A model generated the notes under the pieces. It saw nothing but the letters and a program-made list of their open reading frames with translations. It was not told where the DNA came from and did no database searches. From a virus, in the IMG/VR virus record IMGVR_UViG_3300004448_000116, positions 1 to 64,000 of that record: 64,000 bases of DNA. One strand, given 5' to 3'. Made by a program: the position numbers and the translations under genes. Below, piece after piece: positions 1 to 64,000 of the stretch. How positions within the stretch are numbered: position 1 is the first letter of the stretch; every line of letters starts with the position of its first letter.

Positions 1-18
1 GTGGAGGTGACGGCGTGA
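1..18 (+). CDS. 3' end of an upstream gene (partial)
   Basis: Only the last five codons (V-E-V-T-A) and the TGA stop at 16-18 lie inside the window. The reading is supported by what follows: the TGA overlaps a GTG start as GTGA, and the last codons contain a perfect GGAGGTGA ribosome-binding site for the next gene. The same arrangement, with one base changed, closes the next gene at 93-110. Nothing can be said of function. Confidence 0.4.
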   Translation: MEVTA

Positions 19-110
19 AGGAAGAAGAGGATTTTTATGTTGAATGTATAGCATGTGGTTGGATTGTACTGTCCCGTCAATCATGTGATTGCGTGGAGGT
101 GGCGGCGTGA
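15..110 (+). CDS. Small Cys-rich zinc-ribbon-like protein (31 aa)
   Basis: This is a 31-codon reading frame beginning with GTG at 15-17, four bases after GGAGGTGA (3-10). The product has four cysteines in the order C11-x2-C14 and C24-x-C26, enough for one metal site. It is acidic at the N-terminus (K-E-E-E-D). It overlaps the gene before it and the one after it by four bases (GTGA), so it sits inside a translationally coupled string. No family is recognised. It is one of at least eight small Cys-rich proteins in this window, and DNA or RNA binding or a host-factor interaction is only a guess. Confidence 0.55.
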   Translation: MKEEEDFYVECIACGWIVLSRQSCDCVEVAA

Positions 111-358
111 CTCAGACAATACAATGGCGAGCGGCGTCGACCATGCGTAAGTGGTTAGGAAAGGCTGAGTGTGTTATGAGTGTGGTGACCAGCGAGAAAG
201 AAAGCGTGGCTCCCACCATTGACATTAGAATCAGACGAACCACTGACCACGCAAGTGGTGCAGGATGGACCAAGGAAGGCGTACGCCTCAGTCTGGAGGA
301 TGCCTACAACTTGGCCGAATCAATACAGCACATCATCGACTCGTTAGAAAGGGATTGA
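107..358 (+). CDS. Small protein, weakly PC4-like
   Basis: Eighty-three residues from GTG at 107, preceded by GGAGGTGG at 95-102. Later ATGs at 142 and 176 lack a ribosome-binding site. The C-terminal half reads as beta strands followed by W-T-K-E-G-V-R-L-S-L-E-D and a long helix. This recalls the PC4/Sub1 ssDNA-binding fold, where strands lead to a K-G-hydrophobic-S-L stretch and then a helix. The resemblance is by eye and weak. Its place just before the ligase-like gene fits a nucleic-acid role. Treat it as hypothetical. Confidence 0.5.
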   Translation: MTQTIQWRAASTMRKWLGKAECVMSVVTSEKESVAPTIDIRIRRTTDHASGAGWTKEGVRLSLEDAYNLAESIQHIIDSLERD

Positions 359-359
359 T

Positions 360-1811
360 ATGCTTCTGTCACTCGCCACGAAGGTGGCACGCACACTCCG
401 TAGGTTGCACTATGGAAGAGGAGCCGGGGACAGTTCGGCTGACTTCCGTACTGCTATCAAGGCGGTGTCCCAAATCTTGGAGATGACGACTGACGACTAC
501 GAGGAAATCATCGACATCTTTTACCCAAGGCACTCAAAGCATCCACGGCGTTTCGTCACGGACGGTTGGGTCAGGGACAATGTGTGCAGTGAACTCGGTA
601 TCTCACCACTCGTCTGGGACGAGTCGCTTGTAGGCAAGCCAATCGTATTGGCCCTTGCCTCAGAGAGCAGGGGCAACAAGAGCACCGGGCTGACTGTGAA
701 GCAGGCTCTTCACCACATGCACCAACTGAGCGAGGTGAGTGTACTGGCGACATCCAAGTTGATGACCGAGGCCGAGGCCGAACTCTTCTGGAGCAGAGCA
801 TTGGGTGAGAACCCGCCCTATCCAATAGAGCGATTCATTCAGCGTTGTACCCACATTGGTGAAGGACAGGCCATGAGCCTACCTGCTGTCAAGAAAGCAC
901 TGGACACGATGTCCCCTGCTGAGTTCCTCGTACGCCTGCTCAAATACTCTGAGGCTGAGGTCGAGGTCCCTGACGAAATTCAACCGGGGCAACCGTTCCG
1001 AGGCCCAGTGTACAAGGCATGGACTCAGACAACAGCACCTGCTGGCGTCTATGCTGAGGTGATACGCCACCCCAGACGATACCTCCACATCACTGAGTTC
1101 CCCAGTGGCACCTTCAATGGCATACTGTACAACCGGGACAAGCGTGCAGTGGCCAAGATGAACAGCCTTGACCTACCTATTCAGCAAGCCTGTGTCCTTG
1201 AGGTGGAGGCGCAGGGCACTGTGGTCAAATGTATTACGGATATTCTGTCGTTAGGACAGGACTGGTCTATTCATCAGCGACCGATGATGGAGCGACTCAG
1301 CCTATTGAAAGGGCTGGGCGTACAAGGTCAACTACGAGTAGGCGAACTTCTTGAAGAAGGGTCGTCGATTACCAACCTCGTGCATACGCTGTCAGAAAAT
1401 GAACGACTCCGACTCTCGTTCAACAGCCCCTTTCAAATAGGAGAGCAAGGTGGCTGGGCAGTTATGGACGGTACATATCATATTCACTTACTGGTCCTCT
1501 CTATCAAGAAGGACGCAGAATACGAAACACATGTGCGCCTTGGTGTACTGGATGGGCTTGACCCATACCAAGTAATGGAGGCGAGGCTTCCAACTGAGAT
1601 AGCCCAGCATGTGAGAACAAGACTCGCTCGACAAGGTGTACTTGTCGGAGCCCACTGGCTCCCGGTGGAAGAGCAAGCGGTTGTGGTGGCTGGCAAGGTG
1701 AACGAGGTTCGCCTGTCGACCATGACAATCACGGGAGAACTGCTTTATGCTGACGACAACCTCGGCTTTAGCGACCTCAGTCAACTGACTGACATCATAG
1801 AAATGACATAG
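360..1811 (+). CDS. ATP-dependent DNA ligase homologue lacking catalytic lysines
   Basis: The 483-residue protein follows the order of an archaeal DNA ligase: a helical N-terminal domain (about 1-200), the linker that usually reads G-R-P-hydrophobic-R-P-M-L-A (here around 207-218), a nucleotidyltransferase domain, and a C-terminal OB fold (about 370-483). Motif III is clear at 292-316 (I-T-D-I-L-S-L-G-Q-D ... E-R-L-S-L-L-K), matching the usual F-D-I-L-Y-L-D-G ... E-R-hydrophobic-L-L. Motif I (K-x-D-G-x-R) should fall near 230-244, but the region reads V-I-R-H-P-R-R-Y-L-H with no lysine. Motif IV (E-G-x-x-x-K) is E-R-L-R-L-S at 348-353. The W-L-K-L-K motif is W-A-V-M-D at 366-370. All three adenylation lysines are therefore replaced. 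The fold assignment is fairly firm. The loss of activity is inferred from these by-eye alignments. Confidence 0.65.
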   Translation: MLLSLATKVARTLRRLHYGRGAGDSSADFRTAIKAVSQILEMTTDDYEEIIDIFYPRHSKHPRRFVTDGWVRDNVCSELGISPLVWDESLVGKPIVLALASESRGNKSTGLTVKQALHHMHQLSEVSVLATSKLMTEAEAELFWSRALGENPPYPIERFIQRCTHIGEGQAMSLPAVKKALDTMSPAEFLVRLLKYSEAEVEVPDEIQPGQPFRGPVYKAWTQTTAPAGVYAEVIRHPRRYLHITEFPSGTFNGILYNRDKRAVAKMNSLDLPIQQACVLEVEAQGTVVKCITDILSLGQDWSIHQRPMMERLSLLKGLGVQGQLRVGELLEEGSSITNLVHTLSENERLRLSFNSPFQIGEQGGWAVMDGTYHIHLLVLSIKKDAEYETHVRLGVLDGLDPYQVMEARLPTEIAQHVRTRLARQGVLVGAHWLPVEEQAVVVAGKVNEVRLSTMTITGELLYADDNLGFSDLSQLTDIIEMT

Positions 1812-1820
1812 GTGAAACAA

Positions 1821-2132
1821 ATGAAAGAAAATTGGAACAATGCAGTGTTGGCTCTTGGGCTCAACATGAAGATACGAAGCGTGAACATACCAGATACCCC
1901 TTGGCGACAAGTCACAGAGGTTGAGCGAATACCCCACATCAAAGTGGGTGACATGGTGAAGAAAACAAACACAGGGTGGCATGTGTATCAGACCATCGAC
2001 TCACCCGTGCCTGTGTTCAAGTTCCCTTCACGGGTGACATTGACCGCTGACTGTCAGGATTGTGGCTCGCCCGACACAGGTGGCTCTTCACTGTGCGACG
2101 ATTGCTTTGATGCGAGAGGTGAAGAAGAATGA
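1821..2132 (+). CDS. Hypothetical protein with C-terminal zinc ribbon (103 aa)
   Basis: The start is ATG 1821 because AGGTGA at 1810-1815 lies five bases upstream, the same spacing seen before other genes here. The first 75 residues contain a short beta-rich stretch (V-G-D-M-V-K-K ... W-H-V-Y-Q-T) that looks like a small barrel. The tail has two C-x2-C knuckles (C-Q-D-C and C-D-D-C, ten residues apart), a compact zinc ribbon, and ends in an acidic E-E-E. The last codons carry the GAGGTGA ribosome-binding site of the next gene, and the two genes overlap by ATGA. Function unknown. Confidence 0.7.
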   Translation: MKENWNNAVLALGLNMKIRSVNIPDTPWRQVTEVERIPHIKVGDMVKKTNTGWHVYQTIDSPVPVFKFPSRVTLTADCQDCGSPDTGGSSLCDDCFDARGEEE

Positions 2133-2133
2133 A
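2112..2133 (+). repeat. Translational-coupling cassette, copy 1
   Basis: A 22-base stretch spanning the end of one gene and the start of the next, centred on GAGGTGAAGAAGAATGA. It encodes the C-terminus R-G-E-E-E of the upstream protein, supplies a ribosome-binding site, and gives the overlapping stop/start ATGA. It is identical to 2348-2369 and closely matched at 2453-2471. Confidence 0.8.
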
Positions 2134-2368
2134 TAACCAATTAAACAAACTACCACCACATGATGGTTTAGGCAACATTGTATTAGATGAAGCCGATGAA
2201 GAGGGCGATGTTTCGTTTTACAGACCTTGCTTGTATCGTTGGAGTGATGAAGAACAAAAAGCATACACGGATGAAAACGATAAGGCTGACTTTGGTTGGT
2301 GCGTGACAGGTGCTAATCCTGTTTATGGCGTGTATGCTTGGATATTGGCGAGAGGTGAAGAAGAATGA
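2129..2368 (+). CDS. Hypothetical acidic protein (79 aa)
   Basis: Starts at ATG 2129 overlapping the previous stop (ATGA), with GAGGTGA upstream inside the repeated coupling cassette. The product is acidic and aromatic, with W-S-D-E-E and F-G-W-C-V-T-G stretches. Its C-terminus R-G-E-E-E is identical to that of its upstream neighbour because both genes end in the same 22-base cassette. No family recognised. The context is a chain of small accessory genes before the clamp loader. Confidence 0.65.
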   Translation: MNNQLNKLPPHDGLGNIVLDEADEEGDVSFYRPCLYRWSDEEQKAYTDENDKADFGWCVTGANPVYGVYAWILARGEEE

Positions 2369-2369
2369 A
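2348..2369 (+). repeat. Translational-coupling cassette, copy 2
   Basis: Exact second copy of the 22-base cassette at 2112-2133, again joining the end of one gene to the start of the next with GAGGTGA and an ATGA overlap. A diverged third copy at 2453-2471 has GGAGTGA in place of GAGGTGA. Confidence 0.8.
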
Positions 2370-2475
2370 GTGTAAGGAATGTGAAAAATTAAGGAAACAG
2401 AATCTCGGTCCTTACAAATACCCATTTTGCCCTTCCTTCCCCAGTTGTAAAAGAGGAGTGAAGAAGAATGAGTGA
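2365..2475 (+). CDS. Tiny Cys4 zinc-finger protein (36 aa)
   Basis: Thirty-six residues from ATG 2365, which overlaps the previous stop as ATGA directly after the coupling cassette. It ends TGA 2473-2475, overlapping the next gene by eight bases. Cysteines at 3, 6, 22 and 28 (C-x2-C ... C-x5-C) form one likely zinc site. The rest is Lys-rich. The chain of overlaps on both sides argues it is a real gene despite its size. Function unknown. Confidence 0.6.
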   Translation: MKCKECEKLRKQNLGPYKYPFCPSFPSCKRGVKKNE

Positions 2476-2653
2476 GATTGAAGAATTAGAGAAAAAGATT
2501 GAGAGCATGGAAGAGTACCTCGACGAACTGATGGTGCGGATTGAAAGGGCCGAACGACTTGTCGGTGCAGTGGAAGAACTCCAAAGCGAAGTCGCCAAGA
2601 TTAGAGGAGCCCCGGTGGGGATGCTCTTTGATTTCTGGGGGTCTAAGAAATGA
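2468..2653 (+). CDS. Short coiled-coil protein (61 aa)
   Basis: The protein is almost all heptad helix from residue 3 to about 46 (E-I-E-E-L-E-K-K-I-E-S-M-E-E ...), followed by a short hydrophobic tail with F-D-F-W-G. It starts at ATG 2468 after GGAGTGAAGAAGA and overlaps the RFC start by ATGA, so it is probably translated together with the clamp loader. A small partner or assembly factor for the loader is possible but unproven. Confidence 0.65.
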   Translation: MSEIEELEKKIESMEEYLDELMVRIERAERLVGAVEELQSEVAKIRGAPVGMLFDFWGSKK

Positions 2654-3591
2654 CTGCGTGGAGAGAGAAGTACCGTCCTCGGACTGTGGCAGACTTGGTA
2701 GGTTGTGAGGTGTTCAAGCAACAAGCACAGAACTGGTCGTTAGAAACGGCCCCGCCCTGCCTTCTGTTCATCGGAGGCCCCGGTGTCGGCAAGACCACAG
2801 CGGCCCGTGCTCTGGCTCGGGATTGGCTTGGTGAGTGGTTCGGTCAAGAGAACTTCATCACCACCAATGCCAGCGATGACCGTGGGATTGGATATGTCCG
2901 TGACCACCTCAAGCACATCTCAAGGCTCAAGGGTCTGATGGTAGCCAAGCGTGTCATATTCTTAGACGAGGCGGACTCACTGACCAAGGATGCACAGAAA
3001 GCACTGCGTCAAATCATGGAGGACAGTCACGACACTATCGTTTGGATTCTTGCAGGGAACGACATCTCTGCTTTCCACAAAGCAATCAAGGACAGGTGTA
3101 CGACTTACGAGTTCAAGTCACACGGTCCCAACGAGATAGAGGAAGCCTGTCTTAAAATCCATGAGGCCGAAGGACTCCCCGAAGAATGGAAGCAGTACTA
3201 CCGCAACCTTGCTCCCCTCTGCGAAGGCAGTCTGAGGCAGACGGTTGATACGCTACAATCATTATCAAAGACACCGGAGGCACTGGAGAAAAGAGTTCGG
3301 TCCTCTGGTCAAGACATGTCAAGAGCCGCTCTCCACTTAGCGGCAGGTGACTTTACTACGCTTAACGCATTCCTTAATCAACAGTTAGAGAAAGGCGACA
3401 GTCGATTCTATTTGTTGAAGACCCTTCGGTACAAGGCTAAGGGCCTCATCGAAGAAGGGGATGATTGGTTTGCTTTTATGAAGACCTATGGGGATTTCAT
3501 GATGATGGCAACACAATGGCCGGATGACGATATGGCTTTCTTTGAATACTTCGTCGCTACTCTCCAACAGAATAGGAGGTTGCATAAGTGA
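2650..3591 (+). CDS. rfcS: Replication factor C small subunit (clamp loader)
   Basis: A 313-residue AAA+ ATPase that would open the PCNA ring and load it on primed DNA. The N-terminus W-R-E-K-Y-R-P is the classic RFC box. Walker A is G-G-P-G-V-G-K-T at 42-49, Walker B is V-I-F-L-D-E-A-D at 102-109, and the arginine-finger motif usually written S-R-C is here K-D-R-C at 147-150. The length is close to cellular RFC small subunits (about 320). No large subunit is seen in the window, so the loader may be a homopentamer or may borrow a host subunit. PCNA lies 2.5 kb downstream. Confidence 0.95.
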   Translation: MTAWREKYRPRTVADLVGCEVFKQQAQNWSLETAPPCLLFIGGPGVGKTTAARALARDWLGEWFGQENFITTNASDDRGIGYVRDHLKHISRLKGLMVAKRVIFLDEADSLTKDAQKALRQIMEDSHDTIVWILAGNDISAFHKAIKDRCTTYEFKSHGPNEIEEACLKIHEAEGLPEEWKQYYRNLAPLCEGSLRQTVDTLQSLSKTPEALEKRVRSSGQDMSRAALHLAAGDFTTLNAFLNQQLEKGDSRFYLLKTLRYKAKGLIEEGDDWFAFMKTYGDFMMMATQWPDDDMAFFEYFVATLQQNRRLHK

Positions 3592-3600
3592 GAATCATTG

Positions 3601-3623
3601 TCGTAAAGAAAGATATTATATAT
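3601..3623 (+). promoter_or_regulatory. Archaeal promoter (purine-rich BRE plus TATA) before the ssDNA-binding gene
   Basis: In the 93-base gap between RFC and the next gene there is an A/T block ATATTATATAT (3613-3623) preceded by the purine-rich TAAAGAAAG. This is the spacing expected of a BRE/TATA element. Transcription would start near 3645-3650, about 35-40 bases before ATG 3685. It probably boosts expression of the ssDNA-binding, RecA-like and PCNA genes independently of the upstream string. Assigned by eye. Confidence 0.5.
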
Positions 3624-3684
3624 GGCTACTTTATCGGCAAAGATGCATCCGATGCAAAACACAGAAACAAAACAGGTGAAAAAC

Positions 3685-4941
3685 ATGAACAGTGAAATAC
3701 AGGAAAAACTCGCCGCCTATGCGGTACGGACAGGAACAACAGAAGATGAAGCGAAGCAAGCGTTTTCAGAGTGGCTCAAAAAAGAGTTCAGTATTGAAAG
3801 CATGGAGAACGAGGAAGACTACTTGTTAAACGAGTGGGCCGAAATGTTCGTCATTGAAACACGCAACCTTGGTAAGAGCGGTGGCGGTGGAAGAGAAACA
3901 ACAAAGTTCCTCGGCCATGTCTGCGGCCTCAACGATTCAATCCGTGACCAGCGACAAAACCAGCGTGAAGCGGCAATCCTTGCCTTCCGTCAAGACAAGA
4001 ACAAAGCGATGGACAGTGGTACAGTAGGTATCGTTGCCGCCAATCCATCGGAAGGTGTATGGAACATCAACGGTAAGCCTACCAAGGACCGTGTCGATGG
4101 TGAACTACCATGGTATGCCTTCCTCTGTGACGGTACAGCCATTACCATGCTCAACACTAACCGAGAATCTAAGGCTTATGGCAAGCCTATGGCGAGCGAA
4201 AGCAAAGTGCGATACATGTACTTCCTTGGAAACACATCGGAAACATTTGCCATGGACCCGAAGATGTGGCGTGTTGCCCTCAACGGGGATGACATGACTC
4301 ACAAGTACGAACTTGGGAAGTTGTGCGAGATTGAAGTAGTGCCCTCTGCGAACGCAGAGTCTGACATTCTGTACACCAATCGTGGCTTTGCCAAGTCAGT
4401 TAAGTACAACACCGATGAGTCTGTACCCACGCAGTTCACTGATGCGGCTCGTTTCTGGACGAGTGCTGAGCACAACAGTTGTGTCGACCTCTCCAACCTT
4501 ATCGAGGAGTACGATGACCGGAAGGTTGCGTACAATAACAACTTCATCCCACCGACACTCATCACTAAGGGGTACATCAGTAGGATGTCCGTTGAACCGA
4601 CAGACAACCAATACGATGATACCGGTCGGAACTTCCGCATCAGCGTCACAAGCCTCGCTTTGCAATCGACCTATGGTCGTGAGTCGAGCCTCGCAGAGGT
4701 GACGGTGTGGGTACCGGGTCGAACCTTTGATGACACACACCCCTTTGAATTCCACAACGGTGAAGAATGGGTACCTTACGCAGAGCGTACACAGGTGCTT
4801 ATCTGTGGCAAGGTCAAGACTCGTATGTATCGTGATGACATGGTCCCAAGCATCACAGCACTGGGCATCTATGTCCCACCTCGTACAGCCCGACCCGGTG
4901 CTCGTGGTGGCAACACTGACACATCACAATTGGAGGAATAA
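3685..4941 (+). CDS. Probable ssDNA-binding (RPA-like) protein
   Basis: The start is ATG 3685, five bases after AGGTGA (3674-3679), giving 418 residues. The N-terminal 40 residues form a small helical domain (E-I-Q-E-K-L-A-A-Y ... A-F-S-E-W-L-K). The remainder is beta-rich with a Gly-rich G-K-S-G-G-G-G-R loop near 65, which could accommodate one or more OB folds, and an R/G-rich tail (T-A-R-P-G-A-R-G-G). No clear signature was recognised. The ssDNA-binding call rests on position between the clamp loader and a RecA-like ATPase, on composition, and on having its own promoter as an abundant protein would. It could be another replication accessory factor. Confidence 0.5.
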   Translation: MNSEIQEKLAAYAVRTGTTEDEAKQAFSEWLKKEFSIESMENEEDYLLNEWAEMFVIETRNLGKSGGGGRETTKFLGHVCGLNDSIRDQRQNQREAAILAFRQDKNKAMDSGTVGIVAANPSEGVWNINGKPTKDRVDGELPWYAFLCDGTAITMLNTNRESKAYGKPMASESKVRYMYFLGNTSETFAMDPKMWRVALNGDDMTHKYELGKLCEIEVVPSANAESDILYTNRGFAKSVKYNTDESVPTQFTDAARFWTSAEHNSCVDLSNLIEEYDDRKVAYNNNFIPPTLITKGYISRMSVEPTDNQYDDTGRNFRISVTSLALQSTYGRESSLAEVTVWVPGRTFDDTHPFEFHNGEEWVPYAERTQVLICGKVKTRMYRDDMVPSITALGIYVPPRTARPGARGGNTDTSQLEE

Positions 4942-4943
4942 AC

Positions 4944-6056
4944 ATGGGAGCATTTGACGCATTGAAGAAGCATGTCGACCTCACAAACAAAGGAGTCGAC
5001 GAAGACAAAGTTGGCGCTTTGGTCGCAGAGGCACTCAACCTTGAGAATCACCCTGCACCACCGATGCCTCCTACGGAAGAAGCATCTGTGACAAACCAAG
5101 CACGAGGTCGACAGGGAGAAAGCCTTGTGGAACACATTGAGCGGACAACATCTGAGCCAGCCGCCCCAGCGAGCAACTTCCCCGACCTTGCTAAGGAACT
5201 CGTCGACCAAACATCATCCAATCGAGTCAAGCCTTCAACAACATTCTGTGGTATCGTTGGTCACAGTGGTCGTGGTAAGACTGGTATCTCCATGGACTCG
5301 TTCATGAAGAACTCTGGTCCAAAGGACATGATGTGGTGCATTGACTTCGACGGTGGTGCTCTTGATTGTAAGCATGCTCACTACCCCGACAGTGACGACA
5401 AGATTCGTATCTGGAACCCATGGGAAACACAGGTCCACGACCGTGTTGCTTTCAACTACCCCAAGACTCATCAACGGACTATGAACCTGTGCAAGTTCGC
5501 ACTTGAACATGCACGGAAGCAACAAGCCGCTGACTACGACGGGCCTCGTCTGACTACCCTGCTGGTCACGGCGGTCGACCAATACGACCAAGTCTGTATC
5601 AACAACATGAAGATTTACGACCTTGAGATGGATGCTAAAGACGCCATTGAAGCGGCCGCCTCCAAGTTGAATCAAGACATAGGTTGGAACTGGAACATCC
5701 GTACCACCCGATTCAAGCAGTTGACGGCTCTCTGTCGCCAATTGAACTTCGCAGGTGTCGATGTGTTCTGGGAAACGCACATCAAGTCCGATGACAAAGA
5801 GTACAGCCATGATGGCTGGAAGTTCGTGTGGGAGAAGAACGCCAACAACGACCTGACTCAAATCATCTGGTGTAAGGACCAAAAGATTCGCAACGAAGAT
5901 GGCAAGGAAACAGGGGAAACCCGGTATGTGGCAGACTTCGTCAAGTGCAAGACCAATCCTGACCTACAAGGTCAAGAGCGTGTCTTCTTCGTCACAAAGA
6001 AGGGCCTCCCTGCCGAATGGATTGGGCTGGCCGAACTTCGTGACAAAACCATGTGA
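4944..6056 (+). CDS. RecA-fold ATPase, Sak4-like
   Basis: 370 residues, starting two bases after the previous stop with GGAGGAA upstream. The first 95 residues look disordered (Pro/Glu-rich). The ATPase core begins with Walker A G-H-S-G-R-G-K-T at 106-113 and has a Walker B-like strand L-L-V-T-A-V-D around 210. The short core without an N-terminal helix-hairpin-helix domain resembles virus Sak4-type recombinases (AAA_24) rather than full RadA. Such proteins pair with an SSB in single-strand annealing, which fits its place right after the ssDNA-binding candidate. Confidence 0.7.
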   Translation: MGAFDALKKHVDLTNKGVDEDKVGALVAEALNLENHPAPPMPPTEEASVTNQARGRQGESLVEHIERTTSEPAAPASNFPDLAKELVDQTSSNRVKPSTTFCGIVGHSGRGKTGISMDSFMKNSGPKDMMWCIDFDGGALDCKHAHYPDSDDKIRIWNPWETQVHDRVAFNYPKTHQRTMNLCKFALEHARKQQAADYDGPRLTTLLVTAVDQYDQVCINNMKIYDLEMDAKDAIEAAASKLNQDIGWNWNIRTTRFKQLTALCRQLNFAGVDVFWETHIKSDDKEYSHDGWKFVWEKNANNDLTQIIWCKDQKIRNEDGKETGETRYVADFVKCKTNPDLQGQERVFFVTKKGLPAEWIGLAELRDKTM

Positions 6057-6065
6057 GGCGATTGG

Positions 6066-6824
6066 ATGACTTCCTTCACAATCAGCCGCAAGGCGCTGTC
6101 ATCCTTCTTGGGTTCATTTACCAAGGGGGTCGACAACCTTGCGATAAGAGTGGGTGACGGCACCATTACCGTTGCAGTGGGTGCTCTCACCCATTACTTG
6201 AAGCGGTCTGTCGAAGTACAGGAAAGTGATGCTGGAAAGATATTCATCACTGACCTGACTCGACTGATGACCTACCTCGGAACAGCGTCTGCTTCTGATG
6301 TCACAGTCAGCCAGTCGGGACGGGGTAGGGCCTTGCAGGTCCGTGCTGGTAAGTCTTCTTTGGAACTGCCAACTTCGTCATTCGTTGCATCCGAAGAACA
6401 GGTACCTCTGATTGAGAAGGTCATCGCTAAGGCAGAGAGTTCGATGTGGACTACCTTTGGCCCTTCTTCTCTTGAAGCATCAGGCAACATCAGTGGTGTT
6501 GACCTGTATGGACTCAGCAAGGCCGACAAGATTGTCGGTAGTGGTCTGAGTTGCAAAGTGGTGTACCGTCCTCGTGACAACGAGTTGGCCCTCATGGCTA
6601 AGAACACAAACAAGGGCAAGATGTTTGCAACGGCAGAAGTCGAAGCAGTGAGCGGGACTAAGGAATCTTACGAATCTAATTTTGCACACTGGCTACCTGA
6701 ACTCCTCACCACTGTTCCTGATACAGTTGTACAGTTCCACATGGGAGAATCAGCCCCGTTAGTCATCCGTGACCAAGACGGCTCATATCTCCTACTTGTG
6801 TTGGACCAAGAGGTGGAAGCATGA
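6066..6824 (+). CDS. pcn: PCNA-type sliding clamp
   Basis: 252 residues, close to the usual archaeal PCNA length (about 245-250). Two repeats of the clamp fold can be followed. The inter-domain region lies near residues 115-130, and the C-terminal strand pattern D-G-S-Y-L-L-L-V-L ends the protein where PCNA normally finishes. The sequence is divergent from cellular PCNA. The start ATG 6066 follows GAGGCGAT. Context (RFC upstream, PolB downstream) is the replication core. It would tether the polymerase and nucleases to DNA. Confidence 0.85.
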   Translation: MTSFTISRKALSSFLGSFTKGVDNLAIRVGDGTITVAVGALTHYLKRSVEVQESDAGKIFITDLTRLMTYLGTASASDVTVSQSGRGRALQVRAGKSSLELPTSSFVASEEQVPLIEKVIAKAESSMWTTFGPSSLEASGNISGVDLYGLSKADKIVGSGLSCKVVYRPRDNELALMAKNTNKGKMFATAEVEAVSGTKESYESNFAHWLPELLTTVPDTVVQFHMGESAPLVIRDQDGSYLLLVLDQEVEA

Positions 6825-6991
6825 GGCGAGATGTTTGTTGGCTCTGTGGTGGCAAATTGATTTGGCAATGTGACTACGACTTAGAAGACTACGGCTACAT
6901 GGGCGTCGAAGGTATGATTGCTACGCTTGTCTGTTCCGACTGTGGAGCAGATGTAGTGTACACTCTCCAAAACGAATTGGAGGAAGAGTGA
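6821..6991 (+). CDS. Small zinc-ribbon protein (56 aa)
   Basis: Starts at ATG 6821, overlapping the PCNA stop by ATGA, and ends TGA 6989-6991. Two knuckles, C6-x2-C9 and C38-x2-C41, form a zinc ribbon with an acidic, aromatic insert (D-Y-D-L-E-D-Y-G-Y). The C-terminus is E-L-E-E-E, whose codons contain the GGAGGAAG ribosome-binding site of the next gene. The tight coupling to PCNA suggests co-production with the clamp. Function unknown. Confidence 0.65.
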   Translation: MRRDVCWLCGGKLIWQCDYDLEDYGYMGVEGMIATLVCSDCGADVVYTLQNELEEE

Positions 6992-7182
6992 TGCTCATCT
7001 GTGTGGGCTGTGACGAAGAGCACCAGCACTCACAGATGGTTGACGGTGATTGGTGTGAAGCCTGTTGGGACGCAAGTGAGCGTGTCAAATGTAAGCAACC
7101 ACTCAAGCACCGTCCAAAGATGGAAGGTGTGATACACTGTAAAACATGTGCAAGGGAGGAGCGTGAAGTCGATGATTGTTGA
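6991..7182 (+). CDS. Small zinc-finger protein (63 aa)
   Basis: ATG 6991 overlaps the previous stop (TGATG) and follows GGAGGAAG. Cysteines at 4, 7, 22, 25, 34, 50, 53 and 63, with H11/H13, could form two treble-clef or ribbon zinc sites (C-V-G-C, C-E-A-C, C-K-T-C). It overlaps the start of the polymerase gene by 11 bases. Function unknown. It is one of a series of Cys-rich proteins coupled to replication genes. Confidence 0.65.
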   Translation: MLICVGCDEEHQHSQMVDGDWCEACWDASERVKCKQPLKHRPKMEGVIHCKTCAREEREVDDC

Positions 7183-9559
7183 TGCTTACATTCCCCATTA
7201 CGAATCTCGTGATGTGCTTTACTGCCGCTGGCGTGACAAGGATGGCTCCCTCATAGAGAAACATGTGACAGACTTTGAGCCATACTTCTGGGCCAATGCG
7301 TCGGACAGAAACAAGTTAGTCAGCATGGTGTCAGCGTACCCCGGTGCCCGCATTGATTGGAATCAAATGGCCGTTGGGCGGAATAAGGAAGAACTCGTGA
7401 AGGTCTTACCGTACCGTCACAAGGACATTTGGGGCATGAGAAAACAAGTTGATACTTGGGAAGCAGACATGAAATTGTCTGACCGCTACCTCATAGACAG
7501 TTGGGCACAGATGCCTGATTGGAAGCCGAGAGTATGGCACATCGACCTTGAGTGGGACCCGAAGGATAAGTTCACCACAGTGATAGGCATAGCCGACAGT
7601 CAAAGCGGAGAGCGTGTGGCCTTCTGCTGGTCAGAAGAATCAGCCGAACAACTCAGAGATTGGGAGTCGGTTGAAACGACCCGCTCTATGAATTGGGAAA
7701 ACAGCAAGGGTCAGGTATCTGATGTCACATACCGCAGGGTACTGTGCAACTCAGAGAAAGCCATTTACACTAAGTTCCTTGATTATCTTGAAGAGTGCAA
7801 CCCTGATGTCATTGTTGCACACGCTCTTATGTGGGCCGACCTTCCTCATATCATCGCTCGTTTAAGCGACCGAAAGGTGCTTGGGAAAGATGCTTATCGT
7901 CGCCTTAGTCCTATCGGGCGGGTGATGAAGCCTGATGAAAATGGCTACAAGAAACCTACAATGCAACCAATCGCTGGTCGTCTGTGCTTTGATACAGCCG
8001 CCTCACTTGAAAGCGGTACAGGCTTTGAGCGAGTGTGGAAGGACAGTGGTAAGCCTCAGTTGGCCAGCCGTAAGTTGGATTTTATCACAGGGCCAGACCT
8101 GTTGGACTACGGTGGTAAGTTGGAGATGTCCGTGTTCACTGGATGGTACGAACGATTCGACGAGTTCGTCGACTATTGTATGCGGGATGTGACACTGCTC
8201 AAGCGTATGGACGAGGACAACCACATACTTGCCTTTTTCTTCGCTCTCCAACGAGTATGCGGCGTAGCCTTCGATTCAACTCACAATGTCACCAGATTTG
8301 CAAGGGGACTCATTGGTCGTCGTACAGACACCAAAGCACCTACCAACATTGACATCGAGCCGGAAGACTACCCCGGCGGTCACATTCCTGCTCCTACCCC
8401 CGGTCGATACCAAAATGTCGCCGTGGTGGATTACAAGCAACTCTATCCCTCCATCATTCAATCTCACAATCTCAGTTGGGAGTCCCGTGTTGACAGAGAA
8501 CTACGCTTTGAAGACGATGTACGGGAACTACCTGACGGTACCTGTTGGCGACAAGGTAAGCCTGCCCTGTTGCCAAGGATTGTCACCGAGTTGGTCAAAC
8601 TTCGTGACGAATATAAAGGCAACATGAAGACGGCCAGCGACCCCATTGAAAGGTCTGGCTGGAACACCATGCAACTCGCAGTAAAACGGTGCATGGCGTC
8701 ACTATACGGTATGTGCGCAAGTACTTACTGGGGATGGGCGGCCCCTGACATCGCCTCTGCTATCACAGCCTGTGGTCGTGAAGCAGTCAAATTTCTCATG
8801 GAGGAATCTGAGAAGCAGGGCTACAATGCACTGTACGGTCACACCGACTCAGCCTTCGTACAAATCCCATTCGACGAGGTGCCAGCACTCGCTGAGCATC
8901 TGACGCAGACGGTTCAAAGAGAACACCAAGCCAGCCACTTCGTCGTGGAATTTGAAGCATTCATGCCCTACTGGGTCACTGGTGGCAAGAACTTGTACTA
9001 CGGTATTTGCTCATGGCCCCCAGAAGACGAAGGTAAGCCCAAGTCAGCACGCTGGGGCAAAATCAGTACACTGTCCCCTGTGTCAAGGACACTTGAAAAA
9101 GATGTGCTGAACATGCTTTGTAAGGGTGCTGATGAGAACGAAGTGGTCACTCATGTGAGGGAAATATCCCTCCGAATCAAATCAGGTGACATTGACATAC
9201 CAGATGTTTCTGGCGTCACCCGCATTCAAAAGGACCTGTGGGAGTACGCTGAGAGCATAGGTGTCCCCGGTGTAAAGGGTGCACGATATTACAATCTGCA
9301 CCTCTCTGACCAATTCACTCATCCCATCTTCAAGAAAGGCGACAGTGTCAAATGGGTCTATGCAAAATCTGACCCAAGCGGCAGGCATATCGACGACATC
9401 GTAGCCTACCACGAAGCAGAGGACCTCGACGGCTTTACTCTCGACCACGATAAGATGGTTCAAAAGTTGGTTGTTGAGAAAATCAAACCCATGTTCAAGG
9501 CCATGAAGTGGTCAACAGACTATGCGAGCGGTATGCCTCGCCCCAAAACCTACTGGTAG
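7172..9559 (+). CDS. polB: Family B DNA polymerase with 3'-5' exonuclease
   Basis: 795 residues from ATG 7172. A GTG at 7163 and one at 7148 are alternative starts. Exonuclease motifs: Exo I D125-L-E127, Exo II around D223 (A-L-M-W-A-D-L-P), Exo III Y335-x3-D339, all acidic residues kept. Polymerase motif A is D420-Y-K-Q-L-Y-P-S, motif B is K505-R-C-M-A-S-L-Y-G, and motif C is Y555-G-H-T-D-S. The first aspartate of the usual Y-G-D-T-D-S is histidine, while the metal-binding second aspartate (D559) is present. The length matches compact archaeal PolB without an intein. This is the replicative polymerase of the virus, working with the adjacent PCNA and RFC. Confidence 0.95.
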   Translation: MIVDAYIPHYESRDVLYCRWRDKDGSLIEKHVTDFEPYFWANASDRNKLVSMVSAYPGARIDWNQMAVGRNKEELVKVLPYRHKDIWGMRKQVDTWEADMKLSDRYLIDSWAQMPDWKPRVWHIDLEWDPKDKFTTVIGIADSQSGERVAFCWSEESAEQLRDWESVETTRSMNWENSKGQVSDVTYRRVLCNSEKAIYTKFLDYLEECNPDVIVAHALMWADLPHIIARLSDRKVLGKDAYRRLSPIGRVMKPDENGYKKPTMQPIAGRLCFDTAASLESGTGFERVWKDSGKPQLASRKLDFITGPDLLDYGGKLEMSVFTGWYERFDEFVDYCMRDVTLLKRMDEDNHILAFFFALQRVCGVAFDSTHNVTRFARGLIGRRTDTKAPTNIDIEPEDYPGGHIPAPTPGRYQNVAVVDYKQLYPSIIQSHNLSWESRVDRELRFEDDVRELPDGTCWRQGKPALLPRIVTELVKLRDEYKGNMKTASDPIERSGWNTMQLAVKRCMASLYGMCASTYWGWAAPDIASAITACGREAVKFLMEESEKQGYNALYGHTDSAFVQIPFDEVPALAEHLTQTVQREHQASHFVVEFEAFMPYWVTGGKNLYYGICSWPPEDEGKPKSARWGKISTLSPVSRTLEKDVLNMLCKGADENEVVTHVREISLRIKSGDIDIPDVSGVTRIQKDLWEYAESIGVPGVKGARYYNLHLSDQFTHPIFKKGDSVKWVYAKSDPSGRHIDDIVAYHEAEDLDGFTLDHDKMVQKLVVEKIKPMFKAMKWSTDYASGMPRPKTYW

Positions 9560-9591
9560 GGTTAAATACCAGAATAAGTTAGGTGCCTAAT

Positions 9592-10140
9592 ATGCGAAAC
9601 ATTGATGATGAAATTGTGAAAGCCGTTGAGAAAAACCCCGGACTAAGTCGTGGCGGTTTGATTAAACAGAACAAACCACTGCAAGATAGAAACAAGCAGT
9701 ACATAGGTCTGCGATTACAGCACCTCTGTGAAAATGGTTTGATAAGTAAGAAGGGTGAGCGTAAGGGCACAAGGTACTATCCGTGCACAAATCAGGATAA
9801 TTACGACCCAATAGGCTTCATGAAAAACAAGCAGACCTCGCAAAAAATCATCGATGTATTCGATGAGGTTAAGCGTATGGTCGTCAAGAAAAACCAAGCA
9901 TACGGTGACAGTATCTTCAAGCCGTCCCGAGTCTTTTACAAGGGCTCTGCTGAGCCCGGCGATTTGATTCGCATACGCATGGATGATAAGATTAGCCGTC
10001 TGATTCAGGGTGACAAGGACATTGGCTCTGACGAAGATGTCATCAAAGACCTCATGGGCTACTGTGCTATTCTCTTGGTGACCATGCGTGAAGACAAGGA
10101 ACCACCACAGAGTTCGATGAGGGATTACTTTGAGTCGTGA
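9592..10140 (+). CDS. Winged-helix protein with DUF1599/Nmad1-like domain
   Basis: 182 residues from ATG 9592, preceded by AGGTG. Residues 1-65 look like a winged helix (I-V-K-A-V-E-K-N-P-G-L-S, then a basic wing with R-Y-Y-P). Residues about 80-175 carry K-K-N-Q-A-Y-G-D and R-I-R-M-D-D-K-I-S-R-L, followed by D-L-M-G-Y. This order is typical of the DUF1599 / nucleotide-modification-associated domain 1 family, which is related to all-alpha NTP pyrophosphohydrolases. A role in nucleotide pool control or base modification is plausible. The fusion to a DNA-binding domain is worth noting. Confidence 0.6.
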   Translation: MRNIDDEIVKAVEKNPGLSRGGLIKQNKPLQDRNKQYIGLRLQHLCENGLISKKGERKGTRYYPCTNQDNYDPIGFMKNKQTSQKIIDVFDEVKRMVVKKNQAYGDSIFKPSRVFYKGSAEPGDLIRIRMDDKISRLIQGDKDIGSDEDVIKDLMGYCAILLVTMREDKEPPQSSMRDYFES

Positions 10141-11086
10141 TTGGGCCGCCTACGCCAAGTCCACCTATCAGTGGCATCAAGGGCACGAGAAGATGCTTCG
10201 TGTGACGAAGTCGAGCCTTACCTCTGATTTCTCTTTCTGTCCTAAGCAGTACGAGTACAAGCGCATTGATGGGCGGAAGTCCCCTCAGACAGATGCGATG
10301 GCTCGTGGTACGAATGTTCACGACGCAATGGAACACTTCTATTTGCATGTCAAGCCAGTGTACAGAAAGGCATACGAGCAAATTAAGAAGAAGGACCGTG
10401 AAGGTGCAATGGAAGCACTCATGGCCTGTCTACCACAGCCAGACGAACCATACACGCTGGGCGAAGAGCCCATCCTGCGTCAACGCATAGAGTGGGAACT
10501 CGTGCGCCTTGAAGCAGACCCTGACAGGTTCCTGCCCATCATCAACGAATTGGAAGTACATGCGTACCAAGATGTGGTTTTTGAATTCAATGGTGAAAAC
10601 ATTACAATACCCATTCACTTTGCAGGTAGCATCGACAGAGGCTATGAAACAGAGGAAGGAAAAGTTGCCTTGATGGAATTGAAGACCGGTAAGTGGAAGC
10701 CTACCAACTTCAAGATACGAGGTATGCGGACTGAGATGGCGTTTTACATGGACCTCTTGCAGAAGGCAGAGCACCCATTGAAAGATGTGACCCATTGGGG
10801 TTGGTTTTATCCAGCAGGGGAACGACCCGGTGAGCATGGTACACAGAACGATGTGACCTACGAGAAGGTGAATCGTCGCTACCTGACCTCACTACGGAAA
10901 CAACTCAACAATCTTTTGGAGGCGTACTTCACAAACAATTTCAAACCCGACCCAAGCCCCGGCAAGTGTGCTTGGTGTGAGTTCATAGCAGAGTGTCCTG
11001 CTTGGCAGGACGACGGTGACAAGTATTGGAAGATGCCGCCGACTCGCCTTGAGAAACAAAGAAAACGAGAGGAGGCCCAAGAATGA
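10130..11086 (+). CDS. Cas4/RecB-like Fe-S PD-(D/E)xK nuclease
   Basis: 318 residues from a TTG start at 10130, supported by GAGGGAT four bases upstream. ATG 10194 is the fallback. Four cysteines, C37 (F-C-P-K-Q-Y) and C280, C283, C289 (C-A-W-C-x5-C), are placed exactly as the 4Fe-4S ligands of Cas4 and AddB nucleases. The PD-(D/E)xK core shows G-T-N-V-H-D (around 60-65), D-R-G-Y-E (about 168) and M-E-L-K-T-G (about 182). A downstream helix with E-M-A-F-Y replaces the usual Q-x3-Y. No cas1/cas2 or CRISPR is nearby, so a role in replication or recombination end-processing is likely. Confidence 0.8.
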   Translation: MSRDWAAYAKSTYQWHQGHEKMLRVTKSSLTSDFSFCPKQYEYKRIDGRKSPQTDAMARGTNVHDAMEHFYLHVKPVYRKAYEQIKKKDREGAMEALMACLPQPDEPYTLGEEPILRQRIEWELVRLEADPDRFLPIINELEVHAYQDVVFEFNGENITIPIHFAGSIDRGYETEEGKVALMELKTGKWKPTNFKIRGMRTEMAFYMDLLQKAEHPLKDVTHWGWFYPAGERPGEHGTQNDVTYEKVNRRYLTSLRKQLNNLLEAYFTNNFKPDPSPGKCAWCEFIAECPAWQDDGDKYWKMPPTRLEKQRKREEAQE

Positions 11087-11325
11087 TTTTGCTACCCTAT
11101 GTGACAGAGGCAATTTGCTTCTGGATTGAATCGAAGTACCGTCGCTTGCCGGTCGTGGGGTGGGGCCACCTCAACTCAGGAGTCGTGAACATCAAGACCT
11201 TTGATGAAGAGGTTGAGATAACTCTGGACTACTCGCTACTCACCCCCAAGGGTACTGCTCTTCGGACCATACTTACGAACATTGATGCTTTTTTGGAGGA
11301 CTGGGTAAATGAGGCTGAAACTTGA
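11083..11325 (+). CDS. Hypothetical protein (80 aa)
   Basis: Starts at ATG 11083, overlapping the nuclease stop by ATGA, and overlaps the primase start by 17 bases. The sequence has a hydrophobic N-terminal helix (I-L-L-P-Y-V-T-E-A-I-C-F-W-I) and ends acidic. No signal peptide is evident and no family is recognised. Being squeezed between nuclease and primase genes suggests a replication accessory role. Confidence 0.55.
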   Translation: MILLPYVTEAICFWIESKYRRLPVVGWGHLNSGVVNIKTFDEEVEITLDYSLLTPKGTALRTILTNIDAFLEDWVNEAET

Positions 11326-12412
11326 CTACCCTCGTGAAGTCCTTGAACTCAGCACTGAGAAAGGAAGAGGGTTCAGGAAACTTGTGAACAGCAAGGGTGA
11401 CTTTGAGCGGTACTGGCGTGGTAAGAATGGCGTGTCGAACGCCTACACGACCGTTTATGGCTATCGTGCAACAGAGCCCCCTCATCACAAACGGGTCAAT
11501 CTATACACGCCTATCATCCGCCACTTCGTGCTTGATTTTGACGCCATGGATTTCAAGGATAGGGACAGAGCAATCGTCGAGCCAGAGGAACCTCTTCGGC
11601 AGACAATGAGGCTTCATGAACATCTGAAAGAAAGGGCCATTCGTCACGGTGTTTGGTTCAGTGGCGGCGGCTACCATGTGTGGATAGCCTTGGCAGAAAC
11701 ACTCACACCATCAACTGGTTCGCAGTTGTCTGCCATCAAAGAAGCAGGTATGCGACGAGTCAATGACTGGGTCAAGGAATTCGACCTGTACTGTTGCGAC
11801 CCTGCTGTGCCATTTGATACGAGTGGTTTAATCAGAATCCCAAATTCATTCAATGCCAAGCGAGGCTTCTGGAGCATACCGCTCAGCACAGAGGACTTAG
11901 AAGCAGGCTATCAGCACATCATAAAAATGGCAAAGACGCACAAGAGTGGGTACAAGGAATACGGCACCGAGGGTGTTCAATTAGAGATACGCAAAGTGGA
12001 AGACAAGGTTGAGATATTCAACCCTGCCACAGAAGCACTTGACCTTCCTACGGTTAAGATGAATGATGTCATCATACTGCCCTGCCTCAATCAAGCGGCC
12101 TGTCATGTAGGAGGAAACCCCAGTCATGATGCTCGCGTACAGTTGGTGAAGTATTTGGCTAAGCGTAAGAGAAACTTCTTACCCATCAGTGGCTTTTCAA
12201 ATAGGGACTTGCAAGCCCACGGGGAAGAAATTGTCAATTACATTATGAAACTTCAATGGGCAGACCAAGACGAAGGTGTCACCCGCTACCAAGTATCGAC
12301 TATCGTCACTAAGGATTATCCTCAAACTTGTAAGATGCTGTGGGGCAAAGGTTTGTGCCTTGGTAAGTGTCGCTACTGGGACAAAACAGGGAGTGTTGAA
12401 AATGGCAGTTGA
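11309..12412 (+). CDS. Archaeal-type primase: PriS catalytic domain fused to PriL-like Fe-S domain
   Basis: 367 residues. The N-terminal half is an archaeo-eukaryotic primase: catalytic D76-F-D78, S118-G-G-G-Y-H123 for nucleotide binding, and a third acidic site near D170 followed by L-I-R-I-P-N-S. The C-terminal third (about 250-357) has four cysteines, C259, C341, C350 and C354, with the flanking H-D-A-R-V-Q-L-V-K-Y-L helix and Y-P-Q-T-C-K. This matches the layout of the 4Fe-4S C-terminal domain of primase large subunits. One polypeptide thus carries both functions that cells split between PriS and PriL. It makes the primers extended by PolB. Confidence 0.8.
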   Translation: MRLKLDYPREVLELSTEKGRGFRKLVNSKGDFERYWRGKNGVSNAYTTVYGYRATEPPHHKRVNLYTPIIRHFVLDFDAMDFKDRDRAIVEPEEPLRQTMRLHEHLKERAIRHGVWFSGGGYHVWIALAETLTPSTGSQLSAIKEAGMRRVNDWVKEFDLYCCDPAVPFDTSGLIRIPNSFNAKRGFWSIPLSTEDLEAGYQHIIKMAKTHKSGYKEYGTEGVQLEIRKVEDKVEIFNPATEALDLPTVKMNDVIILPCLNQAACHVGGNPSHDARVQLVKYLAKRKRNFLPISGFSNRDLQAHGEEIVNYIMKLQWADQDEGVTRYQVSTIVTKDYPQTCKMLWGKGLCLGKCRYWDKTGSVENGS

Positions 12413-12620
12413 ATGGTGCTTATTCTGTAATAGAAAAATCAACACCAGTACCCAAGGAAAGAGGAGGAAGAAACCTATGTGCTATTCCTGTCGAGAAGCC
12501 GGGGCTCCAGACGAATACAGATGTAATGGCATCAATTCCAGTAAAAAAAGATGCAAACAATGGGCCCTTGAAGACAAAAGTTATTGCGTTTCTCACAAAC
12601 ATTTGGAGGGTAAGGAATGA
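12402..12620 (+). CDS. Double zinc-finger protein (72 aa)
   Basis: ATG 12402 lies inside the end of the primase gene, an 11-base overlap. Eight potential ligands, C6, C9, C27, C30, C41, C51, C62 and H65, in the order C-x2-C / C-x2-C / C-x9-C / C-x2-H suggest two zinc sites. The linker between the first two pairs is strongly basic (G-K-R-R-K-K). The end overlaps the XPF-like gene start by ATGA with TTTGGAGG upstream. Likely nucleic-acid binding. No named family. Confidence 0.65.
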   Translation: MAVEWCLFCNRKINTSTQGKRRKKPMCYSCREAGAPDEYRCNGINSSKKRCKQWALEDKSYCVSHKHLEGKE

Positions 12621-13327
12621 GCACACCCCCTCTAATCGCCGATAGCAACGAACGAGGTCCCCTGTACGAAGCGGTAGAGCGCATGGCTCGCAAAGAGGGC
12701 ATCTTAGTCAAATCTCAATTCCTACAAGGGATGGGCGATTACAAAGCAGGTGACGGGCATGTCGAATGCAAAAGTCTAAGTGACTTCTTTCAATCCAGCC
12801 ACAGCGGCCACTTGTGGCGTCAACTCGACAACCTCGATGCTAACTGTGGGCGTGTGTTTTTGGTTGTACATGGTGATATTGCCAAGTACATCAAGATGGC
12901 ACAAGCACGAGGTAAGAAAGCCTCCTACTCACGGGTCACCAACGAACTGATGGGTACCTTTGCCCGCATCATGGCCGACTTCGATTGTCATATTTACAAA
13001 GCCAAGGACCATGTGGAAGCCGCGATGTTCCTTGTCAAATTGCATCAAAAGTTGCATAAGCCAGCCAGCCGACACGGCGCAAGAGCCGTCACACGGGTGT
13101 CCACTAATGATGTACGACAGGACATGTTGCTTGCAATTCCGGGTTTCGGACCCGATTTAGTAAGTAAGTTAATTGACAAATGTGGCAGTATTGAGGAGAT
13201 GGTTTATATCGAATCACTGAAACGGGTCAAAGGTATGGGACCTGTATTGCGACAAAGGCTCATCGATGTTCTTACATCGGAAGAAGCAGTACGAGTCGAG
13301 AAAACATATCAGAAACGGAGAGAATGA
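12617..13327 (+). CDS. XPF/Hef-like structure-specific endonuclease
   Basis: 236 residues: an ERCC4 nuclease domain (1-145) followed by two helix-hairpin-helix motifs (I-P-G-F-G-P near 173 and V-K-G-M-G-P near 206). Catalytic residues can be placed at D9 (A-D-S-N-E-R), D41 (G-D-Y), E50 and K52 in V-E-C-K-S-L-S-D, and D56. The hallmark E-R-K-x3-D is E-C-K-x3-D here, with arginine changed to cysteine. There is no helicase part, so it is like the short crenarchaeal XPF. It would cut branched or flap DNA during replication and recombination, probably on the PCNA clamp. Confidence 0.85.
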   Translation: MSTPPLIADSNERGPLYEAVERMARKEGILVKSQFLQGMGDYKAGDGHVECKSLSDFFQSSHSGHLWRQLDNLDANCGRVFLVVHGDIAKYIKMAQARGKKASYSRVTNELMGTFARIMADFDCHIYKAKDHVEAAMFLVKLHQKLHKPASRHGARAVTRVSTNDVRQDMLLAIPGFGPDLVSKLIDKCGSIEEMVYIESLKRVKGMGPVLRQRLIDVLTSEEAVRVEKTYQKRRE

Positions 13328-13328
13328 A

Positions 13329-14744
13329 ATGATGGACCACAACGCAGACAAGTACGAAGCCGTGCAAAGATACCCGATTTTGAAGGGCTACCTCAGTCAC
13401 TTTAGAGAGGTAAGTAAAAACAACGAAATACCCGGCATGTTGTCATTCTTTTACCTGCTCGGACAGGTTGCTTTACCATTCGTAAGAATACCCATTGGGG
13501 GAAGCAACATCGACCCCCGTGTTAGCGTATTCTGGATTCAAGACACACGGACAGGTAAGTCCGTAGCATTTGAAATTGTACAGCGAGTGGCCCGTGACAT
13601 CGGTATAGACGCTGTGGATTACAGCACAGGTACAGATGCGGCACTTGTAGGGTCATTTGTACAAGAAGACCCCAGCGAACCACCTGTACAGCGCCCCGGC
13701 GTTTTGGCAGGACGAAAGTGCTTGAACTTTGATGAAGGTAGCATCCTTCTCAAGCCCAATCAACATTCAGAGGGGACTGTCTTGTTTTTACAGACGGCTC
13801 TAAATTCGGCAGGTACTGGGCGAAATGTGCTAACCAAGCATCTTCGTGACGGGACAATCAAAATCAAATCAGAGGTATCACTATGGATTACTACATTCCC
13901 TCCGAAGGGAATCAGAGAGCATGTACTGGACAAGGGTATCTTTCAAAGAGTACTGCTCTATTGGCGCGACTGGACTATCGAAATGAAGAGGGAAGTTGCT
14001 CACGAACTGGCGGCGAGCGTACATAGAAGAACCAAGCACTCCGTGTCATACAGTGAAATCATCAAGTTCTTTGATGAATTGCAGACTAACTTGAGGAGGA
14101 GAGTCTGTGATTTAGCAGGTATCACTATCCTGCAATGGGAAGAGGCAGATGACGACACTCAGGAAGAATGGTCTATGGACATTATTGATGAAATGTTCAC
14201 CATCGATGAATCGTATGTGCCTGCTCTTGTGAGTGCCATTGATGAGTACTACCATCTGGTGGAGCAGATGGACCCTCACAAACAAGGGGTCTGCGCATCG
14301 TTCATCATGGGCCTTCAAAACTACACCAATGTCATCGCTCATCACTTTGCTATGATTGAGGGTACATGGGTTGTGCGAGGCGACCATATTGACATGGCTA
14401 AGGAGATTCTCTATGACCTGTATCACAACTTAATTCACTGGCTGGAGGCAGAAGTCAAAGTGGGTATGGGTGTCAAAGAAGCCAAGAGCATGGAAGTCGG
14501 CTGGAAGAAAGGTTATTTCGCTTGCGAAAGGGTGGACTTCGACGACAACCGTGGAGAAGGCTGGGTCAGGAAGACAGAACTGTACGCCTCTTATGGTAAG
14601 AACCAGAACCTCAGTAGCAACAATTCAATCAACAAACGGTACAATGACTTCGGCGCTAAGATGTTTGAGGAAACCAGCCACAAGGTCAAGAAGTATGTGC
14701 GTCTGCGCAAGGAGCATCTCAAAGGGGGACTCCCGAATGAGTGA
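13329..14744 (+). CDS. P-loop ATPase, candidate replicative helicase (DUF3987/MCM-like)
   Basis: 471 residues from ATG 13329, with ATG 13332 equally possible, after GGAGAG. Walker A is D-T-R-T-G-K-S ending at residue 78, and Walker B is C-L-N-F-D-E-G near 131-137. A downstream I-T-T-F-P-P strand is followed by G-I-F-Q-R-V-L, positioned like sensor and arginine-finger elements of MCM or DUF3987 ATPases. The C-terminal part is helical and ends in a possible winged helix. It lies among primase, nuclease and exonuclease genes, and no other hexameric helicase is visible, so it is the best candidate for unwinding. Family membership is not certain. Confidence 0.6.
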   Translation: MMDHNADKYEAVQRYPILKGYLSHFREVSKNNEIPGMLSFFYLLGQVALPFVRIPIGGSNIDPRVSVFWIQDTRTGKSVAFEIVQRVARDIGIDAVDYSTGTDAALVGSFVQEDPSEPPVQRPGVLAGRKCLNFDEGSILLKPNQHSEGTVLFLQTALNSAGTGRNVLTKHLRDGTIKIKSEVSLWITTFPPKGIREHVLDKGIFQRVLLYWRDWTIEMKREVAHELAASVHRRTKHSVSYSEIIKFFDELQTNLRRRVCDLAGITILQWEEADDDTQEEWSMDIIDEMFTIDESYVPALVSAIDEYYHLVEQMDPHKQGVCASFIMGLQNYTNVIAHHFAMIEGTWVVRGDHIDMAKEILYDLYHNLIHWLEAEVKVGMGVKEAKSMEVGWKKGYFACERVDFDDNRGEGWVRKTELYASYGKNQNLSSNNSINKRYNDFGAKMFEETSHKVKKYVRLRKEHLKGGLPNE

Positions 14745-14889
14745 GTGCATGGTATGCGGTGACCCCGGTCATGGTGAGAATTTCTCACAATGTGGTACCG
14801 ATTACAAGGGTCGACCCAAGCATATTTGTCCGCCATGTTCAAAAGTCGTGAACGAAGTCTTTGCAATTGTCGGGAGGCCACTGGTATGA
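14737..14889 (+). CDS. Small zinc-finger protein (50 aa)
   Basis: ATG 14737 overlaps the ATPase gene by eight bases and has AAAGGGGG upstream. Cysteines 4, 7, 19, 31 and 34 with H12 (C-M-V-C-G-D-P-G-H) make a likely two-knuckle zinc fold. The end overlaps the exonuclease start by ATGA. Function unknown. It is another member of the Cys-rich set coupled to replication genes. Confidence 0.6.
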   Translation: MSECMVCGDPGHGENFSQCGTDYKGRPKHICPPCSKVVNEVFAIVGRPLV

Positions 14890-15497
14890 CGGGAATCTTA
14901 TCCATTGACATTGAAACAAAGAACTTCTCACACGAGATAGGCGGCTGGGGCAACACCCATCTTTTTGAGCCTACCGTGGTTGCTACATGGGACGGTACAG
15001 ATGGTACCGTGTACTGCAACAAGTCACAAGCAAAGGAATTCCTCGACAAGGGTGTCAAGGTAAAACCCCTACACTCAGAAATACTTGGCAAGGACATAGA
15101 AGCACACATAGCCAAGGGTGGCAAAGTGATTGGTCACAACATCGTGGGCTTCGATTTACCTATTCTCAGAGATAGCCTTGACTGCTGGTCAGCAGGCGAT
15201 ATTCTCGGCAAGGCAGGAGATTGTATCATAGATACTTCTGCAAAATTACGGTCGGCCACAGGGTCGACAATTCCGTTGGCAGACGCATGTCTGCACACCC
15301 TTGGTAAAGGGAAGACAATGAAAAGCCACGACGCTCCATTGGAGTGGCGCAAAGGCAACTATGGCAAGGTGGCAGACTACTGCCTCAAGGACGCTCAACT
15401 CGCATACGAATTATGGGAGCATGGGAACAAAGAAGGATTTGTCAAGGCCCGTTGCAGAAAGACGGGCGTTGTCAAAGAGTTCGACATAAACTGGTAA
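14886..15497 (+). CDS. DEDDy 3'-5' exonuclease (DnaQ/PolB-exo fold)
   Basis: 203 residues from ATG 14886 (ATGA overlap). The exonuclease motifs are complete: Exo I L-S-I-D-I-E-T near residues 5-11, Exo II G-H-N-I-V-G-F-D-L-P around 81-90, and Exo III Y-C-L-K-D around 161. It resembles the stand-alone proofreading domain of family B polymerases. Since PolB here already carries an intact exonuclease, this second enzyme may degrade primers, host DNA or recombination ends. Confidence 0.85.
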   Translation: MTGILSIDIETKNFSHEIGGWGNTHLFEPTVVATWDGTDGTVYCNKSQAKEFLDKGVKVKPLHSEILGKDIEAHIAKGGKVIGHNIVGFDLPILRDSLDCWSAGDILGKAGDCIIDTSAKLRSATGSTIPLADACLHTLGKGKTMKSHDAPLEWRKGNYGKVADYCLKDAQLAYELWEHGNKEGFVKARCRKTGVVKEFDINW

Positions 15498-15510
15498 GAG
15501 AGGAAAATAT

Positions 15511-17016
15511 ATGACCGAAAAAAAACAAACCGCACAGAGCCTAAACATCAGAGCCGCTAAAGCAATTGCCGACACAGTTCGGTCAACGCTTGGACCAGCG
15601 GGGATGGACAAAATGATGGTTGATGGAGGTGGAAATGTCATCGTGACAAACGATGGTGCCACAATCCTACAACAACTTGACATCACCCACCCCGGTGCGA
15701 AGATGATTGTTGAAGCCGCAAACACGCAAGAAACCATGTGTTATGATGGTACAACGACTACGACAATTCTGGCCGGTGAACTACTGGCCAATACACAAGA
15801 ACTGTTCAACAAAGGACTGCACCCAAATGTAGTCTGCAAAGGGTATCGTCAAGCCGCCAAGTGGGCAGTGGAACACATCAACGGCATCACCGTCAAAGAC
15901 ATTGAGCCATACCTACGACAAGTGGCTAAGACTGCTATCACCGGTAAAGCACTGGAAAGCAACGAATTGCAAGTCAGTGCCCTGTGCGTCAAAGCAGTCA
16001 ACCGTGCCAAGGGTGACATCAAGCGCATCAGCGTCGTGTGTCAGCCGGGTGGCTCACTGGAAGATTCGTACTGCTTCTCTGGCAAAATCTTGAATCAGAC
16101 CTTTATGATGTCAAGCATGGAGAACGAGCCTACACCACAGGTAGTCCTCATCAATTCTGGACTTTCCAAGCAAGAGGACAGCGTACAAGTCAATGTGTCG
16201 AATGTTGGTGATTACAAGTCCTATCAGGAATACGCCAACAAGGACATCTGGCAAGACAAGGTGGAAAAAATCGTCGACATGCTACCGAAAGGTGGAGTTG
16301 TCTTCTGTCGTGATTCGGTCAACGAACTGGTTGCGGCCTTGCTTTCCAAGAACAAAATCAGTGTTGCTCAGAGAGTCCCTCCGAGTGACATGGAGGCTAT
16401 GGCTATCCTGCTCGGCACAACAGTGGCTCACTCAGTCGAAGACTTGAATGGCTCTGACCCAGCAGGCAAGGTGCTTCAATTCACCATGGGCGACATGCAA
16501 TACATCAGCGTCGAGGATGTCCATGGTAATGAAAACAGCGTCACTACCTTGGTCCTACGAGGAGCCACTCGTCAAACACTCGACGAAACAGAACGAGGCT
16601 TTGACGATGCGTTGGGCGTAGTCTGCCTTGCTTTCAACAGCGAGTGTATCGTCAGAGGAGGAGGTTCGTCTTACATGAACGCCGCCCTCAACCTGCGCTC
16701 TCGTGCCGCCGAAATCGGAGGTCGAGCACAGATGGCCATCGAAGCCTTCGCCAACGCCTTGGAGAGCATTCCTGCTACCATTGCGCAGAATGCAGGTCAT
16801 GACCCGTTGGACATTATTCTTGAGTTGAGGAACGAACACCTTCAAGGCAACTTTGATTACGGCCCTGATATTTACAACGGCGGTACAATCTCAATGGGAG
16901 CGGCGAATGTATGGGAACCGTACGAACTTGTGAAGCAGGCTATTCAGTCAGCAAGCGAGGTCAGCATTAGCATCCTACGCATCGATGACATCATTGGACG
17001 GAAGTCTGAGGATTGA
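15511..17016 (+). CDS. Group II chaperonin (thermosome subunit)
   Basis: 501 residues, somewhat shorter than cellular thermosomes (about 540). Equatorial-domain signatures: L-G-P-A-G-M-D-K-M at 27-35, T-N-D-G-A-T-I-L from 46, the P-loop C-Y-D-G-T-T-T at 77-83 (usually V-G-D-G-T-T-T, with D79 kept), G-G-G-S-S-Y, N-A-G-H-D-P, and I-L-R-I-D-D-I at the C-terminus. The Gly before Asp in the P-loop is Tyr, and the Glu of the G-G-G-x-x-E element is absent. Chaperonins are a hallmark of magroviruses, where they probably fold virion proteins such as the giant tail protein. The gene ends the + strand operon and overlaps the facing gene by 26 bases. Confidence 0.95.
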   Translation: MTEKKQTAQSLNIRAAKAIADTVRSTLGPAGMDKMMVDGGGNVIVTNDGATILQQLDITHPGAKMIVEAANTQETMCYDGTTTTTILAGELLANTQELFNKGLHPNVVCKGYRQAAKWAVEHINGITVKDIEPYLRQVAKTAITGKALESNELQVSALCVKAVNRAKGDIKRISVVCQPGGSLEDSYCFSGKILNQTFMMSSMENEPTPQVVLINSGLSKQEDSVQVNVSNVGDYKSYQEYANKDIWQDKVEKIVDMLPKGGVVFCRDSVNELVAALLSKNKISVAQRVPPSDMEAMAILLGTTVAHSVEDLNGSDPAGKVLQFTMGDMQYISVEDVHGNENSVTTLVLRGATRQTLDETERGFDDALGVVCLAFNSECIVRGGGSSYMNAALNLRSRAAEIGGRAQMAIEAFANALESIPATIAQNAGHDPLDIILELRNEHLQGNFDYGPDIYNGGTISMGAANVWEPYELVKQAIQSASEVSISILRIDDIIGRKSED

Positions 17017-18064
17017 CATCCCCCGCCGCTTGTTGCTCTTGGAGCATTTGTTCGTAGCGCACTTGGTCTTCCGATGGTCCGCCCACATGTAATTCTGGTA
17101 AATCGCTTCTGAGTTCAGGGTCTGGGTGGTAAAATTCAGCCCCTTGATAAATACGGTCGCCCATTATTCTAAACCTTTCTTCGGCAGTCATGAAACCAGT
17201 TGGACTACTGCTGTCAGGTGTTAGGCTGTAAGCGCCGAATTCGTGACCTATTGACCGCAAGGGGCGATAAGACCCTTCTGCTTGTTCAACATCCAAATCT
17301 GTGAAGGTTTCAGGGTATTCTTCATCGCCATAAGGGTCTACATCTACACCTCCTCTTACCAAGACATCATATGCGGTCTTTGGTTTTAAGTAGCGTGGGT
17401 GGGTAGGGTTCAAAAGTTTTAGTGGGGGGTATTGTTCGGCCAATCGTTCGATGTTCTCTTGCTGTTCTCGCTTCAACGCTTCGATGTTAGTTTGCTGTTT
17501 CGCCCATTCTTCAATTTCATCATTGATGAGCCTATGTGTATGTTCATGAGCACCGATGCTGTATATTGCCTCAGCACCCTTGTCAAAGTCCTCCTCAGAT
17601 GCCTGTTCGCCCATGAGGTTGCCTATATCGTCGTTCAATTTCACACCAACATAAGAACCATCTTCGTGCAATCGTGGTACTGAGCCTCCTCGATGGTACC
17701 TTCCGAATTTATCATTTTGGGGCCGAGGGAAATTAGGAGTGTCTGCCGGTCCTTTCTCGTGAGGTAAATCTGAATTGAACGGTAGCGTTTCCATTGAATG
17801 CATAACTTGTTCGTTGGTCACTGGCTCACCTGAAAATGCTTCTAAAAGGCGTCTTGTGGTTTCTTCATCCCCCACATTATGATTCAATTCTGGGAAATCA
17901 GCGACTCTTCTTCTGGCATGCATTAGATGTCGTGCGTACATTTCAGTGGCGTATTCGTCGTTGTCAATAGCATCTTTGGGTAAATGGTGCCCACCAGCGT
18001 CCGTATCCCCCATGTGAAAATCCAATTTGAGGATTGACCAAGCAACATCAAGTGGCCTGACCAT
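16991..18064 (-). CDS. HExxH metallopeptidase-like protein
   Basis: 357 residues, last gene of the leftward operon, overlapping the thermosome tail to tail. It carries H173-E-H-T-H177, an HExxH zinc motif, on a predicted helix (I-G-A-H-E-H-T-H-R-L-I). H274-E275 (G-H-E-F-G-A-Y) lies about 100 residues later and could supply the third ligand as in gluzincin-like peptidases. Residues 185-215 form a charged helix. The N-terminus (P-L-D-V-A-W-S-I-L-K) echoes the D-x-A-W-x-V-L-K start of the Lys-rich protein at 22354-22680. A virion-associated or lysis peptidase is possible. No known family matched by eye. Confidence 0.55.
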   Translation of the reverse strand: MVRPLDVAWSILKLDFHMGDTDAGGHHLPKDAIDNDEYATEMYARHLMHARRRVADFPELNHNVGDEETTRRLLEAFSGEPVTNEQVMHSMETLPFNSDLPHEKGPADTPNFPRPQNDKFGRYHRGGSVPRLHEDGSYVGVKLNDDIGNLMGEQASEEDFDKGAEAIYSIGAHEHTHRLINDEIEEWAKQQTNIEALKREQQENIERLAEQYPPLKLLNPTHPRYLKPKTAYDVLVRGGVDVDPYGDEEYPETFTDLDVEQAEGSYRPLRSIGHEFGAYSLTPDSSSPTGFMTAEERFRIMGDRIYQGAEFYHPDPELRSDLPELHVGGPSEDQVRYEQMLQEQQAAGDVNPQTSVQ

Positions 18065-18079
18065 GTACAGGCGTAGCCC

Positions 18080-18919
18080 TCAATGAGTAATCAAATTATC
18101 CTCTTGGCTTTTGAGAATGTCCTTCACGACATCCAGAGCAGGGCGTAGGTCGGCTTCCTTGATGCCGCAGTTGAATCCCCACACATTGAGATGCCGCACC
18201 AAGGATTCGGTCGATAGATTAGCCCCACTGCCGTCAGCAAAGGGACAGCCACCAAGACCACCTATGCTTGAGTCGAACTGTTTGATACCGTTCATCAGGC
18301 CGCTTCTAACAAGACTGAGGGCCCTCGATTCGTCGCCCTTGTGGTGCAAGTGAAGAGCAGGAGCCAAGCCCTCATCTTGAGCCATTTCAGCCCACAGTGC
18401 CACTTCTGGACGGGTGCCACAGCCTATTGTGTCAGAAAAAACAACAGTCGTTCCAAACATCTTAGCGTCCCGTAAGCACAGCCGCATCATTTGCGGCGAA
18501 ATCTCGCCACTATGAGGCGAGCCAAATGCCATAGAAAGGTACACTCGTACTTTCTCCTTGGGTACCTTGTCCATGAATGTCTTGTACATCAGAACAATCT
18601 CTGAGCGAGTCTTGCCCATGTTCTGGATATTGAAGGTTTCACATGGGCTGAACACTATGTTGATTTTGTCTATGCCTGTCTGTTGTGCACGGAGGAAGCC
18701 CCGCTTGTTCATGACAAGCCCAGCCCCTTTGGTGTACACGGCCTCTGCGTCAGCCATCTGTGGCAGAACCTTTGGATTAGCGAATGAAACTTCTTCGATG
18801 TCTTTGATGCCAGAAGCGTACAGTTGCTTTATCAGAAGCCTTTTTTTTTCGGTGCTGACCACAGTGCCCAGAGCCTGCAATCCGTCCCTTGGTCCGACTT
18901 CATAGACACTGATGTTCAT
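18080..18919 (-). CDS. HMG-CoA lyase-like enzyme (DRE-TIM metallolyase)
   Basis: 279 residues. Start ATG 18919 overlaps the upstream small gene by ATGA. The sequence follows HMG-CoA lyase closely: V-G-P-R11-D12-G-L-Q, E42/E43 in I-E-E-V-S-F, S-D163-T-I-G, the metal-binding H190-x-H192, and the signature G-L-G-G-C225-P-F-A-D-G-S-G-A-N234. All residues known to bind metal or act in catalysis in the family are present. The reaction would split HMG-CoA to acetoacetate and acetyl-CoA. It is a metabolic gene at the end of a virion operon, so probably a host-derived auxiliary gene. A related acyl-CoA substrate cannot be excluded. Confidence 0.85.
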   Translation of the reverse strand: MNISVYEVGPRDGLQALGTVVSTEKKRLLIKQLYASGIKDIEEVSFANPKVLPQMADAEAVYTKGAGLVMNKRGFLRAQQTGIDKINIVFSPCETFNIQNMGKTRSEIVLMYKTFMDKVPKEKVRVYLSMAFGSPHSGEISPQMMRLCLRDAKMFGTTVVFSDTIGCGTRPEVALWAEMAQDEGLAPALHLHHKGDESRALSLVRSGLMNGIKQFDSSIGGLGGCPFADGSGANLSTESLVRHLNVWGFNCGIKEADLRPALDVVKDILKSQEDNLITH

Positions 18920-19071
18920 TGCTGACCCTTCCGCAAACCGTCCATGCACATTTCCTGCAATTCAGCAGGGTCAGTGAAGAATACGACATCAGAGCCTAAG
19001 TCTTTGGTGACATACCAAGTGAACAAAAATCCGCAGATAAAACTCAAGATAAAAAACAGCCAAAGACCCAT
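18916..19071 (-). CDS. Small single-pass membrane protein (51 aa)
   Basis: A 51-residue frame from the ATG at 19069-19071. Residues 2-21 are a strong hydrophobic segment with few charges (W-L-F-F-I-L-S-F-I-C-G-F-L-F), a signal anchor, followed by a charged soluble tail. Its TGA overlaps the lyase ATG (ATGA), and its last codons hold the GGAAGGGT ribosome-binding site, so the two are coupled. It could be a holin-like or membrane-anchor protein. This is a guess from size and topology. Confidence 0.55.
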   Translation of the reverse strand: MGLWLFFILSFICGFLFTWYVTKDLGSDVVFFTDPAELQEMCMDGLRKGQQ

Positions 19072-19124
19072 GTGCAAGGACAGCGCGGTGCAAAAATTAA
19101 ACCTTCCGGTAGTATCGCTCTACT
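19072..19124. promoter_or_regulatory. Short divergent intergenic region, possible two-way promoter
   Basis: Fifty-three bases separate the start of a leftward membrane-protein gene (19071) from that of a rightward one (19125). The only A/T block is CAAAAATTAAA near 19091-19101. Read rightwards it lies about 25-30 bases before ATG 19125, suiting a leaderless transcript. Read leftwards (TTTAATTTTTG) it lies about 22-30 bases before the other ATG. Evidence is spacing and composition only. Confidence 0.3.
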
Positions 19125-19223
19125 ATGCCCCGTTCCGACAAGGTCTTACTCCCACTCGCACTGTTGCTTATCGTAGGCTGGGCCATCGGTCTGGTTATGC
19201 ATCACGCATGGCTTGGGAAATAA
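19125..19223 (+). CDS. Possible tiny membrane protein on the opposite strand (32 aa)
   Basis: Thirty-two residues: a short basic start (M-P-R-S-D-K) followed by an uninterrupted hydrophobic helix (V-L-L-P-L-A-L-L-L-I-V-G-W-A-I-G-L-V-M) and a TAA at 19221-19223. It is the only + strand candidate in the leftward region and overlaps the end of the zinc-ribbon gene by 29 bases. No ribosome-binding site is seen, so it would have to be leaderless. The clean membrane segment argues for it, and the odd strand argues against. Confidence 0.35.
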   Translation: MPRSDKVLLPLALLLIVGWAIGLVMHHAWLGK

Positions 19224-19458
19224 GCATACGAGATAGTGCTCCGTAGCGTTTGGCCTTCAACCGCTTCTTTGATTTCTTAGCCGACTCCTTCTGCCCTAAA
19301 GGACCGAAGCCTCCGTGCTTGCGGGCGTAGCCACACTGAGGACATTCGTGATACACCACATGCTTACCATTAGCGTACCGTCCGCTAACGGACAAAGGCA
19401 AGGCTGTTGTGCCACAGCACTCACAGGTCTGCATCAAAGATTTGACAAGAGCACCCAT
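19195..19458 (-). CDS. Zinc-ribbon protein with basic tail (87 aa)
   Basis: Starts at ATG 19458, overlapping the stop of the fibre gene (TGATG). Two knuckles, C12-E-C-C15 and C39-P-Q-C42, form a zinc ribbon. The C-terminal 40 residues are strongly basic (K-K-S-K-K-R-L-K-A-K-R), typical of nucleic-acid contact. It lies between virion genes and the metabolic gene. A late regulator is possible but no family is recognised. Confidence 0.65.
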   Translation of the reverse strand: MGALVKSLMQTCECCGTTALPLSVSGRYANGKHVVYHECPQCGYARKHGGFGPLGQKESAKKSKKRLKAKRYGALSRMLISQAMRDA

Positions 19459-20588
19459 CAACTCACCGTGTGCAGGTCTAACTTAGCCCACGCTGAACCA
19501 GTGTACACGAACTTAGCATACTGGTTGATGGTCACATTTTGATTGAGTGTTCCTGAATCAAAGTGTAAGTTGTGTGAGCCAGCCGCATGATACACCTCAA
19601 CGGTATGGCCGTGTGGGAATGTACCTGTTGGATTGAGTGTGATTGCGGCCCCTGTTGTAATAATCCAAATGTTTGGTCCTGTGACGGTGACTGACTGGTT
19701 AGAACTGGTTGTTAGAACCTTGACTTCATTTGGAGCCAACCGCCATGTGGCACGGGCAGAACTACCACCAATGCTACGCACGGCGCTGTACATGAGCACA
19801 GAATGTCCATCAGGACTATGCGTCTGCCACATACCTCCGAAGGGCGAAGCGCCAAACCCACCTGCTGATGGTGATGAATAGATGCCATCGATGTCGGCAC
19901 TGTCATCAAACGCATTGGAAGCCGTGACATTGCCAGCGGCTCCCTTTGTCATGTGGTGCAGGTACAAAGGACTTGGGCGAATGAAAGTACGCTTATCGTA
20001 CACTGTTGGCGTGTTAAGCGAGGCAGTCAATGCACCTCCAGCAGATACCTCGTAAAGGAGGATTGCCAATACGGTTGTCTTCCTATTGTTTGGACCGGGA
20101 AGATTGAGGAAAGTAGTGGGCACTTGAGGTGTTTCGCTGGCCGTGTCGGCAAGCGTACCAAACTCATACTTAATGTTCGCCTTACCGCTGTCTGCCGCCA
20201 CATAGATAACGCAGTAGGCTTTTTTTGCCACCGAGGCATGAGGGGAAGGAAGGCTACCAGAGTGGTTGCTGGTTGTACCGATAGTGGTGGCCGTAGTGGT
20301 TGCACCCGGTCCACCTGCAAATTGGTACACAATGCCGTCAAGAACAGCGTAGCCTCCTGATACTGTAAGTCCACCACTTGAGCCAACAGCCACATGGCCC
20401 TCTGTTCCACTGCCCGTAGCGTTCCTCGTGCCACCATAGCCACCGTCAGCCACTCTGAGAATACCGTTGCCATGTAGGGCCTCGTATGGGTTGGTAAGGG
20501 AAGGACTTGTCAACCCGTCACCGTCACGAAGACCTGTGGCACCGCTAAATCCTGTTGCGCTCGTATGTCCTGCTAATGGATTACTCAT
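19458..20588 (-). CDS. Gly/Ser/Thr-rich fibre or appendage protein
   Basis: 376 residues, rich in Gly, Ala, Thr and Ser, with few charged residues and almost no predicted helix, as in phage tail fibres. The last 80 residues contain the pattern T-G-T-F-P-H-G-H-T-V-E-V-Y-H-A-A-G-S-H-N-L, resembling the beta-prism or jelly-roll tips of virion appendage proteins. The start ATG 20588 is clear. It sits at the distal end of the tail module, where host-recognition genes usually lie. Exact family not recognised. Confidence 0.65.
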   Translation of the reverse strand: MSNPLAGHTSATGFSGATGLRDGDGLTSPSLTNPYEALHGNGILRVADGGYGGTRNATGSGTEGHVAVGSSGGLTVSGGYAVLDGIVYQFAGGPGATTTATTIGTTSNHSGSLPSPHASVAKKAYCVIYVAADSGKANIKYEFGTLADTASETPQVPTTFLNLPGPNNRKTTVLAILLYEVSAGGALTASLNTPTVYDKRTFIRPSPLYLHHMTKGAAGNVTASNAFDDSADIDGIYSSPSAGGFGASPFGGMWQTHSPDGHSVLMYSAVRSIGGSSARATWRLAPNEVKVLTTSSNQSVTVTGPNIWIITTGAAITLNPTGTFPHGHTVEVYHAAGSHNLHFDSGTLNQNVTINQYAKFVYTGSAWAKLDLHTVS

Positions 20589-20589
20589 T

Positions 20590-20913
20590 TTAGTTCACCT
20601 CGATTATGGTTGCGAACCGGAGTTCGTTGTTGCTGGTCTTGCTGACCGATTGGAATGTGTACCTGAACAGCACTGTTGTGTCAGTAGCGTCAGATGGGTT
20701 CTGATATTGAATGCATACCTCACGCAGAGGCAAAGTGAAGGCCGAAGACAATGGTAATACGGCTTCGACATAGATGGTGTGGTCGTCCACGATACGAGTC
20801 GTAGGTACGGCTGTGTAAGCAGGTCGACCTGCCCCACCATCCTCAGAAGTGGCAACTGTTCCGTCGAAACCAAACACGACCTGATTGATTCGGCTATTCA
20901 GTTGGTCAACCAA
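20590..20913 (-). CDS. Small tail-associated protein (107 aa or longer)
   Basis: The frame is open upstream of the TTG at 20913 through codons reading P-L-L-T-D-G-N-R-F-L-V-D-Q-L, which look like genuine protein. The upstream limit has GAGG followed five bases later by an ATA codon at 20941-20943 directly after the previous stop. The product may therefore start at TTG 20913 (annotated) or at a non-standard AUA. It is beta-rich (Y-V-E-A-V-L-P-L-S) and lies between fibre and baseplate-like genes. Function unknown. Confidence 0.6.
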   Translation of the reverse strand: MVDQLNSRINQVVFGFDGTVATSEDGGAGRPAYTAVPTTRIVDDHTIYVEAVLPLSSAFTLPLREVCIQYQNPSDATDTTVLFRYTFQSVSKTSNNELRFATIIEVN

Positions 20914-20944
20914 GAATCTGTTTCCGTCTGTTAGTAATGGTATG

Positions 20945-22354
20945 TCATCCTCTCCTCGTGATTGTTTCTTGTCGCTTCGGGTTTTGAATTTTCAATAAGG
21001 CTACCTGCTTGGCCTGCGCCTCGCTCGACTTGCCGCCAATAATACTGCGGGTACCGTGCCCAATCAAAAAGCCAGCGGAGTCAACAATCGTATTCCCAAG
21101 GTCCCATTTGGTTGAAATCTTGAACCGTGCGCTGGCTGAGAACTCCTTTGTTTCAATTTGGCGACTGTGCTCGTCCCCTATTTCACCAAGTGAAGTAATG
21201 TCCCCTTCCTGAAACCTCTGAAGTAGGTCTTCGATACCACTGTCAAGCGAACCTATTTTGAAGTCGGCCATTTTCTCAACCAAGTGGTGCCGGGCTTGCA
21301 ACACATGGTAAATACTGTCATCACCATGCGCTTGATAGCGCACTTTTTCAGCAGGCTGTAAGGAGGAAGACCTGATAACTTTGTTCAGTGTGATTGAGCC
21401 AGTTGCATTAGCGGCACTGGATAAGAAACGCTGTCCAATGGCTTTGGCGCTTGCTCGTGAAACAGCAGTGGGAGCGAATATGCCACCGGGTACTTCTATG
21501 ATACCATTCTTTTGAGCGTTAAGGTCCCCTACAACTACGGTGTTATCATCATTGTTCGCACGAACCTTACCCCTTACGGTCACGCTGTTAGGCAAACTCT
21601 TACTCTTCGTACTGCTTTTCCCATCCGTGACCATCTGCCCTGTCAAATAATGCATTTTGTTGTTTTGAAGTTGATGTTGGTAGGACAAATTGCCAAACCT
21701 GTCACTCACAAGGCGGTGACCGTCGTGCCTGCTCACGAAACGCATGGCTGTGACACCATCAACGCCGTTGAAGTCCTTTGCAACGAAGGTCCCACTGCCG
21801 CGAGAGCGGCTAATCTCAACTGAGTTGAGTGAACTGGTCTGATTATCGCCTATTCGGGCCGCAAGGTCGCTTGTACGAAGCCCTACACTTGCTTTTTGAG
21901 TGATTTGTACTTCTGTACCGTCAAACCCAAGGTCGGAGAGTGATTTACCCTTCAAATTGGGCAGAATGAACCGTGTTCCCTTGGTAGCAGACTCGATTTG
22001 ACTCATAGTAAGGGCCTGAGAGGCGTTATCTGCATTTACAAGCAGTGCAGGAGTCGAATCCCCTTCGCTAAGTGAGCCGTCCGAGTGAAATAGCGAACCG
22101 GTGTAGCGATGACTGTCCGTTTGCTTGTGAACCAGTTCGATTGTGTCCTCTTGCTCCACCAAGGTGTACCTACGGTCATGTGCAGGCACAAAGTCGGACT
22201 GAACGGGCTTTGCTACCTGTCTTTTTGATGATGTTTGAGTGTACACGGCGTGTTTGACACCATTATCGACGAATCTCGGCTTACGGACCCGCTTCATCAC
22301 TGCACCTTGAGCCGCATCTGAGCGGCCGGTTGAAAGATTCTTACCCAGTGCCAT
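20945..22354 (-). CDS. Tail/baseplate structural protein, unknown
   Basis: 469 residues from ATG 22354, overlapping the stop of the Lys-rich gene (TGATG). Composition is Ser/Thr/Asn-rich with alternating short strands. A central stretch has R-G-K-V-R-A-N-N-D-D-N-T-V-V-V-G-D, and the C-terminus is basic. Its place directly downstream of the giant gene and upstream of fibre genes suggests a tail-tip or baseplate component. I do not recognise a family. Confidence 0.55.
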   Translation of the reverse strand: MALGKNLSTGRSDAAQGAVMKRVRKPRFVDNGVKHAVYTQTSSKRQVAKPVQSDFVPAHDRRYTLVEQEDTIELVHKQTDSHRYTGSLFHSDGSLSEGDSTPALLVNADNASQALTMSQIESATKGTRFILPNLKGKSLSDLGFDGTEVQITQKASVGLRTSDLAARIGDNQTSSLNSVEISRSRGSGTFVAKDFNGVDGVTAMRFVSRHDGHRLVSDRFGNLSYQHQLQNNKMHYLTGQMVTDGKSSTKSKSLPNSVTVRGKVRANNDDNTVVVGDLNAQKNGIIEVPGGIFAPTAVSRASAKAIGQRFLSSAANATGSITLNKVIRSSSLQPAEKVRYQAHGDDSIYHVLQARHHLVEKMADFKIGSLDSGIEDLLQRFQEGDITSLGEIGDEHSRQIETKEFSASARFKISTKWDLGNTIVDSAGFLIGHGTRSIIGGKSSEAQAKQVALLKIQNPKRQETITRRG

Positions 22355-22680
22355 CAGCAATTCCACCGTTTAAGGGAAGCCCCTTTTGGTGTCAACTTGC
22401 CTTTCTTACTGGTTGGTCCTTTGACACCAGTCATGCGAGCGCAGAAGGATTTTCTTCGCTTGGCAGACTTGCTACCCGCCTTCAATTTGCTGGGCTTCTT
22501 GGTGACAGGTGGTTTAAGATTAGCGCCTGTTTTGCGCTTAGCGGCGGCTCGACCTTTGGCGTTCAGCCCGCCCTTTTTGTTGTGCTTGTTAGGGTTGTAC
22601 CCGTGAAACGGTTTGCTCTTCTTTTTCTTGGCGGCTTTCAATACCGCCCAAGCATGGTCCATAGCATCATCCATGTCCAT
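22354..22680 (-). CDS. Lys-rich DUF6321-like protein (108 aa)
   Basis: Starts at ATG 22680, overlapping the stop of the giant gene (TGATG). The protein is extremely basic. The core matches a motif common in marine virus proteins: G-L-N-A-K-G-R, then L-K-P-P-V-T, then R-R-K-S-F-C-A-R-M-T-G-V-K-G-P, ending L-K-R-W-N-C. This is the DUF6321 pattern, of unknown role. The N-terminus has D-H-A-W-A-V-L-K, echoed in the protein at 16991-18064. Charge and location suggest a packaged or nucleic-acid-contacting virion protein. Confidence 0.7.
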   Translation of the reverse strand: MDMDDAMDHAWAVLKAAKKKKSKPFHGYNPNKHNKKGGLNAKGRAAAKRKTGANLKPPVTKKPSKLKAGSKSAKRRKSFCARMTGVKGPTSKKGKLTPKGASLKRWNC

Positions 22681-25600
22681 CACTCTGTGCTGTGGTCACC
22701 GCTGTTAAAAGATGTATCGCCCTTACTACCCTTTGGGTGCAATGTCTGGCTGTGACGAGGCTCAACAGAATAGTCTTCTTTTCTTGCGGCATCGCTTCTG
22801 AAATGCTCCAGTGTGTTCTCACTCATTGTGATACGGGCCACCGGTTGCGTGATGTCAGTCTTGTTATAACCAGATACATCAACTCCGAGAATCTTAGGTC
22901 CTTGGCTCACTGCGGCACTGTTAGCAGGGTTGACACTGTACACAGGTGCGTACGGTGGACTGCTTGGTGTACCTGTACGAGCCGAGGCCGCATCGCTGGT
23001 ATAGATACCATACTTTCCACCTGCTGTGGCGGCGTAAAATGTACCGCCTGCTTGAGGTGCTCCTGACTTAACTGCCATGTTAGAACGGAACAACTGTACA
23101 TGTGAATTATCCAAGACAAAGGCTGGTCGAACCAAGAACTCAATTTCAGAGTCAGCGTGGTTTATGTTCTCAGTCACCGAAGTGTGATTACTATCTTGGT
23201 ATGGGTTAGAGGAAGAAGTTGCTCCGGCCTCGCCCCAGCCAGTCACATCGAGTGCTCCTACCCTGCGCTTCCAGTTCATAACATAGGTACCACCAAGAGC
23301 CCAGAAAGAATGAGCGTCAGATACTTTGATGACTCCTTTGACAGGTTGCCCAGTCCAGTCTAACGCAGTCAGGTCGAGGTGACCAAGTGTACGGTTGCCT
23401 ACATTCATTGCTCCTCGGAGCGTTGTGCGCTGACCCACATCACGGTTGCTGTGTAGGCTGTGCGCTTCTGTTGACATAACAACATACTCACGGCTCACGC
23501 CGTCGTTGAGTTCTCCAAGCGTATCAACATCTAATCCAATTCGTACACCGTCACCGCCGACAGGCTCTGCAAGCATGGTGTCTGTGGTAATTGATTCGGT
23601 CGTTTCATTCACCATGGCTGTTGGTTTGAGAAGACCATCATCGTCGGCAAGGTCGAGCCGTGCACTGATACCACGGTCTGTTTCACCGGCTTGCAGTACA
23701 TCGTTTCTTGGGCGAACTAACCCCTTACCAACGGTAGGCTCAGCAGTCGGTTGAGATAGTACCAACCCCGTCGGCTCAACGGTTTCAGAAATATCCATGA
23801 GTAGGCTTTCGTTGAAATGTGTAGGCCATCGTACGCCGCGCCCATCTCCTCGGTCACCTACTCGCATGGCGTTTGTTGGGTTGAACCAATCTACAATAGC
23901 CATGGCCGCCACATCGTTATTGGCCGTGTTAGAGTTGCCACTCTGTCGGTCAGTACTGGTAGCAAAGAGGCCATTCGCTTCTGGTCGATTACCACTGCCG
24001 CCATCTTCGTATGCGTCTTCTGGGTCCCACGCAGGAGAAATACCAAATCCACGCACTGGGAATCGACGGACATCTTCTCCACGAGTGTTGCCCCACCAAT
24101 CGACCATGTAGTAGCGATGTGCTTGAGCAATCTCTGCAATGTCCAAGCCTGCCCTGTCGCCTGCGTACATCCGTCGCACGCTGGTCGAGTTGCGAATTGT
24201 GCGAACGGGACAGCCAAACGGGCGGGTCATTCTTCGACCATCGCTATATCGGACTTGACGGCCTAATTGGTCTTGGTTGAGGAGTGCGCTGATTTGAGTA
24301 AGTCGTTCCAACACACCTGTGTAGGTCGCAGGGTAATCTGAGTCAGTCACCCAGCCATCATCCTTGTTATCTTGTTGGATGAATGGTCCGTGGTAATAAC
24401 CAAGCAAAGCATTGGCGTTAGCCACTTCTAAGTAGCCTCGGACATAAGGCGACCAGCGTGGGCGGTTGTACGGTTGACGCAAACCAAAGCGATAGCCGAA
24501 GCAAGTGTTGCGGGCATTATCCGACGCTGTTGTCATTTGTGCGTATGTTCGCTCTTCAAGACCGGTGTTGTCGTGGAAACTCACGCAATCAACTCCGAAC
24601 AACTTTCCACCCCATCCAATAAGTGTTTCAAGGAATCCGTCCAAGCGACTGGAGCCTGCTCCTCCTCTGGAGCCACCGGGCCAGTAGCCTGCGAAATTGT
24701 ATTTCTCTGAGCCAATAGTACCCCCTTGGTGCGAAAGATTTTCGTTGGAATCTATTTCTGCGGCAGTACTGGATGCACCGGTACCACCAACAATGGAAGT
24801 GGTTGAAATGCTTATTTCCATGATGGGGAAACGGTTGGTAGTTGAGCCTCCGTCAACACCATTGACGGTCGACGGGCTTGGATTGTTAGCCATCTTACTA
24901 TCGTCAATTACACCCCAAAGCGTTGAAACATACAACTTCGTACCATCATCGCTCCAATCAATACCGGAAATCCAAGGTGTAGCATCGCTATTGGTTTGAG
25001 AAACTGACGCTGACTTGTTAAGGAAATAAGTACGCAAGTCAACGGTGACATCCAGACTCGCAGTGTTCGTAGCAAAGGGTGTCGACAGTGTGTACTCTCG
25101 GACATACCCTTCTGCGAAACTAAGCCACATCTTTGAACCGTCCGCATTGAATAGAATATCACTGATTGTGCTCGCTATTGAGGACGAAGTCCCTTCTGAG
25201 TCGCCACTTGCTACCACATAAGCACTGGCCGCAGTAAATTGTCGCAAAGTGGAGGCATAAGCCATGTAATACTTGCTCCCATCATTGTTCCATGATACTG
25301 CTCTCACTCCATTGCCACCCGATGCTTTTAGGGAACCAGTGAGCGAAATAGTTGTCAAATCAAATGCACTTGAAAGCGTTGCACTTCGTACGCCGTCAGT
25401 ATCATGGAAACCAGCGATGAGCATTTTTGTACCGGTTGGGTCTAAGTCAAAGCCATCACAACTGCTCATGACTGAGTCGCCTATACCTGAACTCTGTTGG
25501 TCGTATGTACCGTTGGTATTTGCTATGTCAATCTTAGAAAATAAGATGTTATCAGTATCGTAATCGTTGTTGTGTCCACGATTAGAAACAATGATGTCAT

Positions 25601-28600
25601 CTCCGGCTACACGAATACCCGTCATCCATGTGGTTGTATTTGCAATCATTTGGAAATTTATACCTCTTCGGTTGGCGGTCGTACCCACAGAATCAGATAT
25701 TTTTTGAAGTGAATATGAGTCGGTGACCGGGGCGGGTGGCCTAATCCAATTCATTCCAAATACGAACGGACCCTTAGATGCCGCATAGAAGAAATCATTG
25801 TAGTGAATTGTTTCAAAGTGTTCAGGGACATTGTTCAATCCTTTCTTGAGAACAGGTGTATCTGTTGCTCCGTTCTTGTCATAGAAGCCTCTGCTATTGT
25901 CATCTGAATAGTAGGTGAAAGGGCGGCCTAAGTTGGGGTGCCACATGCACAAATAGGCATCAGCGAGATGTAGGCTATTGGTATCACGAGTGCCGTTCAT
26001 GGTCTGTGGCATGACCCGAGTTGTCATGCTGACAAGCGAATTAGTGAAAATCTCATCCGCCTTTCGATTGTCATAAGGCCCGCTCAAACGAATAATTGTA
26101 CCGTTAGTCAAGTTATCAAAGAAGAGAGGAGTCACTTCCGTGACGCCTTGGAACTGTGTAGGGGTCCCAAGAGTAGCGTGGGCCAATGTTCCTGTTCGAT
26201 TTGCGTAGGTAGCCGTCTGCCTTTCTCCGTTGGCATCTGTGTATTCCAAAACCTCTCCGTAGTATGCTTTGACTGGGAACAGTTCAGCATTGTCCACATT
26301 GACTGTACTACCTCCAGCGGACGAGGCTGTGACCTTGGCATTGGGGTTCAGAGAGCGAACACGATAGTGCTCGGCGTAAATGTCAGGATAGCATGTAGGG
26401 TAGCCAGCAAGCGTAATCTGAGCACCTACTGCGCCAAAGGTAGCCCTGTTCATTTGATAGTAGTGGTCAGGTGTATGCCACTCCAAATGTCTGAAATATG
26501 TAGCGGCTGATGCGGTTGCTCCGTCCTTGTGCAACTGTGCCCACCACGGCACTGTGAGCGTAAATCCGGGTGTAGTCTGAATAAACATGTTGGGGTGGTA
26601 AGGCAAGGTGCGTCTGCTAAATGCAGGGGATGTGGTTTCTTCCACACCAAGAGCGTTGTAGTTAGCCAGTGGAGGCAAGTTCGTAAATTGACTGGAAGCA
26701 TCAGGCTCAATGTCAAGCATGATTTCGTTGAGCATGATTTCACAACCTCTGACATCCGCCATGATTGCCTCTGCCAAAATCAAGGTGTAGGCTCCGTTTG
26801 TGTTGCTCCCATCATCATGAGCAATAGCAACTACGGTGTTGACCTGCTGACCTGTGAGTTCAGTGACCTTACTTCCAGATTCTGAGGGTGCCTTCACTGC
26901 ATCTGAATGGTTGCTATGATAGCCAGAGAGTTGTTGCTTAAACACATTTGGTTGAATAATAATCTGGTATGCCCCAACTTCCATAGGGTCAGGGAAATGA
27001 TTATTCAGAGTGTAGGAACCGGCGGCTTCCAGTACAATTGAATGGCCTCCCTGTGAATTGGTTGTGCCTGCACTACCTTTTGATGCGGCTATGCCATAAC
27101 CATCGAACTTGACTTTGGTTTCAGTCAAGAGAGTGAATGCACCGCCGTGAATGTCGGACGGGCCGTGAGGGGCGGATGCTCCTGAAAACCAAACCAGCGG
27201 GTCACGACGGTTAAGTCGTTCAAGTAAATCGGCACCGCTGTACTGACTTGACATATCATCCTCAAAGGTTGAAGAGGTTGTAATTTGATTTGCTTGACCA
27301 AGATTGTAAAGTCGTTGATACGCAGGATGAGCATAGTGCCCCGGCATCAAAGCCATTGTTGGTGTGACATAATGATGACCCATGCGAGGAATAGGCATAG
27401 GCGTCATCTTAGGTGCGGCAAGAGCAGTAGAGGGAGTTCCATTAACTGCCGACCAATCAATGGTTTTCATATCTGGACTTGCTCCACTGTATTCACTGTG
27501 GTCACGCAATCGTCGGGAGGCAAAGAAACGGGTGCTACCAGCAGGCATGAAGTATGATGGTACAACCTTGAGTCCGGTCTTACCAGTCACGAAAGAAACA
27601 AAGTCTGGACTGTACACAACACCTGTAAATTTATTAGTTCCTTTACCAGTATAAGAGGCTAACACGCCCTTGTTTGTTGCAGGGTCGTACACTCGTAAGA
27701 ACCAGCGACCGCCGCTTGGTTCTGAGTTGTCTAACCATGTATCACTTTCGGGTGTACTACCAACTGTGATTTCAGCACCCGAATAACCACTGTAAGTCAG
27801 TTCATCAACATCATAGCGGTGTGTCATTGTCACACCCACACGAGTCACATGGAATTGCAAAGAGCGGTCATGTGGTTCGTATGCTGTGTTCAAAGGAGCG
27901 TTGTCGGTGTGTGACTCCCAGCCCTTTGAAGAACTGGCAGGGAACGCTAAGCGGTCATCAGAAAGGTCCGTACCGTCTTGCGACAGGTGTTCCCAGCCAT
28001 TATTCTCCCAAGTAGGCCAAAGCCTTGGTCCATCGTAGGTTTCTTTGAATGTATCAGTTATGGACGGCTGGGCTTGAGCAGGGTGCATCAAACCACCAGA
28101 GCCCATGGTTTCGTTTTGGTAAGCCTGTATTCGGTCGAAGCCCGGTCGAACAATGATGTTGCCGGGGATTTCGTCAGCGTTGGGCAATCGAATTTTCATG
28201 TTAGGTGATACGCCAGAGCCAGCAATAGCAGGGGCCAAGCCCTCTATGTCACGGTCACTTACATGTCTGAAATCCATGATGACTGTGCCCAAAGGACTGC
28301 CACCCTCAAGACGATGTTCTTGGCCTGTGTCATCAACAACTTGCATGCTTTCAAATTGCAAGTGCTCGTTGGGTATAATCAGAGCGTTTTCCTTTTCGTT
28401 GATGTGCTTCTGTGCCAGTTGAGGGTGGCTCAGTTCCTGTGCTTGGATGATTGGGAACATAGCACTGTTCGTCGACTCAAAGGAGAATCGACAATTGCCC
28501 AGAATCTTTTCCCCAACTGTCTTGTAAGACCCACCGTCTTTGCGAACAGTCCAAGGTATCATACCAAGACCACGAGCATTTGATGCAGGCATGGTTAAGT

Positions 28601-31600
28601 TGCCACCATCCATTCTTTTCCAAACAATGTGTTCTTCTGTAAAGTTGCGAGCCGCACTCTTTGTATCGTAGTACTTGTACAGCCCTGCTGATGTACCATG
28701 ATACTCTGTACGAGAAGCAATTCCCACACATTCTTGTACCAAAGTTTCTGCCAGAGTGTGTAATTGGTTGGTCGGCATGATTGACTTATCCCAGAACAAA
28801 TCTCCTGTTGGGCTTTGACAAGGGTCTGCCCGACTAACATGGCTGGCTGAGGTGACCCGTGCATTTGGATAGGCAACTGTGTCGACATCCGGGTAGGCTG
28901 TGAAATCTGTGCTTGCTCGGATGTTTGCTTCAACATGAGGTCCTGCTGTGGCAGGAGCGTTGTACCGACTCTTGTTGTGAACCCTGCTTGTATTCCAAGC
29001 CTGCGTACCTGCTCTCAAGATGTTGCCGTCTGCCTTGACAGAAAGCCAATCACCAGATGCAATTATGCCATCTCTGTCTGTTTTGGCTATGAGAGGCAAT
29101 TCACTTTCATGACTGACTGCTACCAAGTGACGGCTGGAAAGACCATGTACGCAAAAATCACTGACTAACGATGAAGGTGTATCTGTTATTCCAACAGGTG
29201 GGGATGATGCTAAGCAAGTTTCAGCAGAGCCATACGGAGCGAAGCCTAAGAATGGATGCCAAGCACCAAGTCCAGCAGGAAATTTAGTTCCCCCAATCGA
29301 GGTACCGTTGTAGGAATTCAGATAGGAATACGCCTCTCCTGCCCAACCAACTGCCCCTATGGGCTTGGTACGGTCGACTGCATCCATGAAGCCGTTGAAG
29401 TGCACCTGTGTCATGTGTTCACGAGATTGAGTCGTGTTGTTGTATTGGTGCGTACCTGCTTTGGTCCAGACATAGATTTTGACTGGTCCATTATCTCCGT
29501 TGACCTGAGCGGCGGCTATGGCCGCCTTTGTTGTGGGGTCAACCAAATTAGTGCTGTTCGTTATACCGTTCTTGCCAAGCGTGAAAGTTGAGCCGCTGTA
29601 AGACACATAGGGAGCAAAGGCAGACTTAGTACCGTTGCTTACACGCAACCAACCGTATGTAGGTAATGTGGTTGGCAAAGTAGCAGTTGCCTGCAAGGTC
29701 GCAACTGCACCATCTTCTGCGGTATAGCCATCTGCTACTGCATCAAGGGCCACCCAACCATAGCGGTCTTGCTTGCCTGCGTGTTGCATAGTTGGCAGGA
29801 AGGTACCACCTATTGCTTTCAATGGGTCTGCACCAGCGAATGTATTGATACCTGCGGCAAGCACTGTGGCCAGTTCTTCTGCATTCTGACAGCGTGTGGC
29901 GTCTATGATAAAGAAATTACCCGAAGCGTCTGCATGAGAATAGGCTTTGGCAATTGCACTGCTCACACGGAAAACGGATGGATTACGAGTGTCCCCACTG
30001 CCTGTGGCCAGCCTGTTAGTTGATGAAGGGTTTTTCACATTGCGGATTATATGGTTGTCTAAGAAATGACCACCGGGGTGGTAGCCTCCGTCCATGTGCC
30101 AAAGGCTGTTGGACGCTTTGGTGTTGGCTATGGCTCCTATGAAAGTACCTGCGTAATTCTTAAACACATCATCGAAAGGATGCGCGTAGGCAACAGGACT
30201 GCTCGGACCGAAGTGACTATCGTAGTACCGTCCCTTGCCTGCCGCTTGCCCATAGAAACGAGAATTAGGCATACCCTTGGTCGGCTCCCAATTGAGAATC
30301 CAGTTGTACCCTGATATGTTGCTGGCTTGGTATTCTTTGGTTGGTGGTAGGTTGGCAGAGAACCCGTAAAGAGTACTACCTCCGTGAGAAATCAAATTAG
30401 GCAGGAACGATTCTCCAGCAGGGTGAGCACTTGGTACTGCACTGTACCCGTTTCCTGTTGTAATAATGTCAGATAACTGTGGCTCATACGACTGGAAGTT
30501 GTGAGGAACAGCCTGCCCCGGTCCAAAGACCAAGTAGGTGGTAGCGTCACCTGCGGCCGATGTGGCCGAATATCGTGCGTGAGGATGAGAAAAGCGCAGT
30601 ACGATTGGACTCGGGCGGTTGCAATTGACTGTCTTCCCACCGCCTGCGTATGTGACTCCTGTCGAAGAAGCGTTGGTGTTATTTCCACCATCTAAGTCAG
30701 GGCTCAGCATGGCATCTTTGTTGAAGAACGGTGGGTAGTGCTGTCCATTATGCTGATTGAGATAAGGTGTACCGGGGAACATAGCCAGCATAGCGTTAGT
30801 ATCAATCAGTGCATAGGAGCCAGCGGCTTCACCTACATTCTGCATACCAGCAGAGCCAGTCGGTCCAGATGAATATGGGTGAGTGTAAAATTCCTCATAA
30901 TCGTTTTGTGTTCCGTCGTTAATGTCGAGCGTGACTCCAGAGAAACCGCCGCCAAAGTACAGAGGTACCCATCTGTCAACACTGGAACGGCCACCACGGA
31001 AGTATAGGAATGGCTCTCCATGATGGCTACCTGTTGTACGAATACCGTCACAGTCATGGAATTTCAAAAGATTGCCGTGGTTGACAATGACATCCCCAGC
31101 GGCAACATTGCTAACAAAGTCAGCCGAATGATTGAGCAAATCTAATTTGTTCTCAGCGGCTCCTGCCTTGCTGACCGCTCTGGCCCAGTCTGTGTCACCT
31201 CTCCAGAAGACAACCTCTTCACTCCAAGCATTAGCATCGTTAGACGCTGGAGTCATGGCGAGGTAAAGATACTCATTAGATGGAAGCACCAAGTGGTCAG
31301 GTGTGGTACTCGTGTCCTTTGAGCCTATGTTGACCATCACAGTGTTGACGCACGGCGTGATTCGGTCACCGGGCAAGCGGATGTAAGTGTCCCCTCTGAG
31401 ATTGTCACGCCACTGCTTGACATTGACGGAATCGTTAAGGCTGTCAACAAGTACAGGGGTTGCGGTGTTAGCATTGGGTCCACGATACTTTGTGGTGATA
31501 TGAAGAACAGTGGCCGGGATGTAGCCGACATCGAGCCTAACACCGGCCGCAATTTCTGCCCCAGTCAGTCCGCCCAAATGATTTGTCCCTGTTCCAAGAT

Positions 31601-34600
31601 TGCTTGCCGCCGCTTGAATGCCCCAATCCTTGCCAACAGACGATTGGAATAAGTGCCGCAGGGGTGTGACCTTGTGTTTGGAACTGTGTGCCTTGATGCG
31701 TATAGCGTCAGGTGCGACACCCCATTCTCCAAGCGTTTTGCCGTCTGGAGCCAAGTAAGATGTACAGTCAAATGAGGTGGCACTCACATCTTCAGTGTTC
31801 GGGTCTTCCATGTTGATGGCATGATTGACCGCCGCCGCAATGACTTCATCGGTGAGGAGCGAAGTGAAATTGATACGAGGACTAAAAATTCGTGTGACTG
31901 CACTGGAGTAGCCTGAGCCTATGTTTTTAACGCCGTACAGATAATGAATACCAGAGGCACCAGCCTTGGCGTAATGAGAGCGGCTTGTGTAGTAGTATGT
32001 TTCTCCATTGTTTGCTGTGCCAGCAACATCGTTTAATTGGATAAGCCCGCTGTCAGGCAGACCAAGATAGCCCAGAATATCTGTGTGCGCCAAGTTGCTA
32101 CCAGTGCCGTAAGGAGCGGCTAAAACAATTTTGAAATTGTCATTTGAGCCGTCCTTTTGGAAGGTAGCAGATATGCCCACAGCAGGTGAATTGTAAGTGT
32201 TCCAAAGATTGCCACGGAAGGATTGCTTTGTACCACCAGTGTACTGTCCGCAGACATCACCTTTGCCACTGATGTGCTTTCCTATGGTGAAGCCACCCTG
32301 CCCGACATCACGGTCATCAAAGTGAATAATGACTTCGTTGTCCAATGTAGGCGGCAAACGAGTCAAAGAATTGCCCAGTGCCTCGCCGTATTGCTTGTAC
32401 GCCATTCTGATGGTGTGGCTATCTCCACGGTGGTCAACCATGCGGATGCCGTACAGTTGTCCTGTACCCATCTTGTCAGGCCGAATGTCATCGTCAGGTA
32501 TGTAGCCACCACCACTCTGGTTGACAAGGCCGTGTTGCTTGGTACCAGCGGCTAAATCTTTGTCGCCGTAAATGTAATCGTAGCGAGTGGAAACGCCATC
32601 TCTTCCCATTCCCCACTTACCAGCATCGGGTGCCCAGCCCGGAATGCCTGCTTGTGTTAATCCACCAAAGTTGATTCGGGCCTTTGCTTGTGTTCCCACC
32701 CGCAGACCCTCAACGAGAACCTTTCCGTCTGATTTAGGCTCAAAACTGGCATTGAGAATAGTGTTGCTACTGCGACCAGTAGCGTGCTCATCTGTCGAGT
32801 GAGCGTTAATCGCACCCGAGCCGTGTACTTCTGGACCAAAGTCGAGTGTGTTTTGGTAGTCTGCATCGACTTCCTCCATTGGAATGTACTCTCGGAGCGT
32901 AGTGATTGGGGCAAACGGACGACCAAACTTGGTGATTGGCATTGGTGCAGGATGCATGTTTTCACCATCCATCTCATCTGGCTGGCACCAGTAGTTGCGA
33001 AAACGCCCTCCGTGACCGATGAGGTACTCTGGTCTGTACGGAGCCTGTCCATTTGAGTTATCCATCCAAGCACAGAAGTTGCGACCAGATGCACCGGGCA
33101 CAGTCGAGTGAACTATAATCGAGTAGCCCTTCTTGCCTTCTGCGTTATTGACGACTCTGCCAAGGTGAGCACGCATGTACCCCATGTGTGTACCTCGGTC
33201 ATGACTGCCGAAAGCCGTATCAGAATTCCAGAAAGGAGCAGGGTCGTGTGTTGAACCAGTAGCGGCAAAGTCTGCTTTCTGATGAGGGGCAGTAGGGTCT
33301 TTGCGAGGATTGGTACTGGTCGCTGAATGACCTTTCCCTAAATCAAACCTATCGGCCTCGCCCAAAAATTGGTCAGCCGGTCGACGAGCATGAGTTCGTC
33401 CTGTTTTTGCCCCAGCCTGATTGATGCGGCGGACAACCTCTCTTGCGGCCGCCTCGATGTCAGTGATACCTTGGCGGACTCCTATTTCTCCAAAGTCAAG
33501 AGTGAGCCTACGGACGAAATCCATTTGGTTCCAATGTGGCAAATGTTGCAGGCGGCTTTCTTCGTGCCCAGACAAATCAAGTGTTGAAGACCTAATGCCT
33601 TTCATGGATAGGAATGCAGGGACTGCTCTCGTACCGTCAGGTGTATCGAATAATGTGGCTGTTTCAGATGTCGAAGAGTCTATTTGGTTATGTATGTTCT
33701 CTGGGTTTCCATACTCTGTGACATCGTCATTTGTTCTTCGCATAGTTGCAGTGACATCGGGTATATGATTATGATAACCTGTTGCATGTGTGGCAATCGT
33801 CACATTGAGTTGCCCTGAATTGTTGTGCGCCATAGCCGCTTCCATGAATTCAGACTTAGCAGTTGAGGCCGTTCCTTTGTGTTGACTTGGAAAACCGTTA
33901 GCCACATCGACAGGTGTTTTGACCTTGGCTGTCGCAGGGCTACTTTGAACTTGCATCCAAAGGTCTTGGAAAGCAATGAACTCTCGGTCATGAGCGACAT
34001 CGTAAAGCAACACACGAGCATAGTCTTCTGTGCACTGATACGGGTCCAAATAGGCCACAGTAGGAGCCAGTGTAGCACTAAGCCCCAGTGCTTCGTAGTT
34101 TAACTCAATCGTCTTGTTGATGTGTTGTACAAAGTTGCGGCTCGTTTCCAAGCAGGAATTACCAATCAAGAAATTCTCCATCGGTATGCTTTCACGAGGT
34201 GTGGTTGCAAAATCACTTGCTCCTCCGAGGAAACCTGTCCATACTTGCCCTTCGTTGAGCGTGCCTCTGCTCTTACAGAACAGCCCCTCCACTGAATGTG
34301 GATTGGTGTATTGCATGTTCATCCAGACGGTATCTCCGTCCCTGAGCCCACCGGGGCAGAATGGATTAGCCCATTTGGTGTTGAGTAGTTGTGTGTTCAA
34401 AGTAGCAGGAAGCGTTGAGCCAGTTGCATGGAAATCAACAAGAGTGATTTCTGTACCTGCACTTGGGTTAAAGCCACTATCAATAGTAATCAAAGAAAGC
34501 ACATTGCCCGTGCGTGTTTTGTAGTGTGCATGCTTGTAGGCACTTGCAGTGCTATCATAGTACCGAACTCGATACGCATGTGTACTGTGAGAAGTGGTCG

Positions 34601-37600
34601 CTGGCCATGTTTCAGATGATTCAAGCGTAAGATTCGGACTGCTGAAAGCCTCAACGATGGCACGGGCTCTTTTGTTTTGTACATGAGGTAGGTGCGGATT
34701 CGTGCTGGGACCAGAGCGGAATTCAACGGCAGAAACATATTGTTTCAATCCGTAGTCTATGTTGCCACCCTGTGTCATTACATTTGCTCGGTCGTAATAG
34801 AACTCGGAACGCTGTTCAAATCCTGCACTTGACAGCAACGGATTGTCAGCAATCGATGTGTAATTCATGTTTTGAATTCCCTGAGCAGGGGAAATTCGAC
34901 TACCGACTTGGTAATCCCGAAGGAAGTTGGAAGAGAACGCCCATGCATCATCCGCCGCCGCATTTCCTGCAACGGTCAGATAGTTGTTGGTTGTATCGAT
35001 GGCACTGTAAATCACCCACTCGCCATTCTTTGTAAATGCTGAACGGAATCTGAGTGCGCCTCCTATGCCTCCTATGACAACAGGAGCGGCCGAGGGTATT
35101 GGGAAAAGGCTCGCATCTTTCACATAGATGCGTCTGTTAGAACTGTCATACTCAGCACTGATGGTTGTACCACGCTTGTGTGTCTTTTGAGATACAGGAT
35201 GTGAGAATGCACTGTGAACTTGTGGGTCTTCTGGTGCCACGCTCTTTGGTCTTCGACCAACAGGGTTGGGTGCCCATGTAGGTGCAGTGTAGGTCGCATC
35301 AAGATGCAACTTCATACTGTTGTCAGGACCGGGGAACACACCTGCGACAGGGTCATCAAAGAAAAATTCTTCAAAGAGCGGGAACTCAATCATAGCCCGT
35401 GTGCTGGCATATTGAGTACCCAACTGATAATCGTGCTGTACTGTGTCCAATGTTTGGAAAAGTCTGTCGTTGATGGTTGTGCCGTCAGGAGCAATGGACT
35501 CTGCGTTGAACTTGTCATCCACTTGCAAATAACCGCCGATTGCGATTGCTGTCCCTGTCTTCCAATCTGCAAACGAGGCGGCTTCTGTACCATCGAAGAG
35601 GACGAATTTGCCTGAGCCCAAATGTGTAGTACCAGAAGCAAATGTGAATACACTCCCTGTCTTTGAAGTGTATTCTGCGGAGGCAAACAACTGATTGTCT
35701 GCCCCTTCAATTCCGGGCTTTTGCAGGAAGATTTTTCCTACCTTTGGAAAGCAATAAGTTCCCCATGATGCGAGGTCAGTGGCATTATTATTGAGCGGTA
35801 CGACTGTAATGGTGGTGCTACCAAGTGCACTCACCTTCGTAGTACAGTCCCTACGAGTCGACCAGCCAAGTCGTGCCGTTGGACTTGGGTCCCAAGTCGG
35901 CTTGGTGTTGACCGCTCCTTGTCCTACTCCACCCATAGTCATCGTGACTACTGGGCTACCGGGCATAATTTCCTTGACAATATGTGAATCGGGAGCACCG
36001 TCGCCCTTGACATTGACAGAATTGGACAATGCATCTGCGACCAGACCGTGTGCTCGCATAACCGTGTCATTCTGAGCGTTGCTATCAAAATCAACGACTT
36101 TACCACGACCAACAACATACTGAACGATGACGGTGTTGGGCTCTGAGTCGTCTTTGTTTGTCAGCATCTTTGTCAGTTGACTAAACCTACGGCGGTCAGA
36201 GGGCTGTACAACAACACGAGTCCGGCCGCTCTTTGTGCGATGGCCTATGATGTCAAACACTTCATTGACAGCGGTGCTTTGATTTGTTGAACTGACGGTC
36301 TGCATCAGCGGTTGATGGAACAACTCTTCATTATCGGCTACTGTTCCAGCAATACCTGCGCTTATACCAATGGCTGTGGAAGATAGGCTCGTAATTGCAC
36401 CAAGCAACAGGCCCTTTTGAGTGTACACATTGAGTCCTACTCCGAATTTGGTAGTGGCGTCAACACCATCGACTGTGATTGAAGTAGCAGTTGCCGAATA
36501 GCCTCCGCCATTGTTGACAAGTACACCCGTACGAGGACGGACTTCTTTCTTGAACTCCGCTTGAAAGTTCCCAGATGCTTCTAAATTGGGTGTGATTTGT
36601 TCGTTAATCGATGCTGAGATTACCAATTTATGGAAAAATGATTTGTGGACAGTGTTATCGTAAAGCGCAGATGCAATCACCTGCGGTGCTTTCTGTACAG
36701 AGTCAGTTGAATGTAGCGGAAGATAGTTGTCAGGGGTCAGAGAAACATCCAGTTGTGTTTCTGCAATAGTACCTTCCGAATCATCGCCTACAAGCCCGCC
36801 GTCCTCAATGTAAAAGGACGAGTCAGAATCAAATTCCAGCACACCACCCGGTGCATAGAGAACTGCTGTTCCAGCAGATATGTCTGAATGGATGAGGTCA
36901 ACCATCTTAACGCCAGATGCCAATTGCGTGTTGCCACTTGGAATTGTTTTTTCAATCAAAAGAGCACTGCCACGCAACGACACATTAACAATTGCACCCG
37001 TGACTGCGGCAGTTTGGAATGCTGATGTAGGTGCAGAGGAGAATGTCAGCGTTTTTGCACTGTGGTCGAGCGTAGCCGTAATGGAAGAAGCACCTGCTAC
37101 CTCTCCTGCTATGCTGATGTAGTCGGCACGGATAGTAGTGCCTGTTTTACCAAATGCCTCTGTGCTTTGGAATTTAATTACGCTGGAAGAATAATTGTGG
37201 GTCAGCCGTCCTGTGGCGGCATGTTTCATACCCGTACCTGCAAAGTCGATTGCGTTGTAATGCACCTGTACGAATGGAGCGTAATCGTATGTTGAAAGAC
37301 TGGGTACCTTGAGAATCGCTACTCTTGACTCAGTGGATGGAGTCATGTGACGAGTGTGTGCATCACCCGTAGGAGAAGTATCGCCCATGTTTCTCAAAGC
37401 AAATGACTCTGCGTCAAAGCCATCGCCACCTATGGCAAGAAGGGCTCGTTGAGTATCATCGACACCAGCCATTCCGTTTTCAACAGCCTGAGTTGGAACA
37501 GACGAAAAGGCCAATCCTGAAACATCGTATGGTCCAAACAAGTCATTGAAGACAACAGGACTACCGGGTGGGACACAATCTGACAAATCAGAATACTGTG

Positions 37601-39110
37601 CGGCAAAAGACGCCTCCATTATCTGTGCAACAGCGTCGATGCTCTGCTCGACATAAGCCGCTTTAGGCGTTGGCATTGTGCCCATGAACGGATGGCCGGG
37701 GATGTGATTGAGTGTGTGTCGACCTGTGTGGCCTATGAGGAAATTGTCAGCCATACGAGTGGTTGCAGAGAACTTTGAATAGCCGTTATCTGTTGTTGCC
37801 ATAGTCAAAGCAAACAGCAACCCGTGATTTTCAAAGTCACTTTCGTCGATGAGAACTTGTCCTTGGCGATGAGAGAACTGGGTACCTGTACCAGCAATCT
37901 GATACGGCTCTCCTGTACCCCCGTCGACCAAGCAATCGCCCGTGACAATGACTCCGATGCCTGCACCGTGTGCCATAAGCAAACCTCTTCGACCTGTACT
38001 GGCGTTGCTTGCATAATCCAAGTGAATACTTTCGACGGTCATTGTACCAGCAGACGCATCCACTGCTGTGATTCTCACACGCTCAGGTGCTTCTCGGTTG
38101 GGAATGCCTGTGCTTTGGCTGTACCCAAGTGGATTGATAAGCAGATTGAATGGTACATGTGGTACACTGACAGTTGTCGATGACCCGCTGGTAAAGCGTT
38201 TAACGCTATAAGAGCCGTTTGATTGAGGGGAGGTGGTTAGGTCCACCGAAGTCAGACCGCTTTGTCCGGTGAACTCGTCGACCAAGGTCTGTGCCAATGT
38301 GGTACCGATTGAAATGGATGATGATGCTCCTGTCGAAGCCGATAGAGAAGGTAGCGTAATACTGGTAGCAATGGGTTCAACAGGTTCTTCAAATCGCCAA
38401 AGACCGAGTGTTGAGTCGCTCTTGGCAGGCAAAGACAAATCGTGCCCAGCGTCGGATGCTCCTCTGCTCCAGTGCACTGCCTCAATAGTGCCACGATATT
38501 CCCCTCCTGTACCACCAATGCTGAGTTGTGTAGGATGGAGGGACAGTTCGTGTTCTTCGTCAAGCGTTTTCGATGCGATGACATCTCCGTTGATGTGGAG
38601 CGAAAGTATTGTGCGGTCAAAAGTCAATGTCACTTGAAGCAGTTCTCGGTGTCCGAGATTAAGCCCAGTCAGGTCATTCTTGCTGTCGTCCTGTGCGTTG
38701 AATGTATCGTGTACATCAAGGCCAGCGCGAGGGAAGGTGACGCCGTCCCAGTATGCTACATTTCCATCCAAACCAGAAACGGCTTGTGCACTGCTCAATG
38801 TGAATGTGTTTTCAGCATCGTTGGCTATGTTGCGCAACTTGATTTGGGCGTGTGCAGGTCCGGGGCTCGATGGGCTTCCTACGATGATGCGGCAGACATT
38901 TTCCTGTTCCCAGACTATGCCCCCGGAATCTGGAATAATCCAAGCCTCGATAGTGAAGGCAGACAACGCAGTTGGTGTTTTCTGATGCGTCAGGTCACTA
39001 CCTGTGTGTAGTTCTCCAAAGTTGTTCTTAAATGTCATTTGGGGAACAATGACACCATCGGTGATACCATTGAAGAAAAGGGCGTGACTTGGTTCGATTG
39101 ATACGGTCAT
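22680..39110 (-). CDS. Giant virion protein (5476 aa), probable tail or host-contact protein
   Basis: One uninterrupted 16.4 kb frame. ATG 39110 is preferred because AGGGG lies seven bases upstream; a GTG at 39116 overlaps the preceding stop. Residues 1-225 look like a LamG/concanavalin-type lectin domain (F-T-I-E-A-W-I-I-P ... L-S-L-H-I-N-G-D-V). The bulk is Gly/Asn/Thr/Ser-rich beta structure. About residues 4490-4740 carry beta-propeller-like repeats (D-P-T-G-T-K-M, N-D-G-S-K-Y-Y, A-D-G-S-K-M-W-L, D-D-G-T-K-L-Y-V). There is no signal peptide or membrane segment. Location after the tail tube and paired tail proteins suggests a tail-tip, fibre or surface adhesin rather than a tape measure, since it is not helical. 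The viral chaperonin may be needed to fold it. Confidence 0.9.
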   Translation of the reverse strand: MTVSIEPSHALFFNGITDGVIVPQMTFKNNFGELHTGSDLTHQKTPTALSAFTIEAWIIPDSGGIVWEQENVCRIIVGSPSSPGPAHAQIKLRNIANDAENTFTLSSAQAVSGLDGNVAYWDGVTFPRAGLDVHDTFNAQDDSKNDLTGLNLGHRELLQVTLTFDRTILSLHINGDVIASKTLDEEHELSLHPTQLSIGGTGGEYRGTIEAVHWSRGASDAGHDLSLPAKSDSTLGLWRFEEPVEPIATSITLPSLSASTGASSSISIGTTLAQTLVDEFTGQSGLTSVDLTTSPQSNGSYSVKRFTSGSSTTVSVPHVPFNLLINPLGYSQSTGIPNREAPERVRITAVDASAGTMTVESIHLDYASNASTGRRGLLMAHGAGIGVIVTGDCLVDGGTGEPYQIAGTGTQFSHRQGQVLIDESDFENHGLLFALTMATTDNGYSKFSATTRMADNFLIGHTGRHTLNHIPGHPFMGTMPTPKAAYVEQSIDAVAQIMEASFAAQYSDLSDCVPPGSPVVFNDLFGPYDVSGLAFSSVPTQAVENGMAGVDDTQRALLAIGGDGFDAESFALRNMGDTSPTGDAHTRHMTPSTESRVAILKVPSLSTYDYAPFVQVHYNAIDFAGTGMKHAATGRLTHNYSSSVIKFQSTEAFGKTGTTIRADYISIAGEVAGASSITATLDHSAKTLTFSSAPTSAFQTAAVTGAIVNVSLRGSALLIEKTIPSGNTQLASGVKMVDLIHSDISAGTAVLYAPGGVLEFDSDSSFYIEDGGLVGDDSEGTIAETQLDVSLTPDNYLPLHSTDSVQKAPQVIASALYDNTVHKSFFHKLVISASINEQITPNLEASGNFQAEFKKEVRPRTGVLVNNGGGYSATATSITVDGVDATTKFGVGLNVYTQKGLLLGAITSLSSTAIGISAGIAGTVADNEELFHQPLMQTVSSTNQSTAVNEVFDIIGHRTKSGRTRVVVQPSDRRRFSQLTKMLTNKDDSEPNTVIVQYVVGRGKVVDFDSNAQNDTVMRAHGLVADALSNSVNVKGDGAPDSHIVKEIMPGSPVVTMTMGGVGQGAVNTKPTWDPSPTARLGWSTRRDCTTKVSALGSTTITVVPLNNNATDLASWGTYCFPKVGKIFLQKPGIEGADNQLFASAEYTSKTGSVFTFASGTTHLGSGKFVLFDGTEAASFADWKTGTAIAIGGYLQVDDKFNAESIAPDGTTINDRLFQTLDTVQHDYQLGTQYASTRAMIEFPLFEEFFFDDPVAGVFPGPDNSMKLHLDATYTAPTWAPNPVGRRPKSVAPEDPQVHSAFSHPVSQKTHKRGTTISAEYDSSNRRIYVKDASLFPIPSAAPVVIGGIGGALRFRSAFTKNGEWVIYSAIDTTNNYLTVAGNAAADDAWAFSSNFLRDYQVGSRISPAQGIQNMNYTSIADNPLLSSAGFEQRSEFYYDRANVMTQGGNIDYGLKQYVSAVEFRSGPSTNPHLPHVQNKRARAIVEAFSSPNLTLESSETWPATTSHSTHAYRVRYYDSTASAYKHAHYKTRTGNVLSLITIDSGFNPSAGTEITLVDFHATGSTLPATLNTQLLNTKWANPFCPGGLRDGDTVWMNMQYTNPHSVEGLFCKSRGTLNEGQVWTGFLGGASDFATTPRESIPMENFLIGNSCLETSRNFVQHINKTIELNYEALGLSATLAPTVAYLDPYQCTEDYARVLLYDVAHDREFIAFQDLWMQVQSSPATAKVKTPVDVANGFPSQHKGTASTAKSEFMEAAMAHNNSGQLNVTIATHATGYHNHIPDVTATMRRTNDDVTEYGNPENIHNQIDSSTSETATLFDTPDGTRAVPAFLSMKGIRSSTLDLSGHEESRLQHLPHWNQMDFVRRLTLDFGEIGVRQGITDIEAAAREVVRRINQAGAKTGRTHARRPADQFLGEADRFDLGKGHSATSTNPRKDPTAPHQKADFAATGSTHDPAPFWNSDTAFGSHDRGTHMGYMRAHLGRVVNNAEGKKGYSIIVHSTVPGASGRNFCAWMDNSNGQAPYRPEYLIGHGGRFRNYWCQPDEMDGENMHPAPMPITKFGRPFAPITTLREYIPMEEVDADYQNTLDFGPEVHGSGAINAHSTDEHATGRSSNTILNASFEPKSDGKVLVEGLRVGTQAKARINFGGLTQAGIPGWAPDAGKWGMGRDGVSTRYDYIYGDKDLAAGTKQHGLVNQSGGGYIPDDDIRPDKMGTGQLYGIRMVDHRGDSHTIRMAYKQYGEALGNSLTRLPPTLDNEVIIHFDDRDVGQGGFTIGKHISGKGDVCGQYTGGTKQSFRGNLWNTYNSPAVGISATFQKDGSNDNFKIVLAAPYGTGSNLAHTDILGYLGLPDSGLIQLNDVAGTANNGETYYYTSRSHYAKAGASGIHYLYGVKNIGSGYSSAVTRIFSPRINFTSLLTDEVIAAAVNHAINMEDPNTEDVSATSFDCTSYLAPDGKTLGEWGVAPDAIRIKAHSSKHKVTPLRHLFQSSVGKDWGIQAAASNLGTGTNHLGGLTGAEIAAGVRLDVGYIPATVLHITTKYRGPNANTATPVLVDSLNDSVNVKQWRDNLRGDTYIRLPGDRITPCVNTVMVNIGSKDTSTTPDHLVLPSNEYLYLAMTPASNDANAWSEEVVFWRGDTDWARAVSKAGAAENKLDLLNHSADFVSNVAAGDVIVNHGNLLKFHDCDGIRTTGSHHGEPFLYFRGGRSSVDRWVPLYFGGGFSGVTLDINDGTQNDYEEFYTHPYSSGPTGSAGMQNVGEAAGSYALIDTNAMLAMFPGTPYLNQHNGQHYPPFFNKDAMLSPDLDGGNNTNASSTGVTYAGGGKTVNCNRPSPIVLRFSHPHARYSATSAAGDATTYLVFGPGQAVPHNFQSYEPQLSDIITTGNGYSAVPSAHPAGESFLPNLISHGGSTLYGFSANLPPTKEYQASNISGYNWILNWEPTKGMPNSRFYGQAAGKGRYYDSHFGPSSPVAYAHPFDDVFKNYAGTFIGAIANTKASNSLWHMDGGYHPGGHFLDNHIIRNVKNPSSTNRLATGSGDTRNPSVFRVSSAIAKAYSHADASGNFFIIDATRCQNAEELATVLAAGINTFAGADPLKAIGGTFLPTMQHAGKQDRYGWVALDAVADGYTAEDGAVATLQATATLPTTLPTYGWLRVSNGTKSAFAPYVSYSGSTFTLGKNGITNSTNLVDPTTKAAIAAAQVNGDNGPVKIYVWTKAGTHQYNNTTQSREHMTQVHFNGFMDAVDRTKPIGAVGWAGEAYSYLNSYNGTSIGGTKFPAGLGAWHPFLGFAPYGSAETCLASSPPVGITDTPSSLVSDFCVHGLSSRHLVAVSHESELPLIAKTDRDGIIASGDWLSVKADGNILRAGTQAWNTSRVHNKSRYNAPATAGPHVEANIRASTDFTAYPDVDTVAYPNARVTSASHVSRADPCQSPTGDLFWDKSIMPTNQLHTLAETLVQECVGIASRTEYHGTSAGLYKYYDTKSAARNFTEEHIVWKRMDGGNLTMPASNARGLGMIPWTVRKDGGSYKTVGEKILGNCRFSFESTNSAMFPIIQAQELSHPQLAQKHINEKENALIIPNEHLQFESMQVVDDTGQEHRLEGGSPLGTVIMDFRHVSDRDIEGLAPAIAGSGVSPNMKIRLPNADEIPGNIIVRPGFDRIQAYQNETMGSGGLMHPAQAQPSITDTFKETYDGPRLWPTWENNGWEHLSQDGTDLSDDRLAFPASSSKGWESHTDNAPLNTAYEPHDRSLQFHVTRVGVTMTHRYDVDELTYSGYSGAEITVGSTPESDTWLDNSEPSGGRWFLRVYDPATNKGVLASYTGKGTNKFTGVVYSPDFVSFVTGKTGLKVVPSYFMPAGSTRFFASRRLRDHSEYSGASPDMKTIDWSAVNGTPSTALAAPKMTPMPIPRMGHHYVTPTMALMPGHYAHPAYQRLYNLGQANQITTSSTFEDDMSSQYSGADLLERLNRRDPLVWFSGASAPHGPSDIHGGAFTLLTETKVKFDGYGIAASKGSAGTTNSQGGHSIVLEAAGSYTLNNHFPDPMEVGAYQIIIQPNVFKQQLSGYHSNHSDAVKAPSESGSKVTELTGQQVNTVVAIAHDDGSNTNGAYTLILAEAIMADVRGCEIMLNEIMLDIEPDASSQFTNLPPLANYNALGVEETTSPAFSRRTLPYHPNMFIQTTPGFTLTVPWWAQLHKDGATASAATYFRHLEWHTPDHYYQMNRATFGAVGAQITLAGYPTCYPDIYAEHYRVRSLNPNAKVTASSAGGSTVNVDNAELFPVKAYYGEVLEYTDANGERQTATYANRTGTLAHATLGTPTQFQGVTEVTPLFFDNLTNGTIIRLSGPYDNRKADEIFTNSLVSMTTRVMPQTMNGTRDTNSLHLADAYLCMWHPNLGRPFTYYSDDNSRGFYDKNGATDTPVLKKGLNNVPEHFETIHYNDFFYAASKGPFVFGMNWIRPPAPVTDSYSLQKISDSVGTTANRRGINFQMIANTTTWMTGIRVAGDDIIVSNRGHNNDYDTDNILFSKIDIANTNGTYDQQSSGIGDSVMSSCDGFDLDPTGTKMLIAGFHDTDGVRSATLSSAFDLTTISLTGSLKASGGNGVRAVSWNNDGSKYYMAYASTLRQFTAASAYVVASGDSEGTSSSIASTISDILFNADGSKMWLSFAEGYVREYTLSTPFATNTASLDVTVDLRTYFLNKSASVSQTNSDATPWISGIDWSDDGTKLYVSTLWGVIDDSKMANNPSPSTVNGVDGGSTTNRFPIMEISISTTSIVGGTGASSTAAEIDSNENLSHQGGTIGSEKYNFAGYWPGGSRGGAGSSRLDGFLETLIGWGGKLFGVDCVSFHDNTGLEERTYAQMTTASDNARNTCFGYRFGLRQPYNRPRWSPYVRGYLEVANANALLGYYHGPFIQQDNKDDGWVTDSDYPATYTGVLERLTQISALLNQDQLGRQVRYSDGRRMTRPFGCPVRTIRNSTSVRRMYAGDRAGLDIAEIAQAHRYYMVDWWGNTRGEDVRRFPVRGFGISPAWDPEDAYEDGGSGNRPEANGLFATSTDRQSGNSNTANNDVAAMAIVDWFNPTNAMRVGDRGDGRGVRWPTHFNESLLMDISETVEPTGLVLSQPTAEPTVGKGLVRPRNDVLQAGETDRGISARLDLADDDGLLKPTAMVNETTESITTDTMLAEPVGGDGVRIGLDVDTLGELNDGVSREYVVMSTEAHSLHSNRDVGQRTTLRGAMNVGNRTLGHLDLTALDWTGQPVKGVIKVSDAHSFWALGGTYVMNWKRRVGALDVTGWGEAGATSSSNPYQDSNHTSVTENINHADSEIEFLVRPAFVLDNSHVQLFRSNMAVKSGAPQAGGTFYAATAGGKYGIYTSDAASARTGTPSSPPYAPVYSVNPANSAAVSQGPKILGVDVSGYNKTDITQPVARITMSENTLEHFRSDAARKEDYSVEPRHSQTLHPKGSKGDTSFNSGDHSTE

Positions 39111-39112
39111 AC

Positions 39113-40363
39113 TCACACCCCTATGACATGGTCAGCACTCATCAGTTGTAAATCATATCGGTAGGTACCATCGGCTCCTTCCTTCTTGATGTGTAATTTG
39201 GTAGGTACAACCGACAGACCGCCTTGATTGCCGACTGCGCTTTTACCTGCAAGTGTAGCCCATGCCTCTCCAAAATAGTCCCTCAGCCCGTCGACAAGAT
39301 TTTCAAGCAGACCTGTTGAACGGCCATCTTCATTCTCACCGACTGTGTTTGAAACCCGCATAGGCAAGGTAGCAGGTCGAGAGTTATTACGAGAATCCTT
39401 TTCAGCAGGCGTCAATTTACCATAGGTCAAGAACAGATTTCGCACAACAGGAGTGATGTCGTTCGACTGTACGAGTGAGTGGTAGGGGATTTGTATTCCT
39501 CGTAGCAGGTCAGACTCTTTACGAGAATTGGAAATTAGGCCCAATAGGTCTTGTGCCTTGTCGCCTGCGCTCTTACCAAAAGAGTAGCGAGAAGGCAAAC
39601 CAGTTGACAAAATTGATGGAGAAAAATCATTGTTAAAATCAGGGTCACGAGGAGTCCATTGTCTATCTTCATATTGGAACTTGTCTTCTATGCGTACGAT
39701 TTGTTGGCCGTTGGCATGCTGTGATGTCGTCACAGTGAACGCATCTGCGACACGCCTTGCGCCCGGAACACCAAAGTGTCCAGTCGCTGTGATATTGGTT
39801 GTCAGTGCAAGTGCGTCTTTGATGATGAGGGCCAGTGTTGAGGCAGGGTTGCCATTTGTAGCACCTGCCTCCACATTCCCAATGGGTACATCAATATGCA
39901 CATCACCCGTTTCAGCCCACTGCTTTGTTCCAACAACAGTAGGTACACCCGAGCCTCCGGCCCTGTTTGAAATAGTGGTGTTGAAATCAAGAACAATGTA
40001 CGCAGGTCGACCAGAAGGACTACCGTCCCTGTCCCACCAATACGCAGGATGAAAGCGAATTGATTTGCCTGCTAACACTGCTGTCACCGCAATAGTCGAT
40101 GTTTGTGAAACCCAATTGCTGGTTATGATTTCTGTGGATGCAAGACGAGGCGACTGTACAACTCCAGCATCATCGTCGTCTTCCAAAAGCCCAGAGATGT
40201 TCATTGTGACCTGTGGTAGGTTTGTGTCGACACCTACTCGCTGTGATGAAATCGGTAGTGGGAAAACAGTGACCCCACGAGAAACTGCGACCGCTATGTC
40301 TGTCGCACTCGTATTGATTGTGAAGTTATTCCCCTCACCAAAAACAAATCGAACAGGAATCAT
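39113..40363 (-). CDS. Tail protein, paralogue A (416 aa)
   Basis: Starts at ATG 40363 after GAGGTGATG. Beta-rich with a central helical segment S-A-G-D-K-A-Q-D-L-L-G-L, then I-Q-I-P-Y-H-S and L-F-L-T-Y-G-K-L. The same order of motifs (S-A-G-D-K-V-Q-D-I-F-G-I, V-Q-I-P-Y-D-S, F-F-L-T-H-G-K-F) occurs in the next gene, so the two are diverged duplicates. The C-terminus (Y-R-Y-D-L-Q-L-M-S-A-D) resembles ends of tail-tube-like domains. Likely distal tail or hub proteins lying just before the giant gene. Confidence 0.65.
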   Translation of the reverse strand: MIPVRFVFGEGNNFTINTSATDIAVAVSRGVTVFPLPISSQRVGVDTNLPQVTMNISGLLEDDDDAGVVQSPRLASTEIITSNWVSQTSTIAVTAVLAGKSIRFHPAYWWDRDGSPSGRPAYIVLDFNTTISNRAGGSGVPTVVGTKQWAETGDVHIDVPIGNVEAGATNGNPASTLALIIKDALALTTNITATGHFGVPGARRVADAFTVTTSQHANGQQIVRIEDKFQYEDRQWTPRDPDFNNDFSPSILSTGLPSRYSFGKSAGDKAQDLLGLISNSRKESDLLRGIQIPYHSLVQSNDITPVVRNLFLTYGKLTPAEKDSRNNSRPATLPMRVSNTVGENEDGRSTGLLENLVDGLRDYFGEAWATLAGKSAVGNQGGLSVVPTKLHIKKEGADGTYRYDLQLMSADHVIGV

Positions 40364-40372
40364 AGCATCACC

Positions 40373-42034
40373 TCATAGAATAGCGTCGACCGCCAACATT
40401 TTCATGGTAAAATCGTACACATTGGATTGGCCGCTGTGCTCAAATTCAAAATCGGTGATAATGGCTTTGATACCGCCTTTTTTGAAACCAAACTGAGTTG
40501 CCAAGAATTTATCACTGGCTGGCTTGGTATTGATGACTGACATCTTTTGACTTGTTGAAAACTTGCCATGAGTCAAAAAGAAATTGCGTTGAGCGAATGT
40601 TTCGGAAGAACTCTTACTGACAGTCGAATCATACGGTATCTGAACGCCGTAAATGTAGTCGCCTGCATTGTCCTGTGTGTAGCCCCTTAATCCACTCAAA
40701 TTCTCTATGAGTGTGGCAACGGCCCCTTGCAGTGCGTTTGGGTTGGCGTAGTTGGAAGCAAAGTTCTGGCTATTGCCTACGATGCCAAATATGTCTTGCA
40801 CCTTGTCGCCAGCAGATTTGACCTTGTTTCCAGCCCTGCCCCCGGTGAAACCTGTAAATTCATACTGAACTTGAGAGGGCAAAGTTGTATTTACAGCACC
40901 GCTGATTGCGCCAAGTTCTATGTCGGTCAACTGTGTGACAGTGACTAATGTTGGTTGATTTGTCTTTCCTGTGGAAATAACGGTGGAAAAAGCACTCGCC
41001 AACTCCCCAGAACCACCACTATTAAACCCACGAGAAGATACACCACCGACAGGGTCGGGCGTGACGCTGGTCAAAGCCTTACTTACAATGTAAGCCAAAA
41101 TTTCAGATGGGCTCGTTGCCGTGCCAACATCCCGTGAAGCACCATTGGTATGAGTAGGCTGTGTTGGGTCGAGTATGTGGCGAATAGGAATCCCAATCAC
41201 AGGGCCAGTCGAATAACCATCTCTAAATGAAAGAGGCGTGTTGTACAGTTCAATCACATCGTTCTGTACAGGGGTCGCAAAAACAGAATACAGAGTGATT
41301 GAATCTGATGTGACTGCTTTGACCTGACCGTAGGTGCCTTCGTTGAACTTACCTACGACTGATGCATAGTTTTGTTCAGCAGTCAGTTCAATCCACTCTC
41401 TTGGGTCTGCTCCGCTTACAGTGATTGTTTTGGTCGAAGCATTGAACGATGCCACGACCATATTGGTTTCTCGCTTACGGTTAGCATAGGCATGCGGCTC
41501 TTTGACAGAGCCTCCTCGCTTAGCATCAAATATGAATTTGACATCCCTGCGTCCGTACGGCTCATCGGTCTTGTGCCAGTAAGCCACCGGCATTGTGAAA
41601 TGTTTGTCATGAAGCGAGGCCAAAAAACGAGCGTTAGCGCCGTTTTCTGTTGTTGGAGGTAGGGTAGGAAGTATTGAACCTCCTGCGTTCTGAAATTGGG
41701 AGAAGGCAAAGTTAGAATTGCCCCCCGTATCTCCTTGAAAAATAGGGCCTCCGGGTGTACCGCCGGGGGGATTATTGAAAGGGGTTTCTGCACCAAAATC
41801 AAACTTAGCCGTAGAAAATTCAGCCTTTTCTTGGCCTCTGTCGTCGATGAAGGTGCCGCTCATCTCGATAAGAACATGTGACATGTTGAGGTCAATGCTC
41901 GCTTTGAAACTGTCTGTAAAAGGAGTAGTCCATGCAGAAGACTGCTTGTCGACAACCATCTCAACTGTGTGCGCCGTCAAGTCGATGGTTTCACCATCTT
42001 CTCGGACCAGTCGGATTGGGAGTCGGTCTGCCAT
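40373..42034 (-). CDS. Tail protein, paralogue B (553 aa)
   Basis: Starts at ATG 42034 after AGAGGAA. Shares with paralogue A the elements S-A-G-D-K-x-Q-D, x-Q-I-P-Y-x-S, F-L-T-x-G-K, and a C-terminal Y-D-F-T-M-K-M-L-A-V-D. It has an extra beta-rich insert in the N-terminal half containing S-G-A-D-P-R-E-W-I-E-L. Both belong to a tail module and may form stacked rings or a two-protein hub. No named family. Confidence 0.65.
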   Translation of the reverse strand: MADRLPIRLVREDGETIDLTAHTVEMVVDKQSSAWTTPFTDSFKASIDLNMSHVLIEMSGTFIDDRGQEKAEFSTAKFDFGAETPFNNPPGGTPGGPIFQGDTGGNSNFAFSQFQNAGGSILPTLPPTTENGANARFLASLHDKHFTMPVAYWHKTDEPYGRRDVKFIFDAKRGGSVKEPHAYANRKRETNMVVASFNASTKTITVSGADPREWIELTAEQNYASVVGKFNEGTYGQVKAVTSDSITLYSVFATPVQNDVIELYNTPLSFRDGYSTGPVIGIPIRHILDPTQPTHTNGASRDVGTATSPSEILAYIVSKALTSVTPDPVGGVSSRGFNSGGSGELASAFSTVISTGKTNQPTLVTVTQLTDIELGAISGAVNTTLPSQVQYEFTGFTGGRAGNKVKSAGDKVQDIFGIVGNSQNFASNYANPNALQGAVATLIENLSGLRGYTQDNAGDYIYGVQIPYDSTVSKSSSETFAQRNFFLTHGKFSTSQKMSVINTKPASDKFLATQFGFKKGGIKAIITDFEFEHSGQSNVYDFTMKMLAVDAIL

Positions 42035-42035
42035 T

Positions 42036-42500
42036 TCAAATTCCTCTGTTCACGCCAGTGTTTTGCCTTGAGCCGCCCATTTTGGTGCGCAACTCTTTGG
42101 ACACCATAGCACTGAGTTCCTTGGCTAATTTCTGCTTATCAGAGCGGTCAGTGACTCCGCTCACATCAATCTTGAGTGTGCTGATGTTGACATTGTGGTT
42201 TGTGTCAGTAGGCGTGGCCGGTCGTGTTGGAGCGACAGGGTCTGGTCGCTGACTTGGTTGCATAGCCTCCATACGGCTCTCTTCCAATACACTCTGGACA
42301 TTACGCATTGGCTCGATACTCTGCATCTGACGCAGGGATTCACGAAGGTCACGGGTGCGTGTATGTGACACATTCATGACCTTGTTGAATTCTCGGATTT
42401 GCTTCCTAAGCCCTTCCATGTTTTTGTGAGCCGCCTCGGAATACTCTGAGAACTTCTTGACCGAGTCAACAGTCCGAGGGTCAATGTTTTCGTCCACCAT
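42036..42500 (-). CDS. Coiled-coil tail protein (154 aa)
   Basis: Residues 10-85 are a long charged helix with heptads (K-K-F-S-E-Y-S-E-A-A-H-K-N-M-E-G-L), then a Pro/Thr linker, then I-S-T-L-K-I-D-V-S-G-V and a C-terminal helix. It lies directly after the two tail-assembly-chaperone-like genes, where siphovirus tape measures begin. At 154 residues it is far too short for a normal tape measure. It may be a truncated analogue, or the C-terminal strand plus helix may dock another tail protein. Confidence 0.5.
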   Translation of the reverse strand: MVDENIDPRTVDSVKKFSEYSEAAHKNMEGLRKQIREFNKVMNVSHTRTRDLRESLRQMQSIEPMRNVQSVLEESRMEAMQPSQRPDPVAPTRPATPTDTNHNVNISTLKIDVSGVTDRSDKQKLAKELSAMVSKELRTKMGGSRQNTGVNRGI

Positions 42501-42506
42501 GCTTCA

Positions 42507-42773
42507 TCACTCCAAGGGTGGGATATAATCGTACCCCAAGTACACGGAGTCGGTTTGAGTTGCCTTCTCCTTTTTGCGCATAGCCACAGCCCAAGCAATC
42601 AGTTGCCGAGCATCATCCGGTGTCAATTCCCTCACTTCATCCAGCCCCATTTTGTAGTGTGTCATCATCAGATATTCGTTCCCTTCTCTTTGTAAGCGAA
42701 GCCACTCATCCGTCTGCTTTCCAGCGACGAACTCATTTATGCTGGCGACTTCGCCTCCCGAAAACTCAGCCAT
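42507..42773 (-). CDS. Tail assembly chaperone-like protein 2 (88 aa)
   Basis: Small helical protein with Y-L-M-M-T-H-Y-K-M-G-L-D-E-V and the Y-L-G-Y-D-Y-I-P-P-L-E tail. Its start overlaps the preceding gene by 37 bases, in the frame reached by a -1 shift. This is the usual arrangement of the second tail assembly chaperone in long-tailed viruses. AGGT six bases before its ATG also allows independent initiation. Assigned from size, position and overlap rather than sequence family. Confidence 0.5.
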   Translation of the reverse strand: MAEFSGGEVASINEFVAGKQTDEWLRLQREGNEYLMMTHYKMGLDEVRELTPDDARQLIAWAVAMRKKEKATQTDSVYLGYDYIPPLE

Positions 42774-43003
42774 TCTATGACCTGAACTGGGTCAGGTACA
42801 AGTGATTGTAATTCGATGCCTTCCTCGACACTGAGTTGGCTCAGGGCTATGGGTTCACTAAATTGAAGCCACTTGCCAAAGGCAACCATCCAGTATTCTG
42901 CTAAGTCGATGTCATCCCGTGCAAACAATGGGGCTAATCCTTGAACATCAAAAAAGGTCGGCGTAGCGACCGTGACTTCAACTGACTTGCCCTGTATTTC
43001 CAT
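42737..43003 (-). CDS. Tail assembly chaperone-like protein 1 (88 aa)
   Basis: Start taken at ATG 43003, two bases after the previous stop, although upstream in-frame GTG 43042 and ATG 43033 are possible. The N-terminus M-E-I-Q-G-K-S-V-E-V-T-V is a beta hairpin, followed by helices rich in acidic residues (R-D-D-I-D-L-A-E-Y-W). It sits between the tail-tube and coiled-coil tail genes, as tail assembly chaperones do, and overlaps the next gene in the -1 frame. Function by position. Confidence 0.5.
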   Translation of the reverse strand: MEIQGKSVEVTVATPTFFDVQGLAPLFARDDIDLAEYWMVAFGKWLQFSEPIALSQLSVEEGIELQSLVPDPVQVIEWLSFREAKSPA

Positions 43004-43004
43004 A

Positions 43005-43259
43005 TTATGTTTCTTCACCGGTTTGGGTGTCATCGTACTCACTCACTGTGTCATTTGAGGTAGCCTCTTCCGAGGGGACCTCCGAAGCATCACCCTCTGG
43101 CTCCGAAGAGGCAGAGATGTGTTCTCCAAATGGTTTGTCTGAGGCTTTGCCAGCCTCTGGGTCGAATGTGTCTTTGAGAGGGGCCTTTTTCTTAGATGTT
43201 TTTGCCTTAACCACAACATCGCCTCGGGGGTGAAGTTGGGAAGGGGTCTTCATTGGCAT
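43005..43259 (-). CDS. Disordered acidic protein (84 aa)
   Basis: Starts at ATG 43259 after GAGGCGA. The first third is basic (V-V-K-A-K-T-S-K-K-K-A). The rest is Ser/Glu/Asp-rich (S-S-E-P-E-G-D-A-S-E-V-P-S-E-E) with no hydrophobic core, so it is probably disordered. It lies between the tail tube and the tail assembly chaperones. It might be a tail-assembly adaptor. No family. Confidence 0.55.
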   Translation of the reverse strand: MPMKTPSQLHPRGDVVVKAKTSKKKAPLKDTFDPEAGKASDKPFGEHISASSEPEGDASEVPSEEATSNDTVSEYDDTQTGEET

Positions 43260-43268
43260 AGGCTCGCC

Positions 43269-45308
43269 TCAACAATGGAACAGGGTATCTGTGCTAATAA
43301 CTTTGATGTGCTTTGGGTGCACCTTAATCTTGCTGTGAAGAAGCCCTTTATCGTCAGGTACAGGGATGGGAGCCTGTGTGATGACATAGTCATCAATCAA
43401 CAACCGCATCTGCTGGGCTCCGTTGCTGGCAGATGTGCTGGGCTTAGTGAAAAGCATCTCGATGATTGAACTGTCTGAGTTCACGGTGCCACTGACTTCA
43501 CGATGTGTGCGGAGTTCGTGCCATAGGAGAGGGTCACGGATGATGACATCCATTTCCAACTCAAATTCTTCACGGCCTTCACGAATGATGGAAGCGTTTC
43601 TGGTACCGCCGTATGGGACTTGCTTGATGGACCGGTTAGTGGAGTCAACGGTTTCTGGCACAGGCGTACCACCTACAACATGGAACGGCTCAACACCTGT
43701 CTTACCTCTCAATTCAAACGAAGAGATGTAGCCGATGTCTTGGTCGTATGCTTTGATGCTACTGTTGTAAAACATGAATGGCTTTTCAGAGCCCTTGGCT
43801 ATGCCTGCTTCTTTGCGTCCCTTCGCATCTGTTGCTGTGTTTTGGAACAATCTGTGAGCAGTGTACCTGTCACCTGCATTGCTACTTTCCAGACGGCCAG
43901 TGTCAGTATAACAAGAGAGCGCATCAAAGATGCACCGGTACTTAACCTCAGCATCAGTAGTGGCCGTCAATTCCCACTCAACAACTTTGCATCCACGGAA
44001 GATACGAGTCAGTTGTTTTGAGTCAGTCGAGGAGCCGGGTGCGTTGCTGTTCTCCAAGGGGTACGAGCCTACATCACGATTGCGAATGCTGTGCTCTATG
44101 CAGAAAGAAGGAACCGTTTCAGCAGAAAACAAGAGCCTACTGACCGGGTTTTGGATGCGCCCTGCATCATTTACATGAGGACTGCCTGTGGCGTTGTTGG
44201 AAGCAAATCTGAATGCATAGATACCGTCAGATGTAGTGTGTTCGTAATGAAGTGCATCATCAAGATAGCACCTGAATTTACTGCTTCCAAGGTCTTCGAT
44301 GGCAAGCACTCTGCGTATTTCGCTGGTGACTGTTTGGTCGAAATGATGGCTCTCGCTCGTGATGCCTGAACTGCCATGAGCAGGTGGCCAAAATTGCGAA
44401 GATGTTCCTTCAACACCCTTGTAATAAACGGTTGGTGCGAGAGTAGCATCTTGGAAAAGAATGTAGTCACCCACTGCCAGAGTGTGGTCACCAAAACCCA
44501 AACCATTGACATCAGCGTAGGTCTGTCCGGGGACGACTGTGGCTACCAATGTGTTGCCCTTGCTATACCCGTTGGCAAGCAATGAGGTATCGTTGATGGT
44601 TTCCCTGCCGAGGCTGTAATACAGCCAACGAGGATTATGAAGAGGCATCTCTATTTGACCGCCTCTGTGGTGGACCCGTCCTGTTTGTTGCAAAGCCGCT
44701 TGTCGCCCAAGACCTATGATGTGGTGCCGGAGGAGTTCAACCTCAGTGTCGGGCAATTTCATGTGCGAAGCCAAGCCAATGAACTGGTCAATGGTCGATA
44801 CCTCTTTGCTCGTGGTAGCGGCGCTGTTCATTGCAAAAGCAGTGTCCCCGCTGTAAATCGAAGGCAGTCCCAACGAATGGATAAAGAGCGAATCTCCAGC
44901 AGTGCTGGACCGATTATTTGTTGTGTGCTCCAGTGCAGGAACAATTTTGATTTGTGTTTCTGTACCAGAAAGCGTGTGGTCAACAATTGAATACACCCTG
45001 CTGTCAAATCCGTCAGAATAAAAATCAACAAACAGACCCGTCGTTCCCGCTACCCCGGAGGGATGAAAAGTCAACTTTTGTCCAATAAGCATACCAAGAG
45101 GTACCTTGAGGATGGTTTTTCCAGATTCAAAGATAGTGACATTGTCAGAGCCCGCATTGGTCTTGAACGCCAATGTTGTAAAATCAGGGGTGCTGGCCGA
45201 CCAAGTCGTCTGCCATGTGCACGGCTGACCTGATTGAATGTACAGTCCTGTTTCGTGTCCCATAAGGACTTCCGATACATCACCCTTGTACGCTTGGCCG
45301 CCAGACAT
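43269..45308 (-). CDS. Probable major tail tube protein (679 aa)
   Basis: Start ATG 45308 gives M-S-G-G-Q-A-Y. GTG 45320 is an alternative. The C-terminal half reads like phage tail tube proteins: E-F-E-L-E-M-D-V-I-I-R-D-P-L-L-W, then L-L-I-D-D-Y-V-I, and the ending P-D-D-K-G-L-L-H-S-K-I-K-V-H-P-K-H. The N-terminal 300 residues (G-H-E-T-G-L-Y-I-Q-S) add extra beta domains, making it much larger than a typical tube (150-250). It follows the tail-terminator gene as usual. A combined tube with surface decoration is the simplest reading. Confidence 0.65.
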   Translation of the reverse strand: MSGGQAYKGDVSEVLMGHETGLYIQSGQPCTWQTTWSASTPDFTTLAFKTNAGSDNVTIFESGKTILKVPLGMLIGQKLTFHPSGVAGTTGLFVDFYSDGFDSRVYSIVDHTLSGTETQIKIVPALEHTTNNRSSTAGDSLFIHSLGLPSIYSGDTAFAMNSAATTSKEVSTIDQFIGLASHMKLPDTEVELLRHHIIGLGRQAALQQTGRVHHRGGQIEMPLHNPRWLYYSLGRETINDTSLLANGYSKGNTLVATVVPGQTYADVNGLGFGDHTLAVGDYILFQDATLAPTVYYKGVEGTSSQFWPPAHGSSGITSESHHFDQTVTSEIRRVLAIEDLGSSKFRCYLDDALHYEHTTSDGIYAFRFASNNATGSPHVNDAGRIQNPVSRLLFSAETVPSFCIEHSIRNRDVGSYPLENSNAPGSSTDSKQLTRIFRGCKVVEWELTATTDAEVKYRCIFDALSCYTDTGRLESSNAGDRYTAHRLFQNTATDAKGRKEAGIAKGSEKPFMFYNSSIKAYDQDIGYISSFELRGKTGVEPFHVVGGTPVPETVDSTNRSIKQVPYGGTRNASIIREGREEFELEMDVIIRDPLLWHELRTHREVSGTVNSDSSIIEMLFTKPSTSASNGAQQMRLLIDDYVITQAPIPVPDDKGLLHSKIKVHPKHIKVISTDTLFHC

Positions 45309-45312
45309 GTTA

Positions 45313-45753
45313 TCACGCACCCACTGGGTCAGCCAGTACTACGACCTCAACTTGAAAAGTGTGCCGGAAGAGTTTCTTCGTCCGGTCGCTCAAATCAGTT
45401 CTGGTCTTGAAGAGCATACGGTCAAAGTTGACGCCGTCGCCTTTCCTATCAGCGTGTATCAAACGACGCAGTTCATCTTCCATAAGGCGCAGGTGAGCAC
45501 GGGACTTTGCTGTACGGATGTCAACAGTGATGTTGATGCGGGTCATGACAAAATTGTACAGGAGGTCGGGTACATCTTCGTTGTGCGCCGTTTCGTACAA
45601 AAGAACGAAGTCCGAGCGTTGTAGGTCCTGTCGCTTACCTCGTTCAGGCGTAGCGTCAGCAATGTCGAGGATGACTGGCTTGATGTTTTTTGTGTTGGCC
45701 CTGTTCCACTTCTCAAGCGTTTCAATAACGAGGTCGAGTGCTTCCTTTGCCAT
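45313..45753 (-). CDS. Tail completion/terminator protein (146 aa)
   Basis: Size, position between connector and tail tube, and an alternating alpha/beta pattern (L-V-I-E-T-L-E-K-W ... I-N-I-T-V-D-I-R-T) with a C-terminal strand V-E-V-V-V-L fit a tail terminator or head-closure protein of long-tailed viruses. It caps the tail tube before head joining. The sequence itself is not recognised as a specific family. Confidence 0.55.
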   Translation of the reverse strand: MAKEALDLVIETLEKWNRANTKNIKPVILDIADATPERGKRQDLQRSDFVLLYETAHNEDVPDLLYNFVMTRINITVDIRTAKSRAHLRLMEDELRRLIHADRKGDGVNFDRMLFKTRTDLSDRTKKLFRHTFQVEVVVLADPVGA

Positions 45754-45762
45754 ACATAACCC

Positions 45763-48036
45763 TCACTCAAACACAACGACTTCTTTGTAGCGAGTCAAAA
45801 TTGAATTGGCTTCCTTCTTCCACATCTCTGCCTTTTGTGCAAGCGTAATGTTCTGACTGCCTTCTGGGATGAGTACGCTTCTGTCGTCAGCCATGATGAG
45901 GTCGACGGCGACGAGTTTGGTTGCCGCTTCTTCGATTGCTTTTTCCAAGTACCGCTCGCCATAGATGTAGGATGCCTTGATTGCGTTGAACTCAAAGAAC
46001 GGGTACGAGTTGTTGAAGTAAATGATACCCATTTCGTGGTCGAGCCACCAATCCTTAAGTCGTCCTTGGTCACCGCCTGCGTCTGAGAATGCACCGATGT
46101 CTGACTGGAAGAAGTATTGAGAAACCTCAACACCCTCTGTGTCTAACTGAGTCAGGGCGGCTGAGCCGCCTAAAGCGGCTACGCCTGTCAGTGATTTTTT
46201 GTCAACACCTACACCTGTGTAAGAGAACACTCTTGTCGCTGTACCATTTAGAATCATGAAAATTCCTTTCTTAGGCCAGTCATCAGTTGATGCAAAGGAG
46301 AATACTGTCGATGAACTGTCAGACCTTACACCCGCATAGGCCAGAACCCCCGTGTATGTTGTCGGAGTTGATACCCGAATGTGGTCACCTACGAAAGAAG
46401 AAAAGGTTGCTATTTCTGTACCTGAAAGGGTGAAAATTTTAGCACCAGAAGAAAAGGTGTGTGACTTTGAGCCGGATGTTCTCAAGTAAAATTGATTGAA
46501 TAGTGTAGCCCCGGCGCTCAATTTAGCAACAGGTGAAGAAAATGTCAAGGCAGGAGTTGAGTCGTTTGCCGTCACGACTGTTCCATAAGCGTCACCATTT
46601 GAATCGTGTATGGAAGAAGAATCTCCAGAAGAAAGGTAGCCAGAGTTTGTAATTGGTCTGTCGGTTGATGCAAGCAAAACCTTTAGAAAATCGTGTATTA
46701 CTTCTCCAGTACCCGGTCTGTTGCCGGATGGGATTGCTTCTGCAAATGTAATTTGATAACCGCCCGAACTGCCCCCAAAGGAAGATATGACGCCCATTAA
46801 GGCTCCACCTGCTGTAAAAACAGATTGACCCGTGGTAAATGAACTGGCGGGGTTATTGGCTCCACTTTGCAGGACCACCGTGGTAAAACTACCTATGTAC
46901 CCATTTACGGTTAGACTGGTGTCTGGTGCCGGGTAAGAAGCCACTGTTAATGCGTTGCTAACGGCTGTTAGTCCAGTAAGGTGATAGCCAATTGCTGTCG
47001 TGGTGGTGCGATTAGCCGTTTGGGAGATTTGCAAATTTTCTAAATCCGTTGCGGCGATTTGCAAACCTTCGCCGCCTTTGGTCTGACGCATGCTTGTGAC
47101 TTTCAACTTACCATTACCATAATCTGAATTGGCACTTGCCAACGCCTCATTATGCACAGCGATGTTATCGGTTGAGCCTTCCAATATGAATGTAGGAGTG
47201 AATTCAACAGCAGTCTTAGACACACGGTCCTCTCTGTTGATAAGGTCGGCAAGATTCTGTGCTGTACTGACTTTGTCAAAGTCGGCTCGCCATTTGTTAG
47301 TGGCATCTGAACCTTCCTCCAAAGTAGCAATGCTACCGTTTGATAAGGCCAGATATATTTTTTCACCGGCTAATGCGTCTTCATTTACGATTTCTATGCG
47401 AGCCTCTGCCGAGCCAATCTCACGATAGTTCTCGCCCTGCCACATCTCAATGCGCAAGATTTGCTGAACATTGCGGAAGAGCAGTGGGGCTGTACCAACA
47501 TAGTCCGTAAAGTACCGTCGGCGGTATGGCTTGTAAGTGTCGAAGTTGATGTACTCGGCAACTACGAGGTAGGGTCGCCAAGCATTGTGAGTGTAATTGT
47601 CGATACGGTCCTGTATCTCTTTGATACGCTGTTCGACATGTGCTTTGGTCACGCCACGGCGCTTGGATGTGAATGACGCTGTGTTCTGTACATAGGTGTT
47701 CTTTGCCAAGGTGTATGTAGCGGCAGTGACTGTACCACTTTCAAAAGGCAACTTGACACCTGTGGTGTGCGTAGTAGGCGCAGATATTTTCTTTTCAATA
47801 CCCAAAGGGTCATCATCAGAATAGATGAAGATAGTGTCACCAGCACTGAACCCGTGTTCACGAAAGTCATTACCTGTGACAAACACGCCGTTTGTTGCAG
47901 AGTCTGCGCTTACGAGAACAGCCTCTCCCGGTCCAATACCAAGAAGGTCTGCTACCTTCTGTGCGCTCGTGTACACAATCGCTTCTGGATGCAGAGGGCG
48001 GGTTTCTGCTTCACCGGGACTGAATACTGCTGGCAT
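45763..48036 (-). CDS. Head-tail connector protein with large beta insert (757 aa)
   Basis: The two ends look like a head-tail adaptor: Y-T-S-A-Q-K-V-A-D-L-L-G-I near the start, a helix around 127-155 (V-E-Q-R-I-K-E-I-Q-D-R-I-D), and C-terminal helices (Y-L-E-K-A-I-E-E-A-A-T-K-L, then W-K-K-E-A-N-S-I-L). Between about 200 and 690 lies a Ser/Thr/Gly-rich beta region suggestive of Ig-like or decoration domains exposed on the virion neck. Adaptors are usually 100-200 residues, so the insert makes this protein unusual. It lies directly upstream of the tail terminator gene. Confidence 0.55.
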   Translation of the reverse strand: MPAVFSPGEAETRPLHPEAIVYTSAQKVADLLGIGPGEAVLVSADSATNGVFVTGNDFREHGFSAGDTIFIYSDDDPLGIEKKISAPTTHTTGVKLPFESGTVTAATYTLAKNTYVQNTASFTSKRRGVTKAHVEQRIKEIQDRIDNYTHNAWRPYLVVAEYINFDTYKPYRRRYFTDYVGTAPLLFRNVQQILRIEMWQGENYREIGSAEARIEIVNEDALAGEKIYLALSNGSIATLEEGSDATNKWRADFDKVSTAQNLADLINREDRVSKTAVEFTPTFILEGSTDNIAVHNEALASANSDYGNGKLKVTSMRQTKGGEGLQIAATDLENLQISQTANRTTTTAIGYHLTGLTAVSNALTVASYPAPDTSLTVNGYIGSFTTVVLQSGANNPASSFTTGQSVFTAGGALMGVISSFGGSSGGYQITFAEAIPSGNRPGTGEVIHDFLKVLLASTDRPITNSGYLSSGDSSSIHDSNGDAYGTVVTANDSTPALTFSSPVAKLSAGATLFNQFYLRTSGSKSHTFSSGAKIFTLSGTEIATFSSFVGDHIRVSTPTTYTGVLAYAGVRSDSSSTVFSFASTDDWPKKGIFMILNGTATRVFSYTGVGVDKKSLTGVAALGGSAALTQLDTEGVEVSQYFFQSDIGAFSDAGGDQGRLKDWWLDHEMGIIYFNNSYPFFEFNAIKASYIYGERYLEKAIEEAATKLVAVDLIMADDRSVLIPEGSQNITLAQKAEMWKKEANSILTRYKEVVVFE

Positions 48037-48042
48037 TGAACA

Positions 48043-50571
48043 TCACACGCCCTTGTAATACAAGTCGTGCTGGATTCCTTTTAGAAGTTGCGTTCCAAGT
48101 GACATTGGGAAACCTGTTTCGACATTATCGTCGCCACCAGTAGGATTCATTGCTTCGTTGATGTATCTTGCAATCCTTTCCTCAGGAGTTTCTGGTTCTG
48201 GTGGAGGTGGTGCATTTTGACCTTGCGTGAAGTCGATTTTAGGAGTATTTGCTTCAAACTTTTCATCACGCTTTTTACCTCTTTGGTTGAGGCGTTCTAT
48301 CTGTGCATCAGGCTGAACTGCTCCGACTCTGTCGAGTGTGCTGTCAAAGGCTTGTGCTTCTGCGCTCTGCTCTTCCGTGACTGGCATAACTGCTCCACGA
48401 GCCTGACTTGGAAGACCTTGGATTGGTGCGTTAGGGTCAAAGCCTCCACGCTTTGCTCCGACTTTAAGTTCGGATGGTGCGTTTTCCATGTCCACGACAT
48501 TACCTTGCTGGAAGTCCCGAGCAAGACCAGCAAGACCAGCAGTAGGTGCAGGAGTACCAGCCGCTCTGCGAGCACCCGACCTTCCTTCTGTGAGGGATTG
48601 GTATGCCAACTCAGCAGTGTTTTTCTCCTGAATCAATCGTTGTAAATCTGCTTCCATTCGTTCTTGCATGGGGTTCTTACGACCTCTTTGTCGCAGTTGT
48701 GCTGTTTTTTCGCCTTCTTCTGCAATCCGTTCACGCTGAGCATTTATCGCTTCTCTTTTTTGTTGAACCGTGTTCCTTGCATCATCAATGTTCATTCCGC
48801 CTTCAAGTCCAGCACGGCCTTGCATAGCCTCTTCGATTTGTCGTTGCATGTCGCTTTGCACAATGCCTAACTCATCAGGTCTTTCTGCCTCGGTTCTTTG
48901 GTGAATCATCATAGCAGATTGAAGAGCGTCTTCAATAGAGTCGTCTGTTCGTTCCGTACCAAAACCAAATTGGCTGGCAGGGGTACCAAACATTTCATCA
49001 GCCTTATCTTGAGTCATCAAAGGTCGTTGCGCTCCTGCTCCATATCCTCCTTGCTCCTCAAATCTCTTCTCTTCTCTTTCGGCAAATTCACGACGGGCCC
49101 TGTCATCAGTCAAGTCAATTGCATCAAGCCGGTCCATAGCGAAATTTTTGAATCGTTCAAATTCTTTTGGATTTGCCTGTGCCTTGTCTGCACCGAATGT
49201 GTTTAGGATTCGTTGGTCCAACCGTGAGGACTCTGTTTCAGAATCAGGCTTGCGTTGAACTACACCTTGTACATCGACCTTTTCTCCTTGTCCTACGGTG
49301 AGTTCTTGGAGGTCTTCTGCACTCATGGTTTCTTCATCATTTCGGTCTATTTGTGCAAACGCCGCCGCTAAGGTAGGATTTCCTTCGGGAATAGCATCGG
49401 GGAAATGCTCTCGCATCATTTCCACAGCAAGTTGTTCTTGCTGACTTGGGACAGTGACTTGAGGGAAATTGCGCTTTACTTGTGCAAGTACCTCTTCCGG
49501 TGTGGATGGTATGCTCTTATCTGTGACGGCCAGCCCTTGTGCGTTGACAAGGTTAGCCAATACATTGGGGTCTTCCCGCATAGCATGCAAGGCCATACCA
49601 ATCTGCATTTGCATTCTTTCATCCCTGTCATCTTGAGTCGTAGTCTTTCGGTCAGCCATGTGAGGATAGCCAAACAATTGAGCCGCTCTTTGTGGCTCTC
49701 TGCTGATAAATCTGTGAAGGAATTTACTCATAGGTATTTGGTCCCGTGGCCCCTTCCGTGAACGGAAGTAAGGGCTGGCACCCGACGGGTCCTGTACAAG
49801 CATGTTGTGGCTAAGACCTGCGTCTTGTACTCCACCTTCTTCATTTTCGACGATGACTCTTTTCAACCGACCATCTTCGGTCAGCACCTTACGAGCCCTT
49901 GCTCCGAGGCCGTGCTTGAAGCCCGGTGGAATAGCAACAGACTCGGCGTCTGGTTGCATTGGTGCAGACGGCTGTGCTTCGGCTTCGGTAGGAGCAGGGC
50001 GAGTAATATCGTCAAATGAAACATTAGCCTGTTCCATAATTTCCTTCCTGTCGGCTTCGCTAAGCCCTGCTTGCTGTATCAATTTCTCCAAAGGTATCTC
50101 TTTCTTTGTTTTAGGGTCAAATGTTTTGCCTCCCGTAAGGGCTTGGTTCATCAATTGGTTCTTTACCTCTTGCTTTGAACTTTCGTCGGTTCTTTCAGCC
50201 AATTCTTCGCCTAAGAACCTCATTCTTTCTTCTTCGCCCATGCCTGCAACTTTTGCATTCCGAGCGACTTGTCGCTCTTCTTCTTCCTGTTCTCTGGCTT
50301 GTGCAATCAAATCTTCGGCACTTAGTTCACCCGGTTCAAATGTGGGCTCATCACGAGGTACAGCCGTTGATTTAGGTTTTGCCTGAGCCTCTCTTAGGTC
50401 CTTGTCGTAAGCAAGTCTGGCATCAAAATTATTACGATAAAATTGCATGTATCTTTTAAGACTGTCGCCTGCTTTCGGGCCGACCTTTTTCTCGCTACTG
50501 GTAAAATTTCGCATGCCCTCTTCATCATCGATTTTCAAGATGTTTCCTTTGCGTACAAGTATTCTGCTCAT
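48043..50571 (-). CDS. Large charged helical virion protein (842 aa)
   Basis: Rich in Glu, Gln, Arg and Ala with many predicted helices (E-L-S-A-E-D-L-I-A-Q-A-R-E-Q-E-E-E-E) and a disordered Pro-rich end (P-P-P-P-E-P-E-T-P-E-E-R). No transmembrane segment or catalytic motif seen. The N-terminus (I-L-V-R-K-G-N-I-L-K-I) is a short beta unit. Located between head-surface genes and the connector, it could be an internal head or ejected protein. I do not recognise it. Confidence 0.55.
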   Translation of the reverse strand: MSRILVRKGNILKIDDEEGMRNFTSSEKKVGPKAGDSLKRYMQFYRNNFDARLAYDKDLREAQAKPKSTAVPRDEPTFEPGELSAEDLIAQAREQEEEERQVARNAKVAGMGEEERMRFLGEELAERTDESSKQEVKNQLMNQALTGGKTFDPKTKKEIPLEKLIQQAGLSEADRKEIMEQANVSFDDITRPAPTEAEAQPSAPMQPDAESVAIPPGFKHGLGARARKVLTEDGRLKRVIVENEEGGVQDAGLSHNMLVQDPSGASPYFRSRKGPRDQIPMSKFLHRFISREPQRAAQLFGYPHMADRKTTTQDDRDERMQMQIGMALHAMREDPNVLANLVNAQGLAVTDKSIPSTPEEVLAQVKRNFPQVTVPSQQEQLAVEMMREHFPDAIPEGNPTLAAAFAQIDRNDEETMSAEDLQELTVGQGEKVDVQGVVQRKPDSETESSRLDQRILNTFGADKAQANPKEFERFKNFAMDRLDAIDLTDDRARREFAEREEKRFEEQGGYGAGAQRPLMTQDKADEMFGTPASQFGFGTERTDDSIEDALQSAMMIHQRTEAERPDELGIVQSDMQRQIEEAMQGRAGLEGGMNIDDARNTVQQKREAINAQRERIAEEGEKTAQLRQRGRKNPMQERMEADLQRLIQEKNTAELAYQSLTEGRSGARRAAGTPAPTAGLAGLARDFQQGNVVDMENAPSELKVGAKRGGFDPNAPIQGLPSQARGAVMPVTEEQSAEAQAFDSTLDRVGAVQPDAQIERLNQRGKKRDEKFEANTPKIDFTQGQNAPPPPEPETPEERIARYINEAMNPTGGDDNVETGFPMSLGTQLLKGIQHDLYYKGV

Positions 50572-50576
50572 TCATG

Positions 50577-50870
50577 TCACGCTCCAGATTCATCGTGTGT
50601 TCCAAGATTGAAGTCCATTTTTTGATTACAGGTTCGACATTTGTCGACCCAGCAGAAGTACAGCATGCCGCACGCCTTACACCGTGTACCTGAGCCGATG
50701 TTCATAACATCTGCGGCTTTACTGGTACGAACCCGTTGCTTTTGAGTGATGCCCTCTAACGGACGCTCTGTGTTAAACACTGAGCCACTGCCGTAAGATT
50801 CTGCAAGCCGGATGCCACGCTTCTGCAAGCGTTCGATTTCTTCCAAGCCAAGGTTGTTCTGTGACTCCAT
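50577..50870 (-). CDS. Zinc-ribbon protein in the head module (97 aa)
   Basis: The N-terminal half is a helix (L-E-E-I-E-R-L-Q-K-R-G-I-R-L). The C-terminal half holds C64-K-A-C67 and C78-R-T-C81, with C73 between, a zinc ribbon. Starts at ATG 50870 and ends five bases before the next gene. It may be a neck or head-maturation factor. It is one of several Cys-rich small proteins of this virus. Confidence 0.6.
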   Translation of the reverse strand: MESQNNLGLEEIERLQKRGIRLAESYGSGSVFNTERPLEGITQKQRVRTSKAADVMNIGSGTRCKACGMLYFCWVDKCRTCNQKMDFNLGTHDESGA

Positions 50871-50879
50871 TCAATCGCC

Positions 50880-51098
50880 TCAGACCAAGTAAGTGACGAG
50901 AAAATAATGGTTGCCAAGTGACATGAAAGGCTCGATAGAGAAAAGAGCGGTAGTGTTGGCGGCCGCTATTTCTGTACCGCCATTACCACCTATTGCACGG
51001 AGGTCAGATTGTATAAGGTCAGACGCTGTACCATCGGCCATAGCCTTGGGACTGTAAGGACCAATGACCCGAGAGCCATACCCTTGTAAAAGTGCCAT
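50880..51098 (-). CDS. Small head-module protein (72 aa)
   Basis: Short protein with G-Y-G-S-R-V-I-G-P-Y near the start and a beta-rich C-terminus (F-M-S-L-G-N-H-Y-F-L-V-T-Y-L). Its start and spacing are clear (ATG 51098). The position in a run of small genes behind the capsid gene suggests a virion surface protein. Function unknown. Confidence 0.55.
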   Translation of the reverse strand: MALLQGYGSRVIGPYSPKAMADGTASDLIQSDLRAIGGNGGTEIAAANTTALFSIEPFMSLGNHYFLVTYLV

Positions 51099-51109
51099 CG
51101 TTAGTCACC

Positions 51110-51442
51110 TCAAGAGCGGCGACCGATTACGAGGAAAGTTCCAGCCTTTGCAGTACCACCGGCTTGACCGGGAGTAATTGTGATTGTCGTACCTGCAAAG
51201 ACTGCCAAATCAGTCATCTTTGTGACAACTGCATCGGATTCGTCCGCCGCCGAACCTTCTTCGACTGGTTGGTCGTGAAGGGATGATGGATTGACGATGA
51301 TTGCGTCGATGCTGGAAAGCCTGTCTGCCAATGCAATAGTCACTGCACCTGCACCATCTCCAGCAGTATAACTGCCTGTGACAATCATTCGGTCACCGAA
51401 AACGGTTGGTCGAGGGTCGATTGTTGCTGTTGTGTTTGCCAT
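51110..51442 (-). CDS. Small beta-rich protein, possible capsid decoration (110 aa)
   Basis: The sequence A-D-R-L-S-S-I-D-A-I-I-V-N-P followed by strands T-T-I-T-I-T-P-G and T-F-L-V-I-G resembles a small beta-sandwich. The start ATG 51442 overlaps the previous stop by one base (TAATG). It is one of three consecutive small beta proteins after the major capsid gene, a usual place for decoration proteins. Confidence 0.5.
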   Translation of the reverse strand: MANTTATIDPRPTVFGDRMIVTGSYTAGDGAGAVTIALADRLSSIDAIIVNPSSLHDQPVEEGSAADESDAVVTKMTDLAVFAGTTITITPGQAGGTAKAGTFLVIGRRS

Positions 51443-51861
51443 TATTGTTCATCTCCTGTTGTTGGTTCTGGTTGTGCCTCTGCGGGTTCTTCTGCGACTG
51501 GCGCAGGTTCTTCCGGCTCTGGTACAGGCTCTGGTGCGGGTTCTGGGTTAAGAACATTTTCGACCATGCCAAGGAGGGTGCCTTTGGTTGCGTACTTACC
51601 AACCGTTGCACCGTTGTCCTTTAGCCAAGCCGTGATGTCCTTTCGTGTCCAGCCCTCATCAGGTAAGCCATCTTCACCGAGGTCTGTGGTCACAGGTTCT
51701 GGATTGTCGCCTTCGATTATCCACCATTTGGCAGAGAACCGGTGACGGTATTCGTTCAAGAACTCCTGTGTCACTTCCAATGGTTGCTGGCGAATCGCCA
51801 CCAATCGTGTACAAGGAACCCTTCGTTCATAGAAGGGACCCAGTGAAGTCACCGTAGGCAC
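51442..51861 (-). CDS. HeH/SAP-like domain protein with Pro/Glu tail (139 aa)
   Basis: Starts at GTG 51861 with GAGGTGG four bases upstream. Residues about 68-103 (W-T-R-K-D-I-T-A-W-L-K-D-N-G, then T-K-G-T-L-L-G-M-V-E) have the helix-extension-helix pattern of SAP/HeH domains, which bind DNA and occur in phage head-tail proteins. The last 35 residues are a repetitive P-E-P-A-P-E-P-V-P tail. A DNA- or capsid-contacting neck protein is plausible. Confidence 0.6.
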   Translation of the reverse strand: MPTVTSLGPFYERRVPCTRLVAIRQQPLEVTQEFLNEYRHRFSAKWWIIEGDNPEPVTTDLGEDGLPDEGWTRKDITAWLKDNGATVGKYATKGTLLGMVENVLNPEPAPEPVPEPEEPAPVAEEPAEAQPEPTTGDEQ

Positions 51862-51870
51862 TTAACCACC

Positions 51871-52284
51871 TCAAGATACGATGGCCATAAAGCCAGTACT
51901 GCCGGTTAAATTGCCTTCACAAGCAAATGTGATTGCCGATGTTCCGAGCCCTGCGTCCACTGAGCAAGAAGTCGATGCGACTCCTGAGCCGCCGATTACG
52001 ATTGCGTGAACCGTGTCTGAATCTCCGCCGATAGTCATTACATTGTTGTTCTGCACCAAAGTGCAAGTCCCAACAATCAATTTGAGGCCACGGCCTGCTG
52101 TGTTGGTTGTGTCGTCATTGGTTGCTTGGAAACCAGTGATGCTACCGGGGTATGCACCGGTTGCACCAGCGGCACCATCAAGCCAGCGTATGCCGTCGTT
52201 GAGGGCACCTGCATAAAGGTCCAATTCAAAATCGACGGTCATTACGCCGCCTGCGCCTGTTGTTCGTGTAAAAGTTGTTGCCAT
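51871..52284 (-). CDS. Small beta-rich protein, possible capsid decoration (137 aa)
   Basis: First gene after the major capsid protein. N-terminal M-T-V-D-F-E-L-D-L-Y followed by Gly/Thr/Ala-rich strands (G-L-K-L-I-V-G-T-C-T-L-V) with few charges. Composition and position fit a capsid decoration or fibre protein. GGAGATG precedes its ATG. The family is not recognised. Confidence 0.55.
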   Translation of the reverse strand: MATTFTRTTGAGGVMTVDFELDLYAGALNDGIRWLDGAAGATGAYPGSITGFQATNDDTTNTAGRGLKLIVGTCTLVQNNNVMTIGGDSDTVHAIVIGGSGVASTSCSVDAGLGTSAITFACEGNLTGSTGFMAIVS

Positions 52285-52323
52285 ATTTGTTCATCTCCAT
52301 ATTTTTTTTGTTCACCATCAATC

Positions 52324-53508
52324 TCAAGACAAATCTCGGATTGAACCATGACCTCCAAAGAAAGTTGTCCAGACTTCACCCATTGTTCGGTAAAGTCCCT
52401 CTTGTCCGAGGCGGTTAATGGCGAATGGGTCACCGGTTTCAATACCAGACTCGTAGTACTGAGTTGGTTTTGCAACACTAAAGTGAAGGTAGTCAGTGTC
52501 CAAGAAGTACATTCGGCTGATACCGTCTGCTGTGACATCCTTGGATGGAATGATTGGGACACCGTTGTAGGTAGCGACGATGAATCCGGCTTCGATACCG
52601 GGGACACCCTTGACGCCGCCCATGGTTGGGGTCACACGCTTTTCTTCCATGAACCGCTGTTGGCTCTGGAGGAGTTGTTGCAGGCGCATCAAAGTGTCAT
52701 ATCCTGTGAGGATGACCTTTGGATTGCCACCACGGACCCAAATCTTCTGGAAGATGTCGTCGATGTGGTCGAGGCTGAGAACACGCTCAGTCAGCGAAGC
52801 GTCAGTTGCGACATTGACTTCTGCGTTGGACCAAGAGTTTCCACTTCGGTCGATGCTGTAAATGTCAAGGTCAGATGCGGCGCTCACATGCGCAGTGTGA
52901 GTAGTGGAAGAGCCACCGCTCACGGTTGCGGCATATCCAGTACCGGTTGCGTCCATGGTGCTTGAAGCAGTGATTCGGTCCAAGGACTCGTAATCGTTGC
53001 CAGCAGGAGTGTCAACATCTTGCAAAAGCATCTTGTTGATTTCCTCTGCGTGGTGCTTGCCCATTTCCTCTTTGAGGACGGAGCGGATGTCACCAAGACC
53101 GTCATCCTTGTCGTTAAGGAAGATTGCAACTTCGCTCATGTCGAAGGTGTGTGCAATGGTCTTTGGCTTTGCGGCCACATGTTGGAAGACAGGCTTGGTG
53201 GTTTCTGGAAGTGTTCCATTCTCAGCAATGCCGCCACCCTTGGATGAATCAGGGCGAGCGGTCACGACACGCCATCCAGAGCGGTCCCAAGGTTTCTTGG
53301 GCAAAATGCTGAATGCGTTGAATTCTTGGTTGAGTTGGGACCACACTTTGCGTCCGTAGATTGCTTGGTAGGTACCAGCAGTCGTCGAGAGCATTGGTGC
53401 GTCAGCCTTCAGAAGTTCACTACCGGAGTATGCGTAGCCCATGTTTGAGCCTGCACCGTAGTAGTAGCGTTCCATATCGTTAATTGTTCGTAGGTAGTTT
53501 CGTGCCAT
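52324..53508 (-). CDS. Major capsid protein, HK97-type
   Basis: 394 residues with a strong ribosome-binding site (GAGGAGGAATAATAT before the ATG). It lies directly after the prohead protease, the standard order. The features fit the HK97 fold: a long helix around 140-165 (L-K-E-E-M-G-K-H-H-A-E-E-I-N-K-M-L), a beta P-domain, and the A-domain ending V-A-T-Y-N-G-V-P-I-I-P-S-K-D with a C-terminal Y-R-T-M-G-E-V-W-T strand. The first 50 residues may be an N-arm removed or rearranged on maturation. Assignment from order, length and pattern. Confidence 0.85.
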   Translation of the reverse strand: MARNYLRTINDMERYYYGAGSNMGYAYSGSELLKADAPMLSTTAGTYQAIYGRKVWSQLNQEFNAFSILPKKPWDRSGWRVVTARPDSSKGGGIAENGTLPETTKPVFQHVAAKPKTIAHTFDMSEVAIFLNDKDDGLGDIRSVLKEEMGKHHAEEINKMLLQDVDTPAGNDYESLDRITASSTMDATGTGYAATVSGGSSTTHTAHVSAASDLDIYSIDRSGNSWSNAEVNVATDASLTERVLSLDHIDDIFQKIWVRGGNPKVILTGYDTLMRLQQLLQSQQRFMEEKRVTPTMGGVKGVPGIEAGFIVATYNGVPIIPSKDVTADGISRMYFLDTDYLHFSVAKPTQYYESGIETGDPFAINRLGQEGLYRTMGEVWTTFFGGHGSIRDLS

Positions 53509-53521
53509 ATATTATTCCTCC

Positions 53522-54934
53522 TCATTCAAATGCTTTTCCCGCAAGACTGTGGACTTCGTCCCAAGACATGTTTGCGAGGTCTTCAGTTGAAGGGACATTG
53601 ATGGATGGTGCGGCGGCCGACTTGCGGATGCTTGCACCTTCGGCGGAGCCGAGGTTGTCGATGCGACTGCTCAAGGAGGCAATTGCCTTCTCGATAGAAG
53701 CAAGTGGTTGGCGTGCATCAAAATCTTGAGCACGGCGGGATTCGACTTCGTGAGTCTGTTCCTTGGCGAGTCGGTCAGCGAACACATTTCCAAGAGAGGA
53801 CTTGAGTTGCTTTTCGATGGATGCGGCCTTGTAGGCTTCGTATGCCATCTCGACTTGAGAGGAGGTGAGGTCGGCTGGGTGAAGGTAGCCCTTTGCAACA
53901 TCTGCTTTGGAGCCACTGTTCAGGGCGCTGATTGCACCGGTTGATGGGTTGCCACCTTCTTGGGCTCGTCCACGGACTTGTCCAGCGAAGTATTCAGCAC
54001 CGTCAACGGACGATGGGTTGTCGAAGCCACCAAGTTGTGCCTTCTCCAAGTTGTCGAAGTGGGAACGAGCGTTAGCAGTGTCAACACCGCCAGCCTTGAG
54101 TGTGTTCTCCATCCAGTTGAGGTAGTCAGATGAGATGACATCGCTGTATTCGGATTTTGCGGCCATGTCTTGGTCGCCACCGTACATTTTGTCTTCCTTG
54201 TCCTTGTCTTCGGACATTTCTTTGCCCTTGTCTTTGTCCTTGTCTTCGGAAGATTTGTCTTCATCTTTTTCTTCTTTCTTATCGTTCATGGCCGCAAATG
54301 GGTTGACGCCTTTTTCACCCTTTTCCATTCCATCAAGTCGCATGTTAATTCTGTCCAGTACGGACGAAAGTTCATTCATTGTTGTATCTTCTGTCATATT
54401 CGTGTCCTCCTTCAAAATTCTGAAGGTTGCTTCTGGGTTGATACCCTTTTCGCAAATCGTCACTTCGTGGAGTTCTAACTTGGAGATTTCAGTGTAATCT
54501 CCATGCTTTGAATCGGATTTGTTGACACGCTTGAAAGCCTGTCCTCCGATACTGAACCCCCGTAGGGCACCCTTGCGAATTTCATTGGCCACTTCTCGGG
54601 CCTTTTCGATGTCATCACGAAGTTTGATGACAACAAAGAGCCCGGCATCATCAACGCCGGATTTCCAAAGTCGTCCACTGCTATCAGTGTAAGAGTCGAT
54701 AACCGACCCGACTTGGATGTTGGAATGTGCGAGTTGCACATTGCGGAAGTCTTCTGCTTTCATGAATCCACCAAATGCATCCTTTAGTGCATTGCGGGTG
54801 ATGAGGTCGCCTTGCTTGTCGACCATTTCGACGGAAGCATATCCTGCGACGACAAGGTCCTGACCACTCTTCAGAATAGAAATACTACCTTCTTGGGAGA
54901 AGGGAGTGGTTCTGAGGGAAGTCGCCATGACCAT
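53522..54934 (-). CDS. Prohead protease fused to scaffold
   Basis: 470 residues. ATG 54934 suits a leaderless transcript from the TATA box at 54954-54966, and ATG 54928 with GGGG upstream is the alternative. Residues 15-180 are a U35-type prohead protease: H70 in Q-L-A-H-S-N and S128 in R-G-F-S-I-G are the likely His and Ser of the active site. A Lys/Asp/Glu linker follows (repeated E-D-K-D-K-D, about 215-265), then a helical scaffold. The C-terminus I-N-V-P ... N-M-S-W-D-E-V-H-S-L-A-G-K-A is shared with the protein at 61222-61599. It would guide capsid assembly and then cut itself away. Confidence 0.85.
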   Translation of the reverse strand: MVMATSLRTTPFSQEGSISILKSGQDLVVAGYASVEMVDKQGDLITRNALKDAFGGFMKAEDFRNVQLAHSNIQVGSVIDSYTDSSGRLWKSGVDDAGLFVVIKLRDDIEKAREVANEIRKGALRGFSIGGQAFKRVNKSDSKHGDYTEISKLELHEVTICEKGINPEATFRILKEDTNMTEDTTMNELSSVLDRINMRLDGMEKGEKGVNPFAAMNDKKEEKDEDKSSEDKDKDKGKEMSEDKDKEDKMYGGDQDMAAKSEYSDVISSDYLNWMENTLKAGGVDTANARSHFDNLEKAQLGGFDNPSSVDGAEYFAGQVRGRAQEGGNPSTGAISALNSGSKADVAKGYLHPADLTSSQVEMAYEAYKAASIEKQLKSSLGNVFADRLAKEQTHEVESRRAQDFDARQPLASIEKAIASLSSRIDNLGSAEGASIRKSAAAPSINVPSTEDLANMSWDEVHSLAGKAFE

Positions 54935-54953
54935 TACCCCACGATACGACGGT

Positions 54954-54966
54954 CATATTATATTAA
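54954..54966 (-). promoter_or_regulatory. TATA promoter for the protease/capsid operon
   Basis: Read leftwards the sequence is TTAATATAATATG, preceded by CCTCT. It overlaps the stop codon of the 1963-residue gene. The TATA centre is about 26 bases from ATG 54934 and 32 from ATG 54928, the right distance for transcription to start at or just before the protease gene. A separate strong promoter for capsid genes is expected. Confidence 0.6.
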
Positions 54967-57900
54967 GAGGTATGATACACGGCTTTGTCCTCTGTGAGTT
55001 CTAAATCAGAACTCAGTGCGCTGTTTTTATCAACTTCTTTTTTGTCTTCGGCCTCGTCTTTCTTGTCCCTTTCAATATCACGCACATCGTAGTCAGGCAT
55101 GGTGTTGCTATCGTCAAGGTTTGTGGGGCCGCCGGGTGATTGCAGGCCAGAGCCATAATCAAAAGCGAGTCCCTTTGCTCCAGAGTTATCCCCGCTTACG
55201 GCACCTGCACTGCTCTTGGCAAGCAAACGCATAGCAACTTCAAGTCCCTTAGCCATGACTGCTTTCTTTTTCCAGTCCGTGTCCTTGACCTTCTTAGGTT
55301 CAATGAGTGGTTCGGCATCATCTTCGGATTCGTGCACCTGTGCCTTTTCTTCGATTTCCATGTTGGCCTTCAACAAGATGCCAACAATTGGTGACCAGAA
55401 TGGGCGTTGGCTTTCTGAAAGCCGAATCAGATAACCGTTATCACTGCGTGGCGTGTGGACTGCCCAGCCTACTTGTGTTTGCGTAGCCTTGTACAAAACA
55501 GAACCCTCATTCATTTCAATACGAACAAGGTGGCCCTTTCTAAAAATTTCAACTCCGTGTTGGTATGGTTCAGCCTTAGCAAGAATTCCAAGGGAGTCAC
55601 TGCTGACGAGGGGGTCGCCTTCCGCTTCACCTTCGATTTTAGATGCATGTACCGTGTACAACTTCTGCTGTTCAGACGCCTGAGTTTCGGTCACATTGGT
55701 GACATCGACCTTCACCAAGTCACCGACATTGTACTTGTCTTCACTTTCAAAAGCCGCTCCAACATCCATGTAATCTTCATCTTCGTACTTGACTCTGCGG
55801 TCACCCAAGTCTTCACCGTGTGCAACAGGTCCGGTTCCAAGTCGGTATGTGTAAGGCCCGTCACCTCGGCGGTCAAGGACCATGAGCACAACTTCTGTGC
55901 CGCTTTGCAACATAACCCACTTTGGGTGACGAGGCTCTCCTTTCATGTAAGCCGACTGAGCGTCACGCATGAGAATGCGGTCAGTATCGAGAGCCTTGAC
56001 CGCAGAAGCAAGACCGTCGTCGTCAGTGAGTTTTGTGTCAGATGCACTGGGCACATGCACCATCTCATAACTTTCCATGGCACCACGAAGAATCTTGATG
56101 CGCTCTTGAACCACCATTTCGTAGGCTTTTTCATCGTCGTATTCAACAACATCGAAGATATGCAATACATCCTTGCCACGGATGACATCAACGATGTACT
56201 GCTTATCACTGACTTTTTTGAAAGCATCTTTCTCTTCATCAGAAAGAGTAGCCTTAGAGAAAATTTTGCCCTCTTTGTGACCAACGAAAAACCGCTCGCC
56301 TTCTGGGAATGCACTTACAATCCAGTCGCCAGTGAACCCACGAAGATGTTCCAAATCACTCAGTTCAAAAATACGATGCATAGGTTGCAAAGATGGAACG
56401 CCCTCTGGCATGTCCTTCCTGATGACATCAGGATTTGTGAGCGAGGCAAGAAGCGAAGGGCCGTCCATCTTATTGTGCTCTGTACCCTGACCGCTATATA
56501 TTGTTCGGTTTGCAGAATTAGGTAGCATAGAATGAGGCATGCTGTCCAGAGTGTGAGCACCCTTGTGCGCTGGACCGAATGCAGAATGATGTTCTGGTGG
56601 AGCAAGGGCCAGCACTGAGGGCAGTGTCGGAGTAATCAATTGCATCTTTTCTGGCTTATCCTTCTTGTACGCTGTCATTTCTCCTGTGGTATGGTCGATG
56701 TGAAGACCAAGTGGTACGGTGTGGTTGCGGCTACCCTCATGGTATCTGAGCGAAGGAGAACTGTAAATGGCCATGGCGGCATTTGTGTCATGGCTACCAA
56801 GGGCACCTATCTGTTGTAATTCTAACGCATGGTCTTCTCGCATACTGTGAGTCTTTCGCTCGTGTTGTTCATCAACTGGTCGAGAAACAAAACCAGAAAG
56901 TGTCGAAAGCAAACCGAGGATGTGCTGGTCGTGTTTTGTGACTTGGTCCGGTTTTTTGTACCGTTTAGGTACCTGCAACTCTGGCTCGCCTGCTTTTCTG
57001 CGGCGTTTGTTCTCTGTTTCAAAATATGTTGGAGAAAGTTGATGTGCGGAGGAATGGAGGGGGTGATGTGACAAAAAATTGTCTTTCATTGCGGGTCTGT
57101 TTTTTGTCAGGTTCTCAAATTGTGTCAAAGTCTGCATAATCTTGCGTCGACGGTTGAACCTATCCGTCCAACCTTTGTCCTGTGCGTGCAGAGGATGGAT
57201 GTTCGTGCCCTTAATATGCGAAGGCTTCGCTTCCTTTCCACGGGACTTGCGCCTTTTTGCCCCTGTAAGCAACAGGTTTTCCAAAGGTACATTGTCAGCA
57301 GACTTGGTATTTCCCATCGGATGTCTATCGACGATTTTGTCACCGATTTTCCTAAAACTCATTTCATCTTTCAGATAAGTCGGCAGACTGTCACCGAACT
57401 TTTGACCGTACACTTCATCCGACATTCCGCCCATCCTGCGAATAATTTCTTCCGAAGGGACGACCATGAATTCCCTACCTATTTTGTCTTCGGCCTTGTT
57501 TTTCGCCATGAGTTGCCGTTTGACTTCTATGGCGTGCTCGATGACCCCTTTGTCAACATTGTTCTCCACGACCTCGTTCCCGTCCTCATCCTCAACCAGT
57601 TCTGTCAAATCCAATTTTCTAAGCCACTCGGCATCTGTCAGACCACTGGGGTTAAGTTTGTACGGGTTCGTTTCCAACATATTGACAAGCATATTTTCGT
57701 GCGATACGCCCTCACCCGGATTTTCTTCTTCTACTTGCCCAACAACGGGCATCATAGCCCCGATTTTATGACTTCCATGTGGAGCAACATTGAGGAAGGT
57801 ATTCCCTTGCATCATCAGCCAAGCGACCGCTGTGTCAGGCCGTGGGTTTCCAAATTCATCCTTGAACATTTCAAAGGGGTCAAAGCCTTGCTCAAGACAT

Positions 57901-60854
57901 TTCTGCAAGACTAACATAGCCGCTTGTTCAATAGCCTCAATGTGACTATTGACTGTTTCTTGAAATTTACCTTCACTGTCCAGATGCCGATAACGAGGGT
58001 TTGGGATTTCTTTACCTTCCCTGTCCAGATGAGGAGCAATTTCATCATCAGTCACAACATTGAGTTCGTTCTCAATATCGAGCAAATCTTGCTCATGATG
58101 GTGTTTTTCCATTTTCAATCTGTCTATTTCTTCAACCTGTACAGCATCTGGACTGTCCAAGCGCAGGAGTTTTTGCAAATCGTCGTTGACTTGATGGAGT
58201 TCCATAGAGATGTAATCATGGTTGTGATGGAGTTGTTCAAGTCTTCCATCTTCATCTTCATCTTCATCGGGCAATTGAACCGTTTCATCTGAACTCTCAG
58301 GCAGTTCCCCTGATTGTCGTGCCTCAAGATAACGCTTGAGGCCAGCGAGGTCCCCTTCAACAAGTGACCCGCCTCCGTGAATCTCATCATGGCGTTGTCT
58401 TGCCAATTGTTTTTGCGTTTGAAGGGTCTGCAAACCTTGTTCGACATTGCGAACCGTTGCCTCGGGAATAAGAGGGTTTGCCTTTACTTGTGCCAGAGAA
58501 CTGAGGTACTGTTGAAGCAACTCTTCTTTCTCAAAAACGAACTCAGGGGCACTAAAAGAAGGCGGAATCGCTCCTTGTTTTCTGCGCTCTCTGTGCAACG
58601 CCCGCTCAAATTCTATTCTTGGCCCAGCCCCGAATTGAGCGTCGGGTACATCAAGCGGTATCTTTCGAGCATCGTGGGCTCTGACTCCTTGGGGATGCGT
58701 GGAAGGTAATCTTGCTCCTATCATTGCGGCTATCTTGTTGTGAGGCAGTGCCCTTTGTCCTTCCTTGAACGCAGAAGTTGATGTTTCAATGGCATTATTA
58801 CCGGTACCCAAGAAGGCATTGTACGGAGCATGTACGGGTGCCTTTGTTGTATCGAATTGTTTGTCTTTGATTCTTTTTGCTGTACCGGTGTCACCCGCCG
58901 ACATGGCCGAATGGTATTGAGTGTATGCTTCATTTACTTGTCTTCCTGCAAAGGTGTTGAGGTCACGAGTAATGTGCCTATTGCCAAACCCTTTCCAATA
59001 CACGGGTCCTCGCCCAATACCCATGTGCATTGACTCATCAGGTGGAAAGACAAAATTGACAGGGCCGTGTTCTGAATCTCTGGTAAATTCACCACGGAGG
59101 TCAGGTACACTATATCCGGGGCGCATGCTGTTCAATTTAACATGAGAGTACCCCGGCAAAGTATCACCTACTGTATCTTCATACATAGGCCCCATCAAGG
59201 GGCGAATATCCATTTCGTGCGCCCCTTGTTGATGTGAAGAAAAATGAGTTGACCTTTCGCCCTCAACCAAATTAGTTGTGTGCTCGATGTGTTTTCTGGT
59301 TTCGTGAGCCTTGCCCATACCACCTGTCCGCATGTGCGCTTTTGACCAATGATGGCTTAGTGATTCAGGCTCATTCATTGTGTACTCTTCTGGGTGCGCA
59401 CCTTCACCTTCGTGCGCAACATAAGGCTGAGAGTGGAAAGCAACAGCATTTCTTGCACCGTGGTCCTTTCTATTTTTACTCATTTCTTCTTCAAACCTAA
59501 GCAGGTATTGTTTGATTTCATCTGGAGCCCAGTCCACTGAATTAGGATTCCACAGTTCCCCGTACAAGGGGTGCTCTCCCTGCTCATAGAACCTGTAAGA
59601 ATCGCCTCTCCTCTGAGTTGAGTCAGGGTCAATACCTGCCGCCAAGAGCAAATCGTTCTTTGAAAAACGGTCCTCGGGCGTACTATTTGCTGTATTTCTT
59701 CGGCGTAATCGACCGCCGCTCGGAAGGAAATATCCATGTTCATGTGGTTGTTTCATGTTGCCCCTTTCAGAATTGTAATCAAGAATGCGTTGAAACAAAT
59801 CAGGTGCGTTCTGTTTGAATGTATTCTTAAATTGTACATTATCGTACTTGTAAGGCGGGTCTTTGAGCAATCTGGCAAGGACTGGGTTGGCGGCATAATT
59901 TGGGTGCCCTGTCCAGTGCTGGGCAATAGAAGAATAACGCTGTAAAAAATTACGCTTGGCTCGGGGTATGGAGTAATTCTCCAAACCCGGTATGGTTTGG
60001 TGCTCAGGGCTGTCCATATCATTCTCGGCCATGTGCTGATACACTTGTACACGCTGTGCAGGCGTAAGCCATTCCATTCCGTACAAGTAGTCCTCTTCAC
60101 CCATACCTATGCGTCTTCCGCTCTCTTCGTCAATCTCGTCGCTTTGCCAACTTTTGACAGCCTCGTCCATGTGTATTCGGCGTAGGAATTTTTCAAATTC
60201 TGCACCGTTAGGGCCATTCAGTCTATCGAGGATTTTTGGATTTCTTTCTATTTGTGGTTTGAGAAAATTGTAGTAATGACGCTCATACAAATCGTGATTG
60301 CTTTGATTTTGCGGCAACGCACCTAAGCCATCAGGTTTTGTAATGTGGTCACTTAACAGATGCTCCTTTTCCCAAGCGTACTCTTTCTCTTTGTGCTTTT
60401 TGGAAACACCATCTGTGAAAAAGGATTCAAGCAAACGAACCCACATAGGTGCCATACTGAATTTTTCGCCGTCTGATTTAATTCCGCTATGGGTTTCATG
60501 CAAGGGGTCGAAATCAAGCGGCGACACATCTGGAAAGTGCTCTGCGCCCGTACCACGAAGTTCTTCCTGACGCTCAGGTGTAAGTTCGTTGAATTTTTGA
60601 ATACGGTTTTTAGGCCAATGACTGCCTCTATGGACAGAGTCTTCCAATTTCTGTACTCGTTGTTCTTGTGGATATTGGGTCGGCAGTGATGACTGATACA
60701 GGCCGGGAGCGTCGGCAGAAGTTAAGGGCGGTACCGGTGCATTTCGATTTTCCTCATCTTGATACAGGGACATTGCCCTGTTAGGGTCAACTCCCAACGC
60801 AGAGGCTTGGTTAGCCTCATCTTCTGCGTCTTTCAGCAGAATATCTTCGGACAA
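54963..60854 (-). CDS. Large head protein (1963 aa) with an inactive ligase-like domain
   Basis: Begins at TTG 60854, eight in-frame bases after GGCGGTGAG and just past the previous stop. Residues 1-1450 are charged, His-rich, and mixed helical and disordered, with coil near 820-1000. Residues about 1505-1750 resemble an ATP-dependent DNA ligase core: F1516-P-E-G-E-R sits where motif I K-x-D-G-x-R should be, L1564-H-I-F-D-V matches motif III, D1625-R-I-L-M-R matches E-G-x-x-x-K, K1645-W-V-M-L-Q matches W-L-K-L-K, and an OB-like stretch follows. Every catalytic lysine is replaced. The last 200 residues are linker-like. Position between portal and protease argues for an internal head or DNA-contact role. 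Confidence 0.7.
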   Translation of the reverse strand: MSEDILLKDAEDEANQASALGVDPNRAMSLYQDEENRNAPVPPLTSADAPGLYQSSLPTQYPQEQRVQKLEDSVHRGSHWPKNRIQKFNELTPERQEELRGTGAEHFPDVSPLDFDPLHETHSGIKSDGEKFSMAPMWVRLLESFFTDGVSKKHKEKEYAWEKEHLLSDHITKPDGLGALPQNQSNHDLYERHYYNFLKPQIERNPKILDRLNGPNGAEFEKFLRRIHMDEAVKSWQSDEIDEESGRRIGMGEEDYLYGMEWLTPAQRVQVYQHMAENDMDSPEHQTIPGLENYSIPRAKRNFLQRYSSIAQHWTGHPNYAANPVLARLLKDPPYKYDNVQFKNTFKQNAPDLFQRILDYNSERGNMKQPHEHGYFLPSGGRLRRRNTANSTPEDRFSKNDLLLAAGIDPDSTQRRGDSYRFYEQGEHPLYGELWNPNSVDWAPDEIKQYLLRFEEEMSKNRKDHGARNAVAFHSQPYVAHEGEGAHPEEYTMNEPESLSHHWSKAHMRTGGMGKAHETRKHIEHTTNLVEGERSTHFSSHQQGAHEMDIRPLMGPMYEDTVGDTLPGYSHVKLNSMRPGYSVPDLRGEFTRDSEHGPVNFVFPPDESMHMGIGRGPVYWKGFGNRHITRDLNTFAGRQVNEAYTQYHSAMSAGDTGTAKRIKDKQFDTTKAPVHAPYNAFLGTGNNAIETSTSAFKEGQRALPHNKIAAMIGARLPSTHPQGVRAHDARKIPLDVPDAQFGAGPRIEFERALHRERRKQGAIPPSFSAPEFVFEKEELLQQYLSSLAQVKANPLIPEATVRNVEQGLQTLQTQKQLARQRHDEIHGGGSLVEGDLAGLKRYLEARQSGELPESSDETVQLPDEDEDEDGRLEQLHHNHDYISMELHQVNDDLQKLLRLDSPDAVQVEEIDRLKMEKHHHEQDLLDIENELNVVTDDEIAPHLDREGKEIPNPRYRHLDSEGKFQETVNSHIEAIEQAAMLVLQKCLEQGFDPFEMFKDEFGNPRPDTAVAWLMMQGNTFLNVAPHGSHKIGAMMPVVGQVEEENPGEGVSHENMLVNMLETNPYKLNPSGLTDAEWLRKLDLTELVEDEDGNEVVENNVDKGVIEHAIEVKRQLMAKNKAEDKIGREFMVVPSEEIIRRMGGMSDEVYGQKFGDSLPTYLKDEMSFRKIGDKIVDRHPMGNTKSADNVPLENLLLTGAKRRKSRGKEAKPSHIKGTNIHPLHAQDKGWTDRFNRRRKIMQTLTQFENLTKNRPAMKDNFLSHHPLHSSAHQLSPTYFETENKRRRKAGEPELQVPKRYKKPDQVTKHDQHILGLLSTLSGFVSRPVDEQHERKTHSMREDHALELQQIGALGSHDTNAAMAIYSSPSLRYHEGSRNHTVPLGLHIDHTTGEMTAYKKDKPEKMQLITPTLPSVLALAPPEHHSAFGPAHKGAHTLDSMPHSMLPNSANRTIYSGQGTEHNKMDGPSLLASLTNPDVIRKDMPEGVPSLQPMHRIFELSDLEHLRGFTGDWIVSAFPEGERFFVGHKEGKIFSKATLSDEEKDAFKKVSDKQYIVDVIRGKDVLHIFDVVEYDDEKAYEMVVQERIKILRGAMESYEMVHVPSASDTKLTDDDGLASAVKALDTDRILMRDAQSAYMKGEPRHPKWVMLQSGTEVVLMVLDRRGDGPYTYRLGTGPVAHGEDLGDRRVKYEDEDYMDVGAAFESEDKYNVGDLVKVDVTNVTETQASEQQKLYTVHASKIEGEAEGDPLVSSDSLGILAKAEPYQHGVEIFRKGHLVRIEMNEGSVLYKATQTQVGWAVHTPRSDNGYLIRLSESQRPFWSPIVGILLKANMEIEEKAQVHESEDDAEPLIEPKKVKDTDWKKKAVMAKGLEVAMRLLAKSSAGAVSGDNSGAKGLAFDYGSGLQSPGGPTNLDDSNTMPDYDVRDIERDKKDEAEDKKEVDKNSALSSDLELTEDKAVYHTS

Positions 60855-60866
60855 ACGCTCACCGCC

Positions 60867-61217
60867 TCAATAGCGGTCGTTTGCTTTCTTGTCGCCGCCG
60901 TCGGTCAAGTGCCCTGCGAGCGTTGAGATAGCAGTAGGGTAGTAAGGATTCTTGTCGAGAACATTTGATTTCTCAGAGATAGCGCCCTTGTTGGCAATGT
61001 CTTCGACGGAAATAGTGCGTTGGTTGGTGCTGAAATACTGATTTTGTACACCTGTGTCGCCACCAACTTGAGTATGGAACTGCACATCGTTAAGGTCAGT
61101 TCCTTCTTTCTGTGAGAAAGGAACGCCTTGTTCTTTCAACAAACGCTCTTCAACAACCTTAGCGGCTTTGAGAAGTTGGTCAACTTTGGGGTCACGAGGT
61201 TCGTATCTTGGTCGCAT
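60867..61217 (-). CDS. Small head protein (116 aa)
   Basis: Start set at ATG 61217 because GGAGTGA lies four bases upstream and the upstream gene stops five bases before it. Longer in-frame versions run through the neighbouring gene and are rejected. The N-terminal part is helical (V-D-Q-L-L-K-A-A-K-V-V-E-E-R-L-L-K). The rest is polar, with Y-Y-P-T-A-I-S-T-L-A-G-H-L near the end. Unknown function. It is one of three small genes between portal and the 1963-residue protein. Confidence 0.55.
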   Translation of the reverse strand: MRPRYEPRDPKVDQLLKAAKVVEERLLKEQGVPFSQKEGTDLNDVQFHTQVGGDTGVQNQYFSTNQRTISVEDIANKGAISEKSNVLDKNPYYPTAISTLAGHLTDGGDKKANDRY

Positions 61218-61221
61218 GTTA

Positions 61222-61599
61222 TCACTCCATTCCTGTTCTGTTGCCGATTGCGCCTTTGCTTTTGGCATCGGACGCAAGTTGGTGAATATCTCCCCAGTCC
61301 ATTTCATGGAACTCTCGGTTTGATTCTGGCATGTTAATGCCGTCGATGACTGGGTCAGACTTGAGCAAATCGCTGTGTGAATCTCCTCGGAACAAGTCAG
61401 GCATGACATCGGCAGGCATTGCGCTTCGTCGTGACACAAATCCTGCTTTCTTCAATAGAGCCGCAGGGTCTTGCATTAGACCCTTAAGCACTTGATTTTC
61501 TGCTTTCAAAACCTGCAAGTTGCTGTCCATAGTTTCCATTTTAGAAATTAGTGCAGACATCAACTTCTCGGCGACATTTTCCTCTCCTTGGTCGCTCAT
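61222..61599 (-). CDS. Small coiled-coil head protein with scaffold-like C-terminal tail (125 aa)
   Basis: Residues 8-50 form a coiled coil (L-I-S-K-M-E-T-M-D-S-N-L-Q-V-L-K-A-E-N). The tail reads I-N-M-P ... E-M-D-W-G-D-I-H-Q-L-A-S-D-A, matching the C-terminus of the protease/scaffold protein (I-N-V-P ... N-M-S-W-D-E-V-H-S-L-A-G-K-A) with the same order and near-identical spacing. In scaffold proteins the C-terminus binds the capsid shell, so this small protein may dock on the same site. Confidence 0.6.
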   Translation of the reverse strand: MSDQGEENVAEKLMSALISKMETMDSNLQVLKAENQVLKGLMQDPAALLKKAGFVSRRSAMPADVMPDLFRGDSHSDLLKSDPVIDGINMPESNREFHEMDWGDIHQLASDAKSKGAIGNRTGME

Positions 61600-61608
61600 T
61601 CAAATCCC

Positions 61609-61959
61609 TCACAGTGTACGGTTGTTGCGTCGTTGCATGATTGGGCCACGACGAGTTGTTCGGACAGTTCCGGGCAACACACGAGTTGTTGCTTCGTGAA
61701 CGGTTTGAGTGCTGTTGAACTTCTGCACCGGGACTCCGCCCACATAGATGTCGTTGATGCCTTGAGGAATGGTGCTGTTGTCTGACTTGGTAATAGCGGA
61801 GTGCACATCGTTTGAAAGGTATTCTGCATACTTCATCACTTCGGTGATGTGAGTTCCTGCATTGTACGAATCTTGTTCTTCAAGTGCTTTGTAAAAAGCG
61901 TCAACATGACCTCGCAATTTGCGAGCCATTGGGTCCAATTTCTTTAGGTCCATGTCCAT
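61609..61959 (-). CDS. Small head protein downstream of portal (116 aa)
   Basis: ATG 61959 is preferred because GGGAG lies seven bases upstream. A TTG at 61992 overlapping the portal stop would add 11 residues. The N-terminal 60 residues are helical (P-M-A-R-K-L-R-G-H-V-D-A-F-Y-K-A-L-E-E). The C-terminus is basic (R-T-T-R-R-G-P-I-M-Q-R-R-N-N-R). It may contact DNA or portal. No family recognised. Confidence 0.55.
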   Translation of the reverse strand: MDMDLKKLDPMARKLRGHVDAFYKALEEQDSYNAGTHITEVMKYAEYLSNDVHSAITKSDNSTIPQGINDIYVGGVPVQKFNSTQTVHEATTRVLPGTVRTTRRGPIMQRRNNRTL

Positions 61960-61988
61960 GCGATTACTCCCTTTGCCTTTAAGTTTGC

Positions 61989-63716
61989 TCAAAAACCACC
62001 GGTGCTGTCACGGGCTTGCTGTAATGGCGATGCTGGTTGACCTCGTTGCTGAACGCTTCCTATTGGTGAGCCTGAGCCCATCGTTTGGAAGTTTTGAGGG
62101 CTGGCTGGTCCACGATTGCGAAGACCTGCGCCTTGTCCTCCGGGGTTCATAGCGGCCATGCCTGCATTCGCTTGTCCTGCCAACGCTCCTGCGAGTTGTG
62201 GAGGAATGTTGCGTGTAGGTAAGCCACCGGGTTGCCCCATGCCCATACCGCCGCCGCCCGGAGGCATGCCGGGTTGGCCGGGTTGGCCGGGTGGCATTTC
62301 CTGCTTCTTGTAAATGAAGCGTAGGTCACGACCGCCCTCTTCAATGAGTTCGGCCTGATAGCCGAGTTGAGCCATGCGTTGTGCGATGTTGACTTCCATT
62401 TCATCACGGCGAAGGCGAGTGACTTCGTCTTCCTCTTCGTTTGGATAAAGCGTAAGTTTCCAATCATGGACATCCATTTCTTCCATCAAACGGGGGAACA
62501 GGTTCTCAGTGTACACTTTGTGTCCGAACTCAACGGCACGATTTGTGACAAGGACTTGAAGTCCTTCGTTGTTCAATCCTCCAGATTTACCAGTGTCCAT
62601 CATGAATACATTGGACACACCATAGAAAGCGGCCAAACGGGTTCTCATTTCATCACGCACAGAGATGTATTGCATTTCTTCAAGCGTGTCCATGAACTTA
62701 ACCCAGTTGACGCCGCCACGGCCGTTTTGGCTCTCTACCGCAATCTTAGGAATGTAGTGCGGGTCACGCTCAAGTTTCTCATCAACCCCTTTCCAGAAAG
62801 ATTTCATTGATTCGACATTGTCCGTCGTAATCGAAATAAGACCTCTTGGCACACGACGCTTAGAATATGCAGTGTACATGTAATTGTCCATGGCTGTGAG
62901 AGTCATAGCCTGTCGCCACAGTGTGGCCACCGGACTTCGACCGTACAACTTTGATGGTTGGTACTTACTTACATGCAAGATTTCACCTTCAAGGTAATAC
63001 TGCGTTTTACCTGCACCTGCTGTGTTGACATGGTGAACATCTTCCAGTTCATGCCCACATGTTTCGCAGTTCTTGTCGCTTTCAGAAAAGCCACGCACTT
63101 GGTCACGGTGAAGAGGGCAGACTTTGTATCGTCCACCACGCACACCTCGCTTATCAGCGACAATGCGCATAAAAATAGGGTCACCTCGCAACAACTCTTT
63201 GATGCGATAAAATTCAACTTCGTTAGTTTCTGGGTTGACATAGTATTCCTTAATCATCACCAGAAACGCATCATCGACAATGTTCAAGTCGTATTCAATC
63301 TCACGCAAAACATCCATGAACCGCTGTTCCATTGAGTTGCGCTGGTCGATAAGCCACTTTGGATAAACCAAATTGTTAGGGTCAGGCTTAGAAAGTTCTG
63401 TTGCGCCACAGTCGACGCATTCTTCGACATCATGTTGGTGTTCTTTGTCACAAATATCGCACTTCATGTGATAGGCTTTTTCCCAATAATAACCCCGGCG
63501 AAAAATTTCCTGCTGAAGAGTGGTGATAACCGTACGCAAGATGACATTCTCTGTCGCTACCGAATAAAGTGCGGGAATGGTGATACCCTGAGCAATCACA
63601 GGTTCTTGAATACCGGTGGTCCACAGTGGCATCTGCGGCTCTGGTGTGCGTCGACGGCGGAACCGGTCTGTCAAATTGTTCAATGCTGTTCGTACTCTTC
63701 CCTTTTCTTCTGCCAT
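61989..63716 (-). CDS. Portal protein with two zinc-binding insertions (575 aa)
   Basis: Start ATG 63716 follows GAGGTG by five bases. The general pattern is a long-tailed-virus portal: an N-terminal strand/helix region, a clip/stem region around K-Y-Q-P-S-K-L-Y-G-R-S-P, then L-A-A-F-Y-G-V-S-N-V-F, and a disordered Pro/Gly/Gln C-terminus. Two Cys clusters are inserted: C86-D-I-C89 with C100-V-D-C103, and C200-P-L-H203 with C217-E-T-C220. Each could hold one zinc, which is not usual for portals. The portal is the DNA entry ring and lies at the start of the head module, as expected. Confidence 0.85.
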   Translation of the reverse strand: MAEEKGRVRTALNNLTDRFRRRRTPEPQMPLWTTGIQEPVIAQGITIPALYSVATENVILRTVITTLQQEIFRRGYYWEKAYHMKCDICDKEHQHDVEECVDCGATELSKPDPNNLVYPKWLIDQRNSMEQRFMDVLREIEYDLNIVDDAFLVMIKEYYVNPETNEVEFYRIKELLRGDPIFMRIVADKRGVRGGRYKVCPLHRDQVRGFSESDKNCETCGHELEDVHHVNTAGAGKTQYYLEGEILHVSKYQPSKLYGRSPVATLWRQAMTLTAMDNYMYTAYSKRRVPRGLISITTDNVESMKSFWKGVDEKLERDPHYIPKIAVESQNGRGGVNWVKFMDTLEEMQYISVRDEMRTRLAAFYGVSNVFMMDTGKSGGLNNEGLQVLVTNRAVEFGHKVYTENLFPRLMEEMDVHDWKLTLYPNEEEDEVTRLRRDEMEVNIAQRMAQLGYQAELIEEGGRDLRFIYKKQEMPPGQPGQPGMPPGGGGMGMGQPGGLPTRNIPPQLAGALAGQANAGMAAMNPGGQGAGLRNRGPASPQNFQTMGSGSPIGSVQQRGQPASPLQQARDSTGGF

Positions 63717-64000
63717 CATAGCACCTCTTTCCAACTCATGACTGTTTCTTTGTCAATGGTCCAGTCGCCCATTTTTTTATCGAGTCTTTCGGGGTCATCC
63801 TTCCAATTCTCATACTGAACAAACAAGCGCAATTGCTCCTTGTGAATAGAACTATCCTCTTCTAAGCACCTCAATGCGGCCTTTGCTTGAAGTTCCTTCA
63901 ATTGTAAATGAGGAAGAACCCCGTCGAGTACTTTCTTCACATCGGACTTAGATTGGAAGTTGAGTCTGTGTACCTTGCGCTTACTGTTTTTTCCGACAGA
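63716..64000 (-). CDS. 3' part of a probable LAGLIDADG homing endonuclease (partial)
   Basis: The frame is open to the right edge of the window, so the N-terminus is missing. The visible 94 residues read R-L-N-F-Q-S-K-S-D-V-K-K-V-L-D-G-V-L-P-H-L, then L-K-E-L-Q-A-K-A-A-L-R-C-L. This strand, a helix ending in L-P-x-L, and a K-x-x-Q-A helix are the usual C-terminal half of LAGLIDADG homing enzymes. The stop overlaps the portal start (ATGATG). It could be free-standing or the tail of an intron- or intein-coded enzyme in the terminase gene, which is not in the window. Confidence 0.55.
   Translation of the reverse strand, partial: SVGKNSKRKVHRLNFQSKSDVKKVLDGVLPHLQLKELQAKAALRCLEEDSSIHKEQLRLFVQYENWKDDPERLDKKMGDWTIDKETVMSWKEVL

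Follow-up and report, generated by a model that had tools for sequence, protein, structure and literature searches.

A 5,476-residue protein, probably of the tail tip, in a magrovirus-like tailed virus

Introduction

Is a viral reading frame of 5,476 codons one real gene, and if so, what would its product do in the virion? The window analysed here, a stretch of 64,000 nucleotides from an IMG/VR virus record, raises this question because a single frame takes up about a quarter of it. The virus resembles the magroviruses, which have been reported among the most abundant viruses of the ocean and for which, to our knowledge, there are neither isolates nor a known receptor-binding protein. Magroviruses are tailed viruses of Poseidoniales and form the order Magrovirales (PMC10768690, PMC12999244, PMC10160649).

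Results

The gene on which the analysis centres is the following.

22680..39110, minus strand: giant gene of the probable tail-tip protein, 5,476 aa, ATG start; homologous ORFs 5,173 to 6,140 aa; dN/dS 0.044

The frame ends with a stop codon at 22680 and begins with an ATG at 39110. An in-frame GTG at 39116 is a possible alternative start that would give 5,478 aa, and the homologues begin at the position of the ATG, which is kept among them. The gene occupies 24.8% of the linear contig of 66,187 bases, and in 200 shuffles of the sequence the same frame was never open for more than 239 codons. This confirms the preliminary description of the DNA, in which the gene was taken to be one uninterrupted frame.

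The first homology search returned 60 related loci. Homologous frames in the size range given above and without internal stops are present in many independent IMG/VR contigs, and 19 full-length homologues show 41 to 97% identity, aligned over 4,778 to 5,476 residues. The comparison of lengths across related viruses that had been proposed gave a core of about 5,100 residues that is co-linear among the full-length homologues, with about a dozen discrete insertion sites in the family, each of approximately 40 to 310 residues. Shortened copies end at contig ends or, in G013, at a run of N. Among 12 contigs picked solely for a related capsid gene, 11 contain the giant gene (intact copies of 5,236 to 5,618 aa), and the one remaining contig is a fragment of 42 kb in which the capsid gene lies close to the end. 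The dN/dS of the giant gene was 0.044 in comparison with G005 as well as with G002, the two relatives used (G024 and G025, with residues out of register, were left out), and it ranged from 0.013 to 0.094 across all 500-codon blocks. Judged by these ratios, strong purifying selection acts over the whole length of the gene. The contig was assembled from a metagenome, and the copy in one relative, G020, contains internal stops, which could point to an artefact or a chimera that joins several genes. However, the merging of genes by assembly error that the preliminary description had considered is excluded by the uninterrupted frames in independent assemblies and by a dN/dS that is low throughout, and the probability that we assign to it is negligible. 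The giant gene is real, one conserved frame under selection. In one relative, G053 (110,919 bases; with L159 and L160), the gene spans both contig ends, which suggests that this genome, of about 111 kb, is circularly permuted or complete.

Three parts of the protein could be delimited.

38376..39110, minus strand: N-terminal LamG or concanavalin-like jelly-roll domain, residues 1-245, from Pfam in homologues and Foldseek
36276..36542, minus strand: mobile module of about 80 aa, residues 857-945, from profile search
24741..25733, minus strand: inserted beta-propeller cassette, residues ~4460-4790, missing in G005, with stand-alone homologues and a propeller fold

Laminin_G_3 was matched by 9 of 14 giant homologues (best E 2e-6), with the window's own copy falling under the Pfam cut-off, and a Foldseek search with the N-terminal model (mean pLDDT 70) found the LamG-type folds of PAPP-A, neurexin, laminin and pentraxin (best E 2.8e-7). 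The LamG-like start that had been read from the sequence is thereby borne out. Beyond this domain, the model of the N-terminus is rich in beta structure and could be assigned to no family, and the fraction of helix-forming residues is 0.32 in the giant, compared to 0.53 in g842, a helix-rich protein of the same virus. Composition and model thus also bear out the claim that the giant is beta-rich and no normal tape measure, which would be a long and mainly helical chain. The C-terminal model was poor (pLDDT 39) and of use only within the propeller.

Scans of the giant against Pfam and PHROG gave no family except LamG, and PDB sequence searches gave nothing useful. No relatives were found in the annotated phage collection or in bacterial and archaeal genome contigs, and hhalign comparisons of the giant, g553 and g416 with tail-tip genes of haloviruses and methanogen viruses gave no homology. 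No internal repeats were found by profile self-comparison, which rules out a tandem-repeat fibre. Among the loci analysed, 110 ORFs contain the module of about 80 residues, and every one belongs to a tail family (giant, g416, g473, g553, g757 or tube).

The propeller region was modelled with a pLDDT of about 80 as repeated four-stranded blades, with WD40-type matches (E 4e-9), and no Pfam family was above the cut-off. Most relatives lack it. One of them is G005, in which a short linker rich in Gly takes the place of the propeller and the rest of the giant is 96% identical. Its identity to G003 is 83% versus 95% in the flanks, and to G020 84% versus 65%. Stand-alone propeller genes of approximately 280 to 340 aa and 40 to 46% identity exist in other contigs, and G037 contains both such a gene and a giant without a propeller. 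Since the propeller evolves apart from its flanks, is missing in G005 and exists on its own, it is, as far as can be judged from the sequences, a lineage-specific exchangeable insertion outside the giant core. The propeller-like repeats noted earlier near the C-terminal end are therefore a true beta-propeller fold; their standing has to be refined to that of a swappable cassette and not a part of the core.

The genes around the giant are ordered tube, chaperones, g553, g416, giant, hub, g107 and fibre.

19458..20588, minus strand: g376, tail-fibre-like protein by composition and length variation (376-980 aa in relatives)
20590..20913, minus strand: g107, baseplate-type protein, a weak lead (halovirus gp134-like)
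20945..22354, minus strand: g473, baseplate hub, its C-terminal hub region matching the halovirus gp132-type hub
22354..22683, minus strand: small basic ORF of 109 aa that overlaps the giant stop codon and separates giant and hub gene
39113..40363, minus strand: g416, beta-rich tail protein, often with the 80-aa module
40373..42034, minus strand: g553, beta-rich tail protein
42036..42500, minus strand: g154, probable tail assembly chaperone by its position after the tube gene, as in HCTV-5
42737..43042, minus strand: g101, probable tail assembly chaperone, position as in HCTV-5
43269..45320, minus strand: tail tube protein (Phage_tube_2, E 3e-4), C-terminal half similar to HCTV-5 gp127 (hhalign probability 96)
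45313..45753, minus strand: g146, homologue of HCTV-5 gp126 (hhalign probability 95)
45763..48036, minus strand: g757, C-terminus homologous to HCTV-5 gp124 (hhalign probability 96-98; phrog_17057)
48043..50571, minus strand: g842, helix-rich and length-variable, best tape-measure candidate
52324..53508, minus strand: HK97-type major capsid protein, 34% to Druskaviridae MCPs (phrog_24667)

The hub gene was recognised by hhalign against a halovirus hub profile (probability 76.9, E 2e-5, 141 columns, best of 37 profiles), its name being taken from the "baseplate hub" annotation in HVTV-2, and the three best profiles in this comparison all contain the g473 region. The 109-aa ORF is very basic and is also found in G002, G005 and L060, with 82% identity in the more distant L060. 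In one relative, other genes next to g376 gave PHROG matches to "tail fiber" and to virion proteins. The two beta-rich proteins g416 and g553 are likely paralogous. g842 lies upstream of the tube gene, outside the usual place of a tape measure. The G025 and G055 lineages lack it, and in them no protein could be assigned as tape measure. Farther along, at 54963-60854, a protein of 1,963 aa without an assigned family is encoded between portal and protease; its length varies in relatives, and the large HCTV-5 protein gp114 sits similarly.

Three divergent contigs, G055, G056 and G057, encode the giant as two adjacent genes, which divide the window's protein as follows.

30201..39110, minus strand: N-part, residues 1 to ~2970, a separate gene of 2,187-2,215 aa in these three contigs
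22683..30191, minus strand: C-part, residues ~2974-5476, a second gene of 2,236-2,499 aa in the same lineage

The first of the split genes matches window residues 1-2771 and the second approximately 3577-5462, so that the boundary, placed near residue 2970 by global alignment, is secure only between 2771 and 3577. An earlier assignment of the boundary to an insertion hotspot at 3124-3182 was dropped in view of this alignment. In G055 and G057, the start of the second gene overlaps the stop of the first (TAATG). In G055 and G056, the second gene runs on C-terminally into the homologue of the hub protein g473, a fusion that points to contact between the C-part and the hub. G055 also contains a second giant frame (L157:1756-11391) of 3,212 aa between g757 and the tube gene, in which a g146 homologue is fused to about 3,070 more residues of beta-type composition.

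The remaining genes point to the kind of virus. The major capsid protein is 32 to 34% identical to those of Druskaviridae haloviruses over 98% of its length, and protease, portal and tail tube genes were identified in the record. The virus encodes a replisome of its own, with PolB, a clamp loader, an archaeal primase (weak match) and a Hef/Xpf-type (ERCC4) nuclease, as well as a chaperonin of the thermosome type. The replication and structural modules are transcribed in opposite directions, and the genomes of relatives are approximately 90 to 115 kb, in keeping with a size of 90 to 110 kb for such viruses (the present record has 66 kb). Because of this set of capsid, tail, replisome and thermosome genes, the virus fits a magrovirus-like tailed archaeal virus, and among the MGII viruses its thermosome agrees with clade 1 (PMC5332604). 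The ocean virus group that bears the giant probably infects Poseidoniales archaea. An HMG-CoA-lyase-like enzyme (18080-18949) and the thermosome subunit (15511-17016) lie between the structural and replication modules.

Discussion

Our results are best explained if the giant is a tail-tip virion protein of a magrovirus-like virus of Poseidoniales, attached to the hub and with a role in adsorption, and we consider this probable. The C-terminal half would be placed at the trimeric baseplate hub, on its N-terminal side, and the chain, about 590 kDa in mass, would extend outwards from the tail tip to form a large adsorption apparatus of many domains. Glycans or proteins on the archaeal host surface may be bound by the LamG domain and by exchangeable inserted modules, the propeller among them, and this binding would come first, after which the hub would open and the DNA be ejected. 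We infer that the protein is present in virions, at three copies per virion, that it binds glycans and that it has a role in host range. Attachment to the hub as a tail-tip or fibre protein is suggested because haloviruses have their LamG and propeller genes behind a baseplate gene and because the fibres of HFTV1 attach to the hub. As expected of a tail fibre or receptor-binding protein, the gene lies in the tail module beside the hub. The core is conserved from end to end, unlike classical fibres with their variable tips, and this conservation fits a structural tip or baseplate body equally well as a fibre. Of the two locations that the preliminary description had offered, the distal tail is supported as the most likely, by the position in the tail module, the hub fusion and the shared 80-aa module, while a long surface appendage on the host cell finds no support.

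The same evidence bears on other roles. Many virion decorations contain LamG domains and propellers, and the contact site of the giant is a predicted one, which would leave room for a long side or head fibre or a capsid decoration away from the tail tip; however, the three observations that favour the distal tail make such a place quite improbable. Still less probable is that the giant acts as a ruler of tail length, in place of the tape measure protein or alongside it. Its gene does have the usual position of a tape measure, with the chaperone genes on one side and the hub gene on the other, and the sole helix-rich candidate sits elsewhere and is missing in two lineages. Against this, a beta-rich, non-helical chain with a LamG domain and an inserted propeller could not pack inside the tube, and in the lineage of the window itself, g842 resembles a tape measure.

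The split form raises the question of whether the giant is a polyprotein, made as one chain from which a protease of the virus or the host releases at least two separately working tail proteins. The N-part and C-part are separate coupled genes in G055, G056 and G057, and the covalent link between them is thus dispensable there. Cleavage of tail proteins is known from other phages and gives this reading a precedent. However, the whole length, including the region near residue 2970, is co-linear and similarly constrained in all fused members, no protease gene adjoins the giant and no cleavage site was identified in it, and we regard processing of this kind as unlikely.

A tail-tip adsorption protein of this size could also have a wider function. 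One chain may unite most of the tail-tip machinery, serving as a scaffold with swappable receptor-binding cassettes and, in viruses where no helical tape measure is found, maybe helping to set tail length. Set against the haloviruses, where the LamG protein, the propeller adhesin and the baseplate pieces are several small genes, this would be a consolidation, and as a reading it is tentative, with a real if small chance of being right. The conserved core beside the hub together with a clear exchange cassette gives magroviruses a concrete candidate for an adsorption apparatus and host-range determinant. The LamG domain has a further implication, as the auxiliary metabolic genes reported for four magrovirus groups include Laminin_G_3 (PMC10160649). 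Since the domain belongs to a tail protein in the present lineage, the genes so counted may include a tail protein.

The giant core appears to be new to Pfam, PHROG and the annotated phages; tail-tip adsorption proteins as such are already known, and an earlier mention of the core in the literature is possible. A viral protein in BFVD/UniProt, A0A1B1IU10, is homologous to its N-terminal 1,100 residues (E 2e-74, 29% identity); this protein has no functional name and is represented by a fragment model only. The idea that the giant is among the largest virion proteins known holds insofar as it is large, but it is not the largest, since proteins of up to 7,694 aa, some of them tentatively structural, have been predicted in huge phages (PMC7162821). 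Those belong to larger genomes and have no stated relation to the giant, which is found in genomes of about 90 to 115 kb.

The closest parallels are found among the haloviruses, whose capsid and tail-tube genes are related to those of the present virus. The halovirus LamG tail proteins (HCTV-5 gp136, HVTV-1 gp137, HHTV-2 gp63 and HCTV-2 gp59) likewise have a LamG fold and are likewise encoded in the tail module, after a gp9/gp10-like baseplate protein, and the HVTV-1 protein was retrieved by the fold search with the giant's N-terminus. In contrast to the giant, they have only 365 to 376 aa, their genes are separate from those for hub, propeller and baseplate, and no sequence homology was detected to the giant or between its LamG domain and theirs. 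Directly adjoining the LamG gene gp59 of HCTV-2 is gp60, a PQQ-like beta-propeller repeat protein with a gene of its own, whereas the giant's propeller sits inside the chain. In HFTV1, cryo-EM has shown the tail fibres to attach at the N-terminus of the trimeric hub (PMC12494034). The HFTV1 proteins are separate and of ordinary size, with no sequence match to the giant in the PDB searches, but the arrangement is alike: in the sister lineage, the C-part precedes the hub homologue, to whose N-terminal side it is fused.
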